DNA from: Streptomyces sp. JJ38
GTDB lineage: Bacteria > Actinomycetota > Actinomycetes > Streptomycetales > Streptomycetaceae
Reading direction: 5' to 3'
DNA length: 64,000 nt
NCBI RefSeq assembly: GCF_019303475.1
Contig: NZ_JABLSI010000013.1
Location: forward strand, 62,001 to 126,000
The notes below the pieces were generated by a model. It was not told where the DNA came from and did not search any database. It saw only the letters and a program-made list of their open reading frames with translations. This document shows positions 1-64,000 of the stretch, piece after piece (position 1 is the first letter of the stretch; each line of letters opens with the position of its first letter). A program made the position numbers and the translations under genes.

Positions 1-467
1 ACGTCCACGTCCTCCGCCCCGACCAGAGACGTGCCCATTCGGGCGCGGAGCATGCGGGCGGTGGCCTCGTGGTCGTATCCGAGCGGCATGGCGACACCGG
101 CGGTGGTGAATGCCGCGATGGCGAGGAAGCGGCGGCGCTCGACATCGGCCCGACCCAGATCGGTGACCGCGAGGACAGGGTCGGATTCCGCCGGCGCTTC
201 GTCATCACCGGCCTGGAGGCCGATCTCGGCCTGGGTGACCGTGCGCCCCGCCCTGCGGGACAGCGCCTCGGCCAGGTACTGACCTACGCGACCCGACGGG
301 GCACGGGTGCCGTTCACCCAGTGCGAGATGGCCGACTTGTTGGTCTGGAGGATCTCGCCGTTCTCGGCGGCGATGCGTCGGACGTCTCTGGCGAGCGCCT
401 CGTAGGTGCAGCCGACCGCGTCGATGACCTCGCGCAGACGGGAGTTGGGTTCTCGCTGCGCCGCCAC
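1..467 (-). CDS. XRE-like HTH regulator with RRRFL segment, 3' end cut off
   Basis: The gene runs off the left edge, so only about 155 N-terminal residues are visible. The start is a GTG with a purine-rich GGCGGAGG a few bases upstream. Residues of roughly 10-60 have the look of an XRE-type helix-turn-helix with the recognition part KSAISHWVNGTRAPS. A linker follows, then DVERRRFLAIAAFTTAGVA, which resembles a twin-arginine segment. This layout (HTH, then an RRxFL stretch, then usually a helical-repeat region) is common in Streptomyces regulators of unknown ligand, and the gene at 57159-58559 has the same plan. It is divergent from the unknown gene at 691 across 223 bp, so it may control that cluster. 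The function of the C-terminal part cannot be judged. Confidence 0.75.
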   Translation of the reverse strand, partial: MAAQREPNSRLREVIDAVGCTYEALARDVRRIAAENGEILQTNKSAISHWVNGTRAPSGRVGQYLAEALSRRAGRTVTQAEIGLQAGDDEAPAESDPVLAVTDLGRADVERRRFLAIAAFTTAGVAMPLGYDHEATARMLRARMGTSLVGAEDVD

Positions 468-690
468 GATCGCCTCCGCCCTGGAGCTGTAAACCGCGTA
501 TACCGCTTCAACTGCCTTCCACAGTACCCACTGAGCGTGACCGCCGGTTCACTTATCAGCAGCCGCCCGGAACGGCGCGACCGTGATCCAGGCTCCCTCT
601 TGGCCCGGGCGGCTCCCCGAAGTTCCGTACGTCCACACCGGGCTCTGGCATTCCTGTGCTCGAACCCGGCCGCTCAGAGACGGAGACACA

Positions 691-1440
691 ATGACCACCA
701 TCGACACTACGGCCGTCACGGTCGAGCTGCCCGAGGCGTTCGACCCGCGCTGGAGCCGCCTGCCCGGCATCCAGGTCGACGGCCGGCGCATCACGATCGA
801 CCCGGCCGAGTACTTCTTCCGCTTCGAGTCCAACACCTGGCTCGTCGCCGACTGGGAGCTGGTCAAGTCCCAGCTCCTGGACGTGGACGAGACGACCGAG
901 AGCGCGGTCGAGCAGCTCGCGCTCGACTTCATCAAGCAGCACAGCGAGTCCACCTCCGACGCCGCCCGCGTCGTGGCCACCGCGTACGAGGTGTACGCGT
1001 ACCTCTTCCGCGAGGAGCACCTGGCCAGCCTCGGACTTCCGCAGATCACCGCCGACCACCTGCGGATGCTCCGCGAGGCCGCCACGCTCATGGCGCTCAA
1101 CAAGGTCGAGCTCGACGGGCACATCTCCAACGTCGGCCCGTGCTGGTTCTTCCCCGCCGCCACCTCCGTCGTCTTCGACCTGGACGACGAGATGGGCGGA
1201 ATGCTCGACGAGGTCTACCACGGCGGCTGGTTCAACGAGCACCGCCGGATCGAGTCCATCAAGGCCCATGCCGCGCTCGGTGGCCGACTCGTGCACGGCT
1301 GCCAGTCGGTGCCGGACCAGTCCGGCGGCGTGGTCGCGCCCTACGGGGCCTCAATGGCCACCTTCCGCAACGACCTCGCGGTGTTCAAGGCCAGCTGGAT
1401 CGAGCAGGTCTACGCCCACCGCGTGGACCCCGCCGCGTAA
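691..1440 (+). CDS. Conserved-looking protein of unknown function, 249 aa
   Basis: I do not recognise the family. The ATG at 691 follows a GGAG in CGGAGACACA. The predicted protein is soluble, with no signal peptide or membrane segment. It is rich in Trp, His and acidic residues in the middle, including a hydrophobic stretch GPCWFFPAATSVVFDLDDEM near residues 150-170. Base composition and third-position bias match a genuine coding region. It heads a four-gene same-strand run (unknown protein, kinase-fold protein, methyltransferase, HAD protein) with short gaps, divergent from an HTH regulator. The context suggests small-molecule modification, but no substrate can be named. Confidence 0.75.
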   Translation: MTTIDTTAVTVELPEAFDPRWSRLPGIQVDGRRITIDPAEYFFRFESNTWLVADWELVKSQLLDVDETTESAVEQLALDFIKQHSESTSDAARVVATAYEVYAYLFREEHLASLGLPQITADHLRMLREAATLMALNKVELDGHISNVGPCWFFPAATSVVFDLDDEMGGMLDEVYHGGWFNEHRRIESIKAHAALGGRLVHGCQSVPDQSGGVVAPYGASMATFRNDLAVFKASWIEQVYAHRVDPAA

Positions 1441-1521
1441 TCCACCATCCGATCAGGCTCCGGGGCGGGCTGGCATCCCTCGCCCGCCCCGGACGCCACC
1501 ACACCTACCGGGAGCCTCCAG

Positions 1522-2433
1522 GTGACCACGAACCCCAGCGCCGAACTTCTCGACAACCTGCTCACCGTGGCCGGCCAGACCACCGCCGTACGGGAGGAGG
1601 TACGCGTGTGGTCCATGTCCGGCGTCGAGCGTGTGACCTTCCTCGATGGCTCCACGGCCATCTTCAAGTACGCCAAGAAGCCCTTCGACAGCGAGGACCA
1701 GGCCCTCCGCCTGGCACGCACCCTCGGAGTGCCCGTACCCCAGGTCCACGCCTCCGCCGTTCGGGATGGCTGGCTCGGCATGTTCATGGAGGACCTCGGA
1801 TCGTCCGCCCGTGAGGCCGATGACCTTGACGGCGTCGCCGCGGCCGTGGTCCTGCACGGGGCTCGTACGGCTCCGCCCTTGCCCCTCCTCGACCAGGACC
1901 GGCTGCGGACACTGCCGACCCGGGCGCTGGAGCATCTCGAACGGCTGCGCAAGGCCGACCGGTGGCAGGACGCCGACGATGTCGAGGACGCGCTCGACCG
2001 TATTGCCCAGGCCGCCGAGGCCCGCTCGGCCGGAGCGACGCTGGAACCGTTCGGCTGGGTGCACTCCGAGTTCCACCCCACCAGCCTCCACATCGGCGAG
2101 CGCGGCTGGCGGCTGCTCGACTTCGCCCGCGCCTTCACCGGCCCCGGCCTGCTCGACCTCGCCAGCTGGCACGGCACCATCGAGCCCCCGCACCCCGTGC
2201 GCCTGCGCGTCCTCCTGGAGCAATACGTCACCGCCGGCGGCACACCCGACGCCCTCGCCCCGCGCGGCGGGCTCACCGCCGAGAACTGGGCCCTGGGCTG
2301 GCACCGCATGTGGGCCGTCGAGTGGTTCATGGAGCAGTCCATTCGCTGGATCAGCGACCCGGCCACCGACCCCGCCTACCTCAAGGCCGTCCGCCGCCAC
2401 CTCACCGACGTCCTCCACATCCTGGAGATCTGA
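1522..2433 (+). CDS. Aminoglycoside phosphotransferase-fold protein with altered catalytic loop
   Basis: The 303-aa protein has the order of the APH/choline kinase fold: an N-lobe with TAIFKYAKKPF (residues 45-55) supplying a probable nucleotide-binding Lys, then a helical C-lobe. The catalytic loop reads HSEFHPTS at residues 181-188, where active members carry HxDxxxxN, so the catalytic Asp is Glu183 and the metal-binding Asn is Ser188. The second metal motif LLDFARA keeps Asp200. It may therefore be a pseudokinase or an enzyme with unusual chemistry. The GTG at 1522 is preceded by GGAG. Its stop at 2433 is followed at once by the methyltransferase GTG at 2435, which suggests coupled translation. 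Confidence 0.75.
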   Translation: MTTNPSAELLDNLLTVAGQTTAVREEVRVWSMSGVERVTFLDGSTAIFKYAKKPFDSEDQALRLARTLGVPVPQVHASAVRDGWLGMFMEDLGSSAREADDLDGVAAAVVLHGARTAPPLPLLDQDRLRTLPTRALEHLERLRKADRWQDADDVEDALDRIAQAAEARSAGATLEPFGWVHSEFHPTSLHIGERGWRLLDFARAFTGPGLLDLASWHGTIEPPHPVRLRVLLEQYVTAGGTPDALAPRGGLTAENWALGWHRMWAVEWFMEQSIRWISDPATDPAYLKAVRRHLTDVLHILEI

Positions 2434-2434
2434 C

Positions 2435-3166
2435 GTGCTCGCCCAGGCATCCCCCTGGCATGCCCACGCGCTCCAGCGCACCGCCGCCGGACTCGCCGAA
2501 CCCCTGGCCGTACCCGCCCGGATGGAATGGACCACGAGACTCGGCCAAGGGCCCGGCGCCGAGATCCTCGGCCCTGACCTGCGCGGCAAGCGACTCTTGG
2601 AACTCGGCTGCGGCCCCGGCCACAACGCCGCCCACCTCGCCACCCTTCCCCAAGCTCTCGGCTCCGCTCGAGCAGGGGAGACCCCAATCGGCGCCCACGT
2701 CACGGGCGTCGACCTGGCCGGCCTCCAGGTCCGCCGCGCCCGCTCCCACTACGGACGGCTGAACAACCTCGCCTTCGTCGCCGGCCACGCCCTGCACTAT
2801 CTGCGAGCCTCCGACGAGCCGTTCGACGTGATCTACTCCGTCTTCGGAGCCGTCGGGCTCGTCGAGCCCGAGTTCCTGCTCCCGGCCATTGCCCAGCGCC
2901 TCAAGCCCGGCCGAGTGCTCGCCTTCTCCGTCCCGCACCCGCAGCGCGGCGGCCGAGGCCCCTCGGGCGACGACCGGCCTCGTCGCGACTACATCACGCT
3001 CCCCGACCGCACGCGGCTACCCATCGCCCGATGGGAGTTCGATACCGACCGTTGGGAGAGGCACCTCAGCCAGGCGGGCTTCTGGCTCACCTCAGCCCAG
3101 GAGTTCCACGACCCCCGCATGGGCCACTTCCCCACCACCCTGCTGATCCGCGCCCGCAAGCTCTGA
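2435..3166 (+). CDS. Class I SAM-dependent methyltransferase
   Basis: The 243-aa protein carries the SAM-binding motif I LLELGCGPGHNAAHLA near residues 50-65, an acidic strand-2 end (VTGVDLAGLQ), and a motif-like YSVFGAVGLVEP later. These are features of Rossmann-fold small-molecule methyltransferases. The GTG start at 2435 lies one base after the upstream stop. About 15 residues between motif I and the acidic motif (ALGSARAGETPIGAH) look like an insertion. The substrate is unknown. Its position between a kinase-fold protein and a HAD protein suggests it acts in the same pathway. Confidence 0.85.
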   Translation: MLAQASPWHAHALQRTAAGLAEPLAVPARMEWTTRLGQGPGAEILGPDLRGKRLLELGCGPGHNAAHLATLPQALGSARAGETPIGAHVTGVDLAGLQVRRARSHYGRLNNLAFVAGHALHYLRASDEPFDVIYSVFGAVGLVEPEFLLPAIAQRLKPGRVLAFSVPHPQRGGRGPSGDDRPRRDYITLPDRTRLPIARWEFDTDRWERHLSQAGFWLTSAQEFHDPRMGHFPTTLLIRARKL

Positions 3167-3201
3167 CCAGCCATTCGCCCCGGCTTCCCTTGGAGGAACC
3201 G

Positions 3202-3780
3202 ATGCGCCCGCCCTTCCTGCTCCTCGACATCGATGGCGTCCTCATACCCTTTCCCGACGCAAGGGGCTCGACCCCGGACACCCACGCCCGCCACGACGTC
3301 GTCCCCACCGGCCGCAGCGCCGACGACCCGGTCACCATCTGGCTCAACCCCGCCCACGGCCCCATGCTCATCAACGTGTTCCGTACGGGGCTGGTCACGC
3401 CGGTCTGGTGCACGGGCTGGCGCCAGGACGCCACCACGCTGATCGGCCCACTACTCGCCCTCCCGCCGCTGCCGCATGTCGACCTGCCGCGCCCCCAGAT
3501 CACCACCAGCCACCCCAACGGCTACCTCTGGAAGCGCGACCACGTCGACGCCTGGCTGGGAGAAGCCCCTGCCGTCTGGATCGACGACGACTTCACTCGC
3601 CTGGACCACGCGTGGGCTGCGGAACGCACAGCCAGTGGTGCCCCGACCCTCCTTGTGCAGCCGGAACCTCACGTCGGACTCCAGGCAGAACACCTGGCCG
3701 AGGTCCGAGCGTGGGCCGGGCAGTTGCTCGGCACGCGGACTGCTGTGCCCGCCGCTCCGAGCGAAACCGAAGCAGCCTGA
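3202..3780 (+). CDS. HAD-fold hydrolase-like protein
   Basis: The 192-aa protein begins FLLLDIDGVLIPF, the DxD motif I of the haloacid dehalogenase superfamily (Asp9, Asp11), preceded by TGGAGGAACC as ribosome binding site for the ATG at 3202. A late motif WIDDDF around residue 131 fits the acidic motif IV. The conserved Trp-rich middle (VWCTGW) resembles the small HAD-like proteins common in actinobacteria. A phosphatase role is inferred from the family; the substrate is unknown. It is the last gene of the 691-3780 run and is followed by a strong hairpin. Confidence 0.8.
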   Translation: MRPPFLLLDIDGVLIPFPDARGSTPDTHARHDVVPTGRSADDPVTIWLNPAHGPMLINVFRTGLVTPVWCTGWRQDATTLIGPLLALPPLPHVDLPRPQITTSHPNGYLWKRDHVDAWLGEAPAVWIDDDFTRLDHAWAAERTASGAPTLLVQPEPHVGLQAEHLAEVRAWAGQLLGTRTAVPAAPSETEAA

Positions 3781-3801
3781 CGCGGCCCGGGGCGAAGAGC
3801 C

Positions 3802-3834
3802 GATGCCCTCGCCACGGCGCGTGGCGAGGGCATC
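3802..3834 (+). terminator. Hairpin terminator after the HAD gene
   Basis: A perfect 14-bp inverted repeat (GATGCCCTCGCCAC and its complement) encloses a 5-nt loop, 21 bases after the HAD stop codon. There is no T-tract, as is usual in Streptomyces. Confidence 0.8.
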
Positions 3835-3970
3835 TGACCAGCGTCAGCGGTGCCGACGGCGGTCTTCGGGCCTCATGCTCACCGGTGCGGCCGGAGCGTG
3901 TGGCCTGGGGGACAAGGACGACGCGCCGCTGACGGCGCTACGCCTCCGAGCCGTGGCCGGGTGAAGAAGA

Positions 3971-4024
3971 CCGCACCCGGTCCGTCATGGACGCCGTTCT
4001 CGGCGGCCTGCGGACCGGGTGCGG
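3971..4024. terminator. Second hairpin between convergent genes
   Basis: A perfect 14-bp inverted repeat (CCGCACCCGGTCCG and its complement) has a 26-nt loop and lies between the convergent HAD gene and sodN. It sits 53 bases beyond the sodN stop, so it can serve sodN or both strands. Confidence 0.6.
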
Positions 4025-4077
4025 ACTGGATGACCAGGCGATCAAGGAAATCGCAGGTCAGAGGGCATGACTGGAGA

Positions 4078-4473
4078 TCAGGCCTTCTTGGTCTCCCAGA
4101 AGATCTTGTCGATCTGGGCGATGTAGTCCAGGGCCTTCTGGCCGGTGGCCGGGTCGGTGGAACCCTTCGCGGCGGACAGCGCCTTGAGGGTGTCGTTCAC
4201 GAGCTGGTGGAGCTCGGGGTACTTCTCGAAGTGCGGGGGCTTGAAGTAGTCGCTCCACAGCACCGAGATGTGGTGCTTCGCGAGCTCCGCGCGCTGCTCC
4301 TTGATGTCGGTGGCGCGGGCGCGGAAGTGGGGGTCCTCGTTGGCCTGGTACTTCTCCTGGACGGCCTTCACGGACTCGGCCTCGATGCGGGCCTGGGCCG
4401 GGTCGTAGACGCCGCAGGGCAGGTCGCAGTGGGCGCTGACCTTCACCGTCGGGGCGAACAGGCGGGAAAGCAT
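4078..4473 (-). CDS. sodN: Nickel superoxide dismutase
   Basis: The 131-aa protein matches streptomycete Ni-SOD over its full length. It dismutates superoxide to oxygen and peroxide and acts as a cytoplasmic homohexamer. A 14-residue propeptide (MLSRLFAPTVKVSA) precedes the nickel hook HCDLPCGVYD. After cleavage His15, Cys16 and Cys20 become the His1/Cys2/Cys6 ligands. The C-terminal helices end in KIFWETKKA, as in the family. The maturation protease gene sodX lies divergently across a 145-bp gap. The gap contains a small palindrome, TCTCGCGTGCGAGA, at 4501-4514 that could be regulatory. Nickel-dependent control of sodN is known in Streptomyces but no specific operator is identified here. Confidence 0.97.
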   Translation of the reverse strand: MLSRLFAPTVKVSAHCDLPCGVYDPAQARIEAESVKAVQEKYQANEDPHFRARATDIKEQRAELAKHHISVLWSDYFKPPHFEKYPELHQLVNDTLKALSAAKGSTDPATGQKALDYIAQIDKIFWETKKA

Positions 4474-4618
4474 GAGAGCTGGGCCTCCTCGTGATCGTCT
4501 TCTCGCGTGCGAGATTACTCCCTGAGGGAATGCTTTTCGCGCGGGGGCCCGCGGGATTAGGGCGAAAGTCCGATACCGGCCGCAGGCTTCTCGGACGATG
4601 TGACCGGAGGGACGGCTG

Positions 4619-5002
4619 GTGGCGGTGGGGCGGATCGGGCTGGCGGAGGTCTTCAACCCGTCGATGGTGCCGACGCTGCGGCCGGGGGACCGGCTCGTGC
4701 TGCGGTACGGGGTGCCGGTGCGGCCGGGGCATGTGGTGGTGATCCGGCACCCGTTGCAGCACGACCTGCTGATCGTCAAGCGGATCGTGGGCCGGCGGGC
4801 CGGGGGCTGGTGGGTGCAGGGCGACAACCCGTATGTGCACAACGACAGCCGGGAGTTCGGCGCGGTTCCGGACGAACTGGTGGTGGCCCGGGCCTCGGTG
4901 CGGCTGCGGCCACCCCGGGAGGTTCAACGCTCGGTGGCCTCCGTGGCGGGCTGGGCGCTGTCGGCCGTCCGGCCGCTCTCCAGGCGTTTGCGGGCGCGGT
5001 AG
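4619..5002 (+). CDS. sodX: Nickel-SOD maturation protease (S26 family)
   Basis: The 127-aa protein belongs to the small signal-peptidase-like proteases that remove the Ni-SOD propeptide. The catalytic Ser is in FNPSMVPTL (Ser15) and the general-base Lys in LIVKRIVG (Lys54). A box GDNPYVHNDSREFG follows, typical of S26 peptidases. There is no obvious membrane anchor, in line with a cytoplasmic substrate. The GTG start at 4619 follows GGAGGGAC. The gene is divergent from sodN, its presumed substrate gene, and its last 79 bases overlap the convergent CGNR gene. Confidence 0.92.
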   Translation: MAVGRIGLAEVFNPSMVPTLRPGDRLVLRYGVPVRPGHVVVIRHPLQHDLLIVKRIVGRRAGGWWVQGDNPYVHNDSREFGAVPDELVVARASVRLRPPREVQRSVASVAGWALSAVRPLSRRLRAR

Positions 5003-5535
5003 GCGGCGACGTTGGCCCGGGTGGCGCAGCGGTCGGAGCAGTAGCGCCGGGAGCGGTTGGTGGAGGTGTCCAGGTAGGCGTTGCGGCAGGGGTCGGCCTG
5101 GCAGATGCCGAGCCGGTCGACGCCGAGGTCGGTGAGGCTGAAGGCGAGGCCGATGGCCGCCATGGCGGTGTAGCCCGCGCCCGCGCTCGCGGCGTTCTCG
5201 GCCAGGTGCATGTGCCACTTCGGGTTGCCCTGCTCGTCCCGGTAGTCGTGTCCGGCCACCTGCGGGCTGCACGGGTACTCCATGAGGAGGGCGTTCAGCA
5301 GGTCCACCGCGCGGACCTCGTCGTGTTCGGCCGCCGCGGTGAAGACGGCGCGCAGCCGGGTGCGGACGCCGCGCAGCCGGGTGACGTCGGCGTCCGAGGC
5401 GCGCCGTGCCGTCTGCAGGTTGGCGCCGAGCAGCTCCCGCACCGTGTCCACGGACGTGAGCCGGTCCTCTCCGCGCAGCGGCTCCTCGGTGTTGACGAGG
5501 CGCACGGCGAAGTCGGCGTAATAGGTCAGTTCCAC
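4924..5535 (-). CDS. CGNR zinc-finger protein (ABATE domain), likely regulator
   Basis: The 203-aa protein has the two-part structure of this actinobacterial family: an N-terminal ABATE-type helical domain starting MELTYYADFAVRLVNTEEP, and a C-terminal zinc ribbon with four cysteines in CQADPCRN and RYCSDRCATRANV. The last motif corresponds to the CGNR signature (here CSDR). Members are thought to be transcription factors, though few have been studied. Its 3' end overlaps the convergent sodX by 79 bp. It is divergent from the methyltransferase at 5625, with 89 bp between them. Confidence 0.88.
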   Translation of the reverse strand: MELTYYADFAVRLVNTEEPLRGEDRLTSVDTVRELLGANLQTARRASDADVTRLRGVRTRLRAVFTAAAEHDEVRAVDLLNALLMEYPCSPQVAGHDYRDEQGNPKWHMHLAENAASAGAGYTAMAAIGLAFSLTDLGVDRLGICQADPCRNAYLDTSTNRSRRYCSDRCATRANVAAYRARKRLESGRTADSAQPATEATER

Positions 5536-5624
5536 TTGTGGTCCTTACGGGCGGGGTCTAGGGTGGCGGACAGGAACGTAAGGGCTGGCCTTGGAAACAG
5601 CCTATTACCTGTGGAGGGGAATCG

Positions 5625-6395
5625 ATGACCGAAAGCGCACACGTCGACTGGCGGACCTGGCAGAGCTCGTGGGACCGGCAGCAGGAGTGGTACCTGCCCG
5701 ACCGCGAGGAGCGGTTCGGCGTCATGCTGGACGCCGTCGAGGCGCTGGTCGGCCCGAAGCCCCGGGTGCTGGACCTGGCCTGCGGCACCGGGAGCATCTC
5801 CGACCGGCTGTTCGCCCGGCTCCCCGCGGCGCGCAGCGTCGGCGTCGACCTCGACCCGGCGCTGCTGACCATCGCGCGCGGCCACTTCGCGGGCGACGAG
5901 CGGATCGAGTTCGTCAGCGCGGATCTGCGGGACGCGGCCTGGGCGGAGAAGCTGCCCCACCGGGAGTTCGACGCCGTCCTGACGGCCACCGCGCTGCACT
6001 GGCTGCGCACGGACGAGCTGGCCACCCTCTACGGGCAGGTCGCCGGGGTCGTGCGCGGGGGTGGCGTGTTCCTCAACGCCGACCACATGCCCGACCCGGA
6101 GACGCCCCGGATCAACGAGGCGGTGCACGCCTTCGACAAGGCCCGCCGGGAGCGCGCGAAGGCGGGCGGAGCCCAGGACTGGAGCGGCTGGTGGGAGGAG
6201 GCCGCCGCGCACCCGGCGCTCGCCGACGCGGTCGCCGAGCGCAACCGCCTCTTCGGCCGCCCCGCCGACGACCACAGCGACGGCCAGCTCCAGTCCCCGG
6301 CGTGGCATGCCCGCGCCCTGCGGGACGGCGGCTTCGCCGAGGCGCGGACGGTGTGGGCCTCGCCGCACGACGCGATGGTCCTCGCCCTGAAGTGA
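5625..6395 (+). CDS. Class I SAM-dependent methyltransferase
   Basis: The 256-aa protein has a clear motif I, VLDLACGTGSISDRLF (near residues 47-62), then GVDLDPALL and the motif around DAVLTATALHWL. This places it with methyltransferase-domain 11/25 type proteins acting on small molecules. The ATG at 5625 follows GGAGGGGAATCG. It is divergent from the CGNR regulator and ends in front of a strong bidirectional hairpin. The substrate is unknown. Confidence 0.88.
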   Translation: MTESAHVDWRTWQSSWDRQQEWYLPDREERFGVMLDAVEALVGPKPRVLDLACGTGSISDRLFARLPAARSVGVDLDPALLTIARGHFAGDERIEFVSADLRDAAWAEKLPHREFDAVLTATALHWLRTDELATLYGQVAGVVRGGGVFLNADHMPDPETPRINEAVHAFDKARRERAKAGGAQDWSGWWEEAAAHPALADAVAERNRLFGRPADDHSDGQLQSPAWHARALRDGGFAEARTVWASPHDAMVLALK

Positions 6396-6423
6396 CGGGG
6401 CCCTCACGGGCGGGCTGAGGGGA

Positions 6424-6473
6424 AACCACGCGGGGGCGGTACGGGATGCGACCCGTACCGCCCCCGCGTGGTT
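6424..6473. terminator. Strong bidirectional hairpin terminator
   Basis: A perfect 22-bp inverted repeat with a 6-nt loop runs from AACCACGCGGGGG to its complement. It lies between the convergent methyltransferase and malic enzyme genes and can terminate both. Confidence 0.92.
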
Positions 6474-6478
6474 CACGG

Positions 6479-7675
6479 TCAGCGGCGGGCGACGCCCTCC
6501 GCGCGGGCGGCGGCGGCCACGGCCGCGGTCACCGCGGGCCCCACCCGCTCGTCGAACGGCGAGGGGATGACCTTGTCCGCGCTCAGCTCGTCCGCCACCA
6601 CGGCGGCCAGCGCCTCGGCGGCGGCCAGCTTCATGCCCTCGGTGATGCTCGTCGCCCGCACCTGCAGGGCGCCGGCGAACACGCCGGGGAAGGCGAGCAC
6701 GTTGTTGATCTGGTTCGGGTAGTCGCTGCGCCCGGTGGCGACGACGGCGGCGTACTTGTGCGCGACGTCGGGGTGGATCTCCGGGTTGGGGTTGGCCATG
6801 GCGAAGACGAACGCGCCCTCGGCCATCGTGGCGACGGCCGGCTCGGGCACGGTGCCGCCGCTGACGCCGATGAAGACGTCGGCGCCGTCCAGGGCCTTCT
6901 CCAGCGAGCCGGACAGCCCGGCCTTGTTCGTGAAGCCGGCGACCTCGCGCTTGACGGCGTTCAGGTCCTCGCGGTCCTGGGAGACGACGCCCTTGCGGTC
7001 GCAGACGGCCACGTCGCCGATGCCCGCCTCGATGAGGATCTTGGCGATCGCCACGCCCGCCGCGCCGGCGCCGGAGATGACGGCCCGCAGCTCTCCCAGC
7101 GCGCGGTCGGTCAGCCGGGCGGCGTTGCGCAGCGCGGCCAGCGTCACGATGGCGGTGCCGTGCTGGTCGTCGTGGAAGACGGGGATGTCCAGCCGCTCCT
7201 TGAGGCGCTGCTCGATCTCGAAGCAGCGGGGCGCGGAGATGTCCTCCAGGTTGACGCCGCCGAAGGAGGGGGCGAGGCGCACGACCGTCTCGACGATCTC
7301 GTCCGTGTCCTTGGTGTCCAGCGCGATCGGCACCGCGTCCACGCCGCCGAACTGCTTGAACAGGATGGCCTTGCCCTCCATGACCGGAAGCGAGGCCTCC
7401 GGGCCGATGTCACCCAGCCCGAGCACTGCGCTGCCGTCCGTCACGACCGCGACGACCTGGGACTTCCAGGTGTAGTCGTCGACCAGCTCCGGCTGCTCGG
7501 CGATCGCCGTGCAGACCTTGGCCACACCGGGCGTGTAGGCGAGGGACAGGTCCGCGGTGTCCCGCACGGGGACGGTCGCCTGCACTGCCATCTTGCCGCC
7601 TCGATGCAGGGCGAAGGCCGGATCGATCGCGTCTTCGGCCAGCTCTCCCTGCGGATTGACGATCTCCGCTGCCAC
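6479..7675 (-). CDS. NAD(P)-dependent malic enzyme
   Basis: The 398-aa protein is a short bacterial-type malic enzyme that decarboxylates malate to pyruvate in the cytoplasm. Visible are the substrate-binding segment SLAYTPGVAKVC, the catalytic region VPVFHDDQHGTAIV with the metal-binding acidic pair, the dinucleotide fold VISGAGAAGVAIA, and ANPNPEI. There is no phosphotransacetylase extension, so this is the single-domain form. The GTG start follows AAGGGG with 5-nt spacing. A palindrome TTATTC-C-GAATAA (7685-7697) lies just upstream of the start and could be an operator. Confidence 0.95.
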   Translation of the reverse strand: MAAEIVNPQGELAEDAIDPAFALHRGGKMAVQATVPVRDTADLSLAYTPGVAKVCTAIAEQPELVDDYTWKSQVVAVVTDGSAVLGLGDIGPEASLPVMEGKAILFKQFGGVDAVPIALDTKDTDEIVETVVRLAPSFGGVNLEDISAPRCFEIEQRLKERLDIPVFHDDQHGTAIVTLAALRNAARLTDRALGELRAVISGAGAAGVAIAKILIEAGIGDVAVCDRKGVVSQDREDLNAVKREVAGFTNKAGLSGSLEKALDGADVFIGVSGGTVPEPAVATMAEGAFVFAMANPNPEIHPDVAHKYAAVVATGRSDYPNQINNVLAFPGVFAGALQVRATSITEGMKLAAAEALAAVVADELSADKVIPSPFDERVGPAVTAAVAAAARAEGVARR

Positions 7676-8234
7676 TTTGACCCCTTATTCCGAATAACTG
7701 CCGAGGGTACCGCTGCCTGGTTGAGGCGCGGGCGGAACCGCGTCCAGGCCCCGTCCGGTGATCGACACCGTTCAGGGGGGAGGTGCTGGACGCCGGGCGC
7801 GCCGCACACGCGCCCTGGGTCCCCAGGTGAGGGGTGTAACAGCCCTTTGTACCGGATGACGATGGCTGCCACGAGTCACTTCCCCCCGTCGCTGCCGCGC
7901 CATGAGTACGCCTCGTGATCAACTGGAAGGGACGTATCCGGCGAACAGTAGGAAAACGGATGGTCAACGCCCACTGATGAGGGGTTTCCTCACAGTCGCC
8001 GGACCCCGGCGTGAGGAACCTCTCAAAATGCTCCGGTCCTGCTCAGTCCAGTGCGCCTCTCGACCAAACCATGTTCGGTCACCGATCTCCGTTATCCGAT
8101 TTTGATATCGCTGACCTCTCCCCAGGGCATGTCCGGATGGCAAGATTCCTCCCACTACGCAGGGTCGCCGTCACGCTCGAGGGTGGGACGCGGCCCGCCG
8201 AAGACCCCCTCACCCCTCGCAGGAGGACCTCGTC
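7676..8234. other. 559-bp divergent intergenic region
   Basis: This region separates malic enzyme from the amino-acid transporter. It holds the 13-bp palindrome at 7685-7697, a short stem GGGCGCG/CGCGCCC near 7796-7816, and an AT-richer stretch near 8080-8120 that may carry the transporter promoter. I see no gene, riboswitch or RNA family I can name. The small open frames here lack coding bias. Confidence 0.5.
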
Positions 8235-9188
8235 ATGACCGCACGTTCCACCCGCCGTCCGTCCGCGCGTCGTCGTCTCGCCGCGGCCGGAGCCGTCGCG
8301 GTCACCGGGGCTCTGCTGCTGACCGGCTGCGGCGACCAGACGGACGACGCCGACGCCGGCTCCGGCGACGGCGGCAAGAAGGGCACCAAGAGCTCCGAGG
8401 CTCCGCTCTTCTCCGAGCTGCCCAAGGAGATCCAGAACGCCGGAGTCATCAAGGTCGGCTCCGACATCGCCTACCCGCCCATCGAGTTCTTCGACGACAA
8501 GGAGCTCAAGGGTGTCGACCCGGGCATCGCGGAGGCCCTGAGCGAGCAGCTGGGCGTCGAGCTGAAGTTCATCGACGCCAACTTCGACCAGCTCGTCATC
8601 GGGCTGAACCAGTCGGACAAGTACGACATCGTCATGTCCGCCATGACGGACACCAAGGAGCGCCAGGAGGGCGCGGCCCAGGACGCTGACGGTGGCGTCG
8701 ACTTCGTCGACTACTTCCAGGCCGGTTCGGCCCTGCTCGTCGAGAAGGGCAACCCGAAGAAGATCGAGAGTCTCGACGACCTGTGTGGCCTCGGCGTCGC
8801 CGCCCAGCGCGGCACCGCCAACGAGACCCTCGTCAACGAGCAGAGCAAGAAGTGCGACGACAAGATCGACTTCTTCATCGCCGACAAGGACACGGACTCG
8901 GTCACCCAGCTCCAGAACGGCCGCGTCCAGGCCGTCGTCACCGACTACCCGGTGGCCATCTACAGCGCGAAGACCGCCGGTGGCGGCGACCGCTTCGAGG
9001 TCGTCGGCGACCAGATCGACGCGGCGCCCTACGGCATCGCCGTCCACAAGGAGAACACCCAGCTCCGCGACGCGATCCAGAAGGCCCTCCAGGCGATCAT
9101 GGACAACGGCGAGTACGCCAAGGTGCTGGAGGAGTGGGGCGCCGAGGCGGGCGCCCTGGAGCAGGCCACCATCAACGCGGGCAAGTGA
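8235..9188 (+). CDS. ABC transporter solute-binding lipoprotein, polar amino acids
   Basis: The 317-aa protein is a secreted family-3 binding protein, probably for glutamine/glutamate or another polar amino acid. A lipoprotein signal ends in LLLTGCGDQ, with lipidated Cys32. The mature domain starts IKVGSDIAYPPIEFFDD and contains GVDPGIAEAL and VTDYPVAIY, all typical of amino-acid binding proteins. The ATG at 8235 is preceded by GGAGGACCTCGTC. It is first in an operon with the permease (44-bp gap) and ATPase. The exact ligand cannot be read from sequence. Confidence 0.93.
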   Translation: MTARSTRRPSARRRLAAAGAVAVTGALLLTGCGDQTDDADAGSGDGGKKGTKSSEAPLFSELPKEIQNAGVIKVGSDIAYPPIEFFDDKELKGVDPGIAEALSEQLGVELKFIDANFDQLVIGLNQSDKYDIVMSAMTDTKERQEGAAQDADGGVDFVDYFQAGSALLVEKGNPKKIESLDDLCGLGVAAQRGTANETLVNEQSKKCDDKIDFFIADKDTDSVTQLQNGRVQAVVTDYPVAIYSAKTAGGGDRFEVVGDQIDAAPYGIAVHKENTQLRDAIQKALQAIMDNGEYAKVLEEWGAEAGALEQATINAGK

Positions 9189-9232
9189 CCCGCCCAGGCC
9201 GCACGACCACTCCCGACTGAAGCGACTCTCCC

Positions 9233-10315
9233 GTGAGCGAACCACACGAGACGCCCGACGGGCTGCGTAAGGCCGACCAGGCCGCGCAGCCCGCCCAGGG
9301 CGAGAAGACGGTCGGCGACACGAAGCCGACCAAGACCGACACCGCCGTGGCGACCACCGAACCGGCGGAACTGAGCAAGACCGAAGGCCCCGGGGACCCG
9401 GAGGACGGTGCGAGCGCCGCGCCGGCCGCCATCAAGGCCATTCCGGTCCGTCACTACGGCCGCTGGATCGGCGCCGCCCTCGTCATCGTCGTCCTCGGTC
9501 TGATCGGCCTCGCCTTCGCCGGCGGCGACATCGCCTGGGCCGTCGTCGGCGAGCGCCTGACGGACGGCACGTTCGTCGGCCCGGCCTGGGAGACGCTGAA
9601 GATCAGCGTCTACTCCATGCTCATCGGCGTGGTCCTGGGCACCCTGCTCGCCGTGATGCGGCTGTCCGCCAACCCGGTGCTGTCGGCGGTGTCCTGGGCC
9701 TACATCTGGTTCTTCCGCGGCACCCCGGTGATCGTCCAGCTCCTGCTCTGGTTCAACCTGTCCGCGGTCTTCGCGACCGTCGACCTGGGGCCGATCTACA
9801 AGAACGAGATGAACGACGTCATGACGCCGTTCGTCGCCGCGCTCCTGGCTCTCGGCCTCAACGAGGCCGCGTACATGGCGGAGATCAGCCGCGCGGGCAT
9901 CCAGTCCGTCGACCACGGTCAGACCGAGGCGGCGCACGCCCTCGGCATGAGCGGCACCAAGACGATGCGCCGCATCGTCCTCCCGCAGGCGATGCGCGTC
10001 ATCATCCCGCCGACGGGCAACGAGTTCATCAACATGCTCAAGACCTCTTCGCTGGCCTTCGCCATCGGCTACGGAGAGCTCTTCTACGTGGCGAAGAACA
10101 TCGGGTCGACCGACTACGCCGTCATGGAGATGTACATCGTCGTCTCGGTCTGGTATCTGCTCCTGACCACGGTCTTCAGCATCGGCCAGTACTACCTGGA
10201 GCGGCACTACTCCAAGGGCGCCAACCGCTCGCTGCCGCCCACTCCGCTGCAGCGGATCCGCGGCCAGCTCTCCTCCTTCCGCACGCCGAGCAAGGTGGGA
10301 GGGACCACCGTATGA
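9233..10315 (+). CDS. Amino-acid ABC transporter permease
   Basis: The 360-aa inner-membrane protein belongs to the HisM/GlnP permease family. The first 75 residues or so form a charged, low-complexity cytoplasmic extension rich in Lys, Thr and Glu. The transmembrane core follows, beginning [18 protein letters not shown]. The EAA loop that docks on the ATPase is visible as [21 protein letters not shown] in its C-terminal half. The GTG start at 9233 is the only plausible one near the binding-protein gene. The last 4 bases overlap the ATPase start (ATGA), indicating coupled translation. A single permease implies a homodimer. Confidence 0.93.
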
Positions 10316-11100
10316 GCAGCGAGAACACGACGGGCACCGCCCGGCCGATGGTGAAGGCCGAGCAGGTCCACAAGTCCTTCGGACCCGTGGAGGTGCTCAA
10401 GGGCATCGACCTGGAGGTCGCGCCGCAGGAGGTCTTCTGCCTCGTCGGCCCCTCCGGTTCCGGCAAGTCGACCTTCCTGCGGTGCATCAACCACCTGGAG
10501 AAGATCAACGCCGGGCGGCTCTCCGTCGACGGGCAGCTCGTCGGCTACCGGGAGAAGGGCGACAAGCTCTACGAACTGCGTGAGCGTGAGGTCGCCGAGC
10601 AGCGCAAGGACATCGGCATGGTGTTCCAGCGCTTCAACCTCTTCCCGCACATGACGGCGCTGGAGAACGTCATGGAGGCGCCCGTCCAGGTCAAGCGCGA
10701 GTCCAAGGCCGTCGCCCGGGAGCGGGCGGCGCGCCTCCTGGAGCGCGTGGGGCTGGCGGACCGGATGAAGAACTACCCCGCGCAGCTCTCCGGCGGCCAG
10801 CAGCAGCGCGTCGCCATCGCCCGGGCGCTGGCGATGGAGCCCAAGCTGATGCTCTTCGACGAGCCGACCTCCGCGCTCGACCCGGAGCTCGTCGGCGAGG
10901 TGCTGGACGTCATGCGGGGCCTGGCCGAGGACGGCATGACCATGATCGTCGTCACCCATGAGATGGGCTTCGCCCGCGAGGTGGGCGACTCCCTGGTCTT
11001 CATGGACGAGGGCGTGGTCGTCGAGTCCGGACATCCGCGGGACGTGCTCACCAACCCGCAGCACGAGCGCACGCAGGGCTTCCTCTCCAAGGTGCTCTGA
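10312..11100 (+). CDS. Amino-acid ABC transporter ATP-binding protein
   Basis: The 262-aa protein is a GlnQ/HisP-type ATPase. It shows Walker [10 protein letters not shown] (about residues 46-54), the ABC signature [15 protein letters not shown], and Walker [13 protein letters not shown] followed by the switch His in VVTHEMGFA. An insertion [15 protein letters not shown] follows the Walker A region and is common in this actinobacterial subfamily. It powers import together with the two preceding genes. The operon ends in the hairpin at 11125. Confidence 0.95.
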
Positions 11101-11124
11101 GCGCACAGCTTTGGAACGAGACAC

Positions 11125-11156
11125 CGTGGGGCGGTACCGGCCGGTACCGCCCCACG
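11125..11156 (+). terminator. Palindromic terminator of the ABC operon
   Basis: A 32-bp perfect palindrome (CGTGGGGCGGTACCGG and its complement, no spacer) lies 24 bases after the ATPase stop. In RNA it folds as a long stem with a CCGG loop. Confidence 0.9.
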
Positions 11157-11225
11157 CGCGTGCGCGGCGCGTGTCACAGCGGCAGGCCATTCCGCACGGC
11201 CCTGACGCGGCGTAGCGTGCGGATC

Positions 11226-12200
11226 ATGTTTGCTGCGTATGCCGCCCGGATGGACCGGGAACAGCCGCTCACCGGACTCGAACTGGGAGAGCGTCCGGAG
11301 CCGGACGTGCCGCCGGGCTGGACGACCGTCGACGTCAGGGCGGCCTCTCTCAACCACCACGACCTGTGGACGCTGCGTGGGGTCGGACTCGGTGAGGAGG
11401 CGCTGCCGATGATCCTCGGCTGCGACGCCGCCGGGATCGACGCGGACGGCAACGAGGTCGTCGTCTATCCGGTGATCGGGCTGACCGGCCACGGCGTCGG
11501 CCCGCGCGAGCCGCGCACCATCCTCACCGAGAAGTACCAGGGCACCTTCGCGGAGCGGGTGGCCGTGCCGCAGTGGAACGTGCTGCCCAAGCCCCCGCAG
11601 CTCTCCTTCGAGGAGGCGGCCTGCCTGCCCACCGCGTGGCTGACCGCCTACCGGATGCTCTTCACCAACGCCGGAGTCCGGCCCGGGGACAGCGTGCTGG
11701 TCCAGGGCGCCGGCGGTGGCGTGGCGACGGCGGCCATCGCGCTCGGCGCGGCGGCGGGGCTGCGGGTCTTCGCCACCAGCCGGGACGAGGGCAAGCGGAA
11801 GAAGGCGCTCGAACTCGGCGCCGAGGCCGTGTTCGAGCCGGGAGCTCGGCTGCCGCACCGGGTGGACGCGGTGATGGAGACCGTCGGCGCGGCGACCTGG
11901 TCCCACTCGGTGAAGTCCCTCAAGCCGGGTGGCGCGCTCGTCATCTCCGGTGCCACGAGCGGCTACAACCCTCCCAAGGCGGAGCTGAACCGCATCTTCT
12001 TCCTGGAGCTGAAGGTCATCGGCTCCACGATGGGCACCAAGGAGGAGCTGGCCGGGCTGCTGAACTTCTGCGCGGCCAAGGGACTGCGCCCCGTCATCGA
12101 CTCGACGCTGCCGCTGGAGCGCGCACGCGAGGGCTTCGAGAAGATGGCCTCCGGCGACCTGTTCGGCAAGATCGTGCTCACCGTCGGCGCCGACCGATGA
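11226..12200 (+). CDS. Zinc-type alcohol dehydrogenase-like oxidoreductase (MDR family)
   Basis: The 324-aa protein has a GroES-like N-terminal half with SLNHHDLWTLRG and ILGCDAAGID, and a Rossmann half with VQGAGGGVATAAIALGAA. This makes it an NAD(P)H-dependent medium-chain reductase of the quinone oxidoreductase/enoyl reductase side of the family. The structural-zinc cysteine cluster of true zinc alcohol dehydrogenases is absent. The ATG at 11226 was chosen because the Met-Phe-Ala-Ala-Tyr beginning is family-typical; an in-frame upstream GTG lies in the terminator region. The stop overlaps the next start by 4 bases. Confidence 0.88.
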   Translation: MFAAYAARMDREQPLTGLELGERPEPDVPPGWTTVDVRAASLNHHDLWTLRGVGLGEEALPMILGCDAAGIDADGNEVVVYPVIGLTGHGVGPREPRTILTEKYQGTFAERVAVPQWNVLPKPPQLSFEEAACLPTAWLTAYRMLFTNAGVRPGDSVLVQGAGGGVATAAIALGAAAGLRVFATSRDEGKRKKALELGAEAVFEPGARLPHRVDAVMETVGAATWSHSVKSLKPGGALVISGATSGYNPPKAELNRIFFLELKVIGSTMGTKEELAGLLNFCAAKGLRPVIDSTLPLERAREGFEKMASGDLFGKIVLTVGADR

Positions 12201-12676
12201 CCTGGGCCGTGGCCTCGGCGCCCGTGGACGGCGCCGAGGCCGAAGGCATCCTCCTCGCCTACTACACCGACATCGTCGGCCGCTACCACGGCCGGGCCGC
12301 CACCCGGGACGAGGTGCGGGCCGCGATGTCGGCGGAGCCCAGCGACGGCCTCACCCCGCCCGAGGGCAGGTTCCTCCTGGGTCGCTACGACGGGGACGTC
12401 GCCGGCTGCGCGGGTGTACGCCTGATGGAGCCCGGCGTGGGGGAGCTGGCGCGCGTGTACGTGCGGCCGGAGCTGCGGGGCACCGGCGGCGGAGCCGCGC
12501 TGCTGGGGGCCGCGGAGGCCGCCGCCCGGGACCTGGGCGCCACGGTGCTGCGCCTGGACACGCGGGCGGATCTGGTGGAGGCGCGGGCGCTCTACGCCGC
12601 GCACGGCTACCAGGAGATCCCGGCCTACCACGATGGCCCGTACGCCGACCACTTCTTCGAGAAGGCACTGCGCTGA
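12197..12676 (+). CDS. GNAT family N-acetyltransferase
   Basis: The 159-aa protein has the GNAT acetyl-CoA motif region: beta4 GELARVYVRPELRGTGGGAALL (motif A, R/Q-x-x-G-x-G/A seen as RGTGGG), then ARALYAAHGYQEI (motif B). It probably acetylates an amine on a small molecule or protein. It starts in a 4-nt ATGA overlap with the oxidoreductase and should be co-transcribed with it. The substrate is unknown. Confidence 0.88.
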   Translation: MTWAVASAPVDGAEAEGILLAYYTDIVGRYHGRAATRDEVRAAMSAEPSDGLTPPEGRFLLGRYDGDVAGCAGVRLMEPGVGELARVYVRPELRGTGGGAALLGAAEAAARDLGATVLRLDTRADLVEARALYAAHGYQEIPAYHDGPYADHFFEKALR

Positions 12677-12680
12677 TCCC

Positions 12681-12722
12681 GGGAGCCGGGAGCCGGGAGC
12701 CGGGAGCCGGGAGCCGGGAGCC
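12681..12722. repeat. 7-bp tandem repeat, six copies of GGGAGCC
   Basis: Six perfect head-to-tail copies of GGGAGCC are followed by a degenerate seventh (GGGGACC). They begin 5 bases after the GNAT stop codon, in the gap before the convergent PadR gene. The copy number is probably variable between strains. Confidence 0.95.
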
Positions 12723-12855
12723 GGGGACCGGTTGATCCCCGCCCCGGCCCCCGGCCCCGGTTCCGACGCCCGGCCCCGGCCCTCGGAGCAGCGGCTTCCG
12801 CGCTCCGTTCGGCACCCTCCCACCCCGGTTCAGCCGTGCCGGGACCGTGACCGGT

Positions 12856-13854
12856 TCACTGAGGGGCCCGGAGCACGGCGGCGATCTGCGCTGCCGCGGT
12901 GGACAGATGGCGTCGCACGTCGCGCAACTGCTCGGGCGTGACGCCGTGGTCGCGGGAGGCGTCACGGACCTCGTCCCGGAAGTGGTCCAGTAGCCGTTCC
13001 AGCGTGCGGGCCGGGTCGGCGCCGGGCTCGGCGGCGGCCTCGCCGGGCCACTCGGGCTCGGGGTGTTCTGCCGCGGCGGGGGACTCGCGCGGCTCCGAGG
13101 GCCGGTGCCGCGTGCCGGGCTCGCCCGGCGGTGTGCCGAACGGAGGCGGCCAGGCCGCGCCCTGGTTCGTCGTACGGCCGAGGCCGCCCATCTCCTTGGC
13201 CAGCTGGGCCATGCCCTCGCGGACCGCCCGCTGCCAGTCACCGCTCTGGGCATGCGGGGAGACGCGGTCCTGTACCTGGCGGGCGATCCGCCGCACCTCC
13301 TCCTGCGCGGCCCGCTGTGCCTCCTGCCGGGCTTTCCGGGCGTCCTCCTGAGCGGCCTGGATCTTCTCCTGGCGGATCTGGCGGTGGTCCGCCCTACCGC
13401 GGCGGGCCCCCTCTTTCCCGCCGCGCCCCGGACGCCCAGAGGTCTCCCGCTCGCCGTCGGCCGCGGTGCCGTTGGCCTGGGCAGCCTCGCGCATCTCCCG
13501 GCGCAGGTCGTCCGCGGAGCCGCGCACGTCCTCCCGGATCTCGGCGGCGAGCGCCGTCAGTGAGTCGTGGATCTCCTGCTCCAGCTCCGTCAGTTCGCCC
13601 TGTCTCCCGGCAAGCTCCGCCCGCCCCTGCGGGGTCAGCGAGTAGACCTTGCGGCCCCCTTCGGTGGTGTGGGTGACCAGCCCCTCGGCCTCCAGCTTGG
13701 CGAGCCGGGGGTAGACGGTGCCGGCCGAGGGGGCGTACAGGCCGCGGAAGCGCTCTTCCAGCAGCCGGATCACCTCGTAACCGTGCCGGGGGGCTTCCGC
13801 CAGCAGCTTCAGCAGGTACAGGCGCAGTCGGCCGTGGGCGAAGACGGGGGGCAT
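12856..13854 (-). CDS. PadR family transcriptional regulator with long coiled-coil tail
   Basis: The 332-aa protein has an N-terminal PadR winged helix (LRLYLLKLLAEAPRHGYEVI, then APSAGTVYPRLAKLEAEGLV, about residues 10-75). A long Arg/Glu/Ala-rich segment (about residues 85-210) is predicted to form coiled coil, and the C-terminus is Pro-rich with a final helical part. This is much longer than the usual 110-190 aa PadR. It is second in an operon with DUF4097 (1-nt gap). The two palindromes upstream of that gene are the likely autoregulatory operators. Confidence 0.9.
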   Translation of the reverse strand: MPPVFAHGRLRLYLLKLLAEAPRHGYEVIRLLEERFRGLYAPSAGTVYPRLAKLEAEGLVTHTTEGGRKVYSLTPQGRAELAGRQGELTELEQEIHDSLTALAAEIREDVRGSADDLRREMREAAQANGTAADGERETSGRPGRGGKEGARRGRADHRQIRQEKIQAAQEDARKARQEAQRAAQEEVRRIARQVQDRVSPHAQSGDWQRAVREGMAQLAKEMGGLGRTTNQGAAWPPPFGTPPGEPGTRHRPSEPRESPAAAEHPEPEWPGEAAAEPGADPARTLERLLDHFRDEVRDASRDHGVTPEQLRDVRRHLSTAAAQIAAVLRAPQ

Positions 13855-13855
13855 G

Positions 13856-14842
13856 TCAGGCGTCCTTCACGAACGAGGGGGCGGCGTCGGCGGGGGCGGG
13901 CGCTCTGCGCAGGAGGGCGATGCGGCCGGAGACCGTGGTGGCCCTCAGCTTGCCACGTCCGGAACCGAGCGCTCCGGTGATGCGCTTGGCCCCCCAGTGT
14001 CCGTCCATCCGGAGGTCCTCGAAGCCGCAGGAGAGGGAGCCGCCGGTGGTATGGGCTTCCACGACGGTGTCGGGGTGCGGGGGGAGCCGGACGGCGATGT
14101 CCCCGGAGACGGTCGTCATGGCCAGCTCCGTGGGCGTGGGGTGACCGGGCAGCGGGAGGCCGCCGGGGTCTTCGCTGCCCGGCCTGTCCGTGACGTCGAC
14201 GATGAGGTCTCCCGTGACGGAGTCCGCCTTGACGGCGCCCGCACCGCCGTCGACGACCGTGAGGGTGCCGGAGACCGAGTGGAACGCGAGCTTGCCGCCC
14301 AGGGCCTGGGCCTCCACCGCACCGGAGACGGTGTGCGCGGTGACCGGGCCCCGCAGCCCGACGAGCGTCGTGTCGCCCGTGATGCCGCGCGTCTCGGTGG
14401 GACCGGTGAGACCGGACACGACCGTGGCGGCGCTCACGGCCGCGACCCGGACCTCGGCGTGCGCGGGGACGGCCAGCGTGATGTCGGCACTGCGGCGCCA
14501 GCCCCTGCCGTCCAGCAGCTTCAGAAAGCCCTGCCACGGCACGTCGTCGTAGGCGACGGTGAGCACGCCGCCCTCCAGGACGACGCGCAGCGGGGGCCCG
14601 TCGATCGCGGCCACCTCCAGCCGGGCGCCCGAACCGGCTTCCCCCTCCGCCCCGGCTCCGGCCCCGGTTGCCAGGCCGACGACGTTGACGGCGCCGCCGA
14701 CGACCCGGACCTGCAGGCTCTCCACCGGCTCTTCCAGGGCGAGCCGCCGTGGGGTGTCGATCAGCCACTCAAGACGGCCGGGATGGCCGTCCGGGCCCCG
14801 CTGGCCCCACTGCTCCGACGACTGGTCCGACTCGCTGGCCAC
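13856..14842 (-). CDS. DUF4097-type beta-helix protein
   Basis: The 328-aa protein is made of repeated short strands such as VTAHTVSGAVEAQ, LAFHSVSGTLTVV and VKADSVTGDLIVD. These are the VSG/VTG-marked turns of the DUF4097 (putative adhesin) beta-helix. There is no signal peptide, so it is probably cytoplasmic despite the adhesin label. The GTG start follows GAGGAGG. It is the first gene of a two-gene operon with the PadR regulator, a pairing seen widely in Streptomyces. The molecular role is unknown. A part in an envelope-stress or ligand-responsive switch is conceivable but unproven. Confidence 0.85.
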   Translation of the reverse strand: MASESDQSSEQWGQRGPDGHPGRLEWLIDTPRRLALEEPVESLQVRVVGGAVNVVGLATGAGAGAEGEAGSGARLEVAAIDGPPLRVVLEGGVLTVAYDDVPWQGFLKLLDGRGWRRSADITLAVPAHAEVRVAAVSAATVVSGLTGPTETRGITGDTTLVGLRGPVTAHTVSGAVEAQALGGKLAFHSVSGTLTVVDGGAGAVKADSVTGDLIVDVTDRPGSEDPGGLPLPGHPTPTELAMTTVSGDIAVRLPPHPDTVVEAHTTGGSLSCGFEDLRMDGHWGAKRITGALGSGRGKLRATTVSGRIALLRRAPAPADAAPSFVKDA

Positions 14843-14878
14843 GGCGCCTCCTCGGTCCGGTGGTGGACATCAGACATC

Positions 14879-14918
14879 ACGCAATATATCGCGTCGCGCC
14901 ATTCACGATACATCGCGT
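14879..14918. promoter_or_regulatory. Two near-palindromic operators upstream of the DUF4097-padR operon
   Basis: ACGCAATATATCGCGT (14879-14894) and TCACGATACATCGCGT (14903-14918) are variants of ACGCGATATATCGCGT, with centres 24 bp apart. Both lie directly upstream of the operon. PadR-type repressors commonly bind such AT-centred dyads, so these are likely sites for the operon's own PadR protein. Confidence 0.75.
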
Positions 14919-15094
14919 CCTTGTGGCGTCAAGTTCCCCCGGAACCGGGCATCCGGCAAGAAACGGACATGCCGCGGGCCTCGGAGCAGTGCTCCGAGGC
15001 CCGGATGAGGGGAGCCGCCCGGCGGGCGGTCGCGGGCGCCGGGCGGCCGGGTCCTGTGGCGGCCCGCCCCCGGTGCGTCGTCAGCTCGCGCCCG

Positions 15095-15274
15095 TCACTC
15101 GTCGTCCTCGTCGTCCAGCCGGGCGAGCCAGGTGGCCAGCCGCTCCACGGGGACCTCGAAGTCGGGGTTGAGGTCGACGAACGTGCGCAGCAGCTCGGCC
15201 AGCTCGCCGAGGGTGATCTCCTCCTCGCCGCGCCGGTTCTCCAGCTCCTCGATGCCGCGGTCGGTGAAATACAA
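15095..15274 (-). CDS. Small conserved acidic protein (DUF6104-like), 59 aa
   Basis: The short frame encodes a protein beginning YFTDRGIEELENRRGEEE and ending in an acidic tail ARLDDEDDE. It resembles the small DUF6104 proteins found across Streptomyces. The best start is TTG at 15274, preceded by GGAG about 8 bases away. No ATG or GTG gives a better fit, which may be why it is easily missed. It is divergent from the CU044_2847 gene, separated by 137 bp, so their promoters share this gap. The function is unknown. Confidence 0.72.
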   Translation of the reverse strand: MYFTDRGIEELENRRGEEEITLGELAELLRTFVDLNPDFEVPVERLATWLARLDDEDDE

Positions 15275-15411
15275 CGTGCTCTCCGTCGCCGATGGGATCT
15301 ACCTCCGCAGGATATGCCGGGCCCGGCCGGGCCCCTCGCGCCCGCTGGGTGGCGCCGATAACCTGCGAACCGACCGGGGTCGACGAGTGGGGGAGACGGG
15401 GGTGTCGGGTC

Positions 15412-15864
15412 GTGAGTGACGGCATTACGCAACTGCGCCTGGACGACGGGACGGTGGTGTGGGCGCGCGTCAGCGAGGCACAGGAGCTGCGCCCGGGCGG
15501 CGGATACCAGGACTCGGCCCTGAGCGGCCGGGTCACCGAGCTGGCCTCGGGCCTGGCCGACACCGTGCGGGGTGTCGTCCGCTCCGTGCGCATGGGCATG
15601 GCCGCGGCGGCGCCGGACGAGGTGACCGTCGAGTTCGGGCTGGAACTCGCGGCCCAGGAGGGGAAGCTGGTCAGCCTGCTGGCCAACGCCCAGGGGACGG
15701 CGTCGATCAACGTCACCCTCACCTGGACGGAGCGCGGTGGCGGGCGCGGTCGCGCCCGGGAGGCCGAGGCCGCCCCCGAGGCGGCCGGGGCAGCGGAGGA
15801 GCCGCGGAGCGCGCCCTCCGTGCCTCCCGCGCCCCGATCCGCCGCCACCCCCTCGACCCCGTGA
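15412..15864 (+). CDS. CU044_2847-type small protein, trypsin-VMAP partner
   Basis: The 150-aa protein resembles the CU044_2847 family: a compact domain of about 110 residues, with strands around VTVEFGLELAAQEGKLVSLLA and ASINVTLTWTE, followed by a Pro/Ala-rich disordered tail. Such proteins are usually encoded next to trypsin-like or caspase-like peptidases in bacterial conflict loci, where a regulatory or substrate-delivery role has been suggested. The GTG start at 15412 is the first in frame after the divergent promoter gap. Its stop overlaps the protease start by 4 bases (GTGA), so the two proteins are made together. Confidence 0.8.
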   Translation: MSDGITQLRLDDGTVVWARVSEAQELRPGGGYQDSALSGRVTELASGLADTVRGVVRSVRMGMAAAAPDEVTVEFGLELAAQEGKLVSLLANAQGTASINVTLTWTERGGGRGRAREAEAAPEAAGAAEEPRSAPSVPPAPRSAATPSTP

Positions 15865-17906
15865 GCGCCCTCGACGCACTCGTGCGCGGTGCGGTCGCGC
15901 GCATTTCCGCGCCCGGCGAGGGGTATGACGCGCCCAGCGACACCTTCTGGGGGAGCGGCTTCTTCGTCGCGCCCACGTACTTGCTGACCTGCGCGCATGT
16001 TCTGGATCAAGGAGGTGGCGAGGTGTGGACCAGGCCGGAGGCCGTCGGCGTGACGTGGGCCGGCGGCCGGGCCGTCGGCACCGTGCGCCTCGCGCTGCCG
16101 GTGCCGGAGCCGGGCGGCGGCCGTACGTTACGCGGCTGGCCCGCGCCCGACCTCGCCCTCGTGGAGGTGCCGGAGGCCACCGACGTCGAGTGCGTGTGGC
16201 TCAGCGACCGGGCGGCCTTCGAGGGCAGCCGGGTCGCCCTGCACGGCTGGTCGCTGGCCACCGGCACCCGGGCCTACCGCCCGGTGGCCGGAGAGGTCAG
16301 CGGGCTGGACGGGCCGCTGCTCCTGCTGCGCGGGGAACGGCCGGTGGCGGGCACCTCCGGCGGCCCGGTGGTGGACACGGTGCGCGGCGAGGTCATCGGC
16401 ATCTCCAAGGCCCGGGACGAGAGCGATCCGACGGCGGGTGTGGCGGTACCCGTCACCGCCCTGCACGCCCTGCTCGACCTGCCGGACGGCGGGCTGCTGG
16501 CGGACGTGCTCGCCGCGCACGACCGCTACCACCTGGGCCGGTTCCGGGCGAACGCCCCCGACCCCTCGTGGACGGACGCGCAGTACGAGCTGTGCGGCGA
16601 GCGGCCGCGGCACTTCACCCCGGGGCTGCGCACGCACCTGCTCGGCTGTCTGGCCGCGCTGACCCCGCCCGACACCTCCGGTGAGGTGACCTCGCTGGTG
16701 GACGCGGTACGCGTGCGCACGCTCCAGGGCCGCTACCGGCAGGGCGTGGACGAGCCGACGCCCCGCACCTGGCGGGAGGGCGTCGGACTCCTCTACGGCC
16801 GGGAAGAGCGGCCCGAGCTGATGGGCATGGTGCGGTACGCGGCGGAGGTCGCGAGCCTCGTGCGCGCCCGCGGCCACACCCGGGACGCGGGCCCCCTCGC
16901 GGAGTTGAGCGCGTGGGTGCGGGCCACCGCCGAGCCGCTCATCGACATCCGCCAGGAGGTCCAGGAGATCCTGGACGGCGCCGACCCGGGCACCCCCAAA
17001 CACCGCTCCCGGCCGCGGGCCGCCGTCCGGGTGGTCATCCATCCGCGCAGCTACGGCGACCGCTACCCGTGGGAGGTCAAGCTCGTCTTCGACCCCCTGG
17101 GCGCCGACGATCCGAGCGGCGTCACCGGTTTCGACGGTGACGACACCGGGCACCGCCGCGGCGAGCTGCGGGAGGCGCTGCGGGGGGCGCTGGCCGCCGC
17201 GCTGAACCAGTGCGACGTGGGCGGCCAGTTGGCGGCCGTCGAGTTCGTGGTCCCGCGTGACCTGTTCGATCTCCCCTTCGACTCCTGGGAACTGGCCCCG
17301 CGCCGCACGCCCGAGGGGGCGACGAATCCGCACGGGCTGCCGCTCGGGCAGCGGCGGGTGGTCGCCGTCCGGGACCTGCTGCGCACGGTCGTCGAGCCCA
17401 CCCAGGAGTGGCGGCGGCGCTGGGCGGCCGCGCAGAGCGGGCCACTGGCGGCGGTCCCGCTGCGTTCGGGGGTCGAGGTGTGCGGGCACGACGGCGGGCC
17501 CCGCGGCGAGCGCTGGGGCGCCGTCTACGACCGGCTCTCCAGCGCCCCGCCGGGGAGCGTGCCGGTCTACTGCGGCGGTGTCGGTGACGGGGACGGCGCG
17601 GAGGCGATGGACGCGGCGCTGACCGCGGGCCACCCGGTGGTGATCTGGCGCTCGCAGGCCGGCGGGCACACGGATTGCGCCGAGTTCCACCGTCAGGCCG
17701 AGGACTTCGTGGCCGAGGTCCGTACCGCCGAGGGCCTGCACGGCCCGCTGCGCAGCCTGCGCATCCGCACCTGCGATCCCGACGGGAGCGACCCGGACAC
17801 CGCCTGGGGCCGCTCGATCGCCCTGCTCTACGACCCGCCGGAGCCGGACGCGGGTGCCGTCGGCTCCGTCCACGAGCCGTATCCGACCCCGGAGGAGCCC
17901 TGGTGA
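15861..17906 (+). CDS. Trypsin-like serine protease fused to VMAP-type effector platform
   Basis: The 681-aa protein begins with a trypsin-like domain (about 1-205). His46 is in LLTCAHVLD, Asp97 in PDLALVEV and Ser166 in AGTSGGPV, so the triad looks complete. A helical middle region (about 210-370) is followed by a C-terminal domain (about 375-681) with VRVVIHPRSYGDRYPWEV, FDLPFDSWEL and HPVVIWRSQ. That domain resembles the VMAP-C region of vWA-MoxR-associated proteins. No signal peptide is present, so the protease is cytoplasmic. In the published VMAP scheme a MoxR ATPase and a vWA protein license an effector carried by VMAP, and both genes follow here. Cleavage of host or invader proteins on triggering is inferred. 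Its target is unknown. Confidence 0.85.
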   Translation: MSALDALVRGAVARISAPGEGYDAPSDTFWGSGFFVAPTYLLTCAHVLDQGGGEVWTRPEAVGVTWAGGRAVGTVRLALPVPEPGGGRTLRGWPAPDLALVEVPEATDVECVWLSDRAAFEGSRVALHGWSLATGTRAYRPVAGEVSGLDGPLLLLRGERPVAGTSGGPVVDTVRGEVIGISKARDESDPTAGVAVPVTALHALLDLPDGGLLADVLAAHDRYHLGRFRANAPDPSWTDAQYELCGERPRHFTPGLRTHLLGCLAALTPPDTSGEVTSLVDAVRVRTLQGRYRQGVDEPTPRTWREGVGLLYGREERPELMGMVRYAAEVASLVRARGHTRDAGPLAELSAWVRATAEPLIDIRQEVQEILDGADPGTPKHRSRPRAAVRVVIHPRSYGDRYPWEVKLVFDPLGADDPSGVTGFDGDDTGHRRGELREALRGALAAALNQCDVGGQLAAVEFVVPRDLFDLPFDSWELAPRRTPEGATNPHGLPLGQRRVVAVRDLLRTVVEPTQEWRRRWAAAQSGPLAAVPLRSGVEVCGHDGGPRGERWGAVYDRLSSAPPGSVPVYCGGVGDGDGAEAMDAALTAGHPVVIWRSQAGGHTDCAEFHRQAEDFVAEVRTAEGLHGPLRSLRIRTCDPDGSDPDTAWGRSIALLYDPPEPDAGAVGSVHEPYPTPEEPW

Positions 17907-18015
17907 ACTCCTGGCCGAGAACGCGTCAAGTGCCGTGCTTCGGACGGCCGGAGGTCTCCGCAGGCCGGGCCGTGCGGAGTACCGTCGAGCAACGAGCCCG
18001 TGAGGAGGCCGTGTC

Positions 18016-19107
18016 GTGAACGACTGGCGCATCTACCGCGGAGCGGGGCTCCCGCACGACGGTATCCGGCGGCTGCCGCCCCCGCCGCCGTGGCGGGACT
18101 TCGCCGCCGCGGGCCCGGACGGGGACGCCGGGCCGGATCCCGAGGCGGGCCCGCTCACCGGAGGACCCGACCGTCCAGGAGAGGTGGAGGCGGCCGAGGC
18201 CGCCGTGGCCGAGGCGGACCCGAGCGCGGCGCGTCGGCTGGGCGTGCGCCGGCGCCTCGTGGAGAACCACCACCCGCGGCCGGAGGAGGTGGAGGCGGTC
18301 AACGCCGCCCTCTACCTGCGGCGGCCGCTGATCGTGACGGGCAACCCGGGCACGGGCAAATCGACCCTGGCCCACGCCGTGGCCTACGAGCTGGGCCTCG
18401 GCCGGGTGCTGCGCTGGCCGATCGTCAGCCGGACGACCCTGCAGGACGGGCTGTACCGCTATGACGCGATCGGCCGGCTCCAGGACGTCCAGCTGGAGCG
18501 CGCGGCGGGCGGCGGGGAGGCGACGACGCCCCGGCCGATCGGTTCCTATGTGCGGCTCGGCCCGCTGGGCACCGCTCTGCTGCCCGCCTCCCGCCCCCGG
18601 GTGCTACTCGTGGACGAACTGGACAAAAGCGACCTCGACCTCCCCAACGACCTGCTCAACGCTCTGGAGGAGGGCGAGTTCACGATCCCCGAGCTGGAGC
18701 GGGTGGCGGACCGCGAGCCGACGGCCCAGGTGCTGACGGACGACGGCCGCCGGGTGGAGGTGACGGGCGGGCGGGTCCGGTGCACGACGTTCCCGTTCAT
18801 CGTCCTCACCTCCAACGGCGAGCGGGACTTCCCGCCCGCCCTGCTGCGCCGGTGCATCCAGCTGGAGCTCGAACCGCCGGGGGAGGAACAGCTCGCCGCG
18901 ATGGTGGCGGCCCATCTGGGCGCGGACGCCGTCACGGCGGGGGAGGACCTCATCGCCCGCTTCCTCAGCCGCGACCCGGGCTCCGTCATCGCCGCCGACC
19001 AACTGCTCAACGCCCTCTACCTCACGCAGCACACCCCGCAGGCCGAGCGGGTGACCAGGGACCGACTCGCCGAGATCCTGATGCAGCCGCTCGACCGGCC
19101 GCGGTGA
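18016..19107 (+). CDS. MoxR-type AAA+ ATPase
   Basis: The 363-aa protein has a Pro-rich N-terminus (about 1-60), then an AAA+ module. Walker A is GNPGTGKST (109-117), Walker B VLLVDELDK (196-204) with the catalytic Glu201, and sensor-1 is in FIVLTSNGERDFPPALLRRC with the arginine finger. Its insert and the DLPNDLLNALEEGEF helix place it with MoxR-like proteins of vWA-MoxR systems. It would remodel or license the protease-VMAP protein using ATP. The GTG start is at 18016. Its stop lies 7 bases before the vWA gene, so they form one unit. Confidence 0.9.
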   Translation: MNDWRIYRGAGLPHDGIRRLPPPPPWRDFAAAGPDGDAGPDPEAGPLTGGPDRPGEVEAAEAAVAEADPSAARRLGVRRRLVENHHPRPEEVEAVNAALYLRRPLIVTGNPGTGKSTLAHAVAYELGLGRVLRWPIVSRTTLQDGLYRYDAIGRLQDVQLERAAGGGEATTPRPIGSYVRLGPLGTALLPASRPRVLLVDELDKSDLDLPNDLLNALEEGEFTIPELERVADREPTAQVLTDDGRRVEVTGGRVRCTTFPFIVLTSNGERDFPPALLRRCIQLELEPPGEEQLAAMVAAHLGADAVTAGEDLIARFLSRDPGSVIAADQLLNALYLTQHTPQAERVTRDRLAEILMQPLDRPR

Positions 19108-19114
19108 GGCCGCG

Positions 19115-22100
19115 ATGACGGAGGAGGGACGGCTGCGGCACGTCTTCACCCGGCTGCGGGCGGCCGGACTCGACCCGAGTGCCGAGGACGTCGCCGACGC
19201 CCTGTGGCTCGCCCGGGCCACGGCCCCGGAGTGGCCCGGCGGCGCGGAACCCCGCTCCGGGGGCGCTGACTCCGCCCCGGCCGGGCGCCCTGACGACGGG
19301 GACGCCCGGCCGGGCGCCGTCGGCGAACCGGCGCCGCCCCCGGCTTCGCCGTCCCGCACGCCCCGGCCGGGGCACGGGCCCTCTCCGCCCGTCTCGCTGT
19401 TCACGCCGGCACCCGAGGCGGAGGGAGTGGACGGTGAGGGGCAGGCGGCCTTCCCCGTCCGGGTACCGGTGGCCGCCGCGCTGCCCGGGCTCCTCGGCCT
19501 GCAGCGCGCCCTGCGCCCCCTGCGCGGCTACCGGCCCCGGACGGCCAGCGGCCGCTATGGTCTCGACGAGGAGGCCACCGCCGACCTCAGCGCGCGGGCC
19601 GGAGTCCTGCGGCCCGTGTTCCGCCCGGTCGAACGCTGGGGAACCGACATGCAGCTCCTGCTGGACACCTCACCCTCGATGGTGGTGTGGGAGCGGATGT
19701 TCGAGGAGTTACGGCAGGTCTGCGAGCAGATCGGCGTCTTCCGCGACGTGCAGGCGCACTACCTGCACCGCGCCGAGGACGGCAGCGCGGTGATCGGCAC
19801 CACGGCCGGCGGCGGGGGCGTGCCCCGGCTGCGGTCCTCCGGGCAGTTCCGCGATCCGACGGGGCGCCGGCTGACCCTCGTCGTGAGCGACTGCGTGGGG
19901 CCGCTGTGGCGCTCCGGCGCGGCTCAGCGCATGCTGCACGCGTGGGCCGAGGCCTCGCCCGTCGCCGTCGTCCAGCCGCTGCCGCCCCGGTTGTGGTCGC
20001 GTACCGCCCTCCCCGCCGTCCACGGCCGGCTGCTGCGCAGACCCGCGGGCGGTCCGCTGACCTTCCAACCCGACGGCTACGGCCCCGGCGCACGCCCGGC
20101 CCCGGGAGCGCGACCGGTTCCGGTACTGCTGCCCACGGTCGACGCGTTGGGCGCCTGGGCCCGGCTGCTGTCCGGGACGGGCGACGTCTCCGCGCGGGGC
20201 GCCGCCGCCTGGTTGCGCGCCGACCACCCGCCCGCGCCGGCGCCCGGCCCGCGCCGCCAGGCCGCCCGCAGCCCGGAGGAGGCACTGCGCGCGTTCACCG
20301 CCGCGGCCTCGCCCGGCGCACGCCGGCTGGCCACCCATCTCGCCGCGGCCCCGACCACGCTTCCGGTCATGCAGCTCGTCCAGCGGGCCCTGCTGCCGGA
20401 CACCGGCCCGATGGAGCTGGCCGAGGTGCTGCTCGGCGGCCTGCTGTGGCAGGTGCCGGGCCAGACCGAGGGCCCGGCCCACGGCATCGGCGCGGGGCCG
20501 CACTACCGCTTCGCCCACGGGGTGCGGGAGATGCTGCTGGAGTCGCTGGGCCAGGACGCGGCGGCCAACGTGCTGGGGCACTGCTCGCGGCTGGTGGCCC
20601 GGCACTTCGGCAAGGGCGCCCGTAACTTCCCGGCCCTCGCGGTCGCCCGGCTCACGGACGCCTCACCCGGTCCGCGAGCCGAGCCGACGCCGTCGGCCCC
20701 GGACGAGCGTGCGCGGGCCGAGGGGCGGGCGGCCCCGCTCCCGCCCGCCGAGGAGGAGGACGACGGCGGGGTCACCTCGCAGACCTCCCTGTTCGCCGAG
20801 GTGCCCGCCCGCGTCGTGCGCTGGTTCCAGCCCGCCCCCTCCAGCGAGGACGGGGCCGGGCCCCTGGGCAAGGCCGAGGCGCTGCTGCGCGAGTGGCGGC
20901 AGCAGCGCGACCCGGCCCTGCTCGCCCAGGCCAGGCACTACGCCGAGGACGCCCTGCTCGGGCAGGAGACGGATACGGGGGAGGACGCCGACGGCGTGCG
21001 GGCGCTGCTGGCCCTCGGCAGGGTGCTGCTGGCCCAGTCGGGCACCCCGGCCGTCCGGCGGGACGGGTCGGCCCGCCGCGAAGTGCTCAGCCGGGCCCAG
21101 ACGTATCTGACGGAGGCCCTGCGCCGGGCGGAGCCCGGGCACCCCTGGCGGGCTCAGGCGGCGTTGGAGCTGGCCGCCGTCCACTACGGCACCTGGCACG
21201 CGGCCGGTGAGGCCGAGCAGCTCGCCGCGGCGGAGCGGGTGCTGCGGGGGCTGGACGCGGCGTCCCTCCCGCCCGAGGAGCGGCGCACCCGGCATCTGCG
21301 GCTCGGCCGGGTGCTGCTGGCCCGTGCCGAGGCCGAGCCCGCGCCCCGGCTGCGGGCGGGGCTGGCGGCCGAGTCCGTGCGGGAACTGCGGGCGGCCTGC
21401 GAGCAGTCGGAGGCGGCGGACGTGCCGGACGACCTGCGGGTGGGAGCGCTGCTGGACTTCGCAGCGGCGCTACGGCTGCACGGCCGCACCGAGGAGGCCC
21501 TGGAGACCGTGCGCCGGGCGCAGGAGCTGACGGCACAGGCCCCGGCGCTGGGGGAGCGGGCCCAGCTCGTGCGCGCCCGCACGCTGGCCGACGCCGGGCG
21601 GGCCGAGGAGACCGACGCGGCCTACGCGCAGGCCGCCAACGCGGCCCCCCGCGACAGCATGCGCCGGTGCGAGATCCTCGCGGAGTGGGGCGCGCGGCTG
21701 CTCGACCGGGCCTCCGCCCCCGCCGCGAGCGACGCCACCGTGGCCCGGGCCGAGGGAGTGCTGCGGGAGGCGTTCGCCACCGTCCCCGGCCGCGCCCCGC
21801 TCTTCTCCCGGCTGCAACTCGCCCTGGCCCGGGCGCTGCTCGTACGCCACCGACGGGGTGGCTTCCCACCCGACCGCTACGAGGCCGTACACCTGCTCCA
21901 GGGCGCCGCGTGGCGCGGTGCCGACGCGGAGCTGCGCGCCGACGCCTGGCTGGAGCTGGGCCGGGTGCTGGCGGCCGAACTCCCGGGGGGCGGGGGCCGG
22001 GACGCGGGGGAGGCGGGAGCCGCCTTCCGGGCCGCACTCCGTGAGGCGCGCGCCGCGGCCCGGGGCGCCCCGTCCGTCGCGGTGGCCCGCGTCCTGCACG

Positions 22101-22264
22101 CCCAGGGCGCGTTGCTGGCCGCCGAGGGGCACGCGGATGCGGCCCGGGAGGCCTTCCAGGAGGCGTCGGCGGAGTGGCGGCGGCTGGTCGCGCACCTGGA
22201 GCCGGTGCCGTGGGACGAGGTGGACGAGACACGACGGCGCCTCGCGCCCCCGCCCGGCCGCTGA
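19115..22264 (+). CDS. SAV_2336-type vWA-like protein with TPR tail
   Basis: The 1049-aa protein has a short N-terminal helical domain (about 1-40), a Pro-rich linker, and a vWA-like domain. Its metal site DTSPS (184-188) fits the DxSxS MIDAS motif, and VVSDCVG lies further on. A winged-helix-like section follows (LPVMQLVQRALLPDTGPMEL, about 405-500). The C-terminal half (about 560-1040) is alpha-helical TPR-like repeats with conserved Leu/Ala/Gly spacing. This matches the SAV_2336 family, the vWA component of vWA-MoxR-VMAP systems. It likely acts as sensor or scaffold with the MoxR ATPase. Genes 18016 and 19115 are separated by 7 bp. Confidence 0.85.
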   Translation: MTEEGRLRHVFTRLRAAGLDPSAEDVADALWLARATAPEWPGGAEPRSGGADSAPAGRPDDGDARPGAVGEPAPPPASPSRTPRPGHGPSPPVSLFTPAPEAEGVDGEGQAAFPVRVPVAAALPGLLGLQRALRPLRGYRPRTASGRYGLDEEATADLSARAGVLRPVFRPVERWGTDMQLLLDTSPSMVVWERMFEELRQVCEQIGVFRDVQAHYLHRAEDGSAVIGTTAGGGGVPRLRSSGQFRDPTGRRLTLVVSDCVGPLWRSGAAQRMLHAWAEASPVAVVQPLPPRLWSRTALPAVHGRLLRRPAGGPLTFQPDGYGPGARPAPGARPVPVLLPTVDALGAWARLLSGTGDVSARGAAAWLRADHPPAPAPGPRRQAARSPEEALRAFTAAASPGARRLATHLAAAPTTLPVMQLVQRALLPDTGPMELAEVLLGGLLWQVPGQTEGPAHGIGAGPHYRFAHGVREMLLESLGQDAAANVLGHCSRLVARHFGKGARNFPALAVARLTDASPGPRAEPTPSAPDERARAEGRAAPLPPAEEEDDGGVTSQTSLFAEVPARVVRWFQPAPSSEDGAGPLGKAEALLREWRQQRDPALLAQARHYAEDALLGQETDTGEDADGVRALLALGRVLLAQSGTPAVRRDGSARREVLSRAQTYLTEALRRAEPGHPWRAQAALELAAVHYGTWHAAGEAEQLAAAERVLRGLDAASLPPEERRTRHLRLGRVLLARAEAEPAPRLRAGLAAESVRELRAACEQSEAADVPDDLRVGALLDFAAALRLHGRTEEALETVRRAQELTAQAPALGERAQLVRARTLADAGRAEETDAAYAQAANAAPRDSMRRCEILAEWGARLLDRASAPAASDATVARAEGVLREAFATVPGRAPLFSRLQLALARALLVRHRRGGFPPDRYEAVHLLQGAAWRGADAELRADAWLELGRVLAAELPGGGGRDAGEAGAAFRAALREARAAARGAPSVAVARVLHAQGALLAAEGHADAAREAFQEASAEWRRLVAHLEPVPWDEVDETRRRLAPPPGR

Positions 22265-22485
22265 GCCGGGGCCGCCCGGGCCGTGCACCGTCCCGCGTCG
22301 TGCGGCGGCGCCGCGCACCGTGCCGTGCCGGCCGCCCTGCGCGGCCGACGCGGACCTTCCGGGCGCAGAACGCCTGGCGACGGCCGAAGCACAGCGGGGC
22401 GGGTTTCCCCCGCCGGGCCTGCGGGAAGAACCGTCCAGCCGTTCGGGCGGCGTACGGCAGAAGTCGGCGGGGAGGAGAGCCCAGG

Positions 22486-22764
22486 GTGTCCACCGACGAG
22501 CAGACGGTGCCGCCGGGCCCCGGGGCCGACGTCTGTCCCCTCCCCGACCTCGGCGAAGTCCCGTTGGCCACGCTGGCCGATCACGCGGACCCCCGGCTGG
22601 CGGCGCGCGTCGAGGCGCTCCTGCGCCACCCGGAGGCCCTCGACGAGACCTGGGCCGGAACAACGGACTCGGAGCCGCTGCCCAGCCCGACCGGCGGTTT
22701 CCGGTCAAATCCGTTACCCGGCCCGCCGCGGGGGGACGACGCTCGCGGGGCACGTGAGACGTGA
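22486..22764 (+). CDS. FxSxx-like RiPP precursor peptide, 92 aa, non-canonical C-terminus
   Basis: The frame starts at GTG 22486 behind a good GGGGAGGAG. Residues 18-50 contain LPDLGEVPLATLADHADPRL, which matches the leader of FxSxx-COOH peptides (an LxDLxxVPLxxL helix, then DPxLxxxLRR). A conserved-looking FRSNP (Phe72, Ser74) fits FxSxx, but 16 more residues follow, where canonical precursors end. The stop overlaps the HExxH hydroxylase start by 4 bases, so the two are translationally coupled. In known systems a radical SAM enzyme links Phe in this motif; none is encoded in this window. The peptide may be a hydroxylase-only substrate or a drifting relic. It is small and GC-rich, but the coupling and the leader similarity support it. 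Confidence 0.72.
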   Translation: MSTDEQTVPPGPGADVCPLPDLGEVPLATLADHADPRLAARVEALLRHPEALDETWAGTTDSEPLPSPTGGFRSNPLPGPPRGDDARGARET

Positions 22765-24122
22765 CGGCGTACCCGGTCGGCACGGTGGACACCGTGGGCG
22801 GAACGCGTGTGCCCGCCGCCGCGCTCTCCCGCATGGCGGCCACCCGGCTCGTCCGCGGCGATCTCGCCCTGCTGCGCCGAGCCCAGGAGGACCGCGCCCT
22901 GGTCCTCCTCAAGGCCGTGCACACCCGGCTGAGGCGCTGTCCCGAGGCTGTCGGCGCCGAGGTCCACCGCGCCTTCGCGGCGCACTGGGCGCTCCTGGCC
23001 CGGGCCGAGGCCGGGCGGCCCGCCGCCGCCCGCTTCGCACTGGGCTACCCGGCCGTGGGGGCCCGGCTGGTGGCGGCGGTCCGGGCCGCCGAAGGTGCCG
23101 AGCTGGAGCGGGCGCTCGCCGCGTTCGGCGCCGCCGCGGTGGCCGTCGCCCTGCACACCGGCACCGCGTGCACGGCCGACCTGACCGCCCCCGAGGGCAC
23201 GCTGGCCCTGCCCGGGGTTGGGGTCCTGCGGACCTCCGCCCCGTGGGTCCGGGTGAGCGTGCGTGCGGGCGCGGCGTGGGTGCGGCCGTTGGGGTACCCC
23301 CGGGCCGGGGCGGCGGTGCTGCGGCTTCCCGGAGCCCGGGCCCGGGTCCGGTGGACGGGGGTGGGCCCGGGGTGGCGGCAGCCCGCCCGGCTGCCCGGCT
23401 CGGCGGCCCGGCTGGAGGACGTCGATCCCTTCCGCGTCCCGCCCGGCGGGGTGGGCCTGCCCGGGCTGGAGCCGAGGCCGGCCGCCGAGCGCAACGAGGC
23501 GGCGGCGTTTCCCTGGGCGGCGCGCTGGAGCCGTGCGCTGGCCCTGCTGCTGACGGCCGACCCCGCCCGGGCGGCCGAGACCAGGGCGCTGGTCCGGGCG
23601 GTCGTGCCGCTGGGCGCGGCGCCGTCGGGCGGCGGCCGGGGCCGGGTGAGCGCGACGACGCGGGCCGTGCCGGGCGCCCTGCTGACCACGTGGCCGGGTT
23701 CCCCCGTGGAGCTGGCCGCCGTCCTCGTCCACGAGACCCACCACACCAAACTGGACCTCGTGCACGAGCTGGCGCCCCTGCACGGGCCCGGTCCCGAGGA
23801 GCCGGAGGGCGTGGCGGACGGCGCGGCCCACCGGGTGGGGTGGCGGCCCGATCCGCGCCCGGTGCGCGGTGTGCTGCACGGCACGTACGCGCATCTGGCC
23901 CTCGCGGACCTGTGGGCCCGGCTGGCCTGTGGCGGGACGGCGCCCGAGCGGTTCCGGAGGGCGGCCGGGGAGCAGCACGAGCAGTGCTGGGAGCAGGTGC
24001 GCGAGGCGCTGCCGATCCTCCTCAATTCGCCTGAACTCACCTACGCTGGAAGACAGTTCGCGATAGGCATGAGTGAGTACCACCAGAGTCTGGGGAAACG
24101 GGTCCGACCGCGCCGCAGATGA
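22761..24122 (+). CDS. Alpha-ketoglutarate HExxH-type peptide beta-hydroxylase (putative)
   Basis: The 453-aa protein has the HExxH motif HETHH (His324, Glu325, His328) in a conserved setting VLVHETHHTKLDLVHEL. A downstream RGVLHGTYAHLALADLW (about 369-385) is a candidate region for the further metal ligand. The N-terminal half is an Ala/Leu-rich helical domain beginning MTAYPVGTVDTVGG, typical of the HEXXH motif family linked to FxSxx peptides. Once taken for metallopeptidases, family members are now regarded as alpha-ketoglutarate-dependent hydroxylases that modify RiPP side chains. Here it stands alone, not fused to a radical SAM enzyme. The 4-nt overlap with the precursor gene points to that peptide as substrate. 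Confidence 0.8.
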   Translation: MTAYPVGTVDTVGGTRVPAAALSRMAATRLVRGDLALLRRAQEDRALVLLKAVHTRLRRCPEAVGAEVHRAFAAHWALLARAEAGRPAAARFALGYPAVGARLVAAVRAAEGAELERALAAFGAAAVAVALHTGTACTADLTAPEGTLALPGVGVLRTSAPWVRVSVRAGAAWVRPLGYPRAGAAVLRLPGARARVRWTGVGPGWRQPARLPGSAARLEDVDPFRVPPGGVGLPGLEPRPAAERNEAAAFPWAARWSRALALLLTADPARAAETRALVRAVVPLGAAPSGGGRGRVSATTRAVPGALLTTWPGSPVELAAVLVHETHHTKLDLVHELAPLHGPGPEEPEGVADGAAHRVGWRPDPRPVRGVLHGTYAHLALADLWARLACGGTAPERFRRAAGEQHEQCWEQVREALPILLNSPELTYAGRQFAIGMSEYHQSLGKRVRPRRR

Positions 24123-24213
24123 CCGGAGAGCGACGCCGCGGTGACATAGAGTGCTGCTCTCTCGCGTCGGTCGGCGGGGCGACGCGGTTCTACGCAACGA
24201 GGGAGACGTGCGC

Positions 24214-27200
24214 ATGGCCGCACAGCGGCATTCGGCAGGCAGCGGGGCGACCGAGCACCGCAGCGAACATTTCGTCATCGCCTTCCCCGGCTACAACCGG
24301 CCCTGGGCGTCCTGGATCGCCCGGCGGCTGGAGGCTTACCGCCATACGACCACCCTGCTCCGCTGGGACCCGCCCCGCGACGAGCCGCTGGAGTCGGCGT
24401 TCGCCGATCTTCTGCTGTCGGGCAGCCGGGTGATCCTGGTCCTGAGCGACTGGTTCTTCCAGCTCGGACCGCGCCGCGAGGGCGAGTGGAACGAGGTGCT
24501 GCGCGGCTATCTGCGCGACAACGCCGACCGGTTCGCCGCCGTCAGTCTCACCAACCGCACCCTGCTCCCGGCCACCACCGTCCTCCAGCCCGTCGATCTG
24601 TGGTCCGTCGGCGCGGACGAGGCCGAGTGGCGGCTGCTGACCCGGCTCGGGCTCCCCACGAACGCGCCGGAGCGCACGCTGGGCGGCGGTTCCCGCTACC
24701 CCAACGACCCGCCGGTCGTCTGGGGCGAGGTGCCGCTGCGCAACCCTCGTTTCACCGGCCGCGAGGACCTGCTGATGGTGCTTCAGCAGCGGCTGACCGA
24801 CACCCAGTACGGCATGGCGGCCTGCGCCCTCGTCGGGATGCCCGGCATCGGCAAGACGCAGCTGGCCGCCGAGTACGCGCACCGCTTCACACCGGACTAC
24901 GACGTCGTGTGGTGGATTCCCTCGGACCTGCGCGGCACGCTGCGCGAGCGGTACGGCGAACTCGCCCCCGAGCTCGGGCTGTCCGTCGGCACCGAGACCG
25001 GTGAGCGCATCCGCGTCGTGCGGGAGGCGCTGCGCCGGGGCGATCCCTACGGACGCTGGCTGCTCGTCTTCGACGGCTGGGACGATGTCGAGGGCGCCGA
25101 CGGGCTCCTCCCGCAGGGCTACAGCGGCCACGCCCTCATCACCTCCCGCAACCGGGACTGGGGCCGCACGGTCGACGTCCTGGAGGTGCCCGGATTCCAG
25201 CGGTACGAGTCGGCCGCCTATCTGATGCGCCGCGCCGCGCACGTCACCGTGAGCGATGCCGAACTCGTCGCCGAGGAGCACCGGGACGTCCCCCTGTCGC
25301 TGGCCCAGGCCGCGGCACTGCTGGACGAGACCAAGATGCCCGTCTCCGAGTACCTGCGCATGGTGCGGGACACCGTCACCCCCCTGCCGGGCCGGGCGGA
25401 GCTGGAGGGTTACTCCGACGCCTCCCTCACCTCCTGGTCGATCATGATCAACCGGCTGCGGGCGGCCCAGCCGCGCGCCGTCGAGCTGCTGACCCTGGCC
25501 ACCTGCTTCGCCCCGGGACGCATTCCGATCGGTCTCGTCCACGGCATCCCGCAGGGCGACCTCCCCGACCGGCTGTCGTGGATCGCCGAAGACCCGGCGG
25601 GCTGGTCCCGTGCTCTGGACGCCCTCGTCAACTACTCGGTCATCACCCGTGACAGCCGCAGCGCGGCGGCCGCCTCCAGCGGCGGGGAGCCCAGCCCCCG
25701 GCAGGAGACGATCCACATGCACCGGCTCGTCCACGAGGTGATGGGACGGCTGACGACCGCCGAGGACCGGGAGACCTACCGCAGGGTCGTGCGCAGGCTG
25801 CTTGCCGAGGCCGACCCGGGGCAGCCGCTGGAGGCCACCCAGTGGCCCCGGTACGCCGAGCTGCTGCCGCACCTGGAGCCCTCCGGGGCGCTGAGCAGCA
25901 CCCACCCCCGGGTCCAGGCCACGGTCCTCAACTGCCTCAGCTACTGCCTGCGGGCCGGAGAGTACGTGCTCGGCAGCCAGCTCGCCGAGCGCGTCCGCCA
26001 GCGCTGGTCGGAGTTCATGGAGCCCGACGCCCGGCGCATGCTGGAGCTCACCACCCAGCAGGGCAACATCCTGCGCAACATGGGGCACTTCCGCACCGCC
26101 TACGAGCTCGACCGCGGCATGCTGGAACGGCTGCGGGCCGCCGAGGAGCCCGACGTGCACTCGCTGCTGACGGCGCGGAACTGCTACGCCCAGGACCTGC
26201 ACTACCTCGGCCAGTACGAGGAGTCGCTGCAGCTCCAGCGCGAGGTGCTGGAGACGGCCCTGCAGGTGCGCGGCCCGGAGAACTACACCACCCTCACCAA
26301 CCGCCACAACCTGGCGCTCGCCCTGCGCATGCTCGGCCGCTACACCGAGGCCTACGAGATGGACGTCGAGACGCTGCGGCTGCGCGAGTCCCTGCTGCGC
26401 CCCCGGCACGCGGCGACGCTCTTCTCCGGCACCGCCTGCGCCCGTGACCTGCGGCTGATGGGCCGCTACCGGGACGCGCTCGCCCGCCAGGAGCTCGTCG
26501 TCCGGCTGCACCTCCAGGTGCTGGGGGCCCAGCACCCGCAGACGCTGGCGGCCCGCGCCAACCTGGTGTTGTGCGAACGGCGGGCCGGCAGCCCGCACCA
26601 GGAGGTCGGGCGGGTCATGGCGAGCCTGCTGGAGCAGTACGAGCAGGTCTACGGCGCCGCCCACCACCAGACGGCCGTCTTCCGCACCGACTACGCCAAC
26701 TACCTGCGCGAGCACGGCGACCTCGACCTCGCCCGGGACTACCTGGAGCAGGCGGCGGCCGTCTTCCGCAACGTCCTGGGGCCCGCCCACCCGATCACCA
26801 CCGGCATGCTGTCCAACGCGGGGCTCATCCTCCAGGCCGCCGGAGAGCGGGCCGAGGCCATGGCCGTCTTCGAGTCCGCCTACGCCGGGCTGGCCGCCAC
26901 CCTCGGCGACGACCACCCCTGGGTCCTGGGCTGCGCGCTCAACGCCGCACGCGGCCGCAACTTCAACGACCGGCTGGAGGACGCCGCCGAGCTCAGCCGG
27001 GACACCCTGCGCCGCTCGCGGCGGGTCCTGGGGGAGGACCACCCCATGACGCTCTCCGCGCAGACCGGGCTCGCGGCCGACCTGCGCTCGCTGCGCGAGC
27101 GGAAGGAGGCCGACAAGCAGGAGGAGGACGCCCTCCTGCGGCTCACCCGCACCCTCGGCCCCCAGCACCCGCACACGCTCTCCGCCCAGCGCCGGGTGCG

Positions 27201-27234
27201 GCCGTACTGGGACCTGGAGGCCACCATGGGCTGA
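24214..27234 (+). CDS. TIR/NB-ARC/TPR protein, FxSxx-COOH system type (FxsT-like)
   Basis: The 1006-aa protein has three parts. Residues about 19-150 form a diverged TIR-like domain (HFVIAFPGYNRPWASWIA, then SRVILVLSDWFFQLG). Residues about 175-500 form an NB-ARC STAND ATPase with Walker A GMPGIGKTQ (208-216), Walker B LLVFDGWDD (283-291) and ALITSRNRDW as sensor. Residues about 590-1000 are TPR repeats of the kinesin-light-chain type, with HPQTLAAR-like repeats. Such proteins accompany FxSxx peptides and act as signal-responsive ATPases. The ATG at 24214 is favoured by GAGGGAG eight bases upstream. A GTG at 24208 is possible. A strong hairpin follows the stop. Confidence 0.87.
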   Translation: MAAQRHSAGSGATEHRSEHFVIAFPGYNRPWASWIARRLEAYRHTTTLLRWDPPRDEPLESAFADLLLSGSRVILVLSDWFFQLGPRREGEWNEVLRGYLRDNADRFAAVSLTNRTLLPATTVLQPVDLWSVGADEAEWRLLTRLGLPTNAPERTLGGGSRYPNDPPVVWGEVPLRNPRFTGREDLLMVLQQRLTDTQYGMAACALVGMPGIGKTQLAAEYAHRFTPDYDVVWWIPSDLRGTLRERYGELAPELGLSVGTETGERIRVVREALRRGDPYGRWLLVFDGWDDVEGADGLLPQGYSGHALITSRNRDWGRTVDVLEVPGFQRYESAAYLMRRAAHVTVSDAELVAEEHRDVPLSLAQAAALLDETKMPVSEYLRMVRDTVTPLPGRAELEGYSDASLTSWSIMINRLRAAQPRAVELLTLATCFAPGRIPIGLVHGIPQGDLPDRLSWIAEDPAGWSRALDALVNYSVITRDSRSAAAASSGGEPSPRQETIHMHRLVHEVMGRLTTAEDRETYRRVVRRLLAEADPGQPLEATQWPRYAELLPHLEPSGALSSTHPRVQATVLNCLSYCLRAGEYVLGSQLAERVRQRWSEFMEPDARRMLELTTQQGNILRNMGHFRTAYELDRGMLERLRAAEEPDVHSLLTARNCYAQDLHYLGQYEESLQLQREVLETALQVRGPENYTTLTNRHNLALALRMLGRYTEAYEMDVETLRLRESLLRPRHAATLFSGTACARDLRLMGRYRDALARQELVVRLHLQVLGAQHPQTLAARANLVLCERRAGSPHQEVGRVMASLLEQYEQVYGAAHHQTAVFRTDYANYLREHGDLDLARDYLEQAAAVFRNVLGPAHPITTGMLSNAGLILQAAGERAEAMAVFESAYAGLAATLGDDHPWVLGCALNAARGRNFNDRLEDAAELSRDTLRRSRRVLGEDHPMTLSAQTGLAADLRSLRERKEADKQEEDALLRLTRTLGPQHPHTLSAQRRVRPYWDLEATMG

Positions 27235-27282
27235 GTGCCACGCCCTGCCCGGCACGTCCCCACGGGGCGTCCGGGGAAACGG

Positions 27283-27322
27283 CCCGGGGCCGGGCCTCTC
27301 CTGCGAGAGGCCCGGCCCCGGG
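27283..27322. terminator. Bidirectional hairpin after the FxsT-like gene
   Basis: A perfect 18-bp inverted repeat (CCCGGGGCCGGGCCTCTC and its complement) with a 4-nt CTGC loop lies between the convergent FxsT-like gene and kgd. Confidence 0.92.
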
Positions 27323-27353
27323 CGGGTTCCGGCCGCGGCGCGGCGCGGCGGCG

Positions 27354-30300
27354 TCAGATGTCGAAGACCTCCGACACCAGCTCCGTCTGCTCCTGAGCGT
27401 GCCGCTTCGGCGAGCCGACCGCCGGCGAGGAGGACGACGGACGGGAGACCCGGCGCAGCCGGTCCGCGTTGTCCGGCGCCGCGCCGATGATCAGGTCCAG
27501 GTGGTCCACCAGGTTCAGCGCGATGAACGGCCACGCACCCTGGTTGGCCGGCTCCTCCTGGGCCCACACGTACTTCTGGGCCTTGGTGAAGGGGGCCAGC
27601 GCCTCCTGGATCTCCTTGGCGGGCAGCGGGTAGAGCCGCTCGATGCGGATGAGCGCCGTGTCCGTCGCGCCGCGCTTGCGCCGCTCGGCGTCCAGGTCGT
27701 AGTAGACCTTGCCGGAGCAGAAGACGACCTTGCGGATCGCCTCGGCGCTCACCTCGCCGGAGTCGACGAGCGTGTCGCCGATGACCGGGCGGAAGCCGCC
27801 GCTGAGGAACTCCTCCGTCTTGGAGGCCGCTGCCTTGAGCCGGAGCATCGACTTCGGGGTGAAGACGACCAGCGGCTTGTGGTGCGGGTTGTGCACCTGC
27901 CAGCGCAGCAGGTGGAAGTAGTTCGACGGCAGCGTCGGCATCGCGACGGTCATGCTGTTCTGCGCGCAGAGCTGCAGGAACCGCTCGATGCGGGCCGAGG
28001 AGTGGTCCGGCCCCTGGCCCTCGTAGCCGTGCGGCAGCAGCAGGGTGACGCCGGAGGTCTGGCCCCACTTCTGCTCGGCCGAGGAGATGAACTCGTCGAC
28101 GATCGTCTGGGCGCCGTTGACGAAGTCGCCGAACTGCGCCTCCCACATCACCAGCGCCTCGGGGCGGGCCAGCGAGTAGCCGTACTCGAAGCCCATCGCC
28201 GCGAACTCGCTCAGCAGCGAGTCGTAGACGTTGAACCGCGCCTGGTCCTTGCCCAGGTACAGCAGCGGCGTGTAGTCGTCGCCGGTGTTCTGGTCGATGA
28301 GCACCGCGTGCCGCTGGCCGAAGGTGCCGCGGCGCGAGTCCTGGCCGGCCAGCCGCACCGGGGTGCCCTCCATCAGCAGCGAGCCGATGGCCAGCGTCTC
28401 GCCCATGCCCCAGTCGATCGTGCCGTCCTCGACCATCGCCATGCGGCGCTGGAGCTGCGGCAGCAGCCTCGGGTGGACGGCGATCCGGTCGGGGATGTTG
28501 ACCTGGGACTCGGCGATCCGCTTGACGACCTCCTCGCTGACGGCGGTGTCCAGCGCGACCGGGAACTCCGGCTTGACCGCCGGGGCCTCGGCGGCCTCGC
28601 CCGGCGTCACGGCGGCGGCCTCGCGGACCTCCGTGAACACCTTCTCCAGCTGCCCCTGGAAGTCCTGGAGCGCCTGCTCCGCCTCCTCCATCGTGATGTC
28701 GCCCCGGCCGATCAGCGACTCGGTGTACAGCTTGCGCACCGAGCGCTTCTTGTCGATCAGGTTGTACATCCGCGGCTGGGTGAACTGCGGGTTGTCGGTC
28801 TCGTTGTGACCGCGGCGGCGGTAGCAGACGAGGTCGATGACGACGTCCTTGTTGAACGCCTGGCGGAACTCGAAGGCGAGCCGGCCGACGCGGACCACGG
28901 CCTCCGGGTCGTCCCCGTTGACGTGGAAGATCGGGGCCTCGATCATCCGTGCCACGTCGGTGCAGTACATCGACGAGCGGGCCGCCTCGGGCGCGGCGGT
29001 GAAGCCGACCTGGTTGTTGATGACGATGTGCACCGTGCCGCCGGTGCGGTAACCGCGCAGCTGGGACATGTTCAGCGTCTCGGCCACGACGCCCTGGCCG
29101 GCGAAGGCCGCGTCGCCGTGGAGCTGGACCGGCAGGACGGTGAAGTCCGTGCCGCCCTTGCCGATGATGTCCTGCTTGGCACGGGCCACGCCCTCGACGA
29201 CCGGGTCCACGGCCTCCAGGTGGGAGGGGTTCGCGGTGAGCGAGACGTTGATCTTCTCGCCGTCCAGGCCCGTGAACTCGCCCTCGGCGCCGAGGTGGTA
29301 CTTCACGTCGCCGGAGCCGTGCATCGACTTCGGGTCGAGGTTGCCCTCGAACTCGCGGAAGATCTGCGCGTAGGACTTGCCGACGATGTTGGCCAGCACG
29401 TTCAGCCGGCCGCGGTGCGGCATGCCGATGACGACCTCGTCCAGCCGGGACTCGGCGGCGGAGTCGATGACGGCGTCGAGCAGCGGGATGACGGACTCGC
29501 CGCCCTCCAGCGAGAACCGCTTCTGGCCGACGTACTTCGTCTGCAGGAACGTCTCGAACGCCTCGGCCGCGTTCAGCCGCCGCAGGATGCGCAGCTGCTC
29601 CTCGCGCTCGGGCGAGGTGTGCGGGCGCTCGACCCGGTCCTGGATCCACTTGCGCTGCTTCGGGTCCTGGATGTGCATGTACTCGATGCCGGTGGTGCGG
29701 CAGTACGAGTCGCGCAGGACGCCGAGGATGTCGCGCAGCTTGAGCATCGACTTGCCGGCGAAGCCGCCGACGGCGAACTCGCGCTCCAGGTCCCACAGGG
29801 TCAGCCCGTGGGAGGCGATGTCCAGGTCGGGGTGCTTGCGCTGCTTGTACTCCAGCGGGTCGGTGTCGGCCATGACGTGGCCGCGCACCCGGTAGGAGTG
29901 GATCAGGTCGAAGACGCGGGCGGCCTTGGTGACCTCGTCGTCGTGGGAGACGTCGATGTCCTGGTTCCAGCGCACGGGCTCGTACGGGATGCGCAGGGAC
30001 TCGAAGATCTCGTCGTAGAAGTCGTTCTGCCCCAGCAGGAGCTGGTGCATCTGGCGCAGGAACTCGCCGGAGGCCGCGCCCTGGATGACCCGGTGGTCGT
30101 AGGTCGAGGTGAGCGTCATCACCTTGGAGACGCCCAGCTTGTTCAGGGTGTCCTGGGAGGCGCCCTGGAACTCGGCCGGGTACTCCATCGCGCCGACACC
30201 GACGATCAGGCCCTGCCCGGGCATCAGTCGCGGCACGGAGTGCACGGTGCCGATGCCGCCCGGGTTGGTGAGGGAGGCGGTGACGCCGGTGAAGTCGTCC

Positions 30301-31199
30301 ATCGTCAGCTTGCCGTCGCGGGCGCGGCGGACGATGTCCTCGTAGGCCTGCCAGAACTCGAAGAAGGTGAGCGTCTCGGCCCGCTTGATCGCGGCGACGA
30401 CGAGCTGGCGATCGCCGTTCGGCTTCACCAGGTCGATGGCCAGGCCCAGGTTCACGTGCTCCGGCTTGACCAGCGTGGGCTTGCCGTCCTTCTCGGTGAA
30501 CGAGTGGTTCATCGAGGGCATCGCCTTCAGCGCCTGCACCATGGCGTAGCCGATGAGGTGCGTGAAGGACACCTTGCCGCCGCGGGCGCGCTTGAGGTGG
30601 TTGTTGATGACGATGCGGTTGTCGAAGAGCAGCTTCACCGGGACGGCGCGCACGGACGTGGCCGTGGGCAGCTCCAGCGAGGCGTTCATGTTCTTCGCGA
30701 CGGCGGCGCCGGGCCCGCGCAGCGTGACGTACTCGGGCCCCGTGCTCTCCTCGGTGGGAGCCGGCTTGGGCTTCGGCTGCTCCTTCGGGGTGGCGGCCCG
30801 CGTCTTCGGGGCCGCCTTCGGCTCCGCCTTCGGGGCGGCCTCGGTGGCCCGGGGGGGCGCGGGTGCGGCCTCCGCCGGCCGTGCCGGGGCCGCGGGGGCC
30901 TGGGCCGGGGCGGCCGGGGGCGGAGCCACAGCGGGCTGCACGTCGGCGGCCGGCGCGGGCCGGGCCTGCGTGGGGGCGGCGGCTGCGGGAGTCTGGGGCT
31001 CTCCGCTCGTCGTCTTGCCCGGCTTGTAGTCGGCGAAGAAATCCCACCAAGCCCGGTCAACCGAGTGCGGGTCCTGGAGGTACTGCTGGTAGATCTCGTC
31101 GACGAGCCACTCGTTGGGACCAAAACCGGTGGCCGGGCTCTTGCTTTGCCCGTCCTGGTCGGTCGAGATGCTCGAGGTGTTCGGGGACTGTGACGACAC
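27354..31199 (-). CDS. kgd: Multifunctional 2-oxoglutarate decarboxylase/dehydrogenase (E1o with E2-like domain)
   Basis: The 1281-aa enzyme converts 2-oxoglutarate in the TCA cycle. It has an N-terminal helix [20 protein letters not shown], a Pro/Ala-rich linker, an E2-like acyltransferase domain (catalytic [13 protein letters not shown]), and then the thiamine-diphosphate E1 module. The E1 part includes [40 protein letters not shown] and [13 protein letters not shown]. Actinobacterial Kgd has exactly this fusion and uses it with a separate lipoyl protein. The GTG start at 31199 was chosen because the protein then begins with the family-typical Ser/Thr-rich leader. A longer in-frame extension to 31352 lacks this support. 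In related species Kgd is controlled by the FHA protein GarA; that partner is not in the window. Confidence 0.96.
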
Positions 31200-31505
31200 G
31201 GCGGCAACCGCCCTCTTCCGCTTCACATGGTGGTGGACAGCGGAAATAAAGGCTACGCCTCCGATGCGCTTCGGTGCAGTCCGGACCGGCCAGTCGTCGT
31301 GTACGTCACATCTCGGCGTGTGTTTCAGGGCACGGTGAGGTGGGAAAGACAATTGATTTTGACCGTTCCGGGTACACGAACCCGGGGCTGTGGCGGGAGA
31401 CTGCCACAGCCTTTCGAAGGCGTCGCCGGTTCACGCGGACTTCACGCCGTGGACGCCACGGCGCCCGACGGCGGCCCGCCGGCGGACGTCGGCGTCGAGC
31501 CTACG
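31200..31505. other. 306-bp region upstream of kgd
   Basis: This gap carries the kgd promoter region and the 3' end of the sensor-kinase operon. I see a weak 6-bp stem (CCGGGT/ACCCGG) near 31369-31386 and otherwise no clear operator, terminator or RNA. Confidence 0.4.
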
Positions 31506-32666
31506 TCAACCCCGCACCCGGCCGAGACCCGGAAGGATGACGACCATCCGGCATCCCCGGGACGACTCGGCGACCCTGATCCGGCCCCCGTGCAGATTCA
31601 CCGCCCACCGGGCGATCGCCAGGCCGAGCCCCGTCCCGCCGTCGCCCGCCTGGGCGCTCGCCGTCCGCCCGAACCGCTCGAAGACCCGCTCCCGGTCCGG
31701 CTCGGGGATGCCGGGCCCCTCGTCCTGCACCTCCAGCACCAGGCTCTGCGGCTGCCGCCCCGGGCGGGCCGCGACGCTCACCCGGCCGTGCGGCGGACTG
31801 TGCTTGACGGCGTTGTCGATGAGATTGGCCACGACCTGGTGGAGCCGCGCCGTGTCGGCGTGGGCGGTCAGCTCCGGCGGCGAGACGTCCAGGTGCAGGT
31901 GCACGTCGGTGCGCGCGTGGCCCTGGCCCTTGCTCATGTTCGCCTCCTTGAGCACGTTGGCCAGATAGGGCCACACCTCGAAGCGGCGGACGTGCAGGGG
32001 TACGACGCCGTGGTCCAGCCGGGAGAGGTCGAGCAGCTGCTCCACCAGCCCGCCCAGCCGCTCCGTCTGCCGCAGGGCGGTGCGCATCGTCTCCGGATCG
32101 GCCTGCGAGACGCCGTCCACCACGTTCTCCAGCACCGCGCGCAGGGCGGCGATCGGCGTGCGCAGCTCGTGTGAGACGTTGGCCACCAGCTCCTTGCGGT
32201 GCCGGTCGGCGGCCTCCAGGTCGGCGGCCATCCGGTTGAACGTCGCCCCCAGCTCGCCCAGCTCGTCCCGGCGGTCGAAGCACACCCGGCGGGCGTAGTC
32301 CCCGAGCGCCATGGCCCGGGCGGCGTCCGTCAGCTCGTCCAGCGGGGCGGCCAGCCGCTGGGCCACGAACTGGGTGATCAGCAGCGAGGCGATGACCGCC
32401 AGAATGACGATCATGCGCAGCTCGATCGCCACGTTGAGCGCGACGAGGATCAGGAACGTGGTGATCCCCACCGAGGTGCTCACCAGCCAGCCGAGAGCAC
32501 CCTTGACCGAGCGGAACGGGTCCACGTGGCGCAGGGCCAGCCAGACCCTGGTCCGCAGCGACGGCTCCGCCCGGTCGGCGCGCTCGGCCCGGCGGGCCCG
32601 CGCGGCCGGACCCCGCCGTCGCCGCGTGGCCGCCGGCCGGAAGCCGTGCACGCCCGGGTCAGACAC
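31506..32666 (-). CDS. Membrane sensor histidine kinase
   Basis: The 386-aa protein has an Arg-rich cytoplasmic N-terminus, two close hydrophobic segments (about residues 58-82 and 84-102) with almost no loop between them, and a HAMP-like linker (RLAAPLDELTDAARAMALGD). The DHp helix follows with phosphoacceptor His166 (ANVSHELRTPIA). The ATPase boxes are NLIDNAVKHSPP, DEGPGIPE and GGTGLGLAIARW. The lack of an extracellular loop suggests it senses the membrane or an internal signal. The GTG start at 32666 overlaps the end of the response-regulator gene by 8 bases. The partner is the adjacent regulator. Confidence 0.92.
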   Translation of the reverse strand: MSDPGVHGFRPAATRRRRGPAARARRAERADRAEPSLRTRVWLALRHVDPFRSVKGALGWLVSTSVGITTFLILVALNVAIELRMIVILAVIASLLITQFVAQRLAAPLDELTDAARAMALGDYARRVCFDRRDELGELGATFNRMAADLEAADRHRKELVANVSHELRTPIAALRAVLENVVDGVSQADPETMRTALRQTERLGGLVEQLLDLSRLDHGVVPLHVRRFEVWPYLANVLKEANMSKGQGHARTDVHLHLDVSPPELTAHADTARLHQVVANLIDNAVKHSPPHGRVSVAARPGRQPQSLVLEVQDEGPGIPEPDRERVFERFGRTASAQAGDGGTGLGLAIARWAVNLHGGRIRVAESSRGCRMVVILPGLGRVRG

Positions 32667-33423
32667 CGTCGGCGGCGGGCGCCGGGGACTCCAGGGCGTA
32701 GCCCACGCCGTGGACCGTCCTGATGCGTTCGGCACCGATCTTCCGCCGCAGTGCCTTGATGTGCGAGTCGACGGTGCGGGTGCCGGAGGCGTCCGTCCAG
32801 TCCCAGACCTCCGCCAGGAGCTGCTCCCGGGACAGGACGGCACGCGGCGAGTTCGCCAGGCACACCAGCAGGTCGAACTCCGTCGGCGTGAGGTGTACGT
32901 CCTGACCGGTCACGCGGACCCGGCGCTGGGCGTGGTCGATCTCCAGTTCGCCCAGCCGCAGCGAGCCCGCGGGCGGCACCGAGGCGGCCTGGGCGGCCCG
33001 CTCCACGCGGCGCAGCAGCACATGGACGCGCGCCGCCAGCTCCCGCATCGAGAACGGCTTCGTCATGTAGTCGTCGGCGCCCACGCCGAGGCCCACGAGC
33101 ATGTCCGTCTCGTCGTCCCGCGCGGTCAGCATGAGCACCGGCACCGGTCGTCTGGCCTGGACCCGACGGCACACCTCGAGACCGTCGTAGCCGGGCAGCA
33201 TGACGTCCAGGACCAGCAGCTCCGGGCTCCAGCTCTCGGCCGCCGCCACCGCGGCCGGCCCGTCGGCCGCGGTCTGCACGGCGAATCCCTCCGCGCGCAG
33301 CCGGGCGGCGACCGCCTCCACGATGGTCGGATCGTCCTCGACCACCAGGATGCGGCGCTGCGCTCCGGGCGTGGCCGCCGCTCCCGCACCGGCCTGGCCG
33401 TGCCCCGTGTTCGTGTGCTCCAT
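32659..33423 (-). CDS. OmpR-type response regulator
   Basis: The 254-aa protein has an N-terminal receiver domain with RILVVEDDP, phosphoacceptor Asp73 in LLVLDVMLPG and the conserved Lys in MTKPFSM. The C-terminal OmpR/PhoB winged helix includes LTPTEFDLLVCLANSP and SGTRTVDSHIKALRRKIG. It is first in the operon and is translationally coupled to the kinase. It begins with about 20 disordered residues. The target genes are unknown. The divergent rhomboid-like gene is one candidate. Confidence 0.95.
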   Translation of the reverse strand: MEHTNTGHGQAGAGAAATPGAQRRILVVEDDPTIVEAVAARLRAEGFAVQTAADGPAAVAAAESWSPELLVLDVMLPGYDGLEVCRRVQARRPVPVLMLTARDDETDMLVGLGVGADDYMTKPFSMRELAARVHVLLRRVERAAQAASVPPAGSLRLGELEIDHAQRRVRVTGQDVHLTPTEFDLLVCLANSPRAVLSREQLLAEVWDWTDASGTRTVDSHIKALRRKIGAERIRTVHGVGYALESPAPAADGV

Positions 33424-33644
33424 CTGCCCCGCCTGCCTGTGCCCTACCGAGGTGTGTGGCAGAAGCGTACGGGTGCCGCGCCGCACCGGGCCATGCCGGG
33501 CCCACCCGCCCGGTTTCCGGCCATGACATGCGCTCACGGCCGGTTGACAGGTGTGGCGCCGACCACTGACATTGACCGAGGACCGGGACGTGGGCGGGCC
33601 CGGCCCGCTTGAGCACGTGCCCGCACAGGGAAGGAGCCCGGTCG

Positions 33645-34475
33645 ATGCGGACCACAGTACGGGCGGCGTCACGCGTCCGGGCCGCGGCCGGCGAGGGTGC
33701 CCCCGCCCCGCAGCCCCCCTCGGCCGGGCGGGCGGGCCGCCCCGCGGGCGCCTCCGGCACCTCCGCCCCGTCCGGCGCGGACGGGGCGGGCAGCCCGCCG
33801 AGGCCGCCGCACCTGCCCCCACACCGCCACCTGGCCCGGCTCCTGCCGGACCCCAAGGGCACCCCGTTCACGTTCTGCTACCTGCTGCTCCTGATCGGGA
33901 CGACGCTGCTCACGGAGTTCGGCGACCCGGAGGTCGTCGGCCGCTGGCTGGCCGGCTCCAGCACCGACGTCGAGCACCTGGCCAAGGAGCCGCTGTTCGT
34001 GCTCTTCGCCAGCGCGCTGTTCTACAACGGGCCGCTGCTGGCTCCGATCGCCTTCGGCTTCGTCTTCGCCCTGACGGGGCTGGAGCGCCGCGTCGGCGGC
34101 TGGCGGACGGCGGCCGTCTTCATCGCCGGGCACGTCCTGGCCACGCTGGCCACCCAGCTCACCGTCGCGGCGGCCGTCGCGCTCGACCACCTGCCGCGCT
34201 CCTCCCTCACCCGGCTGGACTACGGCATCAGCTGCGGTGTCCTGGCCTGCGCGGGCGCCCTCGCGGGCGTGCTCTACGTCACCTGGCTGCGCTGGCTGCT
34301 GCTGGCCGGGCTCACCACCGTCGTCATCGCCGACCTCGTCACCCTGACGGACCCGGTCACCGACTGGAGCCATCTGCTGGCGCTCCTGACCGGCATCGCC
34401 CTGTGGCCCCTCCTGCGCCGCTACCAGCGCCTGGGCTCGGCCGCGCGCCTGTCCGGTGGTGGCTCGGCCGCGTAA
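33645..34475 (+). CDS. Rhomboid-like membrane protein
   Basis: The 276-aa protein has a 65-residue Pro/Ala/Gly-rich cytoplasmic N-terminus and about six hydrophobic segments. A candidate nucleophile Ser196 sits in DYGISCGVLACAGAL and a candidate general-base His243 in TDWSHLLALLTG. The spacing suits the Ser-His dyad of rhomboid proteases, though GISCG differs from the usual GxSG/A. It may be active or a pseudoprotease. The ATG at 33645 follows AAGGAGCC. It is divergent from the two-component operon. Confidence 0.8.
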   Translation: MRTTVRAASRVRAAAGEGAPAPQPPSAGRAGRPAGASGTSAPSGADGAGSPPRPPHLPPHRHLARLLPDPKGTPFTFCYLLLLIGTTLLTEFGDPEVVGRWLAGSSTDVEHLAKEPLFVLFASALFYNGPLLAPIAFGFVFALTGLERRVGGWRTAAVFIAGHVLATLATQLTVAAAVALDHLPRSSLTRLDYGISCGVLACAGALAGVLYVTWLRWLLLAGLTTVVIADLVTLTDPVTDWSHLLALLTGIALWPLLRRYQRLGSAARLSGGGSAA

Positions 34476-34618
34476 GGGGCGCCTCCTGCGCTGTGGGCTG
34501 CGCTCGCCAGCCCTGCGCCGCAGCGCCAGACCTCCCCAGCGAGCTCGGATTCCCACCCTCCACGTCCGCTCCTGGCGAACGGCGTCCGGGACGGGGAACA
34601 CCCCGAGCGCCCGCGGCA

Positions 34619-34652
34619 TTGACATCGGCACACGTGAGCCGTCCAGGCTCAA
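34619..34652 (+). promoter_or_regulatory. HAIR-like HspR operator over the lon promoter
   Basis: GTGAG-N9-CTCAA at 34634-34652 matches the HAIR element (TTGAG-N9-CTCAA) except for one base. It begins 41 bp upstream of the lon start codon. A TTGACA (34619-34624) with a possible CAGGCT 19 nt downstream would place the operator over the -10 region. HspR is known to repress lon in Streptomyces lividans through this type of site. Confidence 0.68.
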
Positions 34653-34674
34653 CTTGTCTGCCGAGGGAAAGGTC

Positions 34675-37098
34675 ATGGCTGTGTCACAGGAGACCCTCAC
34701 CCTGCCCGTGGTGCCGCTCGACGACGACGTGGTCCTGCCTGGCATGGTCGTCCCGCTGGACCTGACGGAGTCCGAGGTCCGCGCGGCCGTCGAGGCCGCC
34801 CGGTCGGCCGCGCCGGCGGGGGAGAAGCCCCGCGTGCTGCTGGTCCCGCGGGTGGACGGGAAGTACGCGGCGGTCGGCGTCCTCGGCCGTGTCGAACAGG
34901 TCGGACGGCTCGCCGACGGTGACCCCGGCGCCCTCATCCGCGGCCTGCGCCGCGTCCGCATCGGTGCCGGCACCAGCGGCCCCGGCGCCGCCCTGTGGGT
35001 GGACGGCACCCGGATCGACGAGCACGTGCCGGACCCGCTGCCGGGCGCCGTCGCGGAGCTGGCCGAGAAGTACAAGGCGCTCACCACCTCCTGGCTGCGC
35101 AAGCGCGGCGCCTGGCAGGTCGTGGACCGGGTGCAGCAGATCGAGGACGTCGCCGCCCTCGCCGACAACGCCGGCTACTCGCCGTTCCTCAGCGTCGAGC
35201 AGCGCGTCGAGCTGCTGGAGACCACGGACCCGGCGGCCCGGCTGAAGCTCGCCGTCACCTGGCTGAGCGAGCACCTCGCCGAGGAGGAGGTCGCCGAGTC
35301 CATCGCCAAGGACGTGCAGGACGGCGTGGACCGCCAGCAGCGGGAGTTCCTCCTGCGGCGTCAGCTGGAGGCCGTCCGCAAGGAGCTGGCCGGGCTCACC
35401 GGGGACGACGAGGACCCGGGCGAGGACTACCGTGCCCGCATCGAGGCCGCGGACCTCCCCGAGGAGGTGCGCAAGGCCGCTCTGAAGGAGGCCGACCGGC
35501 TGGAGCGCGCCTCGGACCAGAGCCCGGAGGGCGGCTGGATCCGCACCTGGCTGGACACCGTCCTCGAACTGCCCTGGAGCGAGCGCACCGAGGACGCCTA
35601 CGACATCCCCGGAGCCCGGGCCGTGCTCGACGCCGACCACGCCGGGCTGGACGACGTCAAGGAGCGCATCACCGAGTACCTGGCCGTCCGCAAGCGCCGC
35701 GCCGAGCGGGGCGGGAACGACGACGCGGAACGCGCCGCCTCCCCTCGGCACTCCGGCGGAGCCGTGCTCGCGCTCGTCGGCCCGCCGGGGGTCGGCAAGA
35801 CCTCGCTGGGGGCCTCGGTCGCCCGGGCCATGGGCCGCAGCTTCGTCCGCGTCGCCCTCGGCGGGGTCCGGGACGAGGCGGAGATCCGCGGCCACCGGCG
35901 CACCTACGTCGGCGCCCTGCCCGGCCGCATCGTGCGGGCCGTCAAGGAGGCCGGCACGATGAACCCCGTCGTGCTGCTCGACGAGGTCGACAAGCTCGGC
36001 TCCGACTTCCGCGGCGACCCCGCGGCCGCCCTCCTGGAAGTGCTCGACCCGGCACAGAACCACACCTTCCGCGATCACTACCTGGAGGTCGAACTCGACC
36101 TGAGCGACGTCGTCTTCCTCGCGACGGCCAACGTCCTGGAGGCCATCCCGCAGCCCCTGCTGGACCGGATGGACCTCGTCCGCCTGGACGGTTACACGGA
36201 GGAGGAGAAGGTCACCATCGCCCGCGACCACCTGCTGCCCCGCCAGCTCGGCCTGGCCGGGCTGGACGCCGACGAGGTGACCGTCACCGAGGAGGCACTG
36301 CGACGGCTCGCCGGCGAGTACACGCGGGAGGCCGGCGTCCGCTCCCTGGAGCGTCACCTCGCCCGGCTGCTGCGCAAGGTCGTGGCGCGCGGCGAGCTGG
36401 GGGAGCAGCACCTGCCCGCCACGGTGGGGCCCGGGGAGCTGCGGGAGCTGCTCGGCCGCCCGCACCACACCCCCGAGTCCGCCCAGGACCCGGAGCGCCG
36501 CCGCACCGCCGTGCCGGGCGTGGCGACCGGGCTCGCCGTCACCGGGACCGGAGGCGACGTCCTCTACATCGAGGCCTCGCTCGCCGACCCGGAGACGGGC
36601 GGCGCCGGGCTCACGCTGACCGGCCAGCTCGGGGACGTCATGAAGGAGTCCGGGCAGCTGGCCCTGTCCTACCTCCGCTCGCGGGGCGCCGAACTGGAGC
36701 TGCCCGTCGGGGATCTGAAGGAGCGCGGCGTCCATCTGCACGTCCCGGCCGGGGCCGTGCCCAAGGACGGGCCGAGCGCGGGCATCACCATGATCACCGC
36801 CCTCGCCTCGCTGCTCGGCGGCCGCCAGGTGCGTCCCGACGTGGCGATGACCGGCGAGGTCTCGCTGACCGGCCGGGTCCTGCCCATCGGGGGCGTCAAG
36901 CAGAAGCTGCTCGCGGCACACCGGGCCGGGATCACCGAGGTGATCATTCCGCGGCGCAACGAGCCGGACCTGGACGACGTCCCCGAGGACGTCCTCGCCG
37001 GGCTCACCATCCACCCCGTCTCGGACGTGCGCCGGGTGCTGGAGCTGGCGTTGACGCCGGCGACGTCCGACGGACACCGCGTCCCGCTGGCGGCGTGA
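34675..37098 (+). CDS. lon: ATP-dependent protease Lon
   Basis: The 807-aa protein is a full-length LonA protease that degrades misfolded and regulatory proteins in the cytoplasm. It has an N-terminal LON substrate-binding domain (LPVVPLDDDVVLPGMVVPL), a coiled-coil region ending near residue 250, and an AAA+ module with Walker A GPPGVGKT (369-376). The C-terminal protease domain has catalytic Ser701 (PKDGPSAGIT) and Lys742 (GGVKQKLLAAH). The ATG at 34675 has GAGGG upstream. The HAIR-like site above it predicts heat-shock control by HspR. Confidence 0.97.
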   Translation: MAVSQETLTLPVVPLDDDVVLPGMVVPLDLTESEVRAAVEAARSAAPAGEKPRVLLVPRVDGKYAAVGVLGRVEQVGRLADGDPGALIRGLRRVRIGAGTSGPGAALWVDGTRIDEHVPDPLPGAVAELAEKYKALTTSWLRKRGAWQVVDRVQQIEDVAALADNAGYSPFLSVEQRVELLETTDPAARLKLAVTWLSEHLAEEEVAESIAKDVQDGVDRQQREFLLRRQLEAVRKELAGLTGDDEDPGEDYRARIEAADLPEEVRKAALKEADRLERASDQSPEGGWIRTWLDTVLELPWSERTEDAYDIPGARAVLDADHAGLDDVKERITEYLAVRKRRAERGGNDDAERAASPRHSGGAVLALVGPPGVGKTSLGASVARAMGRSFVRVALGGVRDEAEIRGHRRTYVGALPGRIVRAVKEAGTMNPVVLLDEVDKLGSDFRGDPAAALLEVLDPAQNHTFRDHYLEVELDLSDVVFLATANVLEAIPQPLLDRMDLVRLDGYTEEEKVTIARDHLLPRQLGLAGLDADEVTVTEEALRRLAGEYTREAGVRSLERHLARLLRKVVARGELGEQHLPATVGPGELRELLGRPHHTPESAQDPERRRTAVPGVATGLAVTGTGGDVLYIEASLADPETGGAGLTLTGQLGDVMKESGQLALSYLRSRGAELELPVGDLKERGVHLHVPAGAVPKDGPSAGITMITALASLLGGRQVRPDVAMTGEVSLTGRVLPIGGVKQKLLAAHRAGITEVIIPRRNEPDLDDVPEDVLAGLTIHPVSDVRRVLELALTPATSDGHRVPLAA

Positions 37099-37263
37099 CC
37101 CTCGCGCCCCGGTGCCCACGTCCTCCCGCGGGGCGCGGGCCCCGGGGAGCGGCCCGGCACGACGGCGGAGCCGTCCGTGAAACCCTGCGTAATACTGGCG
37201 TGACGGCCGAGAAGACCGGGACGCGAGAAGCCCGAGCCCGGACGCCGGGAAGGAGAAGCCGAC

Positions 37264-37719
37264 ATGAGCCACGGGTCCGCCCCCGAGGTGCTCGACCTCG
37301 AACGCGAGCTGTCGGTCCTGCTCCGGCGGGCCCGCGCGTCCTCGGGTGAGATGGCCCGTGCGGTCCACCCGGACCTGGAGCCGTCCGCCTACGGGATCAT
37401 GCTGCGCCTGGACGAGGCCGGGGCGCTGCGCGCCACCGAACTGGCCGGCTACTTCGGCGTCGGCAAGGGCACGATGAGCCGTCAGCTCAGCGCGCTGGAG
37501 GCACTCGGCCTGCTCGTGCGCACCCCCGACCCCGCCGACGGCCGGGCCTTTCTCGTCGATCTCACGACCGAGGGCCGGGAACGCTTCGCCCGCGTGCGGC
37601 AGGCCCGGCGCGAGCGCTATCTGCGCAAGCTCGCGGACTGGGAACGCTCGGACATCGCCGAGCTGGCCCGCCTCCTCCACCGCCTCAACACCCCGGAGGA
37701 CGCCGAGAGCCAGTCCTGA
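37264..37719 (+). CDS. MarR family transcriptional regulator
   Basis: The 151-aa protein has the MarR winged helix: LEPSAYGIMLRLDEAG, then LRATELAGYFGVGKGTMSRQ as helix-turn-helix, and the wing RTPDPADGRAFLVDLT. The ATG at 37264 follows GGAGAAGCCGAC. It lies 165 bp after lon on the same strand and is convergent with the PP2C-like gene, 24 bp away. The ligand and targets are unknown; MarR genes commonly regulate themselves and neighbours. Confidence 0.92.
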   Translation: MSHGSAPEVLDLERELSVLLRRARASSGEMARAVHPDLEPSAYGIMLRLDEAGALRATELAGYFGVGKGTMSRQLSALEALGLLVRTPDPADGRAFLVDLTTEGRERFARVRQARRERYLRKLADWERSDIAELARLLHRLNTPEDAESQS

Positions 37720-37743
37720 GCGCCGGGTGGAGCCCCGGCCCCT

Positions 37744-38541
37744 TCAGAACACGACGAGGGCGGCGGTCGCGTCGTCCCGCGCCTTGCCCCGGGGGTGGGT
37801 GACGCCGTCCGGGTCGGCCGCCTCGGCCGCCCGCACCTGGGAGACCACCGCCTCCGGGCCGTGCTCGCGCAGCGCGGTGCTCAGCGCCGTCCAGTCGCCG
37901 AGGGCGAAGGTCTCGGTCCAGCGGGCGGCGCCGTCCGTCAGGGCGGCCAGCGAGCGGAGCCGGGCACGCGGCGTCGTCCCGGTGACGGCCCGTTCGGCGA
38001 CGGCCGGGTCGGCGGCGGCGGTGAAGAATCCGTCGGCCACGTTGCGCAGCGCCTCGATCCGGGCGGCCCGCCCGCCCGGCGGCGCGGTGCGGGCCAGGGC
38101 ACGCACCCGGTCCAGCCGGTCGTCCAGGACGGGCGCCACCGTCCCGTCGGCGGACTCGAGCAGCAGCACGGAGTCGGAGAGGACCAGATGCTCGACGACG
38201 TCCCCGTCCCACCGCACGACGATCACCGTCGCCTGGGGGGTGCGCCTGTGAGAAAGGTCACAGGTTGAACGGTGCTCGGAGGAGGTACGCAGCACTGCCG
38301 CGGCCAGGCACTGGGCCAGCGTCATATCCCGGCGCGAAGCGGACAGTTCCAGCAAACCACCGCCCAGCCGCGCCGTGTACCACGGGACGCCGTGGCGGCA
38401 GCCGTCGGGACCGTCGGGCGGCGTCACCCCGTCCAGGACGACGACGGCGCCGCCGAGGCCGTCCCCCGGCAGGATCGCCGAAACGAGGTCCTCGTTGGGG
38501 ACTTCACCGCTTCCCGGCCGGGTGGTCATCTCCACGCGCAT
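37744..38541 (-). CDS. PP2C-like protein, probably diverged
   Basis: The 265-aa protein keeps traces of the PP2C fold: PNEDLV near residue 15, VVVLDGVTPP near 35-44 and RDDATAALVVF at the C-terminus, the last matching the DDxT metal motif of PPM phosphatases. The middle motifs are weak, so metal binding may be reduced. It may dephosphorylate serine/threonine or serve as a regulatory pseudophosphatase. The start could be the ATG at 38541 or a second ATG four codons later. No partner kinase is nearby. Confidence 0.72.
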   Translation of the reverse strand: MRVEMTTRPGSGEVPNEDLVSAILPGDGLGGAVVVLDGVTPPDGPDGCRHGVPWYTARLGGGLLELSASRRDMTLAQCLAAAVLRTSSEHRSTCDLSHRRTPQATVIVVRWDGDVVEHLVLSDSVLLLESADGTVAPVLDDRLDRVRALARTAPPGGRAARIEALRNVADGFFTAAADPAVAERAVTGTTPRARLRSLAALTDGAARWTETFALGDWTALSTALREHGPEAVVSQVRAAEAADPDGVTHPRGKARDDATAALVVF

Positions 38542-38953
38542 GGTGCCAGTGTGCCCAAGCCACGCCCGGTGGCGGTGCCGTGGCGCCGGAGGGATGCCGA
38601 CATCGCCCTCGCGTGGGGTGCCGCCAGGTCCATACCACGTCGGGGGCTCGCTGTTCGTGGGTCTTTCCGCCTGGATCTCCCGGAATCAAGCGGTCCGTGA
38701 AACTGCGGGTGCGCATCCTGTCACGCCCCGGCACAGGTTCCAAGCCCCAAAGTCCCGCCCGCCACCCGGTCGGAGGCGCTCGGAGTTGTTCCACGTCACA
38801 TCGGTGAGGTTCACTTTTTCGAGTGGCCGGGAAGACGAAGTCCCACCCGCGTCCGAAGGACCCATGCAGGGTCAGATGCCGTCATGCGGTGTGGCGTTGC
38901 CCTGCCGCGCCGTAGGAGTCGCCGACCGGAGCCGTCCGGGCGGCGGAAGGAGA
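38542..38953. other. 412-bp divergent region upstream of conservon 1
   Basis: This gap lies between the divergent PP2C-like gene and cvnA. Small reading frames are present but none has convincing coding bias or a ribosome binding site. It must hold promoters for both neighbours; I cannot place them with confidence. Confidence 0.4.
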
Positions 38954-41770
38954 ATGCGAGCACGGGTGGGGATGCAGCGACTTCGAGTCGGCCGCCGCGG
39001 TCGGCAGGCCGACGCCCAGGACGTCCCCGGACGCCGGGCCCGCGTGCGCAACCGACTGCTCGCCTCGGTGGCCCTGTGCACCGTGGCCGTGCTCGCCGCC
39101 GGGGTACCCAGTGTCGTCGCGGGAACCTCCGACGTGGCCGAGTCCCAGGAGCTGGTCGACCGGGCCGACGTGGCGCGCCGCGCCGTCTCCCTGGCCCACG
39201 CCGTCGCCGACGAGCGGGACGGCGTCGTCCGCACCCTCGCCGAGCGCGGCGCCGACAGCGCCCCCGAGGTGCCCGAGGCCGACGTACCGGAGTCCGGAGT
39301 TCCGGACCCGGGCGTCCAGGACCCCGGCCTCCCCGAGTCCACGGTGCCCGGCACCGGCGTCCCCGGAACCGTCGGCGCGACCGCCACCCCCGGGACGGCG
39401 GGTGGAACCGGTACGGCCGCCACCGTCGCGCACCCGGCCGCCCACACCACCACCGGCGACCGCTCGGAGGACGGACCCGACGCCGCCCAGCGCTCCCGTG
39501 TGGATCGCAAGGTCGCCGAGCTGCGCCCCGAACTGCCCGGCGACGTCAGGGCCCTGGTCGACCGTCTGCCCGAGCTGCGCCAGCAGGCCGAGGCGGCCAC
39601 GGGCGGGGCCGAGGACGCGCAGGCCGCCTACTCCGGCTACACCGCCATCGTGATCGCCCTCGGCGGTGTCTCCGAGGACGCCGCCGGCGCGCTGCCCGCC
39701 CGGGCCCGTGACGACGTCGCCGCCGCCGGTACCGCCGTCGCGCTGCCGTACCTCGGCCGGGCCGTCGCCGAGGCCTCCGGCACCCGCGGACTGCTCCTCG
39801 GCGCCCTCACCGCGCAGGACGGCGACAGTCGCCTCGTCGCCACCGCCCAGGAGGCCCGCGTCCGCGAGCAGACGGCCCTCGCCGACTTCGAGCGCCACGC
39901 CCCCGACACCACCCGCGAGCGGTTCTCCAGCACCGTCAACGGCACCGACGTGACGACGGCGGAGACATACCTCGGCCGCCTGGCCGACCGGCCCCGGCTG
40001 GACGACGCCGAACTCGACGTCGACCAGGAGCGCGTGGCCTCCACGCTGACGGCCCGTGTCGACCGCATGCGCGGCCTGCACTCCTCGCTGGCGGGCGCCG
40101 AGGTCGCCCGTCTCGAGCAGCTCCGCGACGACGACGTCACCGCTCTCCAGCTGCGGTTCGCCCTGCTCGGTGCCGCTGTGCTGCTGGCCGCCGGGGTCAG
40201 CATCAGCACCGCGCGCTCCATGGCCCGTCCCCTGGCCGCCGTGCGGCGCGGCTCCCAGCGGGTGGCCGCCGATCCCGTCGCCGAGGAACCGGTGAGGTAC
40301 ACCGGGAGCAACGACGAGTTCGCGGACGTCGTACGCGCCGTCAACGCCCTGCGGGAGGCGGCGGTGGCGCTGGCGGAGCGGGCGGGGGCCGCCGAGGCCG
40401 ACGCCGCCGAGCAGGCCGCCGCCCGGGACCGGCTCAGCGCGGAGCACCGGCGGCTGACCACCGAACAGGCGGCCCTCCGCGAGGAGCTGGACGGGCTGTC
40501 CAGCGCCGTCCACGGTACGTTCGTCCGGCTCGCCCTGCGCAGCCTCGGCCTCGTCGAACGGCAGCTCGCGCTGATCGAGTCCATGGAGGAGAAGGAGGAC
40601 GAGCCCGGACGGCTGGCCACCCTCTTCAGGCTCGACCACATGGCCACCCGCATGCGTCGGCACGGCGAGAACCTGCTCCTCATGGCCGGCGCCGAGCACA
40701 CGGCCTCGGGCCACCACCCGCAGCCGGTCTCCCTGCTGGACGTCCTCCGCGCCGCCGTCAGCGAGATCGAGCGCTACGAGCGGGTCGAACTGACGTCCCT
40801 GCCGCCGCACGCCCAGGTCGCCGGGCACGCGGCCGACGACGTCAGCCACCTCGTCGCCGAACTGCTGGACAACGCCACCTCCTTCTCGCCGCCCGACGCC
40901 GACGTCGAGCTCTCCGGCTGGCTGCTGGAGAACGGCGAGGTCATGCTCTCCGTCCAGGACACGGGCATCGGCATGGCCGCCGACCGCCTCGTGGAGCTCA
41001 ACGAACTGCTCGGCGAGCCCGCGGACCGGCGTCCCCCGGCCCCGGAGGGGCGCGACGAGCTGGGCCTCGGGCTCTACGTCGTCGCCCGGCTCGCCGCCCG
41101 GCACGGCATCCGGGTGCAGCTGCGCGCCCAGCGGGAGGGCGGTATCACCGCCGTCGCGGTCCTGCCCAGCGCACTGCTGCCCGACCGCCCGGCGCCCGGC
41201 ACCACCGGGACCGTCGAGGCAGGCACGGCGACGGCGACGGGCATGCCCGGCTCCGTCGCGGAGGCCAACTCCAACACGTTGCCCACCCGTCCCGGCCGCC
41301 GCTTCGCTCTCCGCAAGACGCAGCCGGAGCCGACGCCCGCGCCGGCGCCGGAGTCGACGCCGGAGCCCGATCCGACGCCCGCGCCGGAGCCGTCCGCGCC
41401 CGAGGGCGTCCGCCTGCCCGGGCAGGCGCACGAGCCGGACGAGCACGCCAGGGCGCAGGAGGAACCGCCGACGACCCGGCGGCTCACGGACAAGGGGCTG
41501 CCCAAGCGCACCCCGCACGTCAGCGCCCCGACGGCCGGGCCCGCCACCGGCGGTGCGGCCCGGAGCGGGGTGAACGCCGAGGAGCTGCGCAGACGGCTCG
41601 GCGGCTTCCAGCGCGGCGCCCGTGCGGGCCTGCGTGAGGCGGCGGCTCAACTCGCCGCCGACACACCGTCCGACGCCCCGCCCGAGCGGGACTCGGGCAG
41701 CGCACAGGAAACTTCCAGCGACCGCGCGGGGGCGGACGACATGGGTGGCACCGAGGAGGCACGTCAGTGA
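38954..41770 (+). CDS. cvnA: Conservon membrane sensor ATPase CvnA
   Basis: The 938-aa protein resembles the nitrate/sulfonate-sensor kinases of conservons. A short Arg-rich N-terminus leads to TM1 (about residues 35-57), an extracellular sensor region of about 360 residues with a Pro-rich repeat, TM2 (about 395-415), HAMP-like and coiled-coil parts, and a Bergerat ATPase with intact boxes LLDNATSFSPP, DTGIGM and GLGLYVVARL. The tail is a Pro/Glu-rich disordered region of about 250 residues. CvnA interacts with CvnB-D near the membrane in a complex likened to G-protein-coupled signalling. The start is uncertain: ATG 38954 has its AGGAG only 2 nt away, and GTG 38966 or ATG 38972 are alternatives. 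Confidence 0.9.
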   Translation: MRARVGMQRLRVGRRGRQADAQDVPGRRARVRNRLLASVALCTVAVLAAGVPSVVAGTSDVAESQELVDRADVARRAVSLAHAVADERDGVVRTLAERGADSAPEVPEADVPESGVPDPGVQDPGLPESTVPGTGVPGTVGATATPGTAGGTGTAATVAHPAAHTTTGDRSEDGPDAAQRSRVDRKVAELRPELPGDVRALVDRLPELRQQAEAATGGAEDAQAAYSGYTAIVIALGGVSEDAAGALPARARDDVAAAGTAVALPYLGRAVAEASGTRGLLLGALTAQDGDSRLVATAQEARVREQTALADFERHAPDTTRERFSSTVNGTDVTTAETYLGRLADRPRLDDAELDVDQERVASTLTARVDRMRGLHSSLAGAEVARLEQLRDDDVTALQLRFALLGAAVLLAAGVSISTARSMARPLAAVRRGSQRVAADPVAEEPVRYTGSNDEFADVVRAVNALREAAVALAERAGAAEADAAEQAAARDRLSAEHRRLTTEQAALREELDGLSSAVHGTFVRLALRSLGLVERQLALIESMEEKEDEPGRLATLFRLDHMATRMRRHGENLLLMAGAEHTASGHHPQPVSLLDVLRAAVSEIERYERVELTSLPPHAQVAGHAADDVSHLVAELLDNATSFSPPDADVELSGWLLENGEVMLSVQDTGIGMAADRLVELNELLGEPADRRPPAPEGRDELGLGLYVVARLAARHGIRVQLRAQREGGITAVAVLPSALLPDRPAPGTTGTVEAGTATATGMPGSVAEANSNTLPTRPGRRFALRKTQPEPTPAPAPESTPEPDPTPAPEPSAPEGVRLPGQAHEPDEHARAQEEPPTTRRLTDKGLPKRTPHVSAPTAGPATGGAARSGVNAEELRRRLGGFQRGARAGLREAAAQLAADTPSDAPPERDSGSAQETSSDRAGADDMGGTEEARQ
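39269..39373 (+). repeat. Seven 15-bp repeats coding VPxxx pentapeptides in CvnA
   Basis: Residues 106-140 of CvnA read as seven five-residue units starting VP, VP, VP, VQ, LP, VP, VP (VPEAD, VPESG, VPDPG and so on). The DNA period is 15 bp with diverged units. The insert lies in the predicted extracellular sensor domain and is followed by more Gly/Thr/Ala-rich sequence. Confidence 0.8.
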
Positions 41771-42255
41771 ACGCGTCGACCACCGCGCACACACGCCGCA
41801 GCGAGGCGGACAACCTGCGCTGGCTACTGGCCAACCTGGTCGAGGAGGTGCCCGGCATCCGTTCGGTCGCCGTGGTCTCCTCCGACGGGCTGCTCCTGCT
41901 CTCCTCCGACCCGGGGCTGGCCACCGCGGGGAAGGACCCGGAGGGGCCGGGCACCGGGCCGAAGGGTTCGAGCGCAGACCTGGCCACGATCGTCTCCGGC
42001 GTCGGCTCGCTGACGACGGGTGCCGCGAAGCTCATGGAGGGCGGGACGGTCACCCAGACGATGGTGTCCATGGACGAGGGCGCGCTGTTCGTCATGTCCA
42101 TCAGCGACGGTTCCCTGCTGGGCGCGTACGCGACCCCCGACTGCGACATGGACGTCGTCGGCTACCACATGGCCCTCTTCGTGGGGCGTGCCGGGCACGT
42201 GCTCACGCCCGAACTCCGCACCGAACTGCGCAAGTCGATGGAGCTGGACCAGTGA
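41767..42255 (+). CDS. cvnB: Conservon roadblock/LC7 protein CvnB
   Basis: The 162-aa protein is a roadblock/LC7 fold (NLRWLLANLVEEVPGIRSVAV, then LLSSDPGL and a strand GALFVMSISDGSLLG). In conservons it binds CvnD and probably acts as a GTPase-activating or scaffold partner. The GTG start overlaps the cvnA stop by 4 bases, and its own stop overlaps cvnC by 4. Confidence 0.93.
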   Translation: MNASTTAHTRRSEADNLRWLLANLVEEVPGIRSVAVVSSDGLLLLSSDPGLATAGKDPEGPGTGPKGSSADLATIVSGVGSLTTGAAKLMEGGTVTQTMVSMDEGALFVMSISDGSLLGAYATPDCDMDVVGYHMALFVGRAGHVLTPELRTELRKSMELDQ

Positions 42256-42671
42256 CCTCCCATCTTCCCCTGCCCGTGCGGGGCGCGGTCGCCGACCGCA
42301 GGCCCGCCCGGGTCCGTCCCTACTCGCTCACCGGCGGCCGGACCCGGTTCGGACACGTCCTGCTGGTGGAGACCTTCGTCGCCGCCATCGAGGCCCCCGA
42401 GCCGCTGCGCGAGCTGCCGGGGCTGAGCCGCGAGGGTCTGCGTGACCGGGTGATGCCGGAGATGCGGGCGATCGTCGAGCTCTGCCGGCGCATGCGTACC
42501 GTCGCCGAGATCGCCGCCGTGCTCCGGATGCCGCTCGGCGTCGTCCGCGTCCTTCTCAGCGACCTGGCCGACCAGGGCCGTATCCGGGTCTACGGAACCG
42601 GCCGGGAGACGGCAGGGCGCCCCGACCGTGCACTACTGGAAAGGGTGTTGGGTGGACTTCGCAGGCTCTGA
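42252..42671 (+). CDS. cvnC: Conservon DUF742 protein CvnC
   Basis: The 139-aa DUF742 protein starts VRPYSLTGGRT after a short leader, contains a winged-helix-like segment (RTVAEIAAVLRMPLGVVRVL), and ends ALLERVLGGLRRL. The GTG start overlaps cvnB by 4 bases. Its last 20 bases overlap the cvnD start, so all four conservon genes are translationally linked. The precise role is unknown. Confidence 0.92.
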   Translation: MTSHLPLPVRGAVADRRPARVRPYSLTGGRTRFGHVLLVETFVAAIEAPEPLRELPGLSREGLRDRVMPEMRAIVELCRRMRTVAEIAAVLRMPLGVVRVLLSDLADQGRIRVYGTGRETAGRPDRALLERVLGGLRRL

Positions 42672-43356
42672 CACCGCACCGACCGCTCGAACCGCCCCGG
42701 CGACGGACGCGGCGTCCCCGGCCGGGGCCGGTGTGCTGACCGGCCCCGCGCCCCTGCCCCCGGTGGAGCCCGCCGAGGAGCTCCGGGACTGGCAGCGGGA
42801 CACCTCGCGCGCGCCCATAGCGACGAAGATCGTCGTGGCCGGTGGCTTCGGCGTCGGCAAGACGACGTTCGTCGGCGCCGTCTCCGAGATCGAGCCGCTC
42901 ACCACCGAGGCGGTGATGACGCGGGCCAGCGAGCAGACCGACGACCTGGACGCCACCCCGGAGAAGACGACGACGACCGTCGCCATGGACTTCGGGCGCA
43001 TCACGCTCGACGCCGACCTCGTGCTCTACCTCTTCGGCACGCCGGGCCAGCAGCGGTTCTGGTTCATGTGGGACGACATCGTGCGCGGCGCGATCGGCGC
43101 GATCGTCATGGCCGACACCCGCCGCCTGGACGACTGCTTCCCGGCGCTGGACTACTTCGAGAGCTGCGGCCTCCCCTACATCGTGGCCGTCAACCACTTC
43201 GAGGGCACGCACCGCCACGACGTCGCCGACGTGCGCGAGGCGCTGTCCGTGTCCGAGGACGTCCCTGTGGTGATCATGGACGCGCGGCGCACCGACAGCG
43301 TCGTCGAGTCCCTGTCCGCTCTCGTCGGCCACGCGGTGGACCTGACCCCCGCCTGA
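42652..43356 (+). CDS. cvnD: Conservon GTPase CvnD
   Basis: The 234-aa small GTPase has G1 GGFGVGKTT (64-72) and a threonine-rich switch segment TPEKTTTTVAMDFG. G3 appears as LFGTPGQQRFWFMW and a later VAVNHFEG takes the place of NKxD. It has an unusually long, about 55-residue Pro/Ala-rich N-terminus. The GTG at 42652 follows GGAAAGGG inside cvnC. CvnD binds and hydrolyses GTP and couples CvnA to unknown outputs. Confidence 0.93.
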   Translation: MDFAGSDTAPTARTAPATDAASPAGAGVLTGPAPLPPVEPAEELRDWQRDTSRAPIATKIVVAGGFGVGKTTFVGAVSEIEPLTTEAVMTRASEQTDDLDATPEKTTTTVAMDFGRITLDADLVLYLFGTPGQQRFWFMWDDIVRGAIGAIVMADTRRLDDCFPALDYFESCGLPYIVAVNHFEGTHRHDVADVREALSVSEDVPVVIMDARRTDSVVESLSALVGHAVDLTPA

Positions 43357-43473
43357 CCCGCCACCGGGGTCCTCCCGCCACCGCCGGGCCCGTCCATCCG
43401 TCCGTCCACCAGCCAGCACGCCGGTCACCCCGGCGGTGCGACGCGCGCAAGAGTTACGAGGAGAGCTTCGATC

Positions 43474-44706
43474 ATGCGCAGAATACTCATCGTGGGAGCC
43501 GGACAAGCCGGTCTCCAGCTCGCGCTCGGTCTGCAGGCGCAGGGCTACGACGTCACGGTCATGTCCAACCGGACCGCGGACGAGATCCGGGGCGGCCGGG
43601 TCATGTCCACCCAGTGCATGTTCGACCGCGCGCTCCAGCACGAGCGGGACACCCAGATCAACTTCTGGGAGAGCCAGGCTCCCCGCATCGAGGGCCTCGG
43701 CGTGTCGATCGCCGCGCCCGACGCCTCCCGTCCCGTCGACTGGCTCGGCCGTCTCGACGGCTACGCGCAGTCCGTGGACCAGCGGCTCAAGATGGCCGGC
43801 TGGCTCGAGACCTTCGCCCAGCGCGGCGGCCAGCTCGTCGTCCACGGCGCCGCCGTCTCCGACCTGGACTTCTTCGCCCGGACCTACGACCTCGTCCTCG
43901 TCGCCGCGGGCAAGGGCGAGCTCGTGTCGATGTTCGCCCGGGACGCCGCCCGTTCGCCCTACGACGCCCCGCAGCGCGCCCTGGCCGTCTCCTACGTCCA
44001 CGGCCTCGGGCCGCGTCCGGAGCACCCGGAGACCGAGGCCGTGCGCTGCAACCTCGTCCCCGGCGTCGGCGAGCTGTTCGTCATGCCGTGTCTGACGACG
44101 TCCGGGCGCTGCGACATCCTGTTCTGGGAGGGGGTGCCCGGGGGCCCGCTCGACGTCTTCCAGGACGTCAAGGACCCGGCCGAGCACCTGGCGACCACGC
44201 TCGAACTGATGGAGAAGTTCCTCCCCTGGGAGTACGCGCGGGCCACGAACGTCGAGCTGACGGACGCGGGCGGCACGCTCGCCGGCCGCTACGCCCCCAC
44301 CGTGCGCAAGCCCGTCGGACGGCTGCCCGGCGGCGGTGCCGTGCTGGGCGTCGCCGATGTCGTGGTCGCCAACGACCCGATCACCGGGCAGGGCTCCAAC
44401 TCCGCCTCCAAGTGCGCCGCCTCCTACCTCGCCTCGATCGTCGAGCACGGTGACCGGCCGTTCGACGAGGAGTGGATGCAGGCCACCTTCGACCGCTACT
44501 GGGAGACGGCCCAGCACGTCACCAAGTGGACGAACGCCATGCTCGCCCCGCCGCCCGAGCACGTGGTGAACCTGCTGGGCGCGGCGGGGCAGCTCCAGCC
44601 CGTCGCCGACCGGTTCGCGAACGGCTTCAACGACCCGGCGGACTTCGAGGAATGGTTCTTCGATCCCGCCAAGGCGGAGGCCTACCTCGCCTCGGTCACC
44701 GGCTGA
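43474..44706 (+). CDS. Styrene/indole monooxygenase-like flavoprotein (StyA type)
   Basis: The 410-aa protein has an N-terminal FAD-binding fold ILIVGAGQAGLQLALGLQ, GGRVMSTQCMFDRAL, and a C-terminal AND-type motif in VVVANDPITGQGSNSASK. These features match the StyA group of two-component flavin monooxygenases. The matching flavin reductase is not adjacent, so it must be supplied elsewhere. It follows conservon 1 by 117 bp on the same strand and may be its output. The stop overlaps the convergent C40 peptidase stop by 11 bp. Confidence 0.88.
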   Translation: MRRILIVGAGQAGLQLALGLQAQGYDVTVMSNRTADEIRGGRVMSTQCMFDRALQHERDTQINFWESQAPRIEGLGVSIAAPDASRPVDWLGRLDGYAQSVDQRLKMAGWLETFAQRGGQLVVHGAAVSDLDFFARTYDLVLVAAGKGELVSMFARDAARSPYDAPQRALAVSYVHGLGPRPEHPETEAVRCNLVPGVGELFVMPCLTTSGRCDILFWEGVPGGPLDVFQDVKDPAEHLATTLELMEKFLPWEYARATNVELTDAGGTLAGRYAPTVRKPVGRLPGGGAVLGVADVVVANDPITGQGSNSASKCAASYLASIVEHGDRPFDEEWMQATFDRYWETAQHVTKWTNAMLAPPPEHVVNLLGAAGQLQPVADRFANGFNDPADFEEWFFDPAKAEAYLASVTG

Positions 44707-46249
44707 CCGTGGCACCGGGGCCCTGCGCCGCCGAGGCCCCGGGCCGCGGCGTGGACGGGGTCCCGGGCCCCGGGACGGCCGAGGTGCCGGGCCCCGGCGC
44801 GGGGGACGACGAGGGCGCCCGCGCCGAGCCGTAGCCCGCGTCGGCGCCCTCGCCCGCCCCCGGCGGCAGCGGCGGCGGCGCGTACCGCGGCAGGGGGCGT
44901 CCGTCGGGGTCCGGGCGGACGGCGCCCAGCAGGGGGTTGGCCGCCACGGGGGAGACCTTGACGGCGGCCCCCGGGCGGGGCGCCTGCACCACCCGGCCGT
45001 CGCCGATGTACAGGGCGACGTGGGTCGCCTCGGCGAAGTACACCACCAGGTCCCCGGGACGCAGCTGGTCCAGCCCGACCCGGGGCAGCCGGCGCCACTG
45101 CTCCTGGCTCGTGCGCGGAATGGGACGCGCTGCTTCGGCCCAGGCCCAGGAGGTCAGGCCCGAGCAGTCGAACGCGGCCGGGCCCTCCGCGCCCCACCGG
45201 TACGGCTTGCCCACCTGCGCGAGCGCGTTCCGCACCGCGGCCGCCCCCGCCGCCGACGGAGCCCGGGCCGCGGCCTGCGTGTCCGAGCCCAGTTTCCCGT
45301 CGTCCAGCAGCTCGCGCTGGGCCCGCCGCACCTCGGCGCGCTCGCGCTCCCTGACGGCGGCCAGCTGGCTGTCGCTCAGCGAGGCCAGCAGGCGGGAGAT
45401 GTCGTCCAGCCGGCCGAGGACCGCGTCCCGCCGCTCGGCCTCGTCCTCGGCCAGCCGCTCGCGCCGTTCCAGCGCGCGCCGGGCCCGCTCCGCCGTGCGC
45501 CGCAGCCGTCGCTCGCCCGCCGCGAGCCTGCGCACCGTGGCGGCCTGGCTCTGCGCGGCCTCGTCCAGGACGTGGCCGCGGTGGAAGGCGTCCTGTGGGG
45601 TGCGGCTGAGCAGCATCCCCAGATACGGGTCCAGCGCCACGCTGCCGCCCCGGTACTGCTCGCGGGCCAGCCGTCCGGCCGCCCGCCGCTGTGCGTCCAG
45701 ATCCGCCCTGGCCCCGGTCAGCCGCTTCCGCAGCCGCTGCACCTTCTCCCGCTGCTCGCGCAGGGCCTCCTCGGCCGCGTTGTACTGCTCGGTCGCGGAG
45801 CCCGCCTCGCGGTACAGGGTGCGCAGTCGGCCCAGCAGCTCGCCCACGGACCGCCCGGCGGTCTCTCCGGTGCCCTCCGCGGCCTCGGGGTCCGCGACCT
45901 CGGGCGCGGCGTCCGGCGCCTCGCGCGGGCCGGGCGGCTCGTCCGGGGCCGGCCTCTCCGGGCTGTCCGGGGACGGGGGTCGGGGTGCGTCAGGGTGTCG
46001 GGGCGGGCCCGTCAGCCGCCCTCGCCACACCGGTACCGCAGGCTCCTCCGACGTCCCCGCGGCCGAGCCGCCGGGCGGGGTGGGGAGGATCCCCGCGACG
46101 GCGGGGAAGACGGCCGGACCGGACGGCGCGGTGAGGGCGAGCACCACGGCCGTGGCGGCGCCCAGCCCTCCGGCCCGACGTGCTCCGGCCCGACGTGCTC
46201 CGGCCCGACGTGCTCCGGCCCGACGTGCGGAGCGTCGTGTGGCTGACAC
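44696..46249 (-). CDS. Secreted NlpC/P60 (C40) cell-wall peptidase
   Basis: The 517-aa protein has a positively charged N-terminus with four ARRAG-type repeats, a signal segment (about 28-52), a Pro-rich spacer, and a long coiled coil (about 140-315). The catalytic NlpC/P60 domain has Cys362 in AAFDCSGLTSWAW and His410 in EATHVALYIGD. It is followed by a Pro/Gly tail. It is expected to cut peptidoglycan stem peptides outside the cell. The GTG start follows GGAGGTGAT, a near-perfect ribosome binding site. Confidence 0.92.
   Translation of the reverse strand: MSATRRSARRAGARRAGARRAGARRAGGLGAATAVVLALTAPSGPAVFPAVAGILPTPPGGSAAGTSEEPAVPVWRGRLTGPPRHPDAPRPPSPDSPERPAPDEPPGPREAPDAAPEVADPEAAEGTGETAGRSVGELLGRLRTLYREAGSATEQYNAAEEALREQREKVQRLRKRLTGARADLDAQRRAAGRLAREQYRGGSVALDPYLGMLLSRTPQDAFHRGHVLDEAAQSQAATVRRLAAGERRLRRTAERARRALERRERLAEDEAERRDAVLGRLDDISRLLASLSDSQLAAVRERERAEVRRAQRELLDDGKLGSDTQAAARAPSAAGAAAVRNALAQVGKPYRWGAEGPAAFDCSGLTSWAWAEAARPIPRTSQEQWRRLPRVGLDQLRPGDLVVYFAEATHVALYIGDGRVVQAPRPGAAVKVSPVAANPLLGAVRPDPDGRPLPRYAPPPLPPGAGEGADAGYGSARAPSSSPAPGPGTSAVPGPGTPSTPRPGASAAQGPGATVSR
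46171..46230. repeat. 15-bp tandem repeat in the C40 peptidase 5' region
   Basis: Four head-to-tail 15-bp units of CGGCCCGACGTGCTC, the last ending differently, code for repeated Arg-Arg-Ala-Gly-Ala in the positively charged part of the signal peptide. Confidence 0.9.
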
Positions 46250-46402
46250 CTCATCACCTCCGCACCCAGCAGAGGCGATACGGAGGTCGTACGGTCATAT
46301 TGTCGCCGACGGCTAGGTCAACCGGCCCACCAGAAATCACCCCCTGGTGAGCACCGGGCCGCCGCCCGCGGCGGCGCCCGCCGTCCCCCGGCGCCGCCGC
46401 CC

Positions 46403-46663
46403 TCAGGTCCGCTTACCGCGCCAGGGCCAGTTCCGCGGGGGGCGCCCCTCCGGCTCGTGCACGTACCGCCAGCCGCGCGGCATCCCCAGGCGCGACGTCC
46501 CGGCCGGCTCCAGCCGGTAGACGTGGACGACCGGCGGGCCGCCCTCCGCGTCGGGCACCGGGATCTCGTACCACTTGGGCGGCCGGCCCGTCGGGCCCAG
46601 CAGCACGTCCAGGACCCGGCCGTCCATCGGGCCGCCCACGAACACCGTCTTCTCGCTTCTCAC
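46403..46663 (-). CDS. Small protein of unknown function, 86 aa
   Basis: I do not recognise a family. The frame starts at GTG 46663, 11 bp after the TetR gene on the same strand, and has good codon bias. It begins [16 protein letters not shown], a phrase seen in short actinobacterial proteins of unknown role, and is rich in Trp and Pro at the C-terminus. It is probably the last gene of the diiron oxygenase-TetR group. It has no membrane segment. Confidence 0.65.
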
Positions 46664-46673
46664 CCGGCCAGTG

Positions 46674-47387
46674 TCACAGCAGCGACTCTCCGACGCTCAG
46701 GACGGGCACCAGCCGCCGGAACAGCTCCCCGGCCGGGCCCTCGCGCTCCTCGGTCGCCACCGCCGTCGCGACCGCGAGCGCGGACTCCTCGTCCCGGGTC
46801 GCGGTCACCAGGAGCTGGGCGACGAACTGCTCGACCATCCAGGCCGTCAGCTCCTCGCGCGGCGGCACCCGGCCCTCGTCCAGCCAGATCAGCGAGGCCG
46901 CCTCCACGGCCGCGATCCACGTCCGCACCGCCATCCGCAGCCGGGTCCCGGGCTCCGGGACCTCCAGATGCCTGAGGATCTCCTCGGCAGCGGCTCTGCG
47001 GACCTCGTCCACGATGGCGTTCGTCCGCGAGGTCTCCGCCACGCTGCCGCCCGCCAGCAGCGCCGTGAACCCGGCGTCGTGCTGCTCGACGAAGGCCAGG
47101 TAGCGGTCCAGCACGCGCAGCAGCCGCTCGGTCATGGGTCCGGCCGTCGGCTCGTCGAAGCAGGCCTCCAGGGCGTCGGCGGCCTGGCGCAGCGCGGCCT
47201 CGTACAACTGCTGCTTGCCGCCGGGGAAGTAGCGGTAGACGAGCGGCCTCGACACGCCCGCCGCGGCGGCCACGTCGTCCAGGGTGATCTCTTCGGGCGG
47301 GCGGTGTGCGAACAGGCCGAGCGCCGTCGAGATGAGCTGGGCCCGCCGCTGTTCCACGCTGAGTCGTCGGTACGCGGGGGCGGTCAT
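46674..47387 (-). CDS. TetR family transcriptional regulator
   Basis: The 237-aa protein has the TetR helix-turn-helix in [26 protein letters not shown], with the usual three preceding residues and an alpha-helical ligand domain. The ATG at 47387 is preferred; the longer frame upstream begins in unrelated sequence. It lies 145 bp from the diiron oxygenase on the same strand and may control it and itself. The ligand is unknown. Confidence 0.9.
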
Positions 47388-47532
47388 GCCCAGCAGGGTA
47401 ACGGGGGGCCGGACGAACCGCTCCGGGCAGGTGCGCACCGGGCGCGGGGGCGGACCGCGCCCGGCCGGTCGGCGACGTGGGGCAGGGGGCGCGGAGCAGG
47501 CGGAACGCCCTGCCCGGGCGTTCGCGGAGGCG

Positions 47533-48477
47533 TCAGGGGGCGAGCAGGCCGGAGCTGATCCAGAGCCGGCGGCCCACGCCGCGCAGCACGCCGACCTCGT
47601 CGAGGAAGTCCGTCAGCCGCCTGGCGCCCGTCTGCATGACCTCGCGCCGGTGCGCGCTCGCCCGTACCTGGGCGAGGGCCTCCCGCCGGTCGAGTCCGGC
47701 GTCCGTGTAGACCTGCGGGTTGACGAAGGCGACGGAGAAGACGCGGGCCGCCTCACCGGCGCTGAGGCGGGTGAGCGCCTGCTCCCAGCGCGGTGCGGAC
47801 ACCATCTGCCGCCGCAGCTCCTCCCGCGCGTAGCGCACGTGCCGGGCCTCCTCCACGACGTGGATGCGCGTGATGCCGCGCACGAGCGGCTGCACCCGCT
47901 CGTCGGGGAAGGTGAGGCGCTGCATCCAGTCCAGGATCTCCTCGCCCAGGAGGGTGCAGGCGAACGAGCCGGGCGTGGTCGAGACCGTCTTCAGGACGCG
48001 GGCCAGGTTGTGGTTGAACCGGCTGACCGGGTACGGGTTCGAGCCGCCCAGGTTGATCAGCCGCCCGAACATCAGCGAGTGCCGGCACTCGTCGGCGATC
48101 TCCGTCAGCGCATAGCGCACGTGGCTGCTGGTGAGCGGCTTGTCGTAGATGTGCCGGACGAGGAGCTGCATGAGGATGATCTCGAACCAGATGCCCAGCG
48201 AGGCCAGCGAGGCCGCCTCGAGCCGGGCCAGGTCCATCCGCTGCTCCTCGGACATCCGGCGCCACAGGGGCGTGTCGTAGAGGGACACCAGCTCGGGCGG
48301 CCAGAACCACTTGCCCTCCTCGAAGGGCGCGTCCCAGTCCAGCTCCACGTCCGGGTCGAAGGAGTGCTTCCGGGACGCCTCCAGCAGGCGTTCGGCCACC
48401 TCCTCGCGGTCCTTGAGCCGACCGAGTGCGTCGCGCAGGAGGGGGTGGTCGGTACCGAGTTCGGAGGCTGTGGTCAT
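47533..48477 (-). CDS. AurF-like diiron oxygenase
   Basis: The 314-aa protein has the helical fold of p-aminobenzoate N-oxygenase-like enzymes. Two metal-binding motifs are visible: EIADECRHSLMF and VVEEARHVRYA, each with Glu-x-x-x-His. The first Glu ligand probably lies in LGIWFEIILM. Such enzymes oxidise aryl amines or other substrates using O2. The ATG at 48477 is typical. It is the first gene of a minus-strand group with a TetR regulator. Confidence 0.87.
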   Translation of the reverse strand: MTTASELGTDHPLLRDALGRLKDREEVAERLLEASRKHSFDPDVELDWDAPFEEGKWFWPPELVSLYDTPLWRRMSEEQRMDLARLEAASLASLGIWFEIILMQLLVRHIYDKPLTSSHVRYALTEIADECRHSLMFGRLINLGGSNPYPVSRFNHNLARVLKTVSTTPGSFACTLLGEEILDWMQRLTFPDERVQPLVRGITRIHVVEEARHVRYAREELRRQMVSAPRWEQALTRLSAGEAARVFSVAFVNPQVYTDAGLDRREALAQVRASAHRREVMQTGARRLTDFLDEVGVLRGVGRRLWISSGLLAP

Positions 48478-48547
48478 GGCTGCACCTCACTGCGGGTCTG
48501 GGCACGGCGGAGCGTTACCACCGGTCACATCGGCGACCCTTTTATGA

Positions 48548-50374
<1,827 letters not shown>

Positions 50375-50591
50375 GCACGCCCTGAGCATGCCCCGAGCCT
50401 CTGGGCACGCCCCGACGTGCTGAGCGGCCGACGGTCACCGCTCCACCGCCGCCCGGCCGGACCCACCCGGCCGGGCGGCACCGTCGCCGTCCGGAGCCGG
50501 CGCCCGAAGCCGCCCCCGAGCCGCCGTCCAAAAGCCGTCACACCCGTGCCGTTGAGGCCCGGCGCGCCACGTCGCTAAGGTCGGTGCGACC

Positions 50592-53255
50592 GTGCACGCG
50601 CCCGGGGGAGCCATCGACGACCACGCAGGAAGACCGGCCGATGACCTCACTCCATCAGCGCCACCGCTGGTGGGGCGCTCCGCGCTGCTCCGCGCCGTCG
50701 AGACGCGCCTCGCCGCCGGCGGCAGCGTCGTCCTCACCGGCCCCGCGGGCATCGGCAAGACCGCGCTCCTCGCCACGCTCGCCACCGCCGCCCGCACCCG
50801 CGGCGAGAACGTCCTGCGCGTCACCGTCCCCCGCAGGCCCCCGCCCCGCACACCGCAACCGCCCCCCGACACCCCCACCCTCCTCCTCGTCGACGACGCC
50901 CAGTGGCTCCACCCCCGAGCCGTCGAGGCCGTGCGGCGCACCCTGGCACGCGCGTCCGGCCGCCTGCCCCCGGCCCCCGTCCGCGCCGTCGTCGCCGGCC
51001 GCTGGACACCCCGCCTCCCCACCGACGTCGCGCCCGACGCCGCCCCCTGGCGGCCCGCCCCGGACGCCGTCGAGCTCCCCGTGCCCCCGCTCAGTCCCGA
51101 GGGCGTCGCCCGACTCCTCGACCCGCACGGCCTCCCCGTCCGGCTCACCAACAAGCTCCACGCCGACTCCGGCGGCAACCCCCGCCTCGCCCTCGCCCTC
51201 GCCGCCGCCTACGCGGACCGCGTCCCCCGCCCGGGTCGACCCGCGCCCCTCCCGCCCGAGGTCGCCGCCCTTCTCACCGAACGCCTCGCGACCCTGCCCG
51301 ACGCCGTCCGCGACACCCTGCTCGCCGCGGCCCTCGCCGATCCGCCCACGCTCCCGCTGCTCCTCCGCACCGGCCGCCCCGCCGCCGACGACCACATCGC
51401 CCGCGCCGCCACCGCCGGGCTCCTGCTCACCGACGGCGACACCATCCGCTTCACCCCGCCCGCCGCCGCCGACGTCATCGCCGCCCAGGCCGGTGCCGCC
51501 CGCCGCGCCGCCCTCCACATCACCCTCGCCGCCGCCACCACCGACCCCGCCGCCCGCGCCCGGCACCAGGCCCTCGCCGCCACCGACCCCGACGCCGCCC
51601 TCGCCCACCGTCTCACCCGGGCCGCCGGCACAGCCCGCCGCAAGGGCGACCACCGCGCCGCCGCCGAGCTGTACCTCCTCGCCGCCGAACGCACCCCCGC
51701 AGCCCCGTTGGCCCGCGAAGCCGACCGCCTCGACCGCCTCCTCGCCGCAGCCCGCTCCGGCGCCACCGCCGCCCACGGCGCCGTCGTCCACCGTGCCGCC
51801 GACGCCGTCCTGCGCACCGACGCCCCACCCGCCGCCCGCGTCGCCGTCCGGCTCGCCCTCCTCGACCTCGCCGGCCAGGGATTCGGCGACATGGACGAGA
51901 CCTTCGCCGCCGCCCTCCTCGACGCGGCGGACCACCCCGCCCACCTGGCCCGCGTCCGCCTGCGCCTGGCCTGGTCCGCCCTCCTGGACGGCAAGCCCCT
52001 GCGCGCCGAGACCGAGGCCGACCGCACCGTCCGCCACGCCCGCGCCGCCGCCGACCCCGCCATCGAGGCCATGGCCCTCGCCGTCAAGGCCACCGTCGCC
52101 CGAGCCACCGGACGCAGCGACCACCAGGCCCACCTCGACCACGCCCTGCGCCTGCCCCACCGCGCCCCCGACGGCTGGCTGCACAGGACGCCGCGCTTCC
52201 TCGCCGCCCGCTTCGCCGCCGCCGACGACCGCCTCCACGAGGCCCGCGAAGCCCTGCTCCGGATGCTCGCCGAGGTCGGCCACGGCACCGGCGAGGAGAC
52301 CGTCGCCGTCCTGTCCGCCCTCGCCGAGACCTGCGCCGCCCTCGGCCACTGCCGCGAAGCCCTCGACTACGCCGACCGTGCCGTCCACCTCACCCGCGAA
52401 GCCGGGTACAGCCCCGGCCCGGCCTGGTACGGCGCCGCCGTCGCCGAACTCGCCGGCGGCGACCTCACCCGTGCCGCGGCCTACGCCGACCGCGGCGTCC
52501 TCGCCTCCGAGCAGGAACGCGACATCCCCCACCTCGCCCGCCACCTGCACGCCCTCGGCCAGGCACGCCTGCGCACCGGGAACCTCCGCGGCGGCGTCGC
52601 CGCCCTCCACCGCCTGAAGGACCTCCACCAGGCCCGGGGCATCGACTCCCCCCACACCCTGCGCTGGCACGCCGACCTCGCCTCCGGCCTCGTCGCCCTC
52701 GGTGACCTCACCGCCGCCACCGAGCTCATCCACGCCACCCGCGCCACCCTCACCGCCCACGGCAACCCCGGCGGCGTCGAGGCCCGCCTCGACCGCGCCG
52801 AGGCCGCCCTCCACGCCGCCCAGGGCGAGCCCGACACCGCCCTGGCCCTCCTCGACGCCGCCACCGCCCGCTTCGCCGCCCTCGGCCAACCGCTCGAACA
52901 CGGCCACTGCCTCCTCGAGCGCGCCCGCGTCGAACGCCGCCGCCGACGCCACGCCGCCGCCCGCGCCGCCACCGCCGAGGCCCTCGCCCTCTTCACCCGC
53001 CACGCCGCCCGCCCCTGGCGCGCCCAGGCCGACCGCCACCTCACCCACCCCGACGACGGCACCGTCCTCACCGTCAGCGAGGAACGCATCGCCGCCCTCG
53101 TCGTCGGGGGCGCCACCAACCAGGAGGTCGCCGCCCGCATGTTCCTCAGCGTCAAGACGATCGAGGCATCCCTGACCCGCATCTACCGCAAGCTCGGCAT
53201 CCGCTCCCGCACCCAGCTCAGCACCCTCCTCCACACCACCCACCCCGGCACCTGA
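50592..53255 (+). CDS. Large LuxR-type (LAL/MalT-like) ATP-binding regulator
   Basis: The 887-aa protein has an N-terminal AAA ATPase with Walker A GPAGIGKT (50-57) and Walker B TLLLVDDAQWLH, a long alpha-helical repeat region (about 300-800), and a LuxR helix-turn-helix at the C-terminus (VVGGATNQEVAARMFLSVKT). Such LAL regulators activate nearby or pathway genes in response to an unknown ligand. Its third codon positions are nearly all C, so long open frames appear on both strands. The GTG at 50592 was chosen because the following residues lead directly into the ATPase. Confidence 0.88.
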   Translation: MHAPGGAIDDHAGRPADDLTPSAPPLVGRSALLRAVETRLAAGGSVVLTGPAGIGKTALLATLATAARTRGENVLRVTVPRRPPPRTPQPPPDTPTLLLVDDAQWLHPRAVEAVRRTLARASGRLPPAPVRAVVAGRWTPRLPTDVAPDAAPWRPAPDAVELPVPPLSPEGVARLLDPHGLPVRLTNKLHADSGGNPRLALALAAAYADRVPRPGRPAPLPPEVAALLTERLATLPDAVRDTLLAAALADPPTLPLLLRTGRPAADDHIARAATAGLLLTDGDTIRFTPPAAADVIAAQAGAARRAALHITLAAATTDPAARARHQALAATDPDAALAHRLTRAAGTARRKGDHRAAAELYLLAAERTPAAPLAREADRLDRLLAAARSGATAAHGAVVHRAADAVLRTDAPPAARVAVRLALLDLAGQGFGDMDETFAAALLDAADHPAHLARVRLRLAWSALLDGKPLRAETEADRTVRHARAAADPAIEAMALAVKATVARATGRSDHQAHLDHALRLPHRAPDGWLHRTPRFLAARFAAADDRLHEAREALLRMLAEVGHGTGEETVAVLSALAETCAALGHCREALDYADRAVHLTREAGYSPGPAWYGAAVAELAGGDLTRAAAYADRGVLASEQERDIPHLARHLHALGQARLRTGNLRGGVAALHRLKDLHQARGIDSPHTLRWHADLASGLVALGDLTAATELIHATRATLTAHGNPGGVEARLDRAEAALHAAQGEPDTALALLDAATARFAALGQPLEHGHCLLERARVERRRRRHAAARAATAEALALFTRHAARPWRAQADRHLTHPDDGTVLTVSEERIAALVVGGATNQEVAARMFLSVKTIEASLTRIYRKLGIRSRTQLSTLLHTTHPGT

Positions 53256-53277
53256 CCCCGCCAGCCGAAACGGGTTC

Positions 53278-53305
53278 CTGACCACTCCCGCCGAGCTGGT
53301 AAGGT
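53278..53305 (+). promoter_or_regulatory. Likely tRNA promoter
   Basis: CTGACC (53278-53283) and TAAGGT (53300-53305), 16 nt apart, lie 27 bases before the tRNA. They match the usual vegetative sigma-factor boxes of Streptomyces tRNA genes. Confidence 0.5.
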
Positions 53306-53332
53306 TTCACCCGTCGCCGCAACACGCGGCAA

Positions 53333-53404
53333 GCCCCCGTAGCTCAGGGGATAGAGCAACGGCCTCCGGAGCCGTGTGCGCAGGTTCGAATCCTGCCGGG
53401 GGTA
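53333..53404 (+). tRNA. tRNA-Arg (CCG anticodon)
   Basis: The cloverleaf is complete: acceptor GCCCCCG/CGGGGGT, D-arm GCTC/GAGC, anticodon stem ACGGC/GCCGT with loop CTCCGGA (anticodon CCG), T-arm GCAGG/CCTGC with TTCGAAT, discriminator A. No CCA is encoded. It reads CGG codons. The gene lies 212 bases from the integrase 3' end, and tRNA 3' ends are the usual attachment sites of such elements. Confidence 0.96.
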
Positions 53405-53425
53405 CTGCAGGTCAGGTACCTAAAT

Positions 53426-53462
53426 AGCCCTCTGATCAGGCAATCTGCGTGATCAGAGGGCT
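53426..53462. terminator. Hairpin after tRNA-Arg
   Basis: A perfect 13-bp inverted repeat (AGCCCTCTGATCA and its complement) with an 11-nt loop lies 21 bases past the tRNA. It may end the tRNA transcript. Confidence 0.7.
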
Positions 53463-53570
53463 TGCAGTTATCTGCAGCTGTGAGCAGGCAAATGCAGCCC
53501 CAGGACAGCCGCTGCGGGATATACGCGGGATCGGACATTGGCCGACCATTGTGGCGAGTCGGTACATAAG

Positions 53571-53602
53571 AAGCACCCCGAGGTGGTCACCTCGGGGTGC
53601 TT
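53571..53602 (-). terminator. Hairpin terminator of the integrase gene
   Basis: A perfect 15-bp inverted repeat (AAGCACCCCGAGGTG and its complement) with a 2-nt spacer lies 14 bases beyond the integrase stop. Confidence 0.85.
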
Positions 53603-53615
53603 AGTGTGATGATTG

Positions 53616-54995
53616 TCACGCGTATTCGAGTAGCAGCTTCTCGATCCGCTGGTTCGCGACGACGTGCCTCCCGTGGAGGCATTTCGCGTAGCGGGCGAGC
53701 AGAACCTCCACCGTGTTCCCGGCCCGCTCGGCGACTTCCGTCGGGTCCACCCCAGCGTTCAGCCACGTCGACAGAGCCGAGTGGCGTAGATCGTAAGGGC
53801 AATCGGCCAGGGGGCTTGCAGCGAGAGCCGGGGGAAGCGCGAACTCACGAGCCTCGCCCCAGGCCCGCGAGTAGGTGGATGAGCCTACGAGGCCACCCCG
53901 CTCGTTGAAGAACAACCGGCCGTCATCGGCGGTACCGAACGTGTCGATACTCTCGCGCCACATGGCCACCAGGACCGGGGGAAGCGGAGTAGGGCGCACC
54001 TCTTCCGGGTCTCGGTTCTTCAACCCACGGTCGTCGTGAACCGCTCCCGTCTTGGTCCACTTCTTGCCTGCCGTCGGCCGCGTCCGATGTAGGTTGGCCA
54101 GCCCCCAGCCTTCCTTCGGCAAGTGGCAATCCTGCACGGCGACACCGACGGCTTCCGCCGGCCTCATTCCGGCGTAGTACATGCCAGCGAACATCCCGAC
54201 CAGGCGTCGGCCCCTGGCGCGTCCGTAGCCGCCCACGTACGACACAGCGCCGAGCAGATTCGCCGCCTGCAGCGGGTTCGCTACGACGCGGGGATCGACA
54301 GGAACGATTCTTGGCGGCTTCCTGAAGGAGACGCCGTAAACCGGATTCTCGTCGAATTCCCCCAGTTCTTTGGCGTAGTTGAGAGCATTGACGAGCACCT
54401 TACGCTTCCGCTTGAAGGTCTCGCTGCTCGCTGCTTCGCCGTTGAGTTTGAGTTTCAGGGCCTCAAGAACACCGCGCATCACCGCGGGTTTCCTCAGATC
54501 GGCGAGTGGCGGGGAGTTCTTTGCGAGCCAGTCAATAACGGCCCTGGCCTCCGGGGGTACGTCACGTTCATCCGGGCCGGGAAGGACGAACGCCCAGTCG
54601 CGTAGTGCTCGCTGCATGGCGTCATCCGTCGGCCGCCCAGAGCGTGCAGGCGCAAGGGCCTTGGTAACCCCCGTCAGCGCTTCATTGATCTCATCCCGGT
54701 AGTTGGGCGCGGCGTGGGGCCACTTTATCCCCAAGTATTTCTGGGCAAACGCATACCAGGTAAGAAGCGGCCCCTGTTCCTCCATGGAGGCAGGCAGGCC
54801 GGTGACTGTATCGAACCGCTCCCCGTTTTCCTGTGCCATAAGGAGCTGAGCGCGCAGCTTGTCCGCAAGGCCCTTCGTCCGACGGGACCGGGAGATTTCC
54901 CGACCTGCCACGGTCCAACGAACCTCGTACGTGTCCTTACCCTGGCGGGTCTTCTTCGCCCTGACGCCCCATATTCGGACGTCTGTGGTTTTCAA
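53616..54995 (-). CDS. int: Tyrosine recombinase / integrase
   Basis: The 459-aa protein is a full-length phage-type integrase. An N-terminal arm-binding region (VRIWGVRAKKTRQGKDTYEV) precedes the core-binding domain. The catalytic domain has Arg in YYAGMRPAEAVGV, then PYDLRHSALSTWL and the nucleophile Tyr in VLLARYAKCL. The His of the usual HxLRH is a Tyr (YDLRH), as is common in actinomycete integrases. Its start overlaps the excisionase stop by 4 bases. It would recombine the element with the tRNA-Arg gene. Confidence 0.95.
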   Translation of the reverse strand: MKTTDVRIWGVRAKKTRQGKDTYEVRWTVAGREISRSRRTKGLADKLRAQLLMAQENGERFDTVTGLPASMEEQGPLLTWYAFAQKYLGIKWPHAAPNYRDEINEALTGVTKALAPARSGRPTDDAMQRALRDWAFVLPGPDERDVPPEARAVIDWLAKNSPPLADLRKPAVMRGVLEALKLKLNGEAASSETFKRKRKVLVNALNYAKELGEFDENPVYGVSFRKPPRIVPVDPRVVANPLQAANLLGAVSYVGGYGRARGRRLVGMFAGMYYAGMRPAEAVGVAVQDCHLPKEGWGLANLHRTRPTAGKKWTKTGAVHDDRGLKNRDPEEVRPTPLPPVLVAMWRESIDTFGTADDGRLFFNERGGLVGSSTYSRAWGEAREFALPPALAASPLADCPYDLRHSALSTWLNAGVDPTEVAERAGNTVEVLLARYAKCLHGRHVVANQRIEKLLLEYA

Positions 54996-55195
54996 GCCGC
55001 GACTTCCTCTCTCTCATTCAGCCACTCGTGAAAGGCGCTGCGCCTGACGCGCAATTCGCCGTTCGGAAGCTTAAGCACAGTCGGCCCGGTGCCCATCTCC
55101 CGCCATCGATAGAAGGTCCGGCGGGAAATACCATTCAACTCCGCGAGCACTTCCGACACCGTCATAAGTTCGTCGTTCCTACTCAACCTGGTCAT
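54992..55195 (-). CDS. xis: Excisionase-like small HTH protein
   Basis: The 67-aa protein is a MerR-like winged-helix excisionase: MTVSEVLAELNGISRRTFYRW, then LPNGELRVRRSAFHEWL. It is coupled to the integrase by a 4-nt ATGA overlap. In similar elements Xis directs the integrase toward excision. It is intact, so the module may still be functional. Confidence 0.9.
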   Translation of the reverse strand: MTRLSRNDELMTVSEVLAELNGISRRTFYRWREMGTGPTVLKLPNGELRVRRSAFHEWLNEREEVAA

Positions 55196-56277
55196 GAGCT
55201 ACGCACCGCAAGAGGAGGTGAGCGTCCACGATCCACTGGAACGCGGACCAGTAAAGCCAAGACTGGTCCGCTGCTCGCGGCTGATGTGTCCCCTGTAATG
55301 CATGCACGGCTCCTTGCAGAGTGAGCGTCGCCACGCGGCAGAGCCGGGCTGGCGCTTACCGTTCACGCCAAGAGTGGGCTAGGTACATGCGCCCAAGGCC
55401 CTGCGAGCATGTGCCGAAGGGGGTGACGAACATAGAACCTGCCCGCCCGGAAGCCACCGCCAAGTGTCGGCGCGAACGTCATCAATACTCCGAACGATCG
55501 CCGGTTTGGCTAACCGGCGATCGTCGGCTATGTTCCGCTCGCGCCCGACGGTGGTCAGCCTCCAGTTGCCTGCCCGGGAGATCGCTGGATCGGCTTCGCA
55601 CCTGCCGCGTTGAGCGCGCCCGGGTGATTCGGGCAGGCGTGGTTAAACAGGACGGTTCGGAGTGCATGCATAGACAGAAAAGACTCCTCATCAGGTCACC
55701 GGCGGGTCGGTTATAGACCTCTGTGCTTCCGGGGTGTTGTACGTTGACATAGCCTCGGAAGGGGTTCCAGTCTTTTCAGGATCTTTCTCGTCTGCCGTGG
55801 GCGAATGCCGAATCCAGGGAAGGAACGGGAAGTGCACGGGGTTGTTCCTCCACGGTCGTGCTGCCCTGAGTCGAACTCGGAAGGCGTCGAACCTCTTACG
55901 GCTGGGTGAGATGACGCGCCACCTCAAGGAGCCGCATCTTCATCCCCGGGGGCGGAGCCCTCGCCCCCTCGGACGCACTGGCCGACGTTGGCAGCAAGTC
56001 CAGGCGCCATGCGCGCACCGCGCGGCCTGCTCCTCGACGCGTGGACCGCTAGCTCCTCCGCGTCCTGGGCTTCTGCGCGTACGTCACCGCCCGGCACGCC
56101 TACGCACAACCAAGGTCGTCGAAGACCTGAAAGAGCTCAGGTAGGTGCTACCGGTCGTCTTCGACGGACGTCGAGATCCACACACGGTCGCTGCCCACCG
56201 GGCCGGAGCCGTGGCAGGTGCTGGCTCGGGCAATCGCCCGATGAGCCCGGAGTAGGGCTGTCACGTACAAGGGATTC
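55196..56277. other. Gene-poor 1.1-kb stretch of the element
   Basis: This stretch has lower GC and no recognisable large gene. It holds a perfect 13-bp hairpin (55494-55524, ACGATCGCCGGTT with a 5-nt loop). A possible 19-codon frame on the minus strand starts at 55750 (MSTYNTPEAQRSITDPP). The small ORF at 56148 is listed separately. I see no replication initiator, relaxase or FtsK-like transfer gene, which a complete conjugative element would need. Confidence 0.5.
56148..56264 (-). CDS. Possible 38-aa protein after the phosphotransferase
   Basis: A GTG frame just downstream of the phosphotransferase stop encodes 38 residues ending GSDRVWISTSVEDDR. Codon usage is ordinary and there is no clear ribosome binding site. 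It may be a real small protein or the C-terminal scrap of a lost gene. Nothing identifies its function. Confidence 0.3.
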   Translation of the reverse strand: MTALLRAHRAIARASTCHGSGPVGSDRVWISTSVEDDR

Positions 56278-57162
56278 TCAGAGGATCCCTTTCCAAGACC
56301 AGGGCCGCGGACCTGCCTTGCCGCGAAGGCAGTCGACCCGGTGTTGTGCTTGATCGCGCCATTCGGGATTGCTGGCCGCATGCTGCGCGGCGTAGCTGAC
56401 CATGCGCAGCTCTCGTGCGCCAGCGAGAATCGGGTATCCGTCCCATTGAGTGACGTCAGTTCCGTACTCGTCGCAGAAGTCGTTGTATCCCCTTGAGCTG
56501 ACGGCTCCGGTTGTCCTTGCTCGAACTGCGGTGGAGACAAGGTCCCATTCCGGCGGCCCAACCGAGAAGCGCTCCAGGTCCATGATCACGGGTCCGGTCC
56601 GGGCTCGGACGAGGTTTCCCGGCCAGGCGTCGCCGTGTACCGCGCAGTCTGGGCGGCCGGAAGGGCGGTCGGCCCACGCGGCTGTGAGGTCGCCCAGGAG
56701 CCCGTGCAGCCATTTTCGATCCGCCTCTGAGAGGGTTACGGCTGCTTCCAGCCGGGCGCTCACACGCACGAAAGGGTTGAGGTAAGCGAGGTCGAAATCT
56801 GGTGTGGGCAGGGCGTGCAGCTGACGTAGCAGGGCGGCGACGTCACGGACCGAGCCGTGACCCTGGAGCGGGAGTTCCTCCCAGAAGGTTGCGGGGCGTC
56901 CTTCCGTGAGAACCGGCTGGGCAACGTCCGCCAGGCGGACAGCAGGTACACCCGATTCCGCGAGCCACCGGGCAACCTGGACCTCCCGCGCCGACGCAGC
57001 CTCCTGACCGGCCTGGGCGATGCGGACGATGACCCGGCCGGGTAGACGCCATATCTGGTTCTCCGCCAGGCGTACGGCTTCCGCCCCATGGGAATCGAGC
57101 CCAGCTGCGGCACAGACCTGTTCGAGGAGCTGGCGCTCCGACTCTGGCACCGACGCAGTCAT
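56278..57162 (-). CDS. Aminoglycoside phosphotransferase-family kinase
   Basis: The 294-aa protein has the APH kinase fold with intact residues. The catalytic loop HGDAWPGN gives His176, Asp178 and Asn183, and the metal motif IMDLERF has Asp195. It could phosphorylate an antibiotic or a small metabolite; sequence alone does not tell which. It begins in a 4-nt overlap with the HTH/TPR gene, so the two form an operon. It contrasts with the protein at 1522, which has lost these residues. Confidence 0.82.
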   Translation of the reverse strand: MTASVPESERQLLEQVCAAAGLDSHGAEAVRLAENQIWRLPGRVIVRIAQAGQEAASAREVQVARWLAESGVPAVRLADVAQPVLTEGRPATFWEELPLQGHGSVRDVAALLRQLHALPTPDFDLAYLNPFVRVSARLEAAVTLSEADRKWLHGLLGDLTAAWADRPSGRPDCAVHGDAWPGNLVRARTGPVIMDLERFSVGPPEWDLVSTAVRARTTGAVSSRGYNDFCDEYGTDVTQWDGYPILAGARELRMVSYAAQHAASNPEWRDQAQHRVDCLRGKAGPRPWSWKGIL

Positions 57163-58559
57163 ACGGCGACTGTAGCCGCGATGCGCTCCCGGAGGTCTGA
57201 TGCCTCCCGAATCCCTGGGTGTTTGGCCGCGAAGTGGCCGAGCTGCCGGAGGTCGTCGGCGGCGCGCCGAGATGTGAGTTTGCCGACCTCATCCAGAGCG
57301 TCGTGTCCGATGGCTGCGGCCTGACGGGGGTCCCCCTTGGCCATGACCAGTGCGGCGAGCTTAGTCCGGGAGATCGCCCGGGATCGTTTGAAGCTGTCTG
57401 TGTGTCCCTTGACCGCGGCATCGAATCGGCGAGCTGCTCGACCAGGATCCTGGCCGACGAGAACAGCCAGATCCCACAACGCGTGTGCGGTGTCGCCGTT
57501 GTGCTGTGCCTCGTCGTAGTAGGCCATCCACGGGGGGTCTTCGGACGGGCAAGCGCGGCTGAACGCGCTGTCGGCGTCACCGACGGCCGCCATCGTCTCG
57601 CGCACGTTGCCCAACTTCCCGAACGCGCGGGCGCGGGCGCTATGCAACATCGCCTGCTCGGTGGCCGTGAGCCGGTCGGAGCGTACGAGCCCCTTCTCCG
57701 CATACGTGAGACCGTCGTCAGGCGCGTCGACCCACACAGCTTGTCGGGCGAGGAAGCTATAGCTCTTGGCCCGGAGGTGCCAGTTGCCGGCTTCTTCGGC
57801 GCACTCCGCCGCAAAGTGGAACGTGCGCGTTGCTTCATCGTGGTGGTAGGCGTCGAAGGCCGAGGCACCGACGACCATCCCTAGCCGGGAGACTGACGCG
57901 AACAGGTCCGCGCGCAGGTGCTCCGGGCATTGGAGCTGGAGGAGGCCGGCGGACCATTCCATCGCTCGCGCGGCCATGCCGCGAACCATTCCTCCGCCGC
58001 CCAAGGCGTTGTCCATGTTGCTGATGGAGGTGGCCGCGGTTAGGACCTGAGAGATCTCTTTCGAACTGATGCTGTGGGGGAGTGGGAGCTCTGCCGTGAA
58101 GACGGGTGCGAGGCTCAGCGGGGCAAGGGCCGCCAGGCTGCCTGCTTGAAGGAACGAGCGTCGGTCCACGGGCTCAGGGCTCCCAGTGCGATTAAACGGT
58201 TGGCCTCCGTCCAGGATGCGGCCTTCCCTCTTCTGAACGTCGCGCTCCGCCCCTTCTGGGACACGGATATCGGCATCGGGCCGCTTTTTATCGGCATCAC
58301 GCTTCCCGAAGGCCATGGGCCAGGCACGGTCGAAGAGTCCCCCTGTGTCGAAGAAGGCGTCGAGTCTCTGCGCTACATCCCTCCTCAAGCTGGGGTATCG
58401 GCCCTTCTCGATCGCCAAGATCATGTCATCGCTGACCTGCACTAACCGTCCCAGCGCAGCGGCGGACAGCCCTTCTGCCTTGCGCATTCGGCGCAGCTCG
58501 TTGCCGAACCACTCCTGCGGGGACGCCTCTGGGTTGAGCTTCTTCATTGGCTGTGGCAT
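57159..58559 (-). CDS. HTH/TPR-like regulator with RRSFL segment
   Basis: The 466-aa protein starts with an XRE-type helix-turn-helix (LRRMRKAEGLSAAALGRLVQ, about residues 22-70), then DRRSFLQAGSLAALAPLSLAP (about 132-152), resembling a twin-arginine segment. A helical repeat region of TPR-like character follows (TFHFAAECAEEAGNWHL and others). Together these are typical of Streptomyces regulators linked to small-molecule or kinase genes. It lies 162 bp from the divergent ATPase at 58722 and is coupled to the phosphotransferase, so it may regulate both. Confidence 0.85.
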   Translation of the reverse strand: MPQPMKKLNPEASPQEWFGNELRRMRKAEGLSAAALGRLVQVSDDMILAIEKGRYPSLRRDVAQRLDAFFDTGGLFDRAWPMAFGKRDADKKRPDADIRVPEGAERDVQKREGRILDGGQPFNRTGSPEPVDRRSFLQAGSLAALAPLSLAPVFTAELPLPHSISSKEISQVLTAATSISNMDNALGGGGMVRGMAARAMEWSAGLLQLQCPEHLRADLFASVSRLGMVVGASAFDAYHHDEATRTFHFAAECAEEAGNWHLRAKSYSFLARQAVWVDAPDDGLTYAEKGLVRSDRLTATEQAMLHSARARAFGKLGNVRETMAAVGDADSAFSRACPSEDPPWMAYYDEAQHNGDTAHALWDLAVLVGQDPGRAARRFDAAVKGHTDSFKRSRAISRTKLAALVMAKGDPRQAAAIGHDALDEVGKLTSRRAADDLRQLGHFAAKHPGIREASDLRERIAATVAV

Positions 58560-58721
58560 GTCCTGCCTCTGACGTCGTGATGCCGAACTTTCCAGGTGTC
58601 GGCATCAGGCCCTGCACTCTCGCGGTGTGCTCTGCCTGAATGGTTGCTGATCGATTCAACCCCAGTACACACCGCAACCGAGCACCCCGACAGGGGTTGC
58701 GGCAGAACGGAGGGAGCAACC

Positions 58722-59213
58722 GTGGGGACAGCCTTCGAAACCCGCACCCTGTCATCCGTTCCGGCCATGCCCCGAATGGTGGGCGGCCAGCTCGACATGA
58801 CGCTCGATGTCCATCCACAGGACCTCGGGGCTGTGCGAGCCATCATGCATGCTCACGCCCGCTTGTGGCGGGTGGAGGACTCTGTCACCGACCGCATCCT
58901 CACGGTTGTCACCGAACTGCTGACCAACGTGTTGCAGCACACGACGCCGGATCAGGAAGGCCGTAGGAAGGCCAACCTCCTGGTCCAGCGGGTCGCCGAT
59001 GGTGTGACTGCCATCGTGCACGACCAAGACCGCTGCCCGCCGGTTCTCGTTCCCACAGATCCACTCGCCGAGGACGGCCGCGGCCTGGTGCTGGTGCGCG
59101 CCCTCACGGACGACATGTCCGTTTCGATCACCGGGGCCGGCAAGGACGTATGGGTGTTCGTCGCTGATCCCGAACGGCTCCAGCCGCAGAGTCTTCCGCT
59201 CGTGGAGTCGTGA
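58722..59213 (+). CDS. Anti-sigma-type HATPase protein
   Basis: The 163-aa protein has the single-domain HATPase fold of SpoIIAB/RsbW-like proteins: ILTVVTELLTNVLQHTT as N-box, then DRCPPVLVPTDPLAEDGRGLVLV as G2-like region. It lacks the transmembrane or sensor parts of histidine kinases. Such proteins usually bind sigma factors or anti-anti-sigma factors. The GTG at 58722 has an excellent GGAGGGAG six bases upstream. An ATG at 58767 is possible but worse placed. Confidence 0.82.
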   Translation: MGTAFETRTLSSVPAMPRMVGGQLDMTLDVHPQDLGAVRAIMHAHARLWRVEDSVTDRILTVVTELLTNVLQHTTPDQEGRRKANLLVQRVADGVTAIVHDQDRCPPVLVPTDPLAEDGRGLVLVRALTDDMSVSITGAGKDVWVFVADPERLQPQSLPLVES

Positions 59214-59245
59214 TGCGGAAGGCCGTCGGCACAGTTCAGGCATCA

Positions 59246-59494
59246 CTACGGCGCTTCTCCTCCCGTAGGTCGCTCGCTCGCATCCGCCCGGCAACACGGG
59301 TCAAGCATGTCGCCGGGCCAAGGCGGCTGGCGTACTGCGCCGCGAGGTTCCAACTGCTCGAAGTACGGCGCCACGTCGATCACAGGCGTTCCATCGACGG
59401 CGTCAAGGTTCGTGATCAGGAGGTCTCGGCTGTCGACGCCTCGCAAGCGCGGGAAGTTGATCGCGAGCTGGTTCGGCCTTCGCTGACTGTCGCA
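59246..59494 (-). pseudogene. TrmO/TsaA-like C-terminal gene relic
   Basis: The minus strand codes for RRPNQLAINFPRL and LDAVDGTPVIDVAPYF, then PRGAVRQPPWP. This follows the order of the C-terminal half of TrmO-type tRNA methyltransferases (RRPNPIGLxxVxL, LDxxDGTPxxDIKPY). The similarity stops upstream of the RRPN motif, and no start codon or N-terminal domain remains. It is therefore most likely a truncated, non-functional remnant left by rearrangement next to the element. The reading frame is still open, so truncation may be recent. Confidence 0.5.
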
Positions 59495-59718
59495 GGCGCC
59501 GTGCTGACCACGGTGATCGTCGATGCAATGGCATGGCTCGTGGTCTTCGGAACGTGCCGGAACCCGGAGCCGCTGGCATCGACCGTCGAAGACGGAGGAC
59601 CACCGGTCTCGTACCCCGCGGACTCGTAGCCCGGTCCGCTGAAAACCCCAATTGCACCCGTCGGCCGCGACGCGGCCCCCGACACCCGGAAGCCCCGGGC
59701 ATACGGAGTACAGACGCG

Positions 59719-61593
59719 ATGAATCACATCGAGCAGTACGGCCTGATCGGCGACATGCAGACCAGTGCGCATGTCAGCGAAGACGGATCGCTGGACTGGC
59801 TGTGCCTGCCCCGTTTCGATTCGGCCGCCGTATTCGCGGCCATGCTCGGCACGCGACAGCACGGCGCTTGGCGAATCGCTCCCACTCCAGACGCCGCCGA
59901 ACCCGGCCCCGTGGCGGGAGCCGAGCGGCGTTATCGGGGTGATTCGCTCGTCCTGGAATCGGTGTGGCGCACGTCCAGGGGCACGGTCCGAGTCACCGAC
60001 TTCATGCCACCTCGCGAGGGAGCGCCCCAGGTGATCCGCGTCGTTGAGGGCGTGTCCGGTGAGGTGCCGATGGCATCCACCTTCCGTCCACGACCCGGCT
60101 ACGGTCGCATCAGTCCGTGGATCCACGAGGTAGGCGGACGCATAGTCGCCGAAGCCGGCGCGGATGCCCTGTGGCTCGACACCTCCGCCCAACATGTGGA
60201 GAAGGACGGCGCGGTCGTCAGCTCCTTCGCCGTCAGCGCCGGAGACAGCGTGGCGTTCGTCCTGAGCTGGGGCTCCTCCCACGGCGCCCCGCCAGAGATT
60301 CCTGACCCTGATGCCGCACTCGCGACGACGCTCACGTTCTGGCAGGACTGGTCTCGGCAGTGCACCTATGCCGGGCCCTATCGCGAGGCTGTCGTCCGGT
60401 CCCTGGTCACGCTGAAGGCCATGACCTATGCCCCCAGCGGGGGGATCGTCGCGGCACCGACAACTTCGTTGCCCGAGGAGATCGGCGGCGGCCGGAACTG
60501 GGACTACCGGTACACGTGGTTGCGCGACGCCTCCACGACCCTGAACTCGCTGCTGGCGACCGGGTACCGCCAAGAGGCCGAGGCGTGGCGCCGCTGGCTG
60601 TTGCGGGCGGTGGCCGGCGATCCGGAGAACCTGCAGATCATGTACGGGATCACCGGGGAGCGCGACCTGGTTGAGCGACAGCTGCCATGGCTGCCCGGGT
60701 ACGAGGGATCTACTCCGGTGCGGATCGGAAACGGGGCTGCGGGCCAGCTGCAACTTGACGTGTACGGCGAGGTGATCGAGACCCTCTACCTCGCCGACCG
60801 GAACGGGGTCGCACACTGCGGCGACACCGCAGCCTTGCATCGCAGCCTCGTCGAGCACCTGGCGGAACGCTGGAAGGAGCCGGACGAAGGTATCTGGGAG
60901 ATCCGCGGACCGCGTCAGCACTTCGTGCACTCCAAGGTGATGGCGTGGGTCGCGGTGGACCGGACGATCCGCCTGGCCGAGGCAGGCGCCCTCGACGTGG
61001 ACCTGGTCGCTCTGATGGAGCTGCGTGCGGCCATTCACCACGAGGTCTGCACGCAAGGATTCGACCCGGCGCGCAACGCCTTCACTCAGTTCTACGGCTC
61101 CAGGGAGCTGGATGCCGCGTTGCTGCTGATTCCCCGGGTCGGCTTCCTTCCGGCCGACGATCCCCGGGTGATCGGCACCGTCGAAGCGATCCGCAATGAG
61201 CTGTCCACCCCGGAAGGATTCGTCCACCGGTACCCCACCGGGGGGCAGGAAGCAGGTGTCGACGGCCTCGCCGGCGACGAGGGCGTGTTCCTGCTCTGCT
61301 CGTTCTGGATGGTCGACGCCCTCGCGCTGACCGGCCGTCTCGACGATGCGCGCAGCCTCTTCGACCGTCTCCTCGCCCTGCGCAACGACCTTGGGCTCCT
61401 CGCCGAAGAGTACGACCCCGCGTCCGGCCGTCAGCTCGGCAACTACCCCCAAGCGTTCAGCCACATGGGTCTGGTCGAGACCGCCCTGCTCCTGGAGCGG
61501 CTTGCTGCACCGCGGCCGTGCAGAACGCTTCCGCAGCCGCCCAGCGAGGGGTCCCCTGCCCAGAGCACCTCCATGATCCTCGCGAGGGCCTGA
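59719..61593 (+). CDS. GH15 glycoside hydrolase (glucoamylase/trehalase-like)
   Basis: The 624-aa protein has the N-terminal beta-domain (IEQYGLIGDMQTSAHVSEDG, then LDWLCLPRFDSAAVFAAML) and the catalytic barrel with EEIGGGRNWDYRYTWLRDAS and EYDPASGRQLGNYPQAFSH. These features fit actinobacterial GH15 enzymes, some of which are trehalases. It has no signal peptide and is probably cytoplasmic. The ATG at 59719 follows GGAG weakly. The stop overlaps the cvnA start of the second conservon (TGATG), so they are co-translated. Confidence 0.9.
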   Translation: MNHIEQYGLIGDMQTSAHVSEDGSLDWLCLPRFDSAAVFAAMLGTRQHGAWRIAPTPDAAEPGPVAGAERRYRGDSLVLESVWRTSRGTVRVTDFMPPREGAPQVIRVVEGVSGEVPMASTFRPRPGYGRISPWIHEVGGRIVAEAGADALWLDTSAQHVEKDGAVVSSFAVSAGDSVAFVLSWGSSHGAPPEIPDPDAALATTLTFWQDWSRQCTYAGPYREAVVRSLVTLKAMTYAPSGGIVAAPTTSLPEEIGGGRNWDYRYTWLRDASTTLNSLLATGYRQEAEAWRRWLLRAVAGDPENLQIMYGITGERDLVERQLPWLPGYEGSTPVRIGNGAAGQLQLDVYGEVIETLYLADRNGVAHCGDTAALHRSLVEHLAERWKEPDEGIWEIRGPRQHFVHSKVMAWVAVDRTIRLAEAGALDVDLVALMELRAAIHHEVCTQGFDPARNAFTQFYGSRELDAALLLIPRVGFLPADDPRVIGTVEAIRNELSTPEGFVHRYPTGGQEAGVDGLAGDEGVFLLCSFWMVDALALTGRLDDARSLFDRLLALRNDLGLLAEEYDPASGRQLGNYPQAFSHMGLVETALLLERLAAPRPCRTLPQPPSEGSPAQSTSMILARA

Positions 61594-62948
61594 TGACTGC
61601 ACTGATACTTGCTCTCGCCGTGCTGATCTTCGTCGGCAGCACCGCGCTGGCCGCGCGTTATGACCGCCGAGCGCGTCGAGCAAAACGCCGGGCCCACCGG
61701 GAGCACGCACACAGTGAAGCGGTCACCCACCAGCTACACGTGGCTGGGCAGTTCGTCGGCCACCTGGCTAACTCGGTGATCCCAGCCGCCGCTGCGGCGG
61801 CGCAGGCTGGGCGAACCCACGAGGCCAACCTGGCGGTCCCGACCCAACTGGTGGGCACTGCGATGGCCGACGCTCTCGACGAGCTGGTCAACCAGGTTTC
61901 CGCGGCCATCGCCCTGACTGGGCAGCGGGCCCATGCTGCGGCCGAAGAACGGCTGGCTCAAGCGCGGCGGGAGGCCGACGAACAGGTCGTCCGGGCGCGG
62001 AAGGAGGCGGTCGACGTCGCCCGCGCAGCGGTGCGCGCCTTCGCCTCCAGCACGGTGCAGCGGGCCTCGAAGCTCAGCACCACAATCAGTACCGGTGTGC
62101 GTCGACACGTCTCTGACGATGCGTACGAGACGCTGGTCGAGATCGACCACCTGGCCCAGCAGATGCTGCTGACCGCGAGTGGATACGCGGTGCTGGCCGG
62201 CGACAAGCTCTCTCGGCGGCACCCCGCCACCTCCCTCTCGGAGGTCGTCCGCGCGGCCATGGGCCGCGTCGAGGGATACCAGCGCGTGCAGCACTCCGGC
62301 CTTGACACCTTCGCGGTGGAGAGCCGAGCCGTGGAGCCGGTCGTCCATACCCTGGCCCTCCTGCTGGACAACGGACTGCGCTACTCACCCCCGAACGCCC
62401 GGGTGCATGTCTCCGTGGAACACGGCAATGACGCCATCTTCCTGATCGTGGACGATGCCGGGCTGCGGATGGAGGACGAGCGGCTGAACTGGGCACGCCG
62501 CGTGATGTCCAGCGCGGAGCGCGACGACATCACCAAACTGGGCGCCTACCCGCAGACCGGACTACGGGTGGCAGCCGTCCTCGCTGCCGACTACGGATAC
62601 CGCGTTGAGGTGACCGCCCCCAACGTCTACGGCGGCACCCGCGCCTTCATCGTGCTGCCCCGGAGCCTCCTGACCGTGCACCCACCTCCGGTGGCATCCG
62701 CCACGCCCCCACGGCCGTCGGCGCCGTCGCGGGAGCTGACGCCGGCCGAGCCGGCCGCCAACGGGCCGACCACGGCCAGCGGGCTCACGGTGCGCCGCCG
62801 GGCCACGCACCCGGCTCCGCCCGCGCGCCCGGCATCCGCTGCGCAACCGGTGGAGCCGGGACGGCCTGAAGTGGCCACCGCCTGGATGGAAGGCACCCGC
62901 CTCGGCCGCGAACAGCCGACCACTCCCTCTGAGACAGAAGGGCACTAG
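61593..62948 (+). CDS. cvnA: Conservon 2 CvnA-like protein, sensor domain absent, ATP-site degenerate
   Basis: The 451-aa protein has only one N-terminal transmembrane segment (LILALAVLIFVGSTALAA), no extracellular domain, a coiled-coil/helical part (about 30-200) and a HATPase-like domain. The N-box keeps LLLDNGLRYSPPNA with Asn260, but the G1 box is VDDAGLRM, not DxGxG, and G2 is TGLRVAA, not GLGL. ATP binding is therefore doubtful. The Pro/Ala-rich tail is shorter than in conservon 1. Its start overlaps GH15 by one base. It may act as a scaffold. Confidence 0.8.
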   Translation: MTALILALAVLIFVGSTALAARYDRRARRAKRRAHREHAHSEAVTHQLHVAGQFVGHLANSVIPAAAAAAQAGRTHEANLAVPTQLVGTAMADALDELVNQVSAAIALTGQRAHAAAEERLAQARREADEQVVRARKEAVDVARAAVRAFASSTVQRASKLSTTISTGVRRHVSDDAYETLVEIDHLAQQMLLTASGYAVLAGDKLSRRHPATSLSEVVRAAMGRVEGYQRVQHSGLDTFAVESRAVEPVVHTLALLLDNGLRYSPPNARVHVSVEHGNDAIFLIVDDAGLRMEDERLNWARRVMSSAERDDITKLGAYPQTGLRVAAVLAADYGYRVEVTAPNVYGGTRAFIVLPRSLLTVHPPPVASATPPRPSAPSRELTPAEPAANGPTTASGLTVRRRATHPAPPARPASAAQPVEPGRPEVATAWMEGTRLGREQPTTPSETEGH

Positions 62949-62950
62949 CC

Positions 62951-63373
62951 ATGGACACGCACGACAACCCCCTCGGCTGGCTGCTGGACGAGCAGCTCGG
63001 CACCGTGGAAGGCGTCCGGTACGCCGTGCTGATGAGCAGCGACGGGCTGCTGAGAGCGCGCACGAAGACCATCGACCAGGAAGGCGGGGAGAAGTTCGCC
63101 GCGCTCACCGCCGCCATGCGTGCGTCGGCCAGGGCGTGGGACGAATTCACCGGTGGCGGCGGCGTACGCCAGCAGATGATCGAGTGTGTCGCGAACATCG
63201 GCCTGATGACCGCGGCCGGGCAGAACACGATGCTGGCGGTGTGCACCACCGGGCCCCACCCGGACGTCGGCCTGATCAGCCGCCACATGGCGCAGCTCGC
63301 GGTGCGGGTGGGGGAGCAGCTCAGTACCAAGGAGCGCACCCCGCAGGTGTCGGGCGGGGGCACGGCGGCATGA
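62951..63373 (+). CDS. cvnB: Conservon 2 roadblock/LC7 protein CvnB
   Basis: The 140-aa roadblock protein starts PLGWLLDEQLGTVEGVRYAV and contains LLRARTKTI and TMLAVCTTGPHPDVGLI. It begins 2 bases after the cvnA-like gene, and its stop overlaps cvnC by 4 bases. Confidence 0.9.
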   Translation: MDTHDNPLGWLLDEQLGTVEGVRYAVLMSSDGLLRARTKTIDQEGGEKFAALTAAMRASARAWDEFTGGGGVRQQMIECVANIGLMTAAGQNTMLAVCTTGPHPDVGLISRHMAQLAVRVGEQLSTKERTPQVSGGGTAA

Positions 63374-63720
63374 CCGGGCCGCGGCGTGACCCGGACATCG
63401 TCAGGCCCTACGTCCGCACGGGCGGGCGGGTCCGCCCTCGCCGGGACGTGCGCCTGGAGAGCGTGGTCATCGCCGCGAGCGCCCCCTTTACCGAGCTGGG
63501 GCCCGACGCGCAACAGGTGATGTGCCTGTTCGCCGCCGGGCGCGGTGGACTCGCCGTGGCTGACATCGCCGCCGCCCTGCAGATGCCGCCCTCCACCGTA
63601 CGGATCCTCGTCTCCGTCCTGATTGACGCCGGGCACCTGACCAGCCCCGCTCCCGCCCAAGACGGGCCCGACACCACTCTCATGCAAAGGGTTCTCGATG
63701 GTCTCCGCGAACTGGTCTGA
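63370..63720 (+). CDS. cvnC: Conservon 2 DUF742 protein CvnC
   Basis: The 116-aa DUF742 protein starts VRPYVRTGGRVRPRRDV, has a helix-turn-helix-like AVADIAAALQMPPSTVRIL, and ends in TLMQRVLDGLRELV. Its last 23 bases overlap the cvnD start, mirroring conservon 1. Confidence 0.9.
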   Translation: MTGPRRDPDIVRPYVRTGGRVRPRRDVRLESVVIAASAPFTELGPDAQQVMCLFAAGRGGLAVADIAAALQMPPSTVRILVSVLIDAGHLTSPAPAQDGPDTTLMQRVLDGLRELV

Positions 63721-64000
63721 TCCGCCTATCACCTTCGTCCCTGCCACGGTGACCGAATCCGCCAAGATCGTGGTCGCCGGCGGCTTCGGAGTGGGCAAGA
63801 CAACCCTGATCGGCAGCGTGTCCGAAGTGACCCCGCTCCGGATGGAAGAACCCATCACTATCGACAGCGTGGGCGTGGACGACCTGCGCGGGACGCCGGA
63901 GAAGACCACGACCACGGTGGGCATGGACTTCGGTCGCCTCCACCTGGCCGGTGGGCGCCTCGTCCTCTACCTCTTCGGGCTGCCGGGACAGCTGCGGTTC
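63698..64000 (+). CDS. cvnD: Conservon 2 GTPase CvnD, 3' end cut off
   Basis: Only the first 101 residues are visible. The G1 motif GGFGVGKTT is at 28-36, followed by GTPEKTTTTVGMDFG and LFGLPGQLRF. The G3 box is LPGQ where conservon 1 has TPGQ. The ATG at 63698 lies within cvnC. The long Pro/Ala N-terminus of conservon 1 CvnD is missing here. The remainder lies beyond the window. Confidence 0.9.
   Translation, partial: MVSANWSDPPITFVPATVTESAKIVVAGGFGVGKTTLIGSVSEVTPLRMEEPITIDSVGVDDLRGTPEKTTTTVGMDFGRLHLAGGRLVLYLFGLPGQLRF

What the first reader, a model, noticed from the sequence alone, without database searches (positions are those of the whole stretch)
22486..22764. FxSxx-like precursor whose motif is internal, with no radical SAM enzyme in the window
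The leader matches FxSxx-COOH peptides, but FRSNP (72-76) is followed by 16 residues, and the cyclophane-forming radical SAM enzyme is absent from the whole window. The peptide is coupled by a 4-nt overlap to an alpha-ketoglutarate HExxH hydroxylase. This could be a hydroxylase-only RiPP or a decaying cyclophane system.
Basis: partly seen in the sequence, partly recalled or inferred. Interest (0 to 1): 0.82.

Follow-up and report, generated by a model that had tools for sequence, protein, structure and literature searches.

The report
Radical-SAM-free branch of FxSxx peptide systems
A Streptomyces gene cluster that makes a small peptide and one oxygenase to modify it, next to an immune-like signalling protein, belongs to a widespread branch that does without the usual radical-SAM enzyme; the FxSxx-like motif in the peptide is most likely just DNA control sequence that happens to be translated.

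Summary
The ORF is real (22486-22764, 92 aa, GTGA overlap with an intact aKG-HExxH hydroxylase), and no radical SAM gene was found in the window. The leader is homologous to FxSxx precursors, but FRSNP is probably not an FxSxx motif. FxSxx-family precursors end LWG[FY]xxxx-COOH right after the leader; here the equivalent Trp is residue 56 and FRSNP starts 16 residues later. FRSNP reads out a nucleotide element (CCGTTTCCGGCCAG-like) present between leader and hydroxylase in 65 of 79 rows, in different frames and in 30 of the 65 outside the ORF.

The missing radical SAM is not local decay. Of 80 named Streptomyces loci fetched, 75 of 76 testable ones lack it, with HExxH and TIR-NB-ARC-TPR genes kept; on an 85-protein tree the radical-SAM-free hydroxylases form one side of one branch (SH-aLRT 100).

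Best reading: a hydroxylase-only branch of the FxSxx/VMAP peptide systems, probably oxidising a short core around Trp56 and feeding the neighbouring signalling ATPase. Chemistry and signalling are inferred.

Unexplained: in group B the leader-to-hydroxylase spacer changed length at least 16 times on the tree and never changed phase (control spacer: 10 changes, 6 of phase), hinting at recoding. New variant of a known kind.

The parts
15459..17906 (+). Trypsin-like peptidase fused to VMAP-C domain (true start not determined)
   Evidence: PF20028 E 5e-38, PF13365 E 4e-13
18016..19107 (+). MoxR-type AAA+ ATPase
   Evidence: PF07728 E 1e-9; 'MoxR' from the described neighbourhood (PMC7159879)
19115..22264 (+). 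SAV_2336-type protein (the vWA component of the described systems), no NB-ARC match
   Evidence: NF041121 471 bits, cut-off 200; no Pfam match at E 1
22400..22433 (+). Element upstream of the precursor gene; in relatives (T)CGAACGGGTTTCCG...GGGAAGAACC; promoter- or operator-like
   Evidence: Motif search and listing over 76 loci, window included; a few rows (e.g. L091) lack it
22486..22764 (+). Precursor peptide, 92 aa, GTG start, stop overlaps the hydroxylase start
   Evidence: leader HMM E 3.8e-16, the window peptide being among the model's seeds
22537..22653 (+). Leader region to conserved Trp (residues 18-56, PLPDLGEV...ETW)
   Evidence: Leader HMM hits 81 of 85 loci scanned, the 4 others being radical-SAM-positive; Trp in 80 of 81
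22651..22665 (+). Putative core around Trp56 (WAGTT), the position of LWG[FY]xxxx-COOH in FxSxx-family precursors
   Evidence: Position from 17 of 20 radical-SAM-positive loci, listed by a pattern that asks for W near the end; modification inferred
22695..22708 (+). Conserved nucleotide element CGGTTTCCGGTCAA; read in the leader frame it gives FRSN
   Evidence: 13.84 bits/site against 7.81 +/- 0.19 in 12 dinucleotide-shuffle runs, 63 loci; window site scores 19.2
22699..22713 (+). FRSNP codons (residues 72-76), judged not to be an FxSxx motif
22761..24122 (+). Stand-alone aKG-HExxH peptide beta-hydroxylase, 453 aa, HETHH intact
   Evidence: TIGR04267 E 3.2e-41; HExxH invariant in 20 aligned sequences; profile match to PDB 22nu and 8s5f ChlH
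24151..27234 (+). FxsT-type TIR-NB-ARC-TPR protein
   Evidence: NF040586 766 bits, cut-off 300; TIR_2 1e-11, TPR_12 1e-35, NB-ARC 6e-5 just below its cut-off

Best explanation
The locus is a radical-SAM-free, hydroxylase-only branch of the FxSxx / VMAP-linked peptide systems. Shown: a leader homologous to FxSxx leaders; a stand-alone aKG-HExxH enzyme with its metal motif intact; the VMAP, MoxR-like, SAV_2336 and TIR-NB-ARC-TPR neighbourhood; absence of FxsB as a trait of a whole branch; and FRSNP as the read-out of a conserved nucleotide element. Inferred: the hydroxylase binds the leader and oxidises a residue in the short core around Trp56; the modified, trimmed C-terminal peptide is a ligand or trigger for the TIR-NB-ARC-TPR protein, gated by the MoxR/vWA/VMAP proteins; the element at 22695-22708 is a second operator or promoter-like site for the hydroxylase half of the operon.
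For: Of 80 named loci, 75 of 76 testable ones lack FxsB (4 too short upstream, 1 has it), and FxsT follows in 80 of 80. Radical-SAM-free hydroxylases are one side of a single branch, SH-aLRT 100, 51 chosen rows against 34. H324, E325, H328 and H378 are invariant in 20 sequences and align with the same residues in 22nu and ChlH 8s5f. A leader-HMM match in 20 of 20 radical-SAM-positive loci; two of three radical-SAM-free relatives tested match only positions 1-27 of the 44-position TIGR04268 model, below cut-off, the third hardly at all. Element: 13.84 against 7.81 bits/site in shuffles; strong (10 bits or more) in 65 of 79 rows, after the leader's stop codon in 30 and inside the ORF in 35, in differing frames. 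Conserved core after the leader: W in 80 of 81, then S (32 of 79) or E (19 of 79) at W+2.
Against: No chemistry was tested. The published ChlH hydroxylase needs a cyclophane already in place (PMC12636437, introduction read), so a radical-SAM-free relative need not hydroxylate an unmodified peptide. The window's core (WAGTT) departs from the commonest WYS pattern. The element is weak or missing in 14 of 79 rows, among them L091, L092, L094, L096, L098 and L037, which are among the hydroxylases most like the window's. In the window it is out of the phase kept in 60 of 65 rows. The operator role is inferred; the internal element's best match in the upstream region was modest (mean 5.9 against 3.6 bits in mononucleotide shuffles). 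Group A's tail, though free of third-position bias, does have coding-like GC periodicity (0.86/0.57/0.86), so some protein-level constraint there is not excluded. A second radical SAM enzyme exists on another contig and cannot be excluded as acting in trans, though it has its own HExxH neighbour.
Confidence: 0.66

Rival explanations
1. FRSNP is a genuine internal FxSxx core with a follower peptide, crosslinked by a radical SAM enzyme acting in trans (for example the 619-aa protein on contig C29).
For: A radical SAM/SPASM protein related to cyclophane-forming enzymes exists in the genome (73 bits to the FxsB model, 95 bits as a single protein).
Against: It is far below the FxsB cut-off of 370, sits with its own HExxH gene among other genes, and FRSNP starts 16 residues beyond the Trp after which FxSxx-family cores follow at once; only 4 of 81 precursors have F.S anywhere in the tail, the window and three with FGS rather than FRS.
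Confidence: 0.06
2. The locus is a decayed cyclophane system that recently lost its radical SAM gene and whose peptide is drifting.
For: The peptide tail varies freely and the window's hydroxylase has a long end branch (0.67).
Against: Absence is shared by a whole branch; HExxH, leader and FxsT are kept in relatives; hydroxylase and leader show strong third-position bias in substitutions in group B2 (573/526/1315 and 210/224/474). Selection on the window's own copy was not measured.
Confidence: 0.07
3. The HExxH protein is a peptidase, as proposed in 2020, that cuts the precursor to free a C-terminal peptide, or an oxidative backbone-cleaving enzyme like PflC.
For: PMC7159879 (section read) calls it a zincin-like metallopeptidase acting on the small protein; PflC and PosC cleave the backbone oxidatively and PflC shows proteolytic activity without leader (PMC12636437, abstract read).
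Against: The relatives with solved chains found by profile include ChlH, which a paper describes as a hydroxylase. No ARMD-like cleavage motif was noticed in the tails listed (not searched for specifically).
Confidence: 0.15

Closest known systems
FxSxx-COOH / FxsB cyclophane RiPP system (TIGR04268, TIGR04269, NF040586)
   Same: Homologous leader, HExxH domain, FxsT, same VMAP-MoxR-vWA neighbourhood and gene order
   Different: No FxsB, no C-terminal FxSxx, hydroxylase stands alone, core position marked by a conserved Trp with tails of 4-60 residues
VMAP ternary systems with peptide-processing module, RxD and acidic types (PMC7159879)
   Same: VMAP-MoxR-vWA plus small precursor plus HExxH protein; in the passages read the paper mentions radical SAM only for the FxSxx and FtsH-associated types
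   Different: In those types the AP-ATPase is fused to the vWA protein; here TIR-NB-ARC-TPR is a separate gene, as in the FxSxx type. Their motif tables were not seen, so overlap with one of their types cannot be excluded
ChlH aKG-HExxH beta-hydroxylase (PDB 8s5f) and PDB 22nu
   Same: Sequence family, HExxH and downstream His, WRxDxRP segment
   Different: [quoted passage not shown] that cannot arise here from a local radical SAM
PflC/PosC HEXXH enzymes, and BpmH, of other RiPP clusters (PMC12636437)
   Same: HExxH RiPP enzymes outside FxsB clusters; PflC and PosC work on the peptide alone, so radical-SAM-independent HExxH chemistry has precedent
   Different: Different precursor families; the pfl cluster has an MNIO-nitroreductase partner

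Membership tests
FxSxx-COOH precursor (TIGR04268) | Model match over the curated cut-off | tested here: not met
   No match at E 10 for the window peptide; 3 of 3 positive controls over cut-off
FxSxx-COOH precursor (TIGR04268) | Peptide ends F-x-S-x-x | tested here: not met
   16 residues follow FRSNP; 0 of 81 precursor rows, window included, end so
FxSxx-COOH precursor (TIGR04268) | Homologous leader | tested here: met
   Leader HMM has a match in 20 of 20 radical-SAM-positive loci
FxsB cyclophane system (TIGR04269) | FxsB radical SAM/SPASM gene in the locus | tested here: not met
FxsB cyclophane system (TIGR04269) | Cyclophane in the product | not testable with these tools
   Needs mass spectrometry
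aKG-HExxH peptide beta-hydroxylase (TIGR04267) | Model match over the cut-off and intact HExxH | tested here: met
   141 bits, cut-off 40; HETHH
aKG-HExxH peptide beta-hydroxylase (TIGR04267) | aKG-dependent hydroxylation | not testable with these tools
   Needs enzyme assay
FxsT (NF040586) | Model match over the cut-off | tested here: met
   766 bits, cut-off 300
VMAP ternary system | VMAP-C, MoxR-like and vWA (SAV_2336) genes together | tested here: met
   PF20028, PF07728, NF041121; a vWA domain as such was not hit by Pfam
RxD or acidic VMAP peptide type | AP-ATPase fused to the vWA protein | tested here: not met
   No NB-ARC match in 19115-22264; separate gene 24151-27234 (definition from PMC7159879)

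The most novel reading that the evidence does not exclude
In group B of the radical-SAM-free loci the precursor is recoded: ribosomes leave the leader frame at or before its TGA by +1 and continue in the frame that ends on the hydroxylase start codon, so that the frameshift rate sets the ratio of substrate peptide to modifying enzyme. In group A and the window the same junction is reached without a shift.
Probability: 0.15. Interest if true: 0.82.

Novelty: new variant of a known kind. Interest (0 to 1): 0.52.

Why it matters
It indicates that the radical SAM and the HExxH halves of these systems can go separately (NCBIfam also holds the opposite case, NF040587, a radical SAM protein with inactivated hydroxylase extension), and it gives an abundant natural set of minimal peptide-plus-hydroxylase pairs tied to a bacterial NLR-like protein. 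That makes a direct question testable: is the cyclophane or the hydroxyl group what the TIR-NB-ARC-TPR protein senses? It also warns against reading short peptide motifs out of high-GC read-through tails.

Tried and rejected
TIGR04268 search of the own genome gave nothing, but its control genomes rang nowhere, so I relied on hmmscan with positive controls.

A universal hairpin at the element was tested and not found: the best-paired register was 61% paired against 57% in permutations; the window stretch folds no better than shuffles (z -0.05), although the window itself has GACCGG-N6-CCGGTC at 22689-22706.

Recoding in group B. For: in 26 of 26 rows (25 loci, L086 and L162 being one) the spacer between leader stop and hydroxylase start is a multiple of 3, lengths 69 to 360 nt; on the tree of 18 representatives its length changed at least 16 times and its phase 0 times, while the vWA-to-leader control changed 10 times in length and 6 in phase (Fisher p 0.0009); the +1 frame is open in 26 of 26 and closes on an [AG]TGA start in 26 of 26 (hydroxylase frame open in 24, third frame in 18). 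Caution: my choice of start codon preferred [AG]TGA, so the closing overlap, and with it the A that begins the second codon in 18 of 18, is partly by construction; the frame relations do not depend on that choice. Against: no codon-position bias in substitutions (B1 63/50/68, B2 250/291/221, B3 65/82/71) and no clear GC periodicity in the B1-B3 spacers, while group A tails have one; openness alone is weak (3.3 interruptions expected, P 0.02); all 18 leader stops are TGA, but TGA is also 63 of 82 of the other stops counted; no shared slippery site seen by eye. An independent +1-frame ORF is unlikely in L111, L118 and L105, which have no ATG, GTG or TTG in the stretch scanned. Left as unexplained.

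The PADLOC scan gave only weak ATPase and protease matches. PLSDB plasmids held one distant HExxH record.

Spacer lengths used two misplaced starts (L100, L164); one search is used instead. On account of results against that the check brought out I changed three odds by 0.01 to 0.02: best explanation and recoding down, decay up.

Full report
What is there. The window (own genome contig C23, 62001-126000) carries, in one direction, a VMAP-C/trypsin protein, a MoxR-like ATPase, a SAV_2336 protein (the vWA component of the described systems), the 92-aa precursor, a stand-alone aKG-HExxH hydroxylase and a TIR-NB-ARC-TPR protein of the FxsT family. The precursor starts with GTG after a good ribosome site and its stop overlaps the hydroxylase start as GTGA. 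The sequence facts of the finding are right. No radical SAM gene was found in the window and no FxsB over its cut-off in the genome.

Is the leader an FxSxx leader? The curated model TIGR04268 gives no match to the window peptide at E 10, while three FxSxx-family precursors pass (45-51 bits, cut-off 28) and two of the three radical-SAM-free relatives given match only its first 27 of 44 positions at 22-24 bits; the third, from L092, reached 11.8 bits. A leader HMM built from radical-SAM-free relatives has a match in 20 of 20 radical-SAM-positive loci, E 1.9e-11 to 1.1e-4. So the leaders are homologous but the C-terminal half is not shared.

Is FRSNP the FxSxx motif? In 17 of those 20 radical-SAM-positive loci, listed by a pattern that asks for a W near the end, the leader is followed by LWG[FY]xxxx-COOH; the second residue after the F or Y is S in some and N or another residue in others. 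The corresponding Trp in the window is residue 56, and FRSNP begins 16 residues later. Of 81 related precursor rows, window included (79 distinct loci; two were fetched twice, as L086/L162 and L087/L148), followed to their stop codons, none ends in F.S.. or F.N.., four have F.S anywhere after the Trp, tails after the Trp run from 4 to 60 residues, and one (L155) has no Trp.

Why FRSNP is there. Between the Trp codon and the hydroxylase start, relatives share a nucleotide element, consensus CCGTTTCCGGCCAG. With 63 loci thinned for near copies it scores 13.84 bits per site; 12 dinucleotide-shuffled sets gave 7.81 +/- 0.19, maximum 8.08. At 10 bits or more (a limit I chose after seeing the scores) it is present in 65 of 79 rows: after the leader's stop codon in 30, inside the ORF in 35. 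In group A (24 rows) it lies inside the ORF and mostly reads F[SP][AV]; in 24 of the 26 group B rows it lies after the stop (L104 and L105 lack it); in L149, L146, L136, L158 and L151 it lies inside the ORF and reads IRST; in the window, inside the ORF, FRSN. It is weak or absent in 14 rows, among them L091, L092, L094, L096, L098 and L037, which are near the window by hydroxylase identity; this limits the claim that it is universal. The amino-acid reading varies while the bases are kept. In group A, where the tail is in frame with the leader, substitutions do not favour third positions (third 643, first 553, second 918), unlike leader (210/224/474) and hydroxylase (573/526/1315) of group B2; against this, the group A tail has coding-like GC periodicity (0.86/0.57/0.86). 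A second conserved element lies upstream of the precursor in most of the 76 loci examined, (T)CGAACGGGTTTCCG...GGGAAGAACC, window 22400-22433. The two share GTTTCCG, so I take both as regulatory sites, an inference.

Is it decay? In the first genus sample 95 of 150 genomes had a hydroxylase relative at E 1e-10. I fetched 40 regions, mostly the best matches: 16 have a radical SAM upstream, 21 do not, and 3 start too close to a contig end to tell. A scan of named genomes found 410 relatives, of which the best 80 were kept, all Streptomyces: 1 has FxsB (L161), 4 are too short upstream, 75 have none; FxsT follows in 80 of 80. These 80 are the nearest to my query, so the proportion is not a census. 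In a class-wide sample 58 of 296 genomes matched; of the 20 loci fetched, 3 lack radical SAM (all same genus, one being the window) and 17 have FxsB upstream. In a quick tree of 85 hydroxylases, 51 radical-SAM-free rows chosen to represent the set and 34 radical-SAM-positive rows (5 partial or truncated ones left out) are the two sides of one branch with SH-aLRT 100. The tree is midpoint-rooted, so loss against original absence is not decided; radical-SAM-positive forms occur in other families of the class and this form was seen only in Streptomyces, which favours loss.

Enzyme. H324, E325, H328 and H378 are invariant among 20 aligned sequences, and the profile matches PDB 22nu (E 5.5e-44) and ChlH 8s5f (E 5e-18) through the HExxH and WRxDxRP segments. 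[quoted passage not shown] PflC and PosC hydroxylate other residues and cleave the backbone oxidatively (PMC12636437; I read the first of six parts and passages). No structure was predicted here.

Mechanism proposed. The hydroxylase recognises the conserved leader and oxidises a residue in the short core W-x-[SE]-x; the processed peptide is a signal or trigger for the TIR-NB-ARC-TPR protein, under control of the VMAP-MoxR-vWA machine. The signalling idea is that of the 2020 eLife paper (PMC7159879; passages and section 24 read), which describes FxSxx, RxD, acidic and FtsH-associated types. The present locus has the FxSxx-type layout (separate TIR-AP-ATPase) without radical SAM and without FxSxx. 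I did not see its source tables, so I cannot say whether such loci were counted there. Searches for FxSxx, HExxH with RiPP, FxsB, VMAP and the TIGR/InterPro numbers listed no other paper whose listing describes this branch; the library lacks most subscription journals.

Unexplained. In group B (26 rows, 25 loci) the leader and the hydroxylase are always in the same frame although the spacer runs from 69 to 360 nt; the +1 frame is always open and ends on the start codon I assigned, a choice that preferred such overlaps. On a tree of 18 representatives the spacer changed length at least 16 times without a phase change, against 6 phase changes in 10 length changes in the control spacer. The spacer lacks codon-level constraint and no slippery site was seen. 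Recoding is the boldest reading; indels biased to multiples of three are another.

Noticed in passing
L036 (contig C29, 82000-99000): 7044-8903 and 9928-10830: Another cluster in the same genome: a 619-aa radical SAM protein (anaerobic sulfatase maturase model 123 bits, cyclophane maturase models such as YhhB and FxsB up to 96 bits, all these far below cut-off; the SPASM domain model passes at 29 bits) beside its own HExxH protein (TIGR04267 64 bits), a 2-hydroxyacid dehydrogenase-like and a dTMP-kinase-like gene.
   Followed up: partly
Group B loci, e.g. L118, L126, L141, L104: Leader-to-hydroxylase spacer stays a multiple of 3 through at least 16 length changes on the tree; +1 frame open to the start codon in 26 of 26 rows.
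   Followed up: partly
22400-22433 and upstream of the precursor in relatives: Promoter- or operator-like block (T)CGAACGGGTTTCCG-N-GGGAAGAACC, regulator unknown.
   Followed up: partly
L104, L105, between leader stop and hydroxylase start: Spacers of 360 and 252 nt that look built of short GC-rich repeats (by eye).
   Followed up: no
27354-31352, minus strand: A 1332-aa ORF that looks like the 2-oxoglutarate dehydrogenase/decarboxylase E1-E2 protein (recognised by eye, not searched), convergent with the FxsT gene; a curious neighbour for an aKG-dependent enzyme.
   Followed up: no
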